Part shown: positions 1 to 29,312 of the stretch, one piece after another
How the letters are laid out: the number at the start of each line of letters is the position of its first letter
How positions within the stretch are numbered: the stretch's first letter is position 1
Origin: Moraxella canis
Lineage (GTDB): Bacteria > Pseudomonadota > Gammaproteobacteria > Pseudomonadales > Moraxellaceae
Reading direction: 5' to 3'
DNA: 29,312 bases
Assembly: GCF_002014965.1 (NCBI RefSeq)
Contig: NZ_MUXT01000008.1
Coordinates: 1-29,312 of the forward strand
Program-made: the position numbers and the translations under genes
Notes under the pieces: model-generated
What the model was told of the DNA's origin: nothing
The model's database searches: none
What the model saw: only the letters and a program-made list of their open reading frames with translations

Positions 1-782
1 GGCATTGTTAATTTAAAATACATAACTCAAACCCCCATTCCATTTAGCAAACAGTAAATTGAGCGTATTTTCTATCATTTTCTTGCATTTAGAATAACAT
101 TTGGTCTTTCTCCTAAATCTTGCAGTAAAATGTCTAATAAGGCTGTTATAACTCTCAATGGTAAAAGTTTGAGCTTTGCTTTTTAGGTGCTTGTGTTTTG
201 GAATAATTTCATCATAAGATTTCCAATAATCAGAACAAAACAGCTTAATATTGTTTGAGTTTAGGGTGTTGTATAGCCTTGCAAAGGTTTTACTGTCTCG
301 TTTGCCACAAACAAAACCTAAAACGTGTTTTGTTTGTCGGTCAATGGCAATCCAAGTCCAGCAGTAGTTTTTTTGTGTTTGGTATAACTGTGGATTTCAT
401 CAAGCTCTACAATGTCAATTTCTTGACTGTCATTGGGTTTGATTTGATGTTGCTCCCCAAGATGTTTAACCCATTGATAGACCGTACCGTAACTAATGTT
501 TAATACTCTACCAATGGAGCGAAACCCTAGACCTTCTAAATACATATCTATTGCCATTTTCTTAATGGCATCGCTCTTATGAGAGCTGTGTTTGTGTACT
601 TAAAAAATAATAATGACAGTTTTTGCACTTGTAGCGTTGTTTGCCATTGTTAAACCCTGCTTTAACAAAGTGTGTATTTTGACATTTAGGACAATGGGTA
701 AATGTTTGGTTCATTGGGTGGTTGTTTTACATGTGGTTGAGTGTGTGGTATTTTAACTGATGTATTTTTGTTTAACAATGCC
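1..782 (-). mobile_element. Decayed IS1-type insertion sequence with intact terminal inverted repeats
   Basis: The ends are perfect 11-bp inverted repeats: GGCATTGTTAA at 1-11 and TTAACAATGCC at 772-782. The 782-bp length fits IS1-family elements (about 770-800 bp). The transposase reads on the minus strand from an ATG at 714 to a TAA at 13-15. The left end lies exactly on base 1 of the window, so the left flank and any target-site duplication cannot be seen. The family is assigned from the transposase layout (zinc-ribbon N-terminus, then a helix-turn-helix, then a DDE-like part) and the size. Confidence 0.8.
13..714 (-). pseudogene. IS1-family transposase, frameshifted
   Basis: This is the transposase of the 1-782 element. 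The N-terminus starts MNQTFTHCPKCQ and carries a CxxC...CxxC zinc ribbon (later KCKNCHYYF). The first frame runs into a TAA just before the segment KSDAIKKMAIDMYLEG, which lies in another frame. The middle, with a helix-turn-helix (GLGFRSIGRVLNISYGTVYQW), is open at 318-557. A second shift occurs in a run of seven A's (minus strand, near 367-373). One extra A would restore the expected NYCWTWIAID and VLGFVCGKRDS. The C-terminal part then reads to the stop at 13-15. With two frame breaks it is probably inactive, although IS1-type elements can use programmed frameshifting, so one break could be functional. Confidence 0.75.
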
Positions 783-865
783 AAAATTTTTAAAATCACT
801 TAAGGTATTTTGGCACTTTGCCACAAAAATTAGGCACTTTTATAATGGATTTTAGATAATTTATT

Positions 866-1653
866 ATGAGTGCTACCATCACTGGGCATAATTCTTTTTA
901 CAGACAAAATGATTCTATAATGATTACAAAGTCCAACACGCTGGTTGAGGCTTGCTATGACTTGTCTGTGGCGGAGTATCATTTGATGACGCTTGCCGTC
1001 AATAAAATGCACAAATAGCCCACAGGCATAAAGCAACTAACCGTTAGTTTTGCCCTTGCCAATAAGGTAACGGACAATTACGCCTATAAACCCTTAAAGA
1101 TACTGCTAAAACACTTGGCGAAAGAAAGCTAAAATTCCCGCTATACGTTGATAATAATATTTAAGCTGAGGATGCTTCTCAAAAGCTTTGCGTTCTCAAA
1201 CCGAATCACAAGAATTTCAAAGTGCTAAAAGCAGAATATAACTGGCTTCAAGGGATTTCTTATCAAGACCAAGAAAGCTATATTTTACTGCATTTTTCTG
1301 ACCTATTAGCCTTTTTGATTGAACATACCAATCAAGCCTATACCAAATACGACTACATCAAAATGGTTGATTTTAAAGGCTGTGCAGTAAAAGAATGTAT
1401 GAGTTAATCCATCAGTGGAAAGATATCGAAAAAACGCCAGAAATGACCGTTTTTGAATGGAAAGCTTATTTTGGCGTAGCCAATAGCTATCCACAAGTGG
1501 CGGAGTTTTAACGTCGTGTGCTTGACCCTGCAATTAAACAAATCAATGTTCAAGAGGATTTCAAACTTACATTGGAATCTCTCAAGGAAGGTCGTAGTAC
1601 CAGTTATTTTATGCTTAAAATTAAAGTATTGAGAAGATGGTGTGGGATTTAGG
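866..1653 (+). pseudogene. Plasmid replication initiator (Rep_3 family), decayed
   Basis: Conceptual translation across frames gives a Rep_3-type initiator. It starts at ATG 866 (MSATITGHNSFYRQND) and includes SNTLVEACYDLSVAEYHLMTL, the usual first winged-helix opening. After several stops and shifts a second block appears (LLHFSDLLAFLIEHTNQAYT, 1222-1407 open). Last comes the C-terminal signature RRVLDPAIKQIN followed by LKEGRSTSYFMLKIK. Intact family members bind iterons and open a plasmid origin. Here the frame is broken by at least four stops or shifts, among them an early TAG at about 1016 and a TAA within VAEF*RRVLDP. I saw no clear iterons beside it. It is a relic of an integrated or recombined plasmid. 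The family call is strong; the exact ends are approximate. Confidence 0.75.
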
Positions 1654-1916
1654 CTGATTTAGTACAGCCCCTTGATTTTTATTTAGTCGATAGATGAAAT
1701 ACTGTACCTCTTAACCACTAAATATTTAAAATTAAAATATCTGCTAAAAAAATAAATGTCAATCTATTTTAAACAATAGTATTTGATTAAGTTATATAAA
1801 AAAGCTAAGTATCTACACCATGCAGATACTTAGCTTAATAACGCTTATAGATTTTATCAGATTATTGGTCAAGTCATCTCAGTATGAAAGACCGACCTAG
1901 TCTGTTGATAAATAGA
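1654..1916. other. Intergenic region between the rep relic and the autotransporter
   Basis: This is AT-rich non-coding sequence. The only clear element is the hairpin terminator at 1795-1836. A short inverted repeat TAGTCT/AGACTA lies at about 1899-1915, next to the autotransporter stop. No open frame with family resemblance was seen. Confidence 0.5.
1795..1836 (-). terminator. Intrinsic terminator of the autotransporter gene
   Basis: A 13-bp perfect stem, AAGCTAAGTATCT (1802-1814) and AGATACTTAGCTT (1824-1836), encloses a 9-nt loop. On the minus strand it is followed by a run of T's (complement of 1795-1801). It lies about 80 bp past the autotransporter stop, in the right orientation to end that transcript. 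Confidence 0.8.
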
Positions 1917-4900
1917 CTAAAAGACTGACTTAATGCCGATCACACCGCCATGACTTGCGTAATTATCGCGCCATTGACCTTGATAATCTAGGCTTAGGGT
2001 TGTGGCAGGGCTGAGAGCATAGTTTAGACCCATGCCTGCTGTACCGATAGTGCGACCGATGTCGGTAGCGGTACTTGTAAAGCGAAGAGATGTACCTTCA
2101 AAGCCTGCATTGATGATATTGTGCTTATCACCGCTTTCATGGCTGACTGCCAAATTACCAGTAAGCTGAAGTCGTGGACTTATGGCGCTGGCGGCTTTGA
2201 TACCGACTGTTGGGCGTAGGCTTGTGTAGTTCTGTTTGTCTACAGTTAGGTTATATACACCTGCGCCTGTTTCATGATAGCCATCAGCACGCACTTGGGC
2301 GTAATCTAGGCGAACAAATGGCGCGATATGGCGGTGTGTTTCGCCCATCATATAGCTTGCCCCAAGTCCTGCCATGATGGTATCGGCGGTGTAGTCAGAT
2401 TTGGCGATTTGATCAGCGAAGGCGATATGACGCTCACCTTCGATATCGCTTCTGGCTATGCCAATATGAGCGTAGGCTGTCGTGGTCTCATTGGCTTGAT
2501 AGTTACCGTAGACGATGGCTTGGCTTGTTTTGGTATTGATGTTGTGATTGACGGTGTCACTGTCGGTATCAGTGTCAATATAACCAAGAGCAAAGCCGAT
2601 TTTGCCATTACCCAAGCTGGTGTCCGCCCCAACAACTGCTCCAAAGTCACGCTGATCATAACCCAAAGCGCCATCAGTGCCTGTCACCGAAACGTCCGCA
2701 CCAATCGCTTTCGCCCAAAGACTGCGCTGGTTGTCATCGCTACCTTGAGCAATCGGCGCAAAGTCAAGACGGTTATCATAAATGGCATCCACTGCATGAC
2801 GATTGGCGTTTAAAACCGCGCGATTGACCGAACCTGTCAGTAGCGGCTGCAAACTTGTGACAACATGTGATAGCTGTGCGTCTGTGACTGATGACGGTAA
2901 ATCACGCCCCAACTGACGCATCAATTCATAACTGTCGGCTTTGGAATTGGTCATGTTGTTAGCAGCGATATAGTCATCCAACGCATTTTCTAGGTCTGTT
3001 GCAAGCGGCAGCGCTGCAAGATTATTTTCACTCTTGACAGCTTTAATAAAGCGCGTATCATCGTTTGGCTTAGGCTCTGGCTTAGGCTCTGGCTTAGGCG
3101 TTGGTTCTGGCTTAGGCTCTGGATTTGGCTTCGGTTCAGGCTTGGGATCAGGCTTTGGCTCAGGCGTTGGCTTCGGCTCTGGCTTAGGCATTGGTTCTGG
3201 CTTGGGCTCAGGCGTTGGCGCTGGATTTGGCTTTGGCTCAGGCTCAGGATTTGGCTTAGGCTCTGGATCAGGCTTAGGCTCTGGATCAGGCTTAGGATCA
3301 GGCTTAGGCTCTGGATTTGGCGTTGGCTTAGGCTCAGGCTTAGGCTCTGGATTTGGCGTCGAGCCTTGTTTTACCATGGTAAGGTGAACTTTATTGGCGT
3401 CAGAATAGTCCGTAGCAAAATCCACCAAGGCATGATTGTCACTGACTTGTTTAAACTTTCCTACCAATGTGCCTGCACTCACCACTTCTTTGACCGCTGT
3501 GCCAACATCTAAGCCGTTTTTGATGTATTCATCAACATAAACAGCCAGATTGCCATTGCTGATATCGGCTTTACCTGTAACGACCAATTTACCATATTCG
3601 ATTTGATTGTCAAAAGTCTCATCTTCATCATGATCAATCAAACCAATAACAAGGTTTTCGCCATTCATGACATAGTTGCCATCGATTTTCAGCACGCCTT
3701 CTGCAACAGCCAAATCCCCTTTAAATTGTTTGGTACTTTCAGATATGGTGAGTGTACCTTTACCTGATTTATTAAATCCAGCATTATTGTCAATATTGTT
3801 AATATCAATTGTGCCAACATGACCTGTGATGACAGCGTTTGGATTAATGACAACGTTAGTGCCTGTACTGCCTAGAAAGTTGTTGGTTTCAAAATAAACA
3901 CCTTGATTACCAATCTCAATCTTATTGCCCTTGGTAAAATTGGCAAATAAATTGGGCTGATCAGCATTGATACCAATCTCAGCACCGTTAATGTAGATTT
4001 CGGACAGTTTTGAATCAAGATTACGGCTGATTTGATTGGTAAATAAGCCTGTCAGATACTGATCGGTGTCAGTTGCCTCTAGTCGCAGTGTGCCACTGCC
4101 TGTGTTGCCCACGACTATTTCATTGGCGCGTAGCGTACTGTCATTTAAGATTAGTGTGCCCGTGCCACCTTGGGTGTTAGCTAAACCATTGACACCGCCG
4201 CCGCCAATGTAGACGCCATTGGTAACATAAGTGTGCCCAACATTGTATTGAGAATTTTGATTAATGGTCAGCATGCCTTTACCGCCACTACCGATAATCA
4301 TTTCATTGTCAATCTGTAGTTTAGCATCTGCGCCGCTAATGGTCGCTTCACCTGTAGAACCTGCAAACACACCAAGAATCATATCTTTTGCCGAGATGGT
4401 GCTATTTGTAAATGTAGCCATGCCTTTTGAGCCAGATTCTTGACCAACAACTAATCTGCCTGCCACCTTATAGGTGTCTTTGGTGCTGGTTAAAGTCGCC
4501 CCTCCAGTTGTACCAATAGCGACAGTTTCTGTGGTGATGGTATTATTTTGACTTGATACTTGTGCGTTTGAACCTTGGGAATCAGCCAACGAATAAGTTT
4601 TTGTATTAACTTTACTGTTTTTTAGGTCGGCAATGCCCTTACCTTGGAAGCCAATCACCACGCTATCGTACGCTGTAATGGTTGCAGTATCAGCTACGAG
4701 CGTACCTACCGAGCCTGCACTACGACCAACTGCTATTTGCCCTGACTCAGTAGCGGCTTTATCTGTTAGGGTTAGTGTACCAACCGAGTTCTTACCACCA
4801 GCAACATTGATGATGTTGCTGTTATTATCTCTATGCACAGTTAAGGTGGTACCATTTCCTGATAGCGTTGCACTGGCTTTACTACCATGGGCATCACCAA

Positions 4901-5402
4901 TCGTAACGATACCGCCTGCATTGATTTTGGCACCATTAGTACCAATCAAATCTGCACTATAGTCAGGACTAACACTTAATATGAGATTTTTTGTACTATC
5001 AATTGTGGCGTCATTGACGGTAACGGTGGTATTACTATTATGTGAGATGATGGTTTCATTGGGGCTGACAGAACTTGCACCGTTGCTAATCTCAATTGTA
5101 GTGTTCATGATATTGGCAGGATTGTCTGTTGAACCAAAAGCAATTTGGTTATCACTGGTAAGTTTTGTTCCAGCATTGGCAATCAAAACATCGCCAATAA
5201 TCCCAGCATTGCCAGCATAATGGTGCACTTTCCCATCGGTCAGCTCAATATCCGCCGCCACAGCCTCACCACCCGCTGCCATCATCGCAGCGACAGATAA
5301 CGCCTTAAATGATTTGCTTTTGCCTTTGGCATGAGCCAATTCACTCACGCATTGCCATACGCCTGTGGCGTGGTTAAAAATCACACGATAAGCACGATTC
5401 AT
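1917..5402 (-). CDS. Autotransporter adhesin (type V secretion), ESPR signal peptide, Pro-rich linker
   Basis: A surface protein predicted to export its own passenger through a C-terminal outer-membrane barrel. The start is placed at ATG 5402 rather than at the upstream in-frame start (5540). AAGGAAG lies just before 5402, and the protein then opens [17 protein letters not shown], the classic extended signal peptide region. A hydrophobic stretch follows, with likely cleavage after AVA near residue 49. Residues about 50-680 are a Ser/Thr/Asn/Gly-rich passenger with repeated short strands, which fits a beta-helix. Residues about 681-780 are a Pro-Glu-Lys/Pro-Asp-Lys linker. Residues about 890-1161 form the autotransporter beta-domain ([13 protein letters not shown] onward), ending in a terminal Phe (IGIKSVF). 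The length of 1161 aa is normal. The gene is monocistronic and intact. Function in attachment or aggregation is inferred; the ligand is unknown. Confidence 0.9.
3063..3360. repeat. Degenerate minisatellite encoding the PEPKP-type linker
   Basis: About 300 bp of imperfect short repeats built on GGCTTAGGCTCTGGA-like units (plus strand), with variants GGATTTGGC, GGATCAGGC and GGCGTTGGC. On the coding minus strand they give alternating Pro-Glu-Pro-Lys and Pro-Asp-Pro-Lys. Such tracts change length by slippage or recombination. In-frame changes would lengthen or shorten the stalk between passenger and barrel. Confidence 0.85.
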
Positions 5403-5540
5403 ACAATCTTCCTTATGATAAAAACTAAATAGATTGACATAACAGCCAAAGGAGCACATTTGACCAATATCAAAGCCAACAACACGATCGCCGCCAAATA
5501 TCACCACTGAGTAATATTCATTAATAAAAGCAAATCTCAC

Positions 5541-5620
5541 AAAAGAGAATTAGGCGCACGTTGTCTTAACCAATTATAACAAAAACTTCCAGATTTAGAG
5601 ATGTTTTTGTAAGATTTTTG
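5541..5620 (-). promoter_or_regulatory. Candidate promoter for the autotransporter
   Basis: On the minus strand a perfect TATAAT (complement of 5573-5578) is preceded by TGT, an extended -10. No good -35 is seen at 17 bp. It would leave a 5' untranslated region of roughly 165 nt before ATG 5402. The stretch 5403-5833 otherwise shows no gene. Confidence 0.4.
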
Positions 5621-5833
5621 TAGTTTCATTAATGAGTGGAGTAAGTAGCTATCTGCCGTTATAGATCACTAATATAAAATATCTAAAAATATGATTGAGT
5701 TATACCATTTGCTATCGATCATGAAATTGTATTCTAATGCCAAAAAATATCCACTAAAATACAGCTTAAGTGATGTTAAACAGCGGTGCCATACCAATCG
5801 ATCCAGATAATCATATCCAACAAGGAGAGTAAT

Positions 5834-6481
5834 GTGAATAAGTTTTTAGCTGCCATAGCACTAGTAGGTGTCACGACCGCAGCCCACGCTGCCGATTGGA
5901 CATCTTTATTTAAGCACTATGAAAGGGGTCAAGATATTGAAAAAGCCACTGTTATGAGCGATTTTTTTTGGAGTGCAACCGTGTGTATGAATAGTATTGA
6001 GGAGTTAAAAGAATGCACTAGCGGAGACGGAAAAATCACTAATAAAAAACCCAAACTCCCTGCAAAATATGCCAAAGACTTAGTAGGCAAACCGAAACTA
6101 ACCGCAGACGGTGAATGGGTCTATTTTTCTGTTAAAGGTGCTACGCTATACGGTCTTCCGATTAAGGGGTTTGAGTTTGGCAGTTATTTAGGTGAAGATG
6201 CTCTGGGCAGGGTTGATTTTGGTCCAATGACACAAAAACAATTTAATCAGCTTAAAGGCAAGGCAAAGTTTGCTGAATCCTGGGACTTAGGATACGTGTA
6301 TGATGAAGTAGAAAATGCGTATTATGAAGTGGAAGATTGTTATCCTTATGCAGTGTTTAAGCGCGTGAATGGACGAGGCTTATTATGGTTCAATCCCTAC
6401 TTCGGTGGCGAAACCACAATGACCGCTCAAGATATAGCCGCATGGGAGGCAAAAAATAAGGCGGAAGGTTGTAAACGCTAA
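5834..6481 (+). CDS. Small exported protein of unknown function
   Basis: I do not recognise this family. The start is set at GTG 5834 because AAGGAGAG (5822-5829) sits just upstream and the protein then begins with a clear signal peptide. This has Lys near the N-terminus, a hydrophobic core (LAAIALVGVTTA) and a cleavage site AHA^AD after residue 19. An upstream in-frame ATG at 5786 would bury this signal. The mature protein is about 196 aa, soluble-looking, with four cysteines (VCMNS, KECTS, EDCYPY and a C-terminal GCKR) that could form periplasmic disulfides. It is rich in aromatic residues and Lys/Glu and has no further membrane segment. It stands alone, ends in a strong terminator and faces away from the autotransporter. 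It is most likely periplasmic or secreted. Confidence 0.75.
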   Translation: MNKFLAAIALVGVTTAAHAADWTSLFKHYERGQDIEKATVMSDFFWSATVCMNSIEELKECTSGDGKITNKKPKLPAKYAKDLVGKPKLTADGEWVYFSVKGATLYGLPIKGFEFGSYLGEDALGRVDFGPMTQKQFNQLKGKAKFAESWDLGYVYDEVENAYYEVEDCYPYAVFKRVNGRGLLWFNPYFGGETTMTAQDIAAWEAKNKAEGCKR

Positions 6482-6499
6482 TGACCTGAACCTGATAAC

Positions 6500-6532
6500 A
6501 AAGCACCTTATCAATGCAATAAGGTGCTTTTT
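6500..6532 (+). terminator. Intrinsic terminator after the exported protein gene
   Basis: A 12-bp stem, AAAGCACCTTAT (6500-6511) and ATAAGGTGCTTT (6519-6530), encloses a 7-nt loop and is followed by T's. It starts 19 nt past the TAA of the 5834-6481 gene. Confidence 0.85.
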
Positions 6533-6553
6533 AGTTAAACATTATAATGATCT

Positions 6554-6580
6554 TAAAACAGACCATCAAAGTCTGTTTTA
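6554..6580 (-). terminator. Hairpin past the GST fragment, likely terminator
   Basis: A 10-bp stem, TAAAACAGAC (6554-6563) and GTCTGTTTTA (6571-6580), encloses a 7-nt loop. It lies 24 bp beyond the stop of the minus-strand GST. A-rich and T-rich flanks on both sides mean it could act in either direction. Confidence 0.6.
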
Positions 6581-6603
6581 GATCATATAACCCGTGTCAA
6601 TAC

Positions 6604-7179
6604 TTACTTTGAGTTATCATGCTTTGCTTCAAGCGCTAGGGCGCGTCGGTAACTGTCAATCTTCGCCAAGTTTTGTGCGTAGGATTTGATATTTGGATAA
6701 TTATCCAACAAACCGCGCTGATTGAGCATAATTAAATCAAAAGATAGCATAAAATCAGCGCCAGTCAGCTGATCGCCAACGATGTAAGTTTTGCCTTCTA
6801 ATTCATTATCTAAATAGCTTAATAAATTGTGTTTTTCTTTGGCGATATAATTGTTTAAAAAGTCATTGTCGGTTACACCTGCCGATCGGGTAAATAGCTC
6901 AAGCAATAAAGGAACCATCAGTGAGCTTTCTGAAAAGTCCATCCATTGTAGGTAGCTGGCATAATCTTTGGCATCAATAGCAGGGCGCAGCCGATCGGCA
7001 CCAAAGCGTTCAATTAATACTTGGGTAATGGCGCCTGATTCGGCAATCACTTGACCATCAAGCTCAATCACAGGGGATTTGCCCAGTGGATGAATATTTT
7101 TTAAGCTGTCAGGTGCCAAATGAGTCTTAGCATGACGCTGGTAGCTGACGAGCTCATAAGGCTGACCCAATTCTTCAAC
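6604..7179 (-). pseudogene. Glutathione S-transferase, N-terminally truncated
   Basis: The sequence matches a bacterial GST. The end of the thioredoxin-like domain is present (GKSPVIELDG, then the glutathione-site motif ESGAITQVLIERFG), followed by the all-alpha C-terminal domain including YIVGDQLTGADFML. The readable frame begins V-E-E-L-G-Q-P-Y-E-L at about 7179, just after an in-frame TGA at 7183-7185. Family members carry about 20-25 more residues before EELG: the first strand and helix with the catalytic Ser/Tyr/Cys. A TTG at 7170 could serve as a start, but the product would lack the active-site strand. The break coincides with the beginning of the VCBS adhesin fragment on the other strand, so both genes were cut by one rearrangement. 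Stable enzymatic function is unlikely. Confidence 0.8.
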
Positions 7180-9220
7180 CGGTCAGTTATTCACCAATGA
7201 CCACTTTGGTGCCGATGGTCAGGGTACTCCTGCCACAGAGGCCAAAACGGTGGCAGGTCAGTACGGCCGCTTTGAGATCAACGCCGATGGCAGCTACACC
7301 TATACCTTAAATAACACCCATCCTAAGGTTGATGCACTCAATGACGGTGACACCTTGACGGAATCAGTGCCTTACACCATCACCGATGGCGATGTCGATA
7401 CCGCTCAAGCGACATTGACAATCACCATCTTGGGGCGTACTGATGGTGTGCCATCCGTTGTGGTCGACAGGGCTATAGTATCGGAATAGGGTTTGGTTAA
7501 AGGTATTCCAGATACTCAAGGAAGCCAGGATACTACTAATGACACGACAGCCGCGGGTCAAATCGTATTAATGGACTTACAAAATATTGACCCATCTGAG
7601 TTGTCTATTAAACTATCAGGTCCTAAAGGTATTCAGGTGCAGGGTAAAGATGTCGTTTGGCATTGGAGTGATCAGTCGAATACTTTAACTGGCCGCGTAT
7701 CGCTTGGCGATAATCAACCCGAAACTGATGTCATGACTATTAAAGTCAATGATATCCAAAACAGTGGAACAGGCTTTACCGCTTCTTATCAAACCACATT
7801 ACTGCATGCGATTGATCACCCACAGCAGAATATTGAGGATGACTTGGATGTTAAATTTAATTTACAAGTAACTCAAGGAGCTAAGCCGCTATTACAAAGT
7901 GATCTGATTGTCACAGTAGAAGATAATTCTCCATTTGTGGACTCAGGCGATATTTTTTTAGCTATCAGACCTGCAGCATATAATTTGTCAATTATTTTGG
8001 ATATCTCTGGCAGTATGTTGGAGTGGGTAGGCTATAGAAATCGTTTAGATGTTGCCAAGGATGCTATTAATAAGCTGATAGAAACTTATACAACCATGGG
8101 CGATGTCAGAGCTCAGGTAACTTTGTTTGATGAGGAAGCTTCAACGTAAGACAGATGGATGAAGGCTGAGGAGGCTCAGAGTTTTATTTATAATGTTTAT
8201 TCTCTACATGGTTCCACTAACTACGACGCTGCACTTGATCTTGCCATACAGGGCTTTGGCAAGCCTGGCAAACTAGAAGATGCACAAAACTATTCCTACT
8301 TTTTAACCTATGGCTACCCTGCTTTTGGGGAAAGTGGAGTAAATTCACTATCTCCTGGCTGGATTGACCCTGGTGATGCCGATACAGGTATTCAGCCCGG
8401 CGAAGAAAGGATTTGGATTGATTTTCTTAATGAAAATAAGATCAAATCATATGCTTTTGCTGTGATTGAGGTGGACTCACTCGATACGATAGCGCCTATT
8501 GCCTATGATGGGCAGATCAATATAGACAATGACTACGAACTTGCCTTTATCATAAAAGATATCACCAAACTAGATTCTATTTTTGTGGAAACCGCTTATG
8601 ATAGCAGACCGTTCGCTTCTTCTAACTTGCTTACTGGTGCAAACACAGAAGGTGTAACCGCCGGCTATGGTGCAGATGATGGTAACGTATTGAGCGTCAC
8701 CATCGATGACAGCACTTATAGTTACAGCCATGACACAGGAATCACCGTACAAGGCATTGATCGTTCTATTTATGGTCAGGAAAGCAAAACAGCCTTAATT
8801 AAGACTCAGCAAGGGGGTTTTATTTCGATTAATTTTGAATCAGGAGATTTTACTTATTATGCTAAAGAGCTTTATACAGACTTGGAACTATACGAAGAGA
8901 AGATTGCATTCTCGGTAGTGGATAACGATGGTGATGTGGTTTTTTCTGAGAAAATATTCAAGATCTCTAGAACTGGTGAAGCTAGCGCTTTAAAAGAAAG
9001 CGATGTTATCTCTCGTACTGATTTGGATAGCATGGGTGATACTATTCTAGGTCTAGAAACAATCACTTCTAATCAAGCTGCTCATAATCCACAGCTTAAA
9101 AATCAATCGTTAGCGGTGGTTGATGCTAATGTGGATAATGAAAGCCCTCAGGCGCAGGATTTAGCATTAGTTTATACTGATATTGATAAAGATGTGCTAA
9201 AAATCGATTATACGATTTGA
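7178..9220 (+). pseudogene. VCBS/VWA type I-secreted adhesin fragment with two in-frame stops
   Basis: One continuous frame runs from the GST junction to a TGA at 9218-9220. It is interrupted by a TAG at 7487-7489 and a TAA at 8147-8149, with no frameshift. First part: a VCBS-type repeat (GRFEINADGSYTYTLNN, ending TITDGDVDTAQATLTITI). Second part: a repeat resembling T1SS-143 domains (LLHAIDHPQQNIEDDLDVKF, then LIVTVEDNSP), followed by the start of a von Willebrand A domain with the MIDAS motif DISGS (about 8000). Third part: the rest of the VWA fold and a further beta-rich segment. The large N-terminal part is missing and the C-terminus (DVLKIDYTI) shows no clear RTX repeats. Intact relatives are giant biofilm or adherence proteins exported by type I secretion. 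Both stops are one C-to-T change from Gln codons. Confidence 0.8.
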
Positions 9221-9253
9221 TGATAAGAAGTTGAGCCATCATTATTACACACC

Positions 9254-9289
9254 ACACCCCAAAAGCTTAGTTGGCTTTTGGGGTGTTTT
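9254..9289 (+). terminator. Intrinsic terminator of the adhesin fragment
   Basis: A 13-bp stem, ACACCCCAAAAGC (9254-9266) and GCTTTTGGGGTGT (9274-9286), encloses a 7-nt loop and is followed by TTT. It starts 34 nt past the adhesin stop. Its survival suggests that 9220 is the natural 3' end of the gene. Confidence 0.85.
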
Positions 9290-9389
9290 GATGGCAGAGG
9301 AGACGTAAATTGTATTGGTTCAGACCTAATCTGACAGCCTCAATTATGCACATTCCATCTTAAATGACCACTCATTGTATCCTAAATCT

Positions 9390-9687
9390 AGACAGGCTAT
9401 TCCAGTCATGCATTTGCCGATGCTATTGCCAAATGCAATATGACACATAGTACGAGTAAAAAAGCAATTGTTAGGATAATGCACCAACAGAACAATTGTT
9501 TCGAAGTTTTAAAACCGAATGGATGCCAAAATTTGGCTATGATAATAGTCATTAAGCAAAAACAGATTTGGCAGGTTATATCCTTGGCTATTACAGTGAA
9601 ATCAGACCCCACAGCCTTAATAACGACCTAAGCCCTGTCGAAAAAGAACGACAGTTTTTTAACAAAACCCTCTTAGGGGTTGTTTGA
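9390..9687 (+). pseudogene. IS3-family transposase C-terminal remnant
   Basis: The tail of an IS3-type OrfB integrase is readable. ASHAFADAIAKCNMTHSTSK lies in one frame. After a shift near 9460 comes NC*DNAPTEQLFRSFKTEWM, then GYILGYYSEIRPHSLNNDL, ending in TGA at 9685-9687. The motif GNCWDNAPTE, with the catalytic Glu, is recognisable, but its Trp codon is now TAG and a TAA replaces a residue before AKTDLAG. The last 15 bases overlap the 3' end of mcrC on the opposite strand. The upstream part of the IS is absent, so this is a scar rather than an element. Confidence 0.75.
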
Positions 9688-10980
9688 AAATAGGTGATCG
9701 GTACAGTTATCATTCTGGGCAATTACAAGCTTATCTTGCTCCATGCAAAAAGGCACAACCCAAAGCCGCAAATCTTGATCTAACTTAAAGTAGGGCAGTG
9801 ATTGTTCAAAATGAGTATGTTTTGGGTAAATTAGCATCAAATCACCTGAGCCATTTAAATATTTATGCCCATAAGCGAACATCTGGTAAATGTCACTTTG
9901 ACTGATATTGAAGTTGTTTTGGCTATCTAAGCTGTCTAATAGTTTCCATTTAGTGTCCATCACATACCGAGGCTGACTCAAATGACTGACAAGCAAGTCA
10001 GGCTTAAGCTGAAAACGGTTTTTATTGTTGTGTGGATGCTCGGCTATAGCCTCAATCATGTATTCACTAGATGCTTGGGTTTTGAGTGACCAAGGTGACT
10101 TAAACTGACGTTTTAAGCAAACTGCTACATGCTCTTCAAATAGGCGCTCCATAGGGAAAAGCAAAGATATGCCTTGATGCAGACCTTGTTGAAAGTGTGG
10201 ATTCATTTTCTCTAAAATTAGCACACACCAAGGCTTTATTGCCTGATAGCTATGTAAGATTTTACTATCTAACCATTTAGGTATAAGGCTTAATGGGCGG
10301 GCAAGTGGTGTGATTGGTGCAAGAATATGAGACAGCTTATTAGCCAGTCGCCAGTTTTCATGGGTGCGACAGTGAGCTTGTATATAGTCTAAGGCAGTTT
10401 TAATAAGCCGATTTTCGATACGGTTTGGATGATAAATATCGTGATTGATATGAAAAATATGGGCGCGTCCAGTAGGCTGCCGCTGTTGTGCAGTGATATC
10501 TAACTGCCCACGAATGTATCGACTTTCCTCTTCTATCCGTAGGTAATCAAATCTTAAGCCTGACGCAACCAGTTGATTCAAATGAGTGAGAAATTGGTTA
10601 TATATCCACTCATGTATCGGCAAATTCATTCGATTGAGCGTTGCTGAGTGAGCTTCTTTATAAGGCAGATGTAGTGCTGAATAAAGCATCTTACATAATA
10701 CCGCACGGCTATTTTTGGTGTCCTGATGCGTGGAGTGGCTAGTTTTTGGCAACACCTCAATACCTTCACCACTAGGGCTTTGTAAATAGCCCACATACGA
10801 ATGCAATTTGAGACAGTTAGGCTTCTCAAACGTGATAAAACGACCTGAATCTGATTGATCACTTAAACTTACCAGCCAATTGAAGGTATCAGTGCTAATG
10901 ACACCCAAATCAAGACTTGGTGTGGCCGAGGTATCCGTAGTGAGCCGAGCATACTCTCTCACCTGAATGACATGAATCAT
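9673..10980 (-). CDS. mcrC: McrC-type nuclease subunit of a type IV McrBC restriction system
   Basis: The 435-aa protein resembles the McrBC 5-methylcytosine restriction component. The N-terminal half carries the family pattern FEKPNCLKLHSYVGYLQSPSG followed by EVLPKT. The middle has SRYIRGQLDI and HDIYHPNRIENRLIKTAL. The C-terminal PD-(D/E)xK nuclease core shows LFPMERLFEEHV, then KPD with Asp328, then MDTK with Asp342 and Lys344. McrC is the cleaving subunit, recruited and driven by the McrB NTPase. It overlaps mcrB in a TAATG arrangement (stop 10980-10982, start 10978-10980), so the two are translationally coupled. The gene looks intact. Its last bases overlap the IS3 remnant, so the extreme C-terminus may have been altered by that insertion. 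Confidence 0.92.
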   Translation of the reverse strand: MIHVIQVREYARLTTDTSATPSLDLGVISTDTFNWLVSLSDQSDSGRFITFEKPNCLKLHSYVGYLQSPSGEGIEVLPKTSHSTHQDTKNSRAVLCKMLYSALHLPYKEAHSATLNRMNLPIHEWIYNQFLTHLNQLVASGLRFDYLRIEEESRYIRGQLDITAQQRQPTGRAHIFHINHDIYHPNRIENRLIKTALDYIQAHCRTHENWRLANKLSHILAPITPLARPLSLIPKWLDSKILHSYQAIKPWCVLILEKMNPHFQQGLHQGISLLFPMERLFEEHVAVCLKRQFKSPWSLKTQASSEYMIEAIAEHPHNNKNRFQLKPDLLVSHLSQPRYVMDTKWKLLDSLDSQNNFNISQSDIYQMFAYGHKYLNGSGDLMLIYPKHTHFEQSLPYFKLDQDLRLWVVPFCMEQDKLVIAQNDNCTDHLFSNNP

Positions 10981-13322
10981 TAATCAGCCTGTTTATCCAC
11001 ACAGATAATACCTGTGTAAGCCTCGGGCATTGTAAATGCTTCAGTATTAATGTGATAACGTCTATCCATAATCTGATCTGTCACACTACTGTGAAAGAGC
11101 TCAGCCACATCAGGTTGTAAATTACCTACCTGAATAAATCTATGCTCAGGTTTTTTAGCGGGATCATTTAATACCCAACCTATACGCTCCCAATCTGAGA
11201 AAAAGTATTCTTGCAGTAGTGGGATAATGCGATTTTGAAATATATTGGCCAGTTCTGTTTCAAGAGCATTATCTGAACCTAGGTTCTTTAATGACCAAAA
11301 GTAAGCATGACCTATAGCGTGCTCACGGTCTAGCAAGACTTCAATACGCTGATTCATGATTGTCAGCAGTTCAGATAGCTGGATACCAAATATTTCTATA
11401 TCTGACAGGAGGCTAGGATCAGGTAGGGTCTCAATAAATTCAAAGCGTCGACGCAAAGCAAAGTCGATTTGGGCCAAAGACTTATCTGCCGTATTCATTG
11501 TACCCAATACATACAGGTTCGAGGGCACTGAGAACTTCTCTTTAGAGTAGGGCAGAATTACCTCACGTGCATCACGACCACCTTTTCGTTTATCGGGCTC
11601 AAGTAAGGTAATTAACTCGCCAAAGATACGCGATATGTTGCCTCGGTTGATTTCATCAATGATGAGTAGGTGAGGTTTTTCCATGTTGTCTGTATTTGAT
11701 TCTGCATTTAGTAGCTCTTTTAATTTATCTCTATTAATAGTGCCATCTTTAAGGTTGTATAGGGTCATTTGAGATAAAGATTTCTCAAACAACATTTCTT
11801 TGGGAAGGCTGTTATCGTAAATTCTTAACCATTTAACCGGTCTGGACTGTTGGAAACCGGTTCTGACTTGCTTATCCAAGAACTTATAGTCGCCAGTAAC
11901 CTCGGCAATGGCACGAAACTTATGGTTACCATCTGAGATAATGATTAAATCACCTTCTTTTATAATATTTTTAAAGGTATTGACCGCAGTGACAAGGTAG
12001 TTGTAAGGTTCGCCTTTGGCTTCTTCGACTTTGGCAATAATCTTTTGTCGGCTATCACACCCTGTAAAGTCGATATCATCACCCCAGCCTAGCAGAACGT
12101 AATTATTCTCAAGACAGTCGTTATAAATATCTTCACCTTCATGTTCTAAAGTGTTACCTAAAGACATCTTCCATATATTCTTATCCTCAATATCTACAGA
12201 TTGAGTTGAACCAGTTTGTTCTTTGGCATTGGTGCCAGCCAAGGTGCATAAACTTTTAAACACTCCAGGCATGACATCGTAACTAAGACTTGATGTTTCA
12301 TCTGAGTCCTTGTTTACAGAAGGTCTAATACCCTCAACGAAATCTTCATAGGCAAAGCTTTGATGGAAGGTGGTAAATGCGATACGACCTTTACTAACTA
12401 GATCATCATACTTACTTTTAATCTGTTGGCGCTTTTCTGACTCTGGTATAGGGCTTTGTTTCCATGTTTGATACCAGTCAGGCTCCACACACTGTACGGC
12501 AAGTTCAGTAGTTTTGTAGGTTTTCCCTGTGCCGGGTGGACCGTATAGGATGCGGTTTAGAGGTATAAATACTTCTGGCATATCATCAGTTTTGTCAGAG
12601 GTAGCTTTAGTAGAAATCATGGGATTAGATATAATATTGCTTGGCTGGTTGCTTAACCAGGCTTCGTATGAAATCTCATAAAAATTTTTATCTGATATGG
12701 AAGCCACTTGACTAATCATTGTTTGATAGTCATCCCAGTTGCTTCTTTTGACTTCGATACCATGTTGATTTAGCCAGGTTTGAGTTTGGCTATCTATAGG
12801 CAAGTACTCAGATGGATTTGTATAAAATAAGCTTTGGGTAAGTTTAGTAAAGCCAGTGCTTTTGATTTTTAGGGCGTCATTAAAAGTTTTTGGGTTTACT
12901 TGTGATGATCTTGACTGTTTAAATAAAGTCCATAATAAGCAAATTGTGTTTGGATCACGGTCATAGGCATAGGGAAATAGCCATACACTTTGAGGTTGTG
13001 ATGTAGGCACCCCATTGAGATCCTGAATATGAGGTGTATCAAGGCCGGCTATATCAATTAACCGATTCACGCAATCAATTCTTTTTTGAACGCTCTGATA
13101 TTTCATTAATAAAGATAAAAAAGTAAAAGGGTCCATGACCTCGACCTTACTCTTTTCACCTTTAATGAGCTGATCTTGTAGCCCGTTGTCGATACCAACT
13201 TCAATAAGGATATCAACCAAATCTTCCTGCTTGTCTTCAAATCCAGCTAACCAATCAAATATCTTCTCGAAAGCTGGTATCCATGTAAATTCATGCTGTG
13301 GGTTATTCAAAGTAATTTCCAT
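10980..13322 (-). CDS. mcrB: McrB-type AAA+ NTPase with an inserted EVE-like domain
   Basis: This is the motor and specificity subunit partnering McrC. The start is taken at ATG 13322 (MEITLNNPQHEF). An in-frame TTG at 13337 is possible, and neither has a strong ribosome site. Residues 1-235 are a helical N-terminal domain I cannot name. Walker A is GPPGTGKT (261-268). Residues about 384-535 form an inserted domain opening IWKMSLGNTLEHEGEDIYND, with NYVLLGWGDD, LVTAVNTF and GDLIIISDGNHKFRAIAEVTG. This pattern fits an EVE/PUA-like modified-base reader. The AAA+ fold then resumes with Walker B LLIIDEINRGN (from 552), sensor GTMNTAD (607-613) and the arginine cluster RRRF (624-627). In McrB proteins with reader domains the reader is usually N-terminal; here it interrupts the motor. 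The target modification is unknown. Confidence 0.92.
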   Translation of the reverse strand: MEITLNNPQHEFTWIPAFEKIFDWLAGFEDKQEDLVDILIEVGIDNGLQDQLIKGEKSKVEVMDPFTFLSLLMKYQSVQKRIDCVNRLIDIAGLDTPHIQDLNGVPTSQPQSVWLFPYAYDRDPNTICLLWTLFKQSRSSQVNPKTFNDALKIKSTGFTKLTQSLFYTNPSEYLPIDSQTQTWLNQHGIEVKRSNWDDYQTMISQVASISDKNFYEISYEAWLSNQPSNIISNPMISTKATSDKTDDMPEVFIPLNRILYGPPGTGKTYKTTELAVQCVEPDWYQTWKQSPIPESEKRQQIKSKYDDLVSKGRIAFTTFHQSFAYEDFVEGIRPSVNKDSDETSSLSYDVMPGVFKSLCTLAGTNAKEQTGSTQSVDIEDKNIWKMSLGNTLEHEGEDIYNDCLENNYVLLGWGDDIDFTGCDSRQKIIAKVEEAKGEPYNYLVTAVNTFKNIIKEGDLIIISDGNHKFRAIAEVTGDYKFLDKQVRTGFQQSRPVKWLRIYDNSLPKEMLFEKSLSQMTLYNLKDGTINRDKLKELLNAESNTDNMEKPHLLIIDEINRGNISRIFGELITLLEPDKRKGGRDAREVILPYSKEKFSVPSNLYVLGTMNTADKSLAQIDFALRRRFEFIETLPDPSLLSDIEIFGIQLSELLTIMNQRIEVLLDREHAIGHAYFWSLKNLGSDNALETELANIFQNRIIPLLQEYFFSDWERIGWVLNDPAKKPEHRFIQVGNLQPDVAELFHSSVTDQIMDRRYHINTEAFTMPEAYTGIICVDKQAD

Positions 13323-13368
13323 GTCATTAAGATCCAATTCAACAAAGTTTAGCTCTTTTATCGCTTCT

Positions 13369-13406
13369 ACAATCTAATCTCACAAATACAATCTAATCTC
13401 ACAAAT
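13369..13406. repeat. Perfect 19-bp tandem repeat upstream of mcrB
   Basis: ACAATCTAATCTCACAAAT occurs twice back to back (13369-13387 and 13388-13406). It lies 47 bp before the mcrB ATG, where the promoter or operator would be. A stop codon in the mcrB frame falls inside the first copy. It could be a regulator-binding pair or a slippage duplication. Confidence 0.85.
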
Positions 13407-13748
13407 TCCATATCAATAGGGTTTATGAATCATATCACCCTGTCATGACAATGTGCCAATAGGTAACGTTGCCATCTTTATCTTATAATTCAAGCTTACC
13501 AGGGTCTTTTCGAACTTATTTTGCAAAATGCGAGATATTTGGGTTAAAGAAGTCGTGATGCTTGTTGTATTTGTCACATAGGTTTTTACAGGGTCGACTC
13601 ATGGCTATCTTCTAAATAAAATGCAATCAATGCGTCAGTATAAGAGCGCTTCATGAGGCTTTTATAAGTGATAAAAACTAACCAAATAAGTAATCCGAAA
13701 GACTAATGTCGTGATAGCGGTATCTACCTAGTATACCATGAAAATACC
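13407..13748. other. Decayed intergenic DNA with a possible small gene relic (minus strand)
   Basis: On the minus strand, ATG 13602 opens MSRPCKNLCDKYNKHHDFFN. This continues through two TAA codons (each one change from CAA) to DKDGNVTYWHIVMTG. A second short frame (MKRSYTDALIAFYLEDSHES) overlaps upstream. I recognise no family. The even codon pattern across the stops suggests a former gene, but this is weak. Nothing else is seen here. Confidence 0.25.
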
Positions 13749-13855
13749 ATGAAAATTACCACCATCCAACAGACAGAAACTGAAAAGCAGGCACTCGAAC
13801 AAGGGTATACGTAAGGAGAAATAGCGGTACGCTCCCAAAGTCAATGACAACAAGT
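13749..13855 (+). pseudogene. Possible IS630-like transposase N-terminal scrap
   Basis: ATG 13749 opens MKITTIQQTETEKQALEQGY and then a TAA follows. After a shift comes NSGTL, matching how the N-terminal helix-turn-helix of many IS630-type transposases begins. Only about 35 residues are readable and the DDE core is missing. Confidence 0.35.
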
Positions 13856-13864
13856 CCAAAAATT

Positions 13865-13891
13865 AAAAACCGCTTACATAAAGCGGTTTTT
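13865..13891. terminator. Palindromic terminator-like hairpin
   Basis: An 11-bp perfect stem, AAAAACCGCTT (13865-13875) and AAGCGGTTTTT (13881-13891), encloses a 5-nt loop. The A and T tracts on the two arms would let it work in both directions. No intact gene ends here, so it is an orphan of whatever was lost. Confidence 0.65.
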
Positions 13892-13928
13892 AATATCATA
13901 TAAACTGTAGTAATCCAGACCCCATCTG

Positions 13929-13968
13929 ACAGCTATCCATAAAAAGGGCATTGGCTGTCAGATTACAT
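13929..13968. repeat. Inverted repeat ATCTGACAGC / GCTGTCAGAT
   Basis: Two 10-bp arms are separated by about 20 bp. A similar string, CAGACCTAATCTGACAGC, occurs at about 9317-9334, next to the IS3 remnant. Here it reads CAGACCCCATCTGACAGC. These may be ends of related insertion sequences. The following 13969-14230 has no readable gene. Confidence 0.45.
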
Positions 13969-14230
13969 TTGAACTAATTTTTGAGGCCAAACTGCCTGAC
14001 CATCAAGCAGTGCTTGCATTGGGATAAGACCACAACGTTGATCTCTTCGGCCATATTGAGCAAGCCTACTTTATGTTTGATAATGAAATTGTTAGTATGA
14101 CACATGAGAAAGCGACGCCATTAGGTTGAGTTTAGACACCTTTATCCCATATAGGTGAATCTTTAAAATAAAGTTGTCTGATTGGGTTTGCGGTAGTGCA
14201 TCCTTATGTTAATCTGATATCCATTAAAGC

Positions 14231-14567
14231 CTAATTCACAAAACAAACAAGCGCATAGCTCTAACTACGCCCAGAGGCTGCCGACTTCACCAAAATCCCT
14301 TTTTTGACCAGATCATTGATGCCTCTTAAGGCGGTATCGTTATACCACTGAAAAAATCGCTCAAGCTCATCTGGTGATCTATCAGCCTGTGGTGTTAAAG
14401 TGTCCTTTGGCTTTACCATTAGCGCCTGAAATCAGCTGCATCGGATCATTGGTATCATCTCGTAATGCACCTACATTAATGTCATACATACCACTTACCT
14501 CTTGTGGAAATAGCGCATGATGCCAATTTGTCCAATTTGGATCTTCATAAATATAAGTATCAACCAT
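14231..14567 (-). pseudogene. Fic family (DUF4172-type) protein with two internal deletions
   Basis: Three fragments of a Fic AMP-transferase-type protein are fused. From ATG 14567: YIYEDPNWTN, matching the DUF4172 start. It runs directly into WHHALFPQEVSGMYDINVG and RDDTNDPMQLISG, the segment before the Fic core. After a shift near 14382 comes DELERFFQWYNDTALRGIND, then LVKKGILVKSAASGRS, the C-terminal winged-helix end, with a TAG at 14261-14263 and a few more matching residues beyond. The catalytic HPFxDGNGR motif is absent, as is most of the N-terminal inhibitory domain. Intact homologues transfer nucleotides to proteins and often act as toxins. This copy cannot. The family call rests on the order of the conserved strings. 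Confidence 0.7.
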
Positions 14568-14590
14568 CACATTTTCAATTTTGACTTATC

Positions 14591-14653
14591 TGCGGTAACT
14601 ATACCACATATTCTCCGCAACATATGCGGTGAATAATGCTAACAATCACCGCA
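14591..14653. promoter_or_regulatory. Symmetric TGCGG/CCGCA half-site cluster, possible operator
   Basis: Four 5-bp half-sites alternate in orientation: TGCGG 14591-14595, CCGCA 14615-14619, TGCGG 14625-14629 and CCGCA 14649-14653. The two outer spacings are equal (24 bp start to start). The last pair extends to TGCGGTGA/TCACCGCA. The cluster lies just upstream of the dead Fic gene (minus strand), where an autoregulator would bind. Confidence 0.45.
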
Positions 14654-14932
14654 AAATCGTCATACCAAACCAAACCAACGACTTTCAGGATATGAATAAA
14701 AAAGTTTAATACTGTTAAATAGGAAATATAAATAAAAATGATTTAACTCAATCAATACCCACTACTTTCATTGACGAGCTTAAGAATGAAAAATTAAAAA
14801 ATATAATAAATTACGAAAAATGATGGGGTAAATTTATCCTATTATTTTTCTTGACACTAAATAAAAGTCATCAGGAAGTATTATAAGCATCCAAAGTAAT
14901 AAATAATCATAAGATATTGATATATAAAGAGA
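14654..14932. other. AT-rich stretch without a recognisable gene
   Basis: Very AT-rich sequence with many stops in all frames. No motif, repeat or hairpin worth naming was seen. Confidence 0.5.
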
Positions 14933-15330
14933 TTATTTAAGATAAATAAGGATATTTAGAGAAAAATGTCGCCCAAGTGCTAAGGTTGGGGTTTCTAGCT
15001 TTTGAAGTTTATTAATATCTTCTGGTAAAAATTCAATTTTAGTTGCCAATCCATAAAATGACTTAAGATTTATTAAGTAAGAGCTATTCTTGATGAGCTT
15101 ACATGCATCTACATTTGCTAAAATACAAATCTTCTAAGTTGGCTAGCTCCTTTGGGACTTCTTTCATATGGTACAAAGTAATATTACGGTAATCGTCAGG
15201 CAATTTATCGTAGTTTACAACCATATACGCATAAATGTTCAATAGCCAGTTTGGTTAGACCTAACAAATTGCCCTTATTAAGAGATATATACCACTTATC
15301 TAGCTCATATTTATCAGTCTAACCCCATAT
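14933..15330 (-). pseudogene. Leucine-rich-repeat-like protein remnant
   Basis: Minus-strand conceptual translation across frames gives short LRR-like strings: NYDKLPDDYRNITLYHMKEV then PKELANLEDLYF, and later YGLATKIEFLPEDINKLQKL then ETPTLALGRHF, ending at a TAA at 14933-14935. An upstream piece (LNKGNLLGLTKLAI) lies in another frame. At least two shifts and a stop break it. The family call rests on the LP..I..L..L spacing only. Confidence 0.45.
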
Positions 15331-15400
15331 AATATTTACCTGGTCCTTATAAGATTTATCCAATAAATTTATTGTTCATTATCTTTTATCTAATAACTAA

Positions 15401-17299
15401 TTAGAACTTTTGCTCGATATCCTTGGCTAGGCTTATTCTTTCGTTTATGTAAGTTGCAAGTGCTCGATCTTCGCAATAGATATAGCAGCCTTTCTGACCA
15501 CGAGACATCAATACCCTATATGTATTTTAATGATTTCATCTGCAATTCTACGGGCCTCATCAGGGTTTTCTTTCATTAAATTCTTTAATCCCTTAATGGA
15601 CTGATCAGTTTTTGCTCGTCTAGTAAAATCAGTTATTACCTTACCATCTTCATACCTTAGATCATTACCAATAATAACCCCTACATAGTCCAACTCTAAA
15701 CCTTGGCAAGTATGAATGCATCCGACTTGATTTATTGATCCTATGTCAATCATATAAGTTTTCGTATTGCCAAGATTCCAACTTTTTTGGAAGCCATGCT
15801 CTTTAATTACAATATCATGGTGATTTGGATTATTTCTATTATTGTCTTGATTGCTCCACTCCCAACAATAACCTGCTAGTAACCTAGCCTTGTTGTTAAC
15901 ATTTTTTTTCTACAATTAAGTCAAATAGCTTATTTGGATCGTCTACAACCCGTAAGTCATAATCAATATCAAAGCCTTCGCTATTGGCCGTCTCTTCAAT
16001 TTGTAGTACATCATCAAGAAATGCCATATAACCATCTGAGCCATTACATCTAAACTGTGATGTCAGCTTTAATTCTTGTACATCTGCATCTGCTTGATGG
16101 GCAAAATATTCAATATCGCTAATGCTACCTGCATCCTTGAAGTGAACTCTTTGACGTTCATCGATAAAAAATACGGATAACTTAGATGCATTAATCAATT
16201 CTTTAGTTTGATTTTCTCCCAAATGACTAAATATACCTGACTTTTCGTTTAGTCTATGAGCTTCATCTACTAAAACAACATCAAGCTCATTTGTAAGCAT
16301 TTCATGGTATATTCCTGAACTTTTAAACAGGTTGTCTACACTGTTTCTTTTCATATGTCCTTTGAGCTTTGCTGCATAAACCTCTCTGGGTGCGGTATTT
16401 TTAGTAACATAATGACAAAGCATACCTTTACTAGTTAGGGCAACTAACAGCTGTACAGCTAAGACGCTTTTGCCTGTGCCAGGACCCCCTTTAACTATTA
16501 ATACTTTTTTCCTGCCAGTATCTTGGGCTTTTTTTGCTAAATGGACTGCCTGCTCATAAACAACCTTTTACTCGTCAATCATGGTAAATTCTTCGTTGCC
16601 TTCAAGCATTTTAACCAATGACTCTTGCAAAGATTTCGATGGTCTTATCTTTCCATTTTCAATCAAATAAAGGGTTTCTTTATTATCACCATACTTAATA
16701 TTTCTTTTTATAAAATTGCGTAACAACTCTGTGTCAGCTCGACCAAAAACAGGAGCTTGATCCAGATACTCTTGATAGAGAGTATCAGTCAGAGGATCAT
16801 AATCCCGGTTAATTACATAGTTATGCAAATAGGCACATGGGTGTAAGGTAACTTGCTTTGTTGATACAACTTCATTGAAATCGTTAATTAAACTTGCATA
16901 AGAAGCTACTTGATATGAAGGGTGTGTGGTCTCTCGAATGCCGCCTCCTAGGAAAGTTTCTACGATACCATCTTTGTAATCAACCTTACTGACAGCATCC
17001 CACTGCTTAAGTTCAACTATAACAACTGATTTAGAAACATCATTCCGCCCAGAGATGATGAAATCAATTCTCTTGGAACTCGTTGGAATTTTATACTCAA
17101 TCGCAATGCCTGAGTTATCTGGAATGTTATCATCATTCATAACCATATACATTTTCTGTAAAGAGTTATCCCATGAGAGTATCTCGCTTTTGCCAGTACG
17201 ACCTATCTTTTCTTTAAAATTAGTATAAATCTTATCAATCAGGACGCCATCAGAAACATCTTTCATAAAACCATTTTTTGTATTATCGTATATGATCAT
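15401..17299 (-). pseudogene. DUF2075-type protein: PD-(D/E)xK nuclease plus AAA ATPase, broken
   Basis: The start is ATG 17299 with AAAGGA six bases upstream. The N-terminal part looks like a restriction-type nuclease: Glu40, Asp79 (RIDFIISG), and Glu96-Leu-Lys98 (VIVELKQWD). The frame meets TAA at 16568-16570 (codon 244), then continues in phase with KVVYEQAVHLA and Walker A KGGPGTGKS. It then shows VVLVDEAHRLNEK (Walker B) and LTSQFRCNGSDGYM. A run of eight T's at 15902-15909 causes a frameshift; one base fewer restores NVNNKARLLAGYCWEW. The next part has QVGCIHTCQGLELDYVGV. A second shift near 15525 leads to NTYRVLMSRGQKGCYIYC and the stop at 15401-15403. The family occurs in bacterial defence and helicase-like systems. 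The content is nearly complete, so inactivation is recent. The stop is one change from CAA. Confidence 0.8.
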
Positions 17300-17703
17300 A
17301 AATATTCCTTTGCTATTAAAAGTTAAATGATGTTTTACCAAATAGCATCTAAATCACCAAACCATTTTTTAATATTCTAAGTTGATGAAATAGCAAACCG
17401 CATCTGAAAAACGTACACTTTTTTAATAAGAGGTGGGCGAAATCCTTATCAGTGGCCTGGTATGTTCATAATATACATTGATCTAGTGATCGGAGATTCT
17501 CAATAATATTGGCATGGTTGATCTAAATTTTTTCTAAAAAGTAATGAAATTAAGATCATTATAGCTTAGGTAAATATCTGTGTAAATAATGCTACCATGC
17601 TTAATTTACTTATGATGATAAATATTAATGTCAGTGTGTTGGTGAATGATCTGTTAAAATCTCAAGCGTTATTGACGCTTTGGTTAAAATAAAGCTTCAG
17701 CCA
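17300..17703. other. Intergenic region upstream of the DUF2075 relic
   Basis: AT-rich; it would contain the promoter of the minus-strand DUF2075 gene near 17300-17400. I see no convincing -35/-10 pair, no gene and no repeat. Confidence 0.4.
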
Positions 17704-18056
17704 TTAATAGGGTGTAAAGGTTTGGGTTTTACCTTGTTCATCTTTTTTGACTAAAGCACTGTGTGGTTTGACAGTATTGTAGAAGTTTAAGAATCTATCA
17801 AGTGCTTGCTTTCTGTGATTACTGTCATTAAATTCAGTTTTATCATGCCACATTTGCATTAAGGTTCTAATCACTCGTTCAGCTTTACCGCCCGTTTGTG
17901 GTCTGCCAACCTTGGTAAACCTCTGATTAATATTGTGCTGGTAACAGGTTTTGATAAATTCATGATCCTTAGTGCCTTTGTATTCTGTGCCATCTCCAAG
18001 AAAGTGCGGAACGCTTTTACTGCACTCAGTGAAGAATTGGGATTGTATTGAGATGG
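17704..18056 (-). pseudogene. IS481-type transposase/integrase C-terminal fragment
   Basis: One open minus-strand frame without an N-terminus reads QSQFFTECSKSVPHFLGDGT, EYKGTKDHEFIKTCYQHNIN, then GRPQTGGKAERVIRTLMQMW and LDRFLNFYNTVKPHSAL, ending in TAA at 17704-17706. The catalytic Glu (GGKAE) and the typical rve-domain tail are present. The first catalytic Asp region is altered (FLGDGTEY where DNGSEY is usual) and everything upstream is missing. It is the 3' third of an IS481-type gene left beside the CRISPR locus. Alternative: another rve-type integrase. Confidence 0.7.
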
Positions 18057-18406
18057 CTAAAAATCACTTGAGAAATTTTAACTACTTGCAATCTCATAAA
18101 AGCAAATGTACGCACTTTCTTGAGAAATAACGGCATGATTTAATTGATGAAAGTGGCTAAATCGCATGATTAATGCTGTGATGCTAATCGGTTAGGGGTT
18201 AGAAGACTTAATCGAAGGTGATCGTACAATTTTTAGTTTCACTCTTAAGATTCTGATTTAAATCCAAGTTCTTTGATTGGATTTGGGTTGAGTAAAAACT
18301 TAAGAATTGGCGACTTGATTTATTTATTTTCTATTCTTATAAATTATATGGATTTATATTATTCTTTGATTACTTTGGCTTAAAATACAATACGGATGGG
18401 ATAGTG
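18057..18406. other. Region upstream of cas3
   Basis: No gene was seen. It contains a hairpin, AAATCCAA (18260-18267) and TTGGATTT (18277-18284), flanked by CTTAAG at 18244-18249 and about 18299-18304. It should hold the cas3 promoter, but no confident -35/-10 pair was found. Just before the start there is GGATGGG (18394-18400), a possible ribosome site. Confidence 0.4.
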
Positions 18407-20905
18407 ATGAGGGTATTTGTAGCGCATGTGCGTACTGGTCATAATGGTGTTTTTCAAACTCATGACCTGAAACAGCATCTACAAAAAGTCGCCAATCTTG
18501 CCGCTCAATTTGCTGGTGATAGAGGGGGTGCCTTCGCTTATTATGCGGGTTTGCTTCATGATTTAGGCAAGTATCAGGCAGCTTTTCAGGATTACATTGA
18601 AAGAGCCAGCGGCTTTAACAAAGAAAACGCGCATTTAGAAAATCTAGAGGAAAGACAAGGAGATAAGGTCCCACACTCTACCGCAGGCGCTAAGTATGCG
18701 ATCAATCAATTAGACCCAGTAATTGGGCATTTATTGGCGTATTTGATTGCTGGACATCATGCAGGTTTGGCAGATTGGCATGATAAAGGAAGTTTAAAAA
18801 GCCGGTTGCAAAAAGCGGACAAAGAGCTACAAAGTGCCTTGTCGGGCGTTAAGCAAGACGAATTTTTTGGTCAATTACAAAAGCTGTCGGACGATGATTT
18901 GGCATCAGATTTTGAGTTATTTTTTGCAAATAACAACAATATTGCTGCCGAGATACATATTTGGATTCGGTTTTTGTTTTCTTGTTTGGTGGACGCTGAC
19001 TTCTTGGATACCGAAGCGTTTATGTGTGGCTATGCAGATGTTGATGAGGCAAAAAGGGCAGGCGTGCGCCCAACTTTTGCAAGTTTAGATGAGTTACATC
19101 GGCGTTATGAACACCATATGGCACAATTGGCACTAAAAGCAAAAGATTCTGCGTTAAATCAGGAGCGTAATGCGATTTTAAGGCAATGTTTTCAAGCGGC
19201 TCAATGGGACGAATCATTGTTTAGTCTGACGGTACCAACTGGTGGCGGTAAAACTTTGGCAAGCTTGGGATTTGCCTTAAAACACGCCCTAAAATTTAAT
19301 AAAAAACGTATCATTTACACCATACCATTTACCAGCATCATTGAGCAAAATACCGATGTGTTTTGTAAGGTCTTAGGTGATGAAAACGTGGTAGAGCACC
19401 ACAGTAATTTGCAGGTAGATGAAAAAAAACAAACCGCACGCAGTCGATTAGCCGCTCAAAATTGGGATGCACCGCTGATTGTTACCACCAATGTGCAATT
19501 TTTTGAAAGCCTGTTCGCTGCTAAGACCAGCCGTTGTCGTAAAATTCATAATATTGCCGACAGTGTGGTGATTTTAGATGAGGCACAACAGCTGCCCCGA
19601 AATTTTCAAAAGCCGATAACCGATATGATGCGCGTGTTGGCACGTGATTATGGAGTAAGGTTTGTGTTGTGCACCGCCACACAACCTGAGTTGGGTAAAG
19701 ACGTGGATGCGTTTGGACGGACTTTGCTTGAAGGGTTGCCAAAGGTGCATGAAATTATCACAGATAAATTTGCACTTGCCAAAAAACTCCGTCGTGTCAA
19801 CATAAAACTCCCCTTAAAAGATACGCCAAAACAAAGCTGGCAAGAGATTGCCGATGAAATCGCTCAGCGTCAGTGTGTTTTGGTGATTGTTAATACTCGT
19901 AAGCACGCCCGTAAATTGTTTGCTGCTTTGCCTGATGATGGAATTAAACTGCATTTGTCCGCCAATATGTGCGCCGCTCATCGTGCCGAAGTGATTGCCT
20001 TGATTCGCCGTTACTTGCAGTTTTACCGCAATGGCAAACTCAGCCAACCACTTTGGGTGGTCAGCACCCAATTGATTGAAGCAGGCGTGGATTTGGATTT
20101 TCCTGTGGTCTATCGTGCGGTGGCGGGTTTAGATAGCATCGCACAAGCGGCAGGGCGTTGTAACCGTGAAGGTAAATTGCCCACATTGGGCGAAGTGGTG
20201 GTGTTTCGCACCGAAGAAGGTGCACCCAGTGGCAGCTTAAAACAAGGTCAACAGATTACCGAAGAGTTGATACAAGCTGATAAATTGTCTGACCCGCTAT
20301 CGCCTGTGGCAATGGATGAGTATTTTAAACGTTTCAATCATAAAGGCGATCGGGATAAATATAAAATCACTCAGGATTTAACTTTACAATCGAGTGCTGA
20401 AAACCCTGTGGACATTAAATTTCGCACCGCTGCTGACAAGTTTCGCTTGATAGATAACCAAGGCGTTGCCCTAATCGTGCCTTTTGTGCCCTTGGTTTGG
20501 CAACAAGAAGCAAAAGAGCCAAAAATGGTGGCGACAACGCAATTAGATGAGTTTTATGAACAATGCTTAGCCAATGTGCCGCCTGAATTATGGCAAAGCA
20601 AATTAGATGAATACCGCCACCCTAGCCCGCAAGACGAACATTATGGACAAACAGACACCCCGCCTTTGCCCGAGCCGTTTGAGAGCTGGTTTGGTTATTT
20701 ACAAAGCGACCCACTCAAACACAAATGGGTGTATCGCAAGCTGCAACGCCACACCATTAGCGTTTATGAATATGAGCTTGCAAAACTGCCAGCTCAGGCA
20801 GTATTTGAGCGAGCGGGACTTTTGGTGTTGGATAAAGGGTATTATGATGATGTCTTAGGTGGTTGCTTTGATGATGCGTTGTGGATACAAGACCAAGTGA
20901 TTTAA
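18407..20905 (+). CDS. cas3: Cas3, HD nuclease-helicase of a type I-C CRISPR system
   Basis: This is the effector that Cascade recruits to nick, unwind and degrade target DNA 3' to 5'. Residue numbers count from GTG 18404; ATG 18407 is the preferred start. The HD domain has His25, His52-Asp53 (GLLHDLGKYQ), HSTAGAKYAI and the HH of LIAGHHAGLADW. The superfamily 2 helicase domain has Walker A PTGGGKT, IPFTSIIEQN, motif II LDEAQQ (DEAQ rather than DEAH), motif III CTATQPEL, and motifs V-VI LIEAGVDLDFP and QAAGRCNREG. The length of about 832 aa is normal for I-C. It is the first gene of the locus but is followed by a terminator and a 194-bp gap before cas5c, so its expression can be independent. 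All motifs look intact. Confidence 0.96.
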   Translation: MRVFVAHVRTGHNGVFQTHDLKQHLQKVANLAAQFAGDRGGAFAYYAGLLHDLGKYQAAFQDYIERASGFNKENAHLENLEERQGDKVPHSTAGAKYAINQLDPVIGHLLAYLIAGHHAGLADWHDKGSLKSRLQKADKELQSALSGVKQDEFFGQLQKLSDDDLASDFELFFANNNNIAAEIHIWIRFLFSCLVDADFLDTEAFMCGYADVDEAKRAGVRPTFASLDELHRRYEHHMAQLALKAKDSALNQERNAILRQCFQAAQWDESLFSLTVPTGGGKTLASLGFALKHALKFNKKRIIYTIPFTSIIEQNTDVFCKVLGDENVVEHHSNLQVDEKKQTARSRLAAQNWDAPLIVTTNVQFFESLFAAKTSRCRKIHNIADSVVILDEAQQLPRNFQKPITDMMRVLARDYGVRFVLCTATQPELGKDVDAFGRTLLEGLPKVHEIITDKFALAKKLRRVNIKLPLKDTPKQSWQEIADEIAQRQCVLVIVNTRKHARKLFAALPDDGIKLHLSANMCAAHRAEVIALIRRYLQFYRNGKLSQPLWVVSTQLIEAGVDLDFPVVYRAVAGLDSIAQAAGRCNREGKLPTLGEVVVFRTEEGAPSGSLKQGQQITEELIQADKLSDPLSPVAMDEYFKRFNHKGDRDKYKITQDLTLQSSAENPVDIKFRTAADKFRLIDNQGVALIVPFVPLVWQQEAKEPKMVATTQLDEFYEQCLANVPPELWQSKLDEYRHPSPQDEHYGQTDTPPLPEPFESWFGYLQSDPLKHKWVYRKLQRHTISVYEYELAKLPAQAVFERAGLLVLDKGYYDDVLGGCFDDALWIQDQVI

Positions 20906-20912
20906 ATCAAAT

Positions 20913-20935
20913 GCCCCTACGATTAGGGGCGTTTT
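20913..20935 (+). terminator. Intrinsic terminator between cas3 and cas5c
   Basis: A 7-bp GC-rich stem, GCCCCTA (20913-20919) and TAGGGGC (20924-20930), has a 4-nt loop and is followed by GTTTT. It starts 8 bp past the cas3 TAA. It argues that cas3 is a separate transcription unit. Confidence 0.75.
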
Positions 20936-21041
20936 GCCATTTAAAATAGCAACATGGTTTCAGCATATAGCCTTTTAAGACGTGAACGAAGGTTGGTTGC
21001 TAATAAACTTGCCTATCTTTTTAGAAAAACTGCATGAGTCC

Positions 21042-21074
21042 TTGACAGTGCTTTATAAATTGATTAACTTAAAT
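21042..21074 (+). promoter_or_regulatory. Candidate promoter for the cas5c-cas2 operon
   Basis: A perfect -35 box TTGACA sits at 21042-21047. At 17 bp spacing the -10 would be TAACTT (21065-21070), which is weak. It lies 30 bp before the cas5c ATG, past the cas3 terminator. The position is convincing, the -10 is not. Confidence 0.45.
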
Positions 21075-21099
21075 ACCGTGGAATAAAAAAGGAAATAGT

Positions 21100-21744
21100 A
21101 TGAGTTTTATCTTAGAAATCAGTGGAGAGTATGCCTGTTTTACCAGACCAGAGCTCAAAGTGGAGCGTGTCAGCTATCCCGTCATCACGCCGTCTGCCGC
21201 AAGGAATATCCTGATGGCGATACTATGGAAACCGGCTATTCGTTGGCAGGTGAAAAAGATTGAGATATTAAAGCCGATTCAGTGGGTTAATATCCGTCGC
21301 AATGAAGTTGGCAATAAAATGAGTGAACGCAGTCAAGCACTATATATAGAAGAAAATCGCCAACAGCGTGCATCAATGTTGCTGCGTGATGTGGCATACC
21401 GCATTCATGCCGATTTTGTGATGACTAACGAAGCAGGCGAAGATGATAACCGCAATAAATTTGTAGAAATGTTCAAACGCCGAGCAACAAAAGGACAATA
21501 TTTCCACCAGCCTTATTTGGGTTGCCGTGAATTCCCGTGCAACTTCACATTATTGGAAAAAGCGGAAGACGGCTTGCCGCGTGAAAATATCACGCAAGAT
21601 TTTGGCTTGATGCTCTACGACATGGATTACAGCAAATCCGCCCCGCGTGATTCCAATCATGCCGAGCCGATGTTTTACCATTGCAAAGCTGAGCACGGTG
21701 TGATTATTGTACCGCCAATGGACAGCGACGAGGTGAAACGATGA
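21100..21744 (+). CDS. cas5c: Cas5c (Cas5d), crRNA-processing Cascade subunit
   Basis: In type I-C systems, which lack Cas6, this protein cuts the pre-crRNA at the base of the repeat hairpin, keeps the 5' handle and caps Cascade. The 214-aa sequence has the Cas5 RRM-like opening FILEISGEYACFTRPELKVE, the family pattern SYPVITPSAARNILMAILW, and FHQPYLGCREFPCNF. AAGGA lies seven bases before the ATG. Its stop overlaps the cas8c start (ATGA at 21741-21744), so they are coupled. No Cas6-like gene was seen in the window, which fits this role. The length is typical and nothing is broken. Confidence 0.95.
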   Translation: MSFILEISGEYACFTRPELKVERVSYPVITPSAARNILMAILWKPAIRWQVKKIEILKPIQWVNIRRNEVGNKMSERSQALYIEENRQQRASMLLRDVAYRIHADFVMTNEAGEDDNRNKFVEMFKRRATKGQYFHQPYLGCREFPCNFTLLEKAEDGLPRENITQDFGLMLYDMDYSKSAPRDSNHAEPMFYHCKAEHGVIIVPPMDSDEVKR

Positions 21745-23474
21745 TTCTGCACGCATTAACGCAATATTATCAACGTAAAGCCCTTTCAGAAGGCGGCGTA
21801 GCTCCGGAGGGTTTTGAGCAAAAACAAATCCCATTTGTGATTGTGCTTGATGAGTACGGACGTTTTATTCAACTAGAAGATACCCGAGAATTGCAAGGCA
21901 AAAAGAAAGTTGGGCGTTCTTTTTTGGTGCCCAAGGGCTTAGGAAGAAGTGGAAAAAATTCATACGAAGTCAGCAATATTCTTTGGGATCACTATGGCTA
22001 TGTGCTGGCTTATGCCAGTGATAAAACCCAAGAAATGGCAGATAAACAGCATGCCAGTTTTATTGCTAAGGTGGATGAATTAAAAAAAGCCTTGCCTGAT
22101 GACATGGGGATTCGTGCCGTATCCAACTTCTTGGCTTTGTCTGATGAAAAAGCCAAGGTCATGCAACATGAAAATTGGGAAGAGTGCATTAAAATCAAAG
22201 GCTGTAATTTGAGTTTTCGCTTAGTGGGCGAAGCTGCCGCATTGGTCTGCCAGTCCCAAGCTTTACAAAATTATTTGGCACAAAGCAAAGAAGCTGTTTT
22301 GGAAGACATATCGCAAGGCATTTGTTTGGTAAAAGGTGAAAAAGCTCCGATAGCACGCTTGCACAATGCAATAAAAGGCGTGAACGCCAAGCCGTCGCCA
22401 TTTACTTCGGTTAATTTGGCTGCCTTTGAATCTTATGGCAAAAAACAAGGTTCTATCTTCCCCGTGGGTGAACAGGCGATGTTTGAATACACCACCGCAC
22501 TTAATGTGCTGCTTGCTGGTGAGAACCGCTTTCGCATCGGTGATGTTACCGCCGTCTGTTGGAGTGAAAAACCCACGCCTTTGGAGAGTCGGTTTGCCAT
22601 GATGATAAACGGCAGTAAAGACAATCCTGACGCTCATATTGATGAAATCAAATCGCTTTATCAGAGCCTGCACAACGGAAAATACACCGAGCCAAACGCC
22701 AAAGATAAATTTTATCTTTTGGGTTTGTCGCCCAATTCAGCACGGATTGTGGTGCGGTTTTGGCACGAAACCACCGTTGCACAGTTGTCAGAAAATCTCG
22801 CCAAATGGTATGACGATTTAAAAATGGTGCGTGGAGAAAAATCGCCGTATCCAGAATTTATGCCACTGACACGTCTGTTGGGTAATCTGGTCTTGGAGGG
22901 TAAGACAGAAAATCTGCCACCGGATTTGGTTGCACAAGTTACCCAATGTGTTTTGAGCAATCGTCCGTTACCGATGAATTTGTTGCAAATGGCTTTACGT
23001 CGCAACAAGGCCGAGCAAAAAGTCACTTATGGACGGGCATCATTGATTAAGGCTTATTTGAACCGTGCTGTCCGAGCGGGCAGTTTGAAAAATATCAAGG
23101 AGATATCTATGAGTTTGGATAAAACGCGAGAAGATACTGGCTATCTTTTAGGGCGACTGTTTGCTGTTTTGGAAAAAATCCAAAGCGAAGCCAATCCTGG
23201 CTTAAATGCCACCATTGGCGACCGTTATTTTGGTGCAGCAGGCAGTACGCCAATTGCTGTGTTTGGTACATTGCTGCGTTTGTCTAAACACCATTTAAGT
23301 AAATTGCCCATTGGCAGAAGAACCAATTTAGAAAAGCTACAACAGGAAATTATTGCCAAAATTAATGCTTTTCCAAGTCATCTTAATATCAATCAACAGG
23401 GCTTATTTGCCATTGGATATTACCACCAGAAGCAAGACTTTTATCAATCCACCAAAACCGAACAGGAGCAATAA
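21741..23474 (+). CDS. cas8c: Cas8c, large subunit of type I-C Cascade
   Basis: The 577-aa Cas8c (Csd1) recognises the PAM, opens target DNA and supports Cas3 recruitment. It opens [20 protein letters not shown], with the family features [30 protein letters not shown] and [15 protein letters not shown] [11 protein letters not shown]. The region around [17 protein letters not shown] and [18 protein letters not shown] is strongly typical. The C-terminal approximately 121 residues are helical and can also be made alone as Cas11c from an internal start (see 23109-23474). It overlaps cas5c by 4 nt and ends one base before cas7c begins. Intact and of normal length. Confidence 0.95.
23109..23474 (+). 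CDS. cas11c: Cas11c small subunit, internal translation product of cas8c
   Basis: Inside cas8c and in its frame, AAGGAG (23097-23102) lies six bases before ATG 23109 (codon 457). This is a near-ideal ribosome site in the middle of a gene. The product would be 121 aa, opening [20 protein letters not shown], mostly helical and ending with the Cas8c C-terminus. In type I-C systems the small subunit is known to arise this way and to line the Cascade belly at several copies per complex. Position, size and Shine-Dalgarno all fit. Expression itself is inferred. Confidence 0.85.
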
Positions 23475-23475
23475 A

Positions 23476-24327
23476 ATGACCATTGAAAAACGCTATGATT
23501 TCGTATTTTTGTTTGACGTGCAAGACGGCAACCCCAACGGCGACCCTGATGCAGGCAATCTGCCACGCATCGACCCCGAAACCGGCATAGGCTTGGTGAC
23601 TGATGTCTGTTTGAAGCGCAAAGTACGCAACTTTGTCCAAATGACCCAAAGTCCAGAGCAGCACGACATATTTATTCGAGAAAAAGGAATTTTAAATCAA
23701 CTGATTGACGAAGCTCATGAGCAAGACAGTGTTAAGCATAAGGAAAAAGGGGAAAAAACCGAAGCCGCCCGCCAGTATATGTGCAAGCGTTATTATGACA
23801 TTCGCACTTTTGGGGCGGTACTGACCACCGGTAAAAATGCCGGTCAGGTGCGTGGTCCTGTGCAGCTGACTTTTGCGCGTTCTATTGAACCAATCATCAC
23901 CCTTGAACACAGCATCACTCGTATGGCTGTAACCAACGAAAAAGATGCCAGTGAAACTGGGGATAACCGCACTATGGGACGCAAATTCACCGTACCTTAT
24001 GGCTTATACCGTTGCCACGGCTTTGTTTCTGCTCACTTTGCTAAGCAAACTGGTTTTTCAGAAGAAGACTTAGAGCTGTTCTGGCAAGCTCTCATAAATA
24101 TGTTTGACCATGACCATTCAGCAGCTCGTGGACAAATGAACGCCCGTGGTCTGTATGTATTTGAACACAGCAACAGCTTGGGCGATGCCCCTGCTGACAG
24201 CCTGTTCAAGCGTATTCAGGTTACCAAAAAAGAAGGCGTGGACGTTACACGCAGTTTTGATGACTATGTCGTAACTGTCAATGAGCAAGATTTGGCTGCC
24301 ACCAAACTGTATCGCAAACTTGGCTAA
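23476..24327 (+). CDS. cas7c: Cas7c, backbone subunit of type I-C Cascade
   Basis: This subunit polymerises along the crRNA to form the Cascade filament. The start is ATG 23476, not the upstream in-frame candidate at 23353, because AGGAG (23463-23467) precedes it. The protein then opens [20 protein letters not shown] followed by [17 protein letters not shown], the family signature. Further typical blocks are [42 protein letters not shown] and [13 protein letters not shown], then [13 protein letters not shown]. The length of 283 aa is normal. It starts one base after the cas8c stop and ends 2 bp before cas4. Confidence 0.95.
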
Positions 24328-24329
24328 AT

Positions 24330-24938
24330 ATGCAATATGTCCCACTCTCCGCCCTGCAACATTACGCCTTTTGTCCGCGTCAGTGTGCCTTGATTCACAA
24401 CGAACAAGCTTGGGCGGAGAACTATTTGACCGCCCAAGGCCGTGCTTTGCATGAGTGTGTGGACGGCGGCGAGCCGGAGACGCGCAAGGGCGTGCGCTTT
24501 GAGCGCAGCGTGCATGTGTCGGCGGAGAATTTGGGTGTGCACGGCGTGCTGGATATGGTCGAGCGTGATTTAAATACAGGCAACCTAAAACCTGTGGAAT
24601 ACAAACGTGGCAAACCTAAGCCCGAACCATTCGACGAAATCCAGCTCTGCGCCCAAGCCTTGTGTTTGGAAGAAATGACCGGGCAAACGGTGGCAGAGGG
24701 TGCACTGTGGTATGGGCAAACCCGCCACCGTGTGCCGGTGGTGTTTTCAAACGGTCTTAGGGCGCAAACGCTGGCCGTGATTGGGCAGGTACGAGAACTT
24801 TTGGAAAGCGGCATCACCCCGCCGCCTGAATACGGCAAACGTTGTAAAGCCTGTTCGCTTGTGGAGATTTGTCAGCCGAAGTTGATGGAGAAAGATAGGT
24901 CGGTGGGGTATGTGGCGGGGTTGTTTGGGGAAGAATAA
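24330..24938 (+). CDS. cas4: Cas4, iron-sulfur RecB-like nuclease for spacer adaptation
   Basis: Cas4 trims prespacers and helps choose PAM and orientation with Cas1-Cas2. Visible features in the 202 aa are the N-terminal FCPRQCAL with Cys15, His41, Asp75 (GVLD), Glu90-Tyr-Lys92 (VEYKRG), Gln106 in QLCAQAL, and the C-terminal cluster Cys172, Cys175, Cys181 (RCKACSLVEIC). Together with Cys15 this forms the 4Fe-4S site. It starts 2 bp after cas7c with no clear ribosome site of its own, so it is probably coupled. Its composition is visibly GC-richer than the flanking chromosome. In most I-C loci cas1 follows immediately; here an extra gene intervenes. Confidence 0.95.
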   Translation: MQYVPLSALQHYAFCPRQCALIHNEQAWAENYLTAQGRALHECVDGGEPETRKGVRFERSVHVSAENLGVHGVLDMVERDLNTGNLKPVEYKRGKPKPEPFDEIQLCAQALCLEEMTGQTVAEGALWYGQTRHRVPVVFSNGLRAQTLAVIGQVRELLESGITPPPEYGKRCKACSLVEICQPKLMEKDRSVGYVAGLFGEE

Positions 24939-24975
24939 AAAATTTTACGTAATATGAGTTTATATGGGTGGAACT

Positions 24976-25533
24976 ATGAAAATAATGAGTTATGTTATTA
25001 CACATGATTATGGATTTGCTCCCAATCCCTATGGTGGAATGTTGACGCTTGCAACCTGCAAACCTGTTATCCGAAATAATGCTAAATTGGGAGATATTCT
25101 TGTTGCAACTGGCTCTACAAAAGGAGCGTATGGAAATAAATTGATTTACGTAGGAAAAATTTCTGAAATAATAACTATGGATGAGTATTTTGAAGATTTG
25201 AAATTTGAATATAAGAAACCAAAGGGTACAAGTGGTGAAGGTTGTAGAGGAGACAATATTTATTATAAAAATAATAATAAATGGTTCCAGTTGGAAAATA
25301 GATTTCATGATGAGGGCAACATGGAACATGATTTGAAATCAAAAAATGTCTTAATATGTGAAGAGTTTTGGTACTTTGGCAATAAAGCGCTAGAAATTCC
25401 TGATAGATTTTTGGGAATTGTTAAAAATGGACCAGGTCATAAAAATACAAGTAGTAAAGATATGATTTCTAGTTTTTTAGATTGGATTAATAATTATGAA
25501 CGAGGTCGGATTGGAAGACCTAGCAGTTTGTAG
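24976..25533 (+). CDS. Nmad2-like protein inserted between cas4 and cas1
   Basis: The 185-aa protein opens MKIMSYVITHDYGFAPNPYG, then GMLTLATCKPVIRNNAKLGD and GNKLIYVGKISEIITMDEYF. Further on are CRGDNIYYKNNNKWFQ and LICEEFWYFGNKALEIPD. From memory this is the pattern of the nucleotide-modification-associated domain 2 (Nmad2) family, whose neighbours often handle modified bases; its biochemistry is not settled. ATG 24976 is chosen because GGTGG lies just upstream and family members start at this point; ATG 24964 is possible. The gene is strikingly AT-rich against GC-rich cas4 and cas1, which suggests later insertion. It lies on the same strand as the operon, 37 bp after cas4 and 69 bp before cas1, so it should be co-transcribed. 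No membrane segment or signal peptide. It is not a standard type I-C component. Confidence 0.8.
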   Translation: MKIMSYVITHDYGFAPNPYGGMLTLATCKPVIRNNAKLGDILVATGSTKGAYGNKLIYVGKISEIITMDEYFEDLKFEYKKPKGTSGEGCRGDNIYYKNNNKWFQLENRFHDEGNMEHDLKSKNVLICEEFWYFGNKALEIPDRFLGIVKNGPGHKNTSSKDMISSFLDWINNYERGRIGRPSSL

Positions 25534-25602
25534 GTAGATTGAATTTATGGGTAATTACTGAATTCAAAATCTGAGACAAAATTAAAGGAGAATTTTCCAA
25601 CC

Positions 25603-26613
25603 ATGCGCAAACTGCAAAACACGCTCTACATTACCACGCAAGGCAGTTATCTGCATAAGGAGCGGGAAACGCTGGTGGTGGAGCAGGGGCGTAAGAAGGT
25701 GGCGCAGTTGCCAGTGCATGCGATCGGGCATATTTTTTGTTTTGGCAATGTGCTGGTGTCACCTTTTTTGATGGGGTTTTGCGGTGAAAACAATGTGAAT
25801 CTGGCGTTTTTTACCGAAAACGGGCGGTTCTTGGGGCGTTTGCAGGGTCGGCAGAGTGGCAATGTGCTCTTGCGGCGGGCGCAGTATCGGCTGTCGGAGC
25901 AAAATCCCGTGCCAATTGCGCGGCATATCATTGCAGCGAAGATTCAGGCAAGTAAGCGGGTATTGCAACGACATTTACGCAATCATGGTGAGCAGGCACA
26001 AATAAAAGCAGCTGTTGTCTCATTGAATGCCAGTTTAAAGCAGCTGCAACACGCCAGCAGTTTGGAGGTTATCCGTGGTATAGAAGGTGAGGCAGCGGCC
26101 CGTTATTTTGAGGTGTTTGGGCGGTTGTTGCGAAGTGATGATTTTGTGTTTACAGTGCGTAACCGCAGACCACCCAAGGATGCCGTCAATGCATTGCTGT
26201 CTTTTTTGTATGCGGTGCTGGGCAAGGACATCAGTGGGGCGTTGCAGGGCGTGGGCTTGGATCCACAGGTGGGTTTTTTGCATGCCGACCGGCCGGGGCG
26301 CGACAGTTTGGCGCAGGATATTTTGGAAGAGTTCCGCGCGTGGTGGGTGGACAGGTTGGTGCTTTCCCTGATTAACCGCGGGCAAATCAAGCCTCAGGAT
26401 TTTGTGCATGAGGCCAGCGGCGCGGTGAATATCAAACCTGAGGCGCGCAAACTGGTTTTTCAGGCTCTTCAGGCGAAAAAGCAGGAGAAGATTAGGCATC
26501 CTTTTTTGCAGGAGGAGGTGGAAATCGGTCTGCTGCCATATATTCAGGCGATGCTGTTGGCAAGACATTTACGGGGTGATTTAACTCATTATCCGCCGTT
26601 TTTGATGCGATGA
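25603..26613 (+). CDS. cas1: Cas1, spacer integrase
   Basis: The catalytic subunit of the Cas1-Cas2 integrase. The 336-aa protein has the N-terminal beta domain (MRKLQNTLYITTQGSYLHKE) and the helical catalytic domain. Metal ligands are Glu161 in GIEGEAAARYF, His227 in VGFLHADRPG and Asp239 in SLAQDILEEFR. GGAG lies about 12 bases before the ATG, a little far. The composition is GC-rich like cas4. The length is typical and all active-site residues are present. It is separated from its usual neighbour cas4 by the Nmad2-like gene. Confidence 0.96.
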   Translation: MRKLQNTLYITTQGSYLHKERETLVVEQGRKKVAQLPVHAIGHIFCFGNVLVSPFLMGFCGENNVNLAFFTENGRFLGRLQGRQSGNVLLRRAQYRLSEQNPVPIARHIIAAKIQASKRVLQRHLRNHGEQAQIKAAVVSLNASLKQLQHASSLEVIRGIEGEAAARYFEVFGRLLRSDDFVFTVRNRRPPKDAVNALLSFLYAVLGKDISGALQGVGLDPQVGFLHADRPGRDSLAQDILEEFRAWWVDRLVLSLINRGQIKPQDFVHEASGAVNIKPEARKLVFQALQAKKQEKIRHPFLQEEVEIGLLPYIQAMLLARHLRGDLTHYPPFLMR

Positions 26614-26678
26614 ATGTTTAAGGCTCTTATGGGGAGTCTTTGGTATTTTGTAAGCTGCCAAAAATAAGGAGAAGTAGT

Positions 26679-26972
26679 GTGTTGATGTTGATTACGTATG
26701 ATATTTCACTAGAAGATGTGGCAGGGCGGGCAAGACTTAGGCAAATCGCCAAACATTGTCTGGATTATGGTGTGCGTGTGCAATATTCGGTGTTTGAGTG
26801 TGACATTACGCCTGATCAGTGGGTGAAACTAAAAACCAAATTACTTGACACTTATCACCCAAAGACTGACAGTTTACGGTTTTATCATTTGGGCAGTAAA
26901 TGGCGGCACAAGGTGGAGCACCATGGGGCTAAACAAGCCTTAGATGTGTTTGCAGATACATTAATTGTGTGA
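26679..26972 (+). CDS. cas2: Cas2, structural partner of Cas1
   Basis: Cas2 dimerises and bridges two Cas1 dimers for spacer integration. The start is set at GTG 26679, with AAGGAG (26666-26671) seven bases upstream. The product is 97 aa, opening (M)LMLITYDISLEDVAGRARLR, the normal I-C length and sequence. The upstream in-frame start at 26640 would add 13 non-conserved residues. RVQYSVFECDI and YHLGSKWRHKVEHHG are typical. It is the last cas gene and runs into the leader without a terminator. Confidence 0.93.
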   Translation: MLMLITYDISLEDVAGRARLRQIAKHCLDYGVRVQYSVFECDITPDQWVKLKTKLLDTYHPKTDSLRFYHLGSKWRHKVEHHGAKQALDVFADTLIV

Positions 26973-27158
26973 TGATATCAATCGCTAACCTGTGGTTCTC
27001 ATGAAAGTCTCGGTAAGTTAGCGACGAGCTAACGGATTGAATTATTTAACAATTGAGTTTTACGTCAAGCTTTTTTATAATAGAAATGTTTTTAAGGTTG
27101 GGTGTTGGCGATTTTGCCTGATGAAAGCCTTGAAAATACTGCTTTTGCAATGGAAGCA
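26973..27158 (+). promoter_or_regulatory. CRISPR leader with near-consensus promoter
   Basis: The 186-bp AT-rich leader lies between cas2 and the first repeat. A sigma70-type promoter is visible: TTGAGT (27053-27058), 17 bp, then perfect TATAAT (27076-27081). Transcription would begin about 70 bp before repeat 1. Upstream, TCGCTAAC (26982-26989) is matched by GTTAGCGA (27017-27024), and the latter also pairs with GCTAAC (27028-27033) as a short hairpin. These may be sites for host factors or Cas1-Cas2. Confidence 0.75.
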
Positions 27159-29312
27159 GTCGCTCCCTTCGCGGGAGCGTGTGTTGAAACACCGTTTTTC
27201 TCCATTTCTTTTAGGGTTTCCATGTCGCTCCCTTCGCGGGAGCGTGTGTTGAAACAGCGGTCAGATGGCGGAAGGTATCAAAACGCTGACGTCGCTCCCT
27301 TCGCGGGAGCGTGTGTTGAAACTCAAGAAAAGCACAGTGATTTATCAATCGGTCATGGTCGCTCCCTTCGCGGGAGCGTGTGTTGAAACGTCGTAATCCA
27401 AGTCAGTGATTGAATGCCAGATGGTCGCTCCCTTCGCGGGAGCGTGTGTTGAAACGCTGTGGTCAATGGCTCAAAAACTGGCGAATACAAGTCGCTCCCT
27501 TCGCGGGAGCGTGTGTTGAAACAGGATTTGAAAAAAGCCATTTGGTATATCCAAGATGTCGCTCCCTTCGCGGGAGCGTGTGTTGAAACATTATACCAAA
27601 GTCTAATTTTGTGAGCAATGCTTGTCGCTCCCTTCGCGGGAGCGTGTGTTGAAACAAGGCGTACTACGACAATCAAGCCACACTTGGTAAAGTCGCTCCC
27701 TTCGCGGGAGCGTGTGTTGAAACAATGCGTGGTGTGATGAGCTGATCGAGGCGGTGAAGTCGCTCCCTTCGCGGGAGCGTGTGTTGAAACGTATTGATAC
27801 GAGAAAATGGGTGCTTGCTCGCATGTCGCTCCCTTCGCGGGAGCGTGTGTTGAAACTTGGGCAAGCAAGACAAGCATTTTTGATGATGCTGGTCGCTCCC
27901 TTCGCGGGAGCGTGTGTTGAAACTCAAAAAATAAAACTTGAGTCTATTATATGCCATGTCGCTCCCTTCGCGGGAGCGTGTGTTGAAACATTGATTTTAT
28001 TGACTTTTTGGGGGTTCATGCCGTGTCGCTCCCTTCGCGGGAGCGTGTGTTGAAACCGCCGTCCATTTGGGGGGTCTGCGCTACCTACACGTCGCTCCCT
28101 TCGCGGGAGCGTGTGTTGAAACAAGACGGCATGGACGGCATGGACGGCATGAACCCCGTCGCTCCCTTCGCGGGAGCGTGTGTTGAAACTAGCGTTGGAT
28201 AAACTGTTAGTGTACGCCCCCCAGTCGCTCCCTTCGCGGGAGCGTGTGTTGAAACAGGATAACCATAACAATAAACATACTCGCTGTAGGTCGCTCCCTT
28301 CGCGGGAGCGTGTGTTGAAACATTGGCTAGATGAGAACGCCGATGAGCGTTATTAAGTCGCTCCCTTCGCGGGAGCGTGTGTTGAAACATTTTGATAAAA
28401 GTTTATAAGTTATTGATTTAATGTCGCTCCCTTCGCGGGAGCGTGTGTTGAAACAGGACACTTAAGGCAGTAACTATTGTTTCGGGATTGTCGCTCCCTT
28501 CGCGGGAGCGTGTGTTGAAACCACTCGCCCGTCAAAACTCGTGCCATTTGCCACATGTCGCTCCCTTCGCGGGAGCGTGTGTTGAAACGTATCGCCTGAG
28601 CCTGCGTTAAATATCCAACCGAGGTCGCTCCCTTCGCGGGAGCGTGTGTTGAAACACTGTACCTTATTACGATGTCAACGCTGACTATGGTCGCTCCCTT
28701 CGCGGGAGCGTGTGTTGAAACTGCGTAGCTAATGCTTGATACTCTTGACGCGCTAAAGTCGCTCCCTTCGCGGGAGCGTGTGTTGAAACACATTTGGCGG
28801 TGTGTCTGTAATCTGTACTTGATAGTCGCTCCCTTCGCGGGAGCGTGTGTTGAAACTGCTGAACCAAGTATTAAGTTACGACCGCCGACTGTCGCTCCCT
28901 TCGCGGGAGCGTGTGTTGAAACCGTCAAGATTAGGGCAAAGATGAAGTTACCAAAGCGTCGCTCCCTTCGCGGGAGCGTGTGTTGAAACATGAAATCTGG
29001 GCATCATGCTATCACCACGCACCGTGTCGCTCCCTTCGCGGGAGCGTGTGTTGAAACGGATTTTGGGCGACGAAAAGCACCAAAAGCTGGCGTCGCTCCC
29101 TTCGCGGGAGCGTGTGTTGAAACATGAAATCTGGGCATCATGCTATCACCACGCACCGTGTCGCTCCCTTCGCGGGAGCGTGTGTTGAAACCGTCAAGAT
29201 TAGGGCAAAGATGAAGTTACCAAAGCGTCGCTCCCTTCGCGGGAGCGTGTGTTGAAACACAAAGCTCAGCAAATGTCAGCTTACCCTCACTGGGTCGCTC
29301 CCTTCGCGGGAG
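27159..29312 (+). CRISPR. Type I-C CRISPR array, 32 full repeats plus one cut by the window end
   Basis: The 32-nt repeat begins GTCGCTCCC, has the stem CGCTCCC/GGGAGCG with loop TTCGC, and ends GTGTTGAAAC. This is the type I-C form, in which Cas5c cuts below the stem. Repeats start at 27159, 27224, 27291, 27358, 27424, 27491, 27558, 27624, 27692, 27759, 27825, 27892, 27958, 28025, 28091, 28158, 28224, 28290, 28357, 28423, 28490, 28557, 28624, 28690, 28758, 28825, 28891, 28958, 29026, 29092, 29160, 29227 and 29294 (partial). All full copies read the same. The 32 spacers are 33-36 nt. The leader-proximal (newest) end is at 27159. Spacers 27 and 31 are identical, as are 28 and 30. The array continues outside the window. 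Confidence 0.98.

Follow-up and report, generated by a model that had tools for sequence, protein, structure and literature searches.

A probable cassette slot between cas4 and cas1 of type I-C CRISPR operons, occupied by an Nmad2 gene in Moraxella canis

The junction between cas4 and cas1 in the type I-C CRISPR–Cas operon of Moraxella canis is occupied by an Nmad2 gene, and the same junction in related operons of Neisseriaceae and Moraxellaceae holds other whole genes, many of them belonging to known antiviral systems. We consider it very probable that the junction is a slot like the minimal mobile elements (MMEs) of Neisseria, for AT-rich cassettes exchanged by transformation and homologous recombination, and that Nmad2 is one of these cassettes, the one carried by the present Moraxella strain. 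The conserved cas4 and cas1 genes would serve as homology arms, between which foreign cassettes, many antiviral, would be swapped after natural transformation without any part for an integrase. The interest of the finding lies in a slot within a CRISPR operon rather than in a gene shown to tune CRISPR.

An Nmad2 gene inside a complete type I-C operon

The window, by which we mean the whole 29,312-nt stretch of DNA analysed, carries the following features of the operon:

18404..20905, plus strand: cas3 (TIGR01587, TIGR01596)
21100..21744, plus strand: cas5c (TIGR01876, 3.1e-54)
21741..23474, plus strand: cas8c (TIGR01863, 2.9e-156)
23476..24327, plus strand: cas7c (TIGR02589, 1.5e-116)
24330..24938, plus strand: cas4, left flank of the slot (PF01930, TIGR00372)
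24939..25602, no strand: cas4–cas1 slot, 664 bp from cas4 stop to cas1 start, with other cargo in sister loci
24976..25533, plus strand: Nmad2 gene, the cassette in the slot (185 aa; PF18753, 1.4e-55; pLDDT 94; GC 0.319)
25603..26613, plus strand: cas1c, right flank of the slot (TIGR03640, 1.7e-149)
26679..26972, plus strand: cas2 (PF09827, TIGR01573)
27159..29312, plus strand: CRISPR array after cas2, near or within which the window ends

All on the plus strand, the order is cas3–cas5c–cas8c–cas7c–cas4–Nmad2–cas1c–cas2–array, that of a type I-C operon apart from Nmad2, and the NCBIfam I-C models of Cas5c, Cas8c, Cas7c and Cas1c are matched above cut-off. The GTG start of cas2 was picked by likeness to relatives, its frame being open from 26640, and the 32-nt CRISPR repeat occurs in 32 exact copies inside the window. 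Nmad2 starts 37 bp past the end of cas4 and is followed after 69 bp by cas1; an alternative in-frame ATG at 24964 would lengthen it to 189 aa. The match of its product to the Pfam Nmad2 profile, PF18753, spans residues 2–183 of 185 and scores 188.3 bits against a cut-off of 26.1 (E 1.4e-55). Invariant residues of the protein include D11, N17, C28, R33, D93 and W132. A first-pass annotation, made from the letters alone, had named the gene Nmad2 and seen that it separates cas4 from cas1 in a complete type I-C operon; the Pfam and NCBIfam matches bear out both.

The same annotation had taken the gene, AT-rich against GC-rich neighbours, for a later arrival that left both neighbours intact, and this view is supported. 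The GC content of nmad2 is 0.319 (0.231 at third positions), or 32%, against 0.553 (55%) in cas4 and 0.521 (52%) in cas1; cas7, cas3, cas8 and the whole window stand at 0.468, 0.443, 0.432 and 0.417. The locus looks like three layers: the effector genes are near host composition, cas4 and cas1 are richer in GC, and the insert is AT-rich. Between positions 24300 and 25700 we found no terminator-like sites and no excess of promoter-like sites over shuffled sequences.

Nucleotide identity of the window cas4 to the four Neisseriaceae loci compared is 77–86%. For Cas1c, amino-acid identity to relatives reaches 89%, and the named relatives at 81–89% include many Pasteurellaceae, among them Actinobacillus, Mannheimia and Glaesserella. 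We rejected a plasmid origin of cas1 because its relatives in the plasmid collection at E 1e-100 all fall below 60% identity. A phage origin of Nmad2 was rejected as well, the window protein having no match in 50,697 phage records.

Elsewhere in the window, the glutathione S-transferase encoded at 6604–7170 has its best named relative in Moraxella canis (96%), in keeping with a Moraxella host. On the minus strand, positions 9673–13337 hold what appears by eye to be a McrBC-like pair, the McrB-like protein of which seems to have an EVE-like insert. Also on the minus strand, at 15508–17341, a 175-aa ORF has a match to PF09848, the Schlafen group 3 helicase domain; the ORFs beside it may represent other fragments of one broken gene.

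Occupancy of the junction in related operons

A cas1c bait run over 83 Neisseriaceae genomes gave 26 above the cut-off; after removal of two orphan cas1–cas2 loci (L122, L129) and addition of two genomes with a split, sub-cut-off cas1 (G053, G068), 26 type I-C loci were compared, with lower-scoring or partial cas1 matches, such as those in G016, G022, G026, G028, G045 and G049, outside the count. With one genome per species and gaps measured between alignment ends, the cas4–cas1 gap was 595–2708 bp in 23 of the 26 loci; in the three unoccupied ones (L135, L141 and L142, the last at a contig end) it was 75, 2 and 7 bp. Conserved flanks with differing whole-gene cassettes between them, the hallmark of an MME, are thus found across genomes.

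In Moraxellaceae, cas1c was above the cut-off in 20 of 348 genomes, and all 20 loci were read. Four have a cas1 that is 75–84% identical to that of the window, and three of these are occupied: L258 and L259 by AriA/OLD-like ATPases and L260 by a CBASS cyclase (4e-200) with a 2TM effector, L261 being empty. In the other 16, of Acinetobacter type, cas1 is 39–45% identical and no operon-strand ORF of at least 60 aa lies between cas4 and cas1, although 7 of the 16 have 252–329 bp there without a gene. The total for loci of the window's kind, window included, is 27 occupied slots out of 31.

Among Bacillota, where we read the 30 best loci of 70 genomes above the cut-off, the junction is tight, with a gap of at least 150 bp in none. 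The first-pass statement that type I-C loci normally have nothing between cas4 and cas1 holds for these Bacillota loci and fails in the clade of the window operon. Gaps of at least 150 bp occur in 3 of 22 loci of the order outside Neisseriaceae and in 8 of 29 of the class (29 loci of 31 genomes above the cut-off outside G001); by eye, seven of the eight class inserts look like toxin–antitoxin pairs or BRO-N proteins, and the remaining one has no operon-strand ORF.

Cargo of the slot

Ten of the 27 occupied slots match PADLOC models, and the systems are varied: DarTG (L119, as DarT–DarG), AbiP2 (the reverse transcriptase of L130), Shedu (L139), two CBASS (among them the cyclase and 2TM effector of L136), two type II restriction–modification (RM) systems and three OLD/AriA-like proteins, including a truncated OLD/GajA-like frame in L132. 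The RM slots pair an Eco57I-like methylase with a BsuBI/PstI endonuclease (L117) and a D12 methylase with an AlwI endonuclease (L128); these and DarT–DarG were identified by Pfam and PADLOC. L140 is assigned by the 74% identity of its protein to that of L130. Three slots hold HNH or PIN proteins (HNH_5 in L116, a protein 82% identical to it and without PADLOC match in L138, and PIN_12 in L120), and three hold Nmad2.

The label 'defence' may not cover all cassettes, since ten of the 27 could not be assigned to a family with confidence: L118 and L121, which share one protein, L123, L127, L131, L133, L134, L137, L124 and L126. The last two contain ORFs of 54–58 aa only; for L131 the PADLOC matches were weak (LmuB, 3.3e-8), and we treated it as unclassified. 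The family-less proteins of L118/L121, L123, L127, L131, L134 and L137, which measure 263, 219 and 226, 313, 482, 585 and 290 aa, are candidate new defence genes. No integrase or transposase was matched among the slot proteins scanned, which were all but those of L121, L124, L126 and L140, the 106-aa ORF of L127 and the 276-aa ORF of L133.

Because the main ORF shares the strand of the operon in each of the 25 slots that have an ORF of at least 100 aa, the cargo is probably co-transcribed with cas4–cas1–cas2. The slot of L123 has a second gene, on the opposite strand.

Other junctions and a possible joint defence

The remaining junctions of the operons differ in how much they admit. The cas5–cas8 junction measures −4 bp in 25 of 25 loci, window included, and cas8–cas7 ranges from −122 to 31 bp in the same 25. 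Between cas1 and cas2 there are 3–127 bp and no gene, the exceptions being L142, at its contig end, and L135, with 276 bp and a cas1 that itself contains a stop. Cargo is present between cas3 and cas5 in 5 of 21 loci, as SIR2-HerA (L123), GmrSD (L128), Gabija, with GajA and a UvrD helicase (L139), an MBL-fold candidate (L120) and an OLD-like ATPase (L138). At cas7–cas4, 5 of 26 loci have a gap of more than 300 bp, and three of these (L123, L127, L133) have a same-strand ORF; the cargo there is NYN-OST-HTH together with two proteins that are EVE-like by eye. Since cas3–cas5 and cas7–cas4 also carry cargo, cas4–cas1 is the main site and not the sole one. In these loci, insertions lie between modules, and none falls inside cas5–cas8–cas7 or at cas1–cas2.

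Such a concentration of immune genes could mean that the joint operon is itself selected, with cassettes kept as a complement to CRISPR, whether as a second layer or as a fail-safe. All 17 labelled slot cassettes are defence genes, nucleases or Nmad2, and the five cas3–cas5 cargoes include SIR2-HerA, Gabija and GmrSD, as this reading would expect. Against it, restriction genes are ordinary cargo of neisserial MMEs, some of which carry them according to PMC8627216, which means that joint function is not needed to produce the pattern. A precedent for a protective module tied to a CRISPR locus is CreTA, toxin–antitoxin RNA pairs linked to cas operons; the slot cassettes differ in being protein-coding and in varying between genomes. 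No CreTA-like degenerate repeat clearly stood out in the slots tested, so the known CreTA fail-safe wiring is not seen. In the window slot the best match was 15 of 32, where shuffles reach 17, and among 21 slots with a usable repeat the best match beat 20 shuffles only in L128 (19 versus 18) and L140 (19 versus 17), an excess too small to claim such wiring; this search covered slots other than L001, L124 (where the repeat is masked as N), L133, L136, L137 and L138. We regard selection for joint defence as a tentative possibility.

Signs of cassette exchange

Exchange of cassettes between the cas4 and cas1 arms is suggested by comparisons of four kinds.

First, closely related operons differ in their slots. 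L260 and L261 are 95–99% identical in nucleotides across all seven cas genes, and one has CBASS where the other has 6 bp. L136 and L137 (cas8 95%, cas1 97%) carry CBASS and the 290-aa family-less protein, L117 and L120 (cas8 96%) RM and PIN, L123 and L139 (cas8 92%) family-less cargo and Shedu, and L001 and L124 (cas8 93%) Nmad2 and small ORFs. Homology between L260 and L261 is lost over the final 55 bp of the L260 cas4 and begins again at the seventh base of cas1; in L260 the end of cas4 and the sequence leading up to cas1 resemble those of slot-bearing loci, and in L261 they do not. It is as if the cas4 tail, the slot and the first bases of cas1 had been brought in together.

Second, the adaptation genes and the effectors have been shuffled. 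L001 is 90–91% identical to L123 and L131 in cas4 and 94% identical to them in cas1, and their effectors share short matches at most. The trees of cas1 and cas7 conflict: L123, L131 and L139 group with L001 and L124–L126 in the cas1 tree and not in the cas7 tree, and L119 does so in the cas7 tree and not in the cas1 tree, each tree leaving 11 of its 25 inner branches open and many forks being weakly supported. The cas1 tree holds 28 of 30 loci (the split L140 and L141 were lost by length) and the cas7 tree 29 of 30 (L116 lacks a full cas7).

Third, slot and flanks differ in composition. GC content is 0.313 in the slot against 0.521 in the cas genes, and it is lower in the slot in 23 of 23 occupied Neisseriaceae loci.

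Fourth, so does the distribution of five 10-mers that we take to be neisserial DNA uptake sequences. In the 23 occupied Neisseriaceae loci, where uptake sequences shared by descent are not independent, the 30.8 kb of slot interior contain one and the 152 kb of cas genes 178, or 1.17 per kb, and ten lie in the 100 bp immediately preceding cas1 (2.3 kb in total); a reversed-motif control gave 0, 2 and 0. At least one is present in cas4 in all 23 loci. The window has none of these motifs, which are neisserial and may not be those of Moraxella.

By eye, many loci of the two families resemble one another over the roughly 35 bp before cas1. A core that is presumably the Haemophilus DNA uptake signal lies 29–33 bp before cas1 in 8 of 30 loci from Neisseriaceae and Moraxellaceae hosts (L116, L124, L128, L132, L137, L140, L258 and L260). 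Its placement may point to exchange with Pasteurellaceae, or it may be shared by descent. A screen of 80 and 80 genomes of the class for a member of that family, by this motif, gave 0 and 0.

An alternative is that single genes entered the slots by site-specific or transposon-borne insertion, homologous exchange of the flanks playing no role. Landing outside cas loci is possible for Nmad2, as a lone broken copy in Alysiella shows, and some loci outside the clade carry the toxin–antitoxin-like pairs noted by eye at cas4–cas1. On the other side stand the lack of an integrase or transposase match among the scanned slot proteins, the change of the cas4 tail along with the slot in L260 and L261, and the borders of the window slot, where no repeats lie: its one 14-nt direct pair and one 12-nt inverted pair are both away from gene borders, on which ground a transposon origin was rejected. 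We judge insertion of this kind very unlikely, and favour homologous exchange between cas4 and cas1, for which natural transformation would be the route.

Nmad2 outside and inside cas loci

A scan of genome contigs with a 37-sequence alignment gave 433 Nmad2 relatives, of which the best 80 were kept. Window Cas queries detected cas genes within flanks of up to 10 kb of only 2 of these best 80. One is L001, from Neisseria sp. HMSC077D05, where cas4, Nmad2, cas1 and cas2 are 80%, 64%, 84% and 82% identical to those of the window, and the effectors cas3, cas5, cas8 and cas7 just 23–32%. In the other, the Desulfofustis locus L078, cas1, cas2, Nmad2 and Nmad3 are consecutive; this forms a separate link of Nmad2 with adaptation genes, and two Cas2-like small ORFs lie at L078:8144-11465, one matching the window Cas2 and the other recognised by eye. 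Nmad2 occurs in 3 of 83 Neisseriaceae genomes, G001 (L001), G048 (L085, L125) and Alysiella crassa, and the copies of G001 and G048 occupy the cas slot. The gene at cas4–cas1 is thus not confined to the present strain, recurring in two other genomes. In Alysiella crassa (L011:10001-10580), a lone frame-broken Nmad2 sits between nuoL-like and nuoM-like genes.

The commoner neighbour is a ThsB-like TIR gene, directly upstream of Nmad2 in 52 of the best 80 of the 433 relatives. An example of such a pair is L012:9502-9990 (TIR) with L012:10001-10576 (Nmad2), and the pairs are often near a 5-hmdU DNA kinase, MazG_C or a larger TIR protein. These neighbourhoods form an uncharacterised Thoeris-like cluster. 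Their Nmad2 belongs to the same PF18753 family as the window protein; the window, L001 and L125 differ from them in having cas4 upstream and no TIR neighbour in the slot.

These distributions bear on the idea, favoured by the first-pass annotation, that Nmad2 helps Cas1–Cas2–Cas4 or Cascade. As an accessory of adaptation it would read modified bases in captured DNA and tune prespacer choice by Cas4–Cas1–Cas2. The arrangement cas4–Nmad2–cas1–cas2, found beside unrelated effectors in three genomes from two families, the predicted fold discussed below and the position of Nmad2 downstream of cas1 and cas2 in Desulfofustis are in its favour. Yet in sister loci whose cas1 and cas4 are nearly identical the place is taken by CBASS, Shedu or restriction enzymes, or is empty, and because near-identical cas loci hold such unrelated cassettes we rejected the helper as the main reading. 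The rarity of cas genes near Nmad2, the prevalence of a TIR gene upstream of it and the broken Alysiella copy away from cas genes also speak against an accessory, and at cas4–cas1 the gene accompanies two unrelated effector lineages, that of the window and that of L001 and L125. We hold the accessory role to be highly improbable. The rival idea that the annotation had offered, an independent cargo gene, gains support from the unrelated defence modules that sister loci hold at this junction.

What Nmad2 does is the weakest step of the cassette explanation. Its AlphaFold2 (AF2) model (pLDDT 94) suggests a PUA-like fold resembling the YTH, EVE and ASCH readers of modified bases, so the protein may read modified bases; sequence identity to PUA-like readers (YTH, EVE, ASCH and the McrB N-terminal domain) is 3–10% (VIA list). 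Solved structures gave no sequence match, and none of the families in PADLOC-DB 2.0.0 matched the window protein. The 'modified-base' part of the first-pass idea may hold on account of this modelled fold, which does not itself link Nmad2 to CRISPR. Nmad2 could conceivably be a stand-alone antiviral protein that recognises a modified nucleotide, a suggestion, like any assignment of function here, that we make with considerable doubt.

Discussion

An MME, as defined in PMC3082526 and PMC8627216, is a conserved gene pair with varied whole-gene cassettes exchanged by homologous recombination. The cas4–cas1 slot is alike in having two conserved genes with differing whole-gene cassettes between them, and different in that its flanks are cas4 and cas1 within a CRISPR operon and that Moraxellaceae have the site too. 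The meningococcal CRISPR–Cas locus is itself on an MME, as reported in PMC13431127; there the nesting is the reverse, a whole CRISPR–Cas locus lying on the element. We found no earlier description of the cas4–cas1 slot, or of cassettes inside a cas operon, in the open-licence literature, and one may exist elsewhere.

A broader reading sees the type I-C adaptation operon as a travelling platform on which a single promoter drives both CRISPR memory and a second, exchangeable defence, and explains the 27 filled slots among 31 loci by selection for the pairing. The cassette would act upon failure of CRISPR, or would give DNA ends and alarm signals that feed Cas4–Cas1–Cas2, and the platform would range over naturally transformable Neisseriaceae, Moraxella and perhaps Pasteurellaceae. 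We rate this reading as unlikely.

Defence genes usually cluster side by side in islands. The MME-like slot would instead make one immune operon a docking site for others, mainly at one junction and in two bacterial families. If so, reading the cas4–cas1 junction across strains would be a cheap way of finding antiviral genes, with 10 of 27 occupied slots still family-less, and the orphan Nmad2 would be given an antiviral role that can be tested. Two further questions would come within reach of testing: whether there is a reason for the co-expression of CRISPR with a second defence, and how immunity is spread by transformation among species that share a niche.
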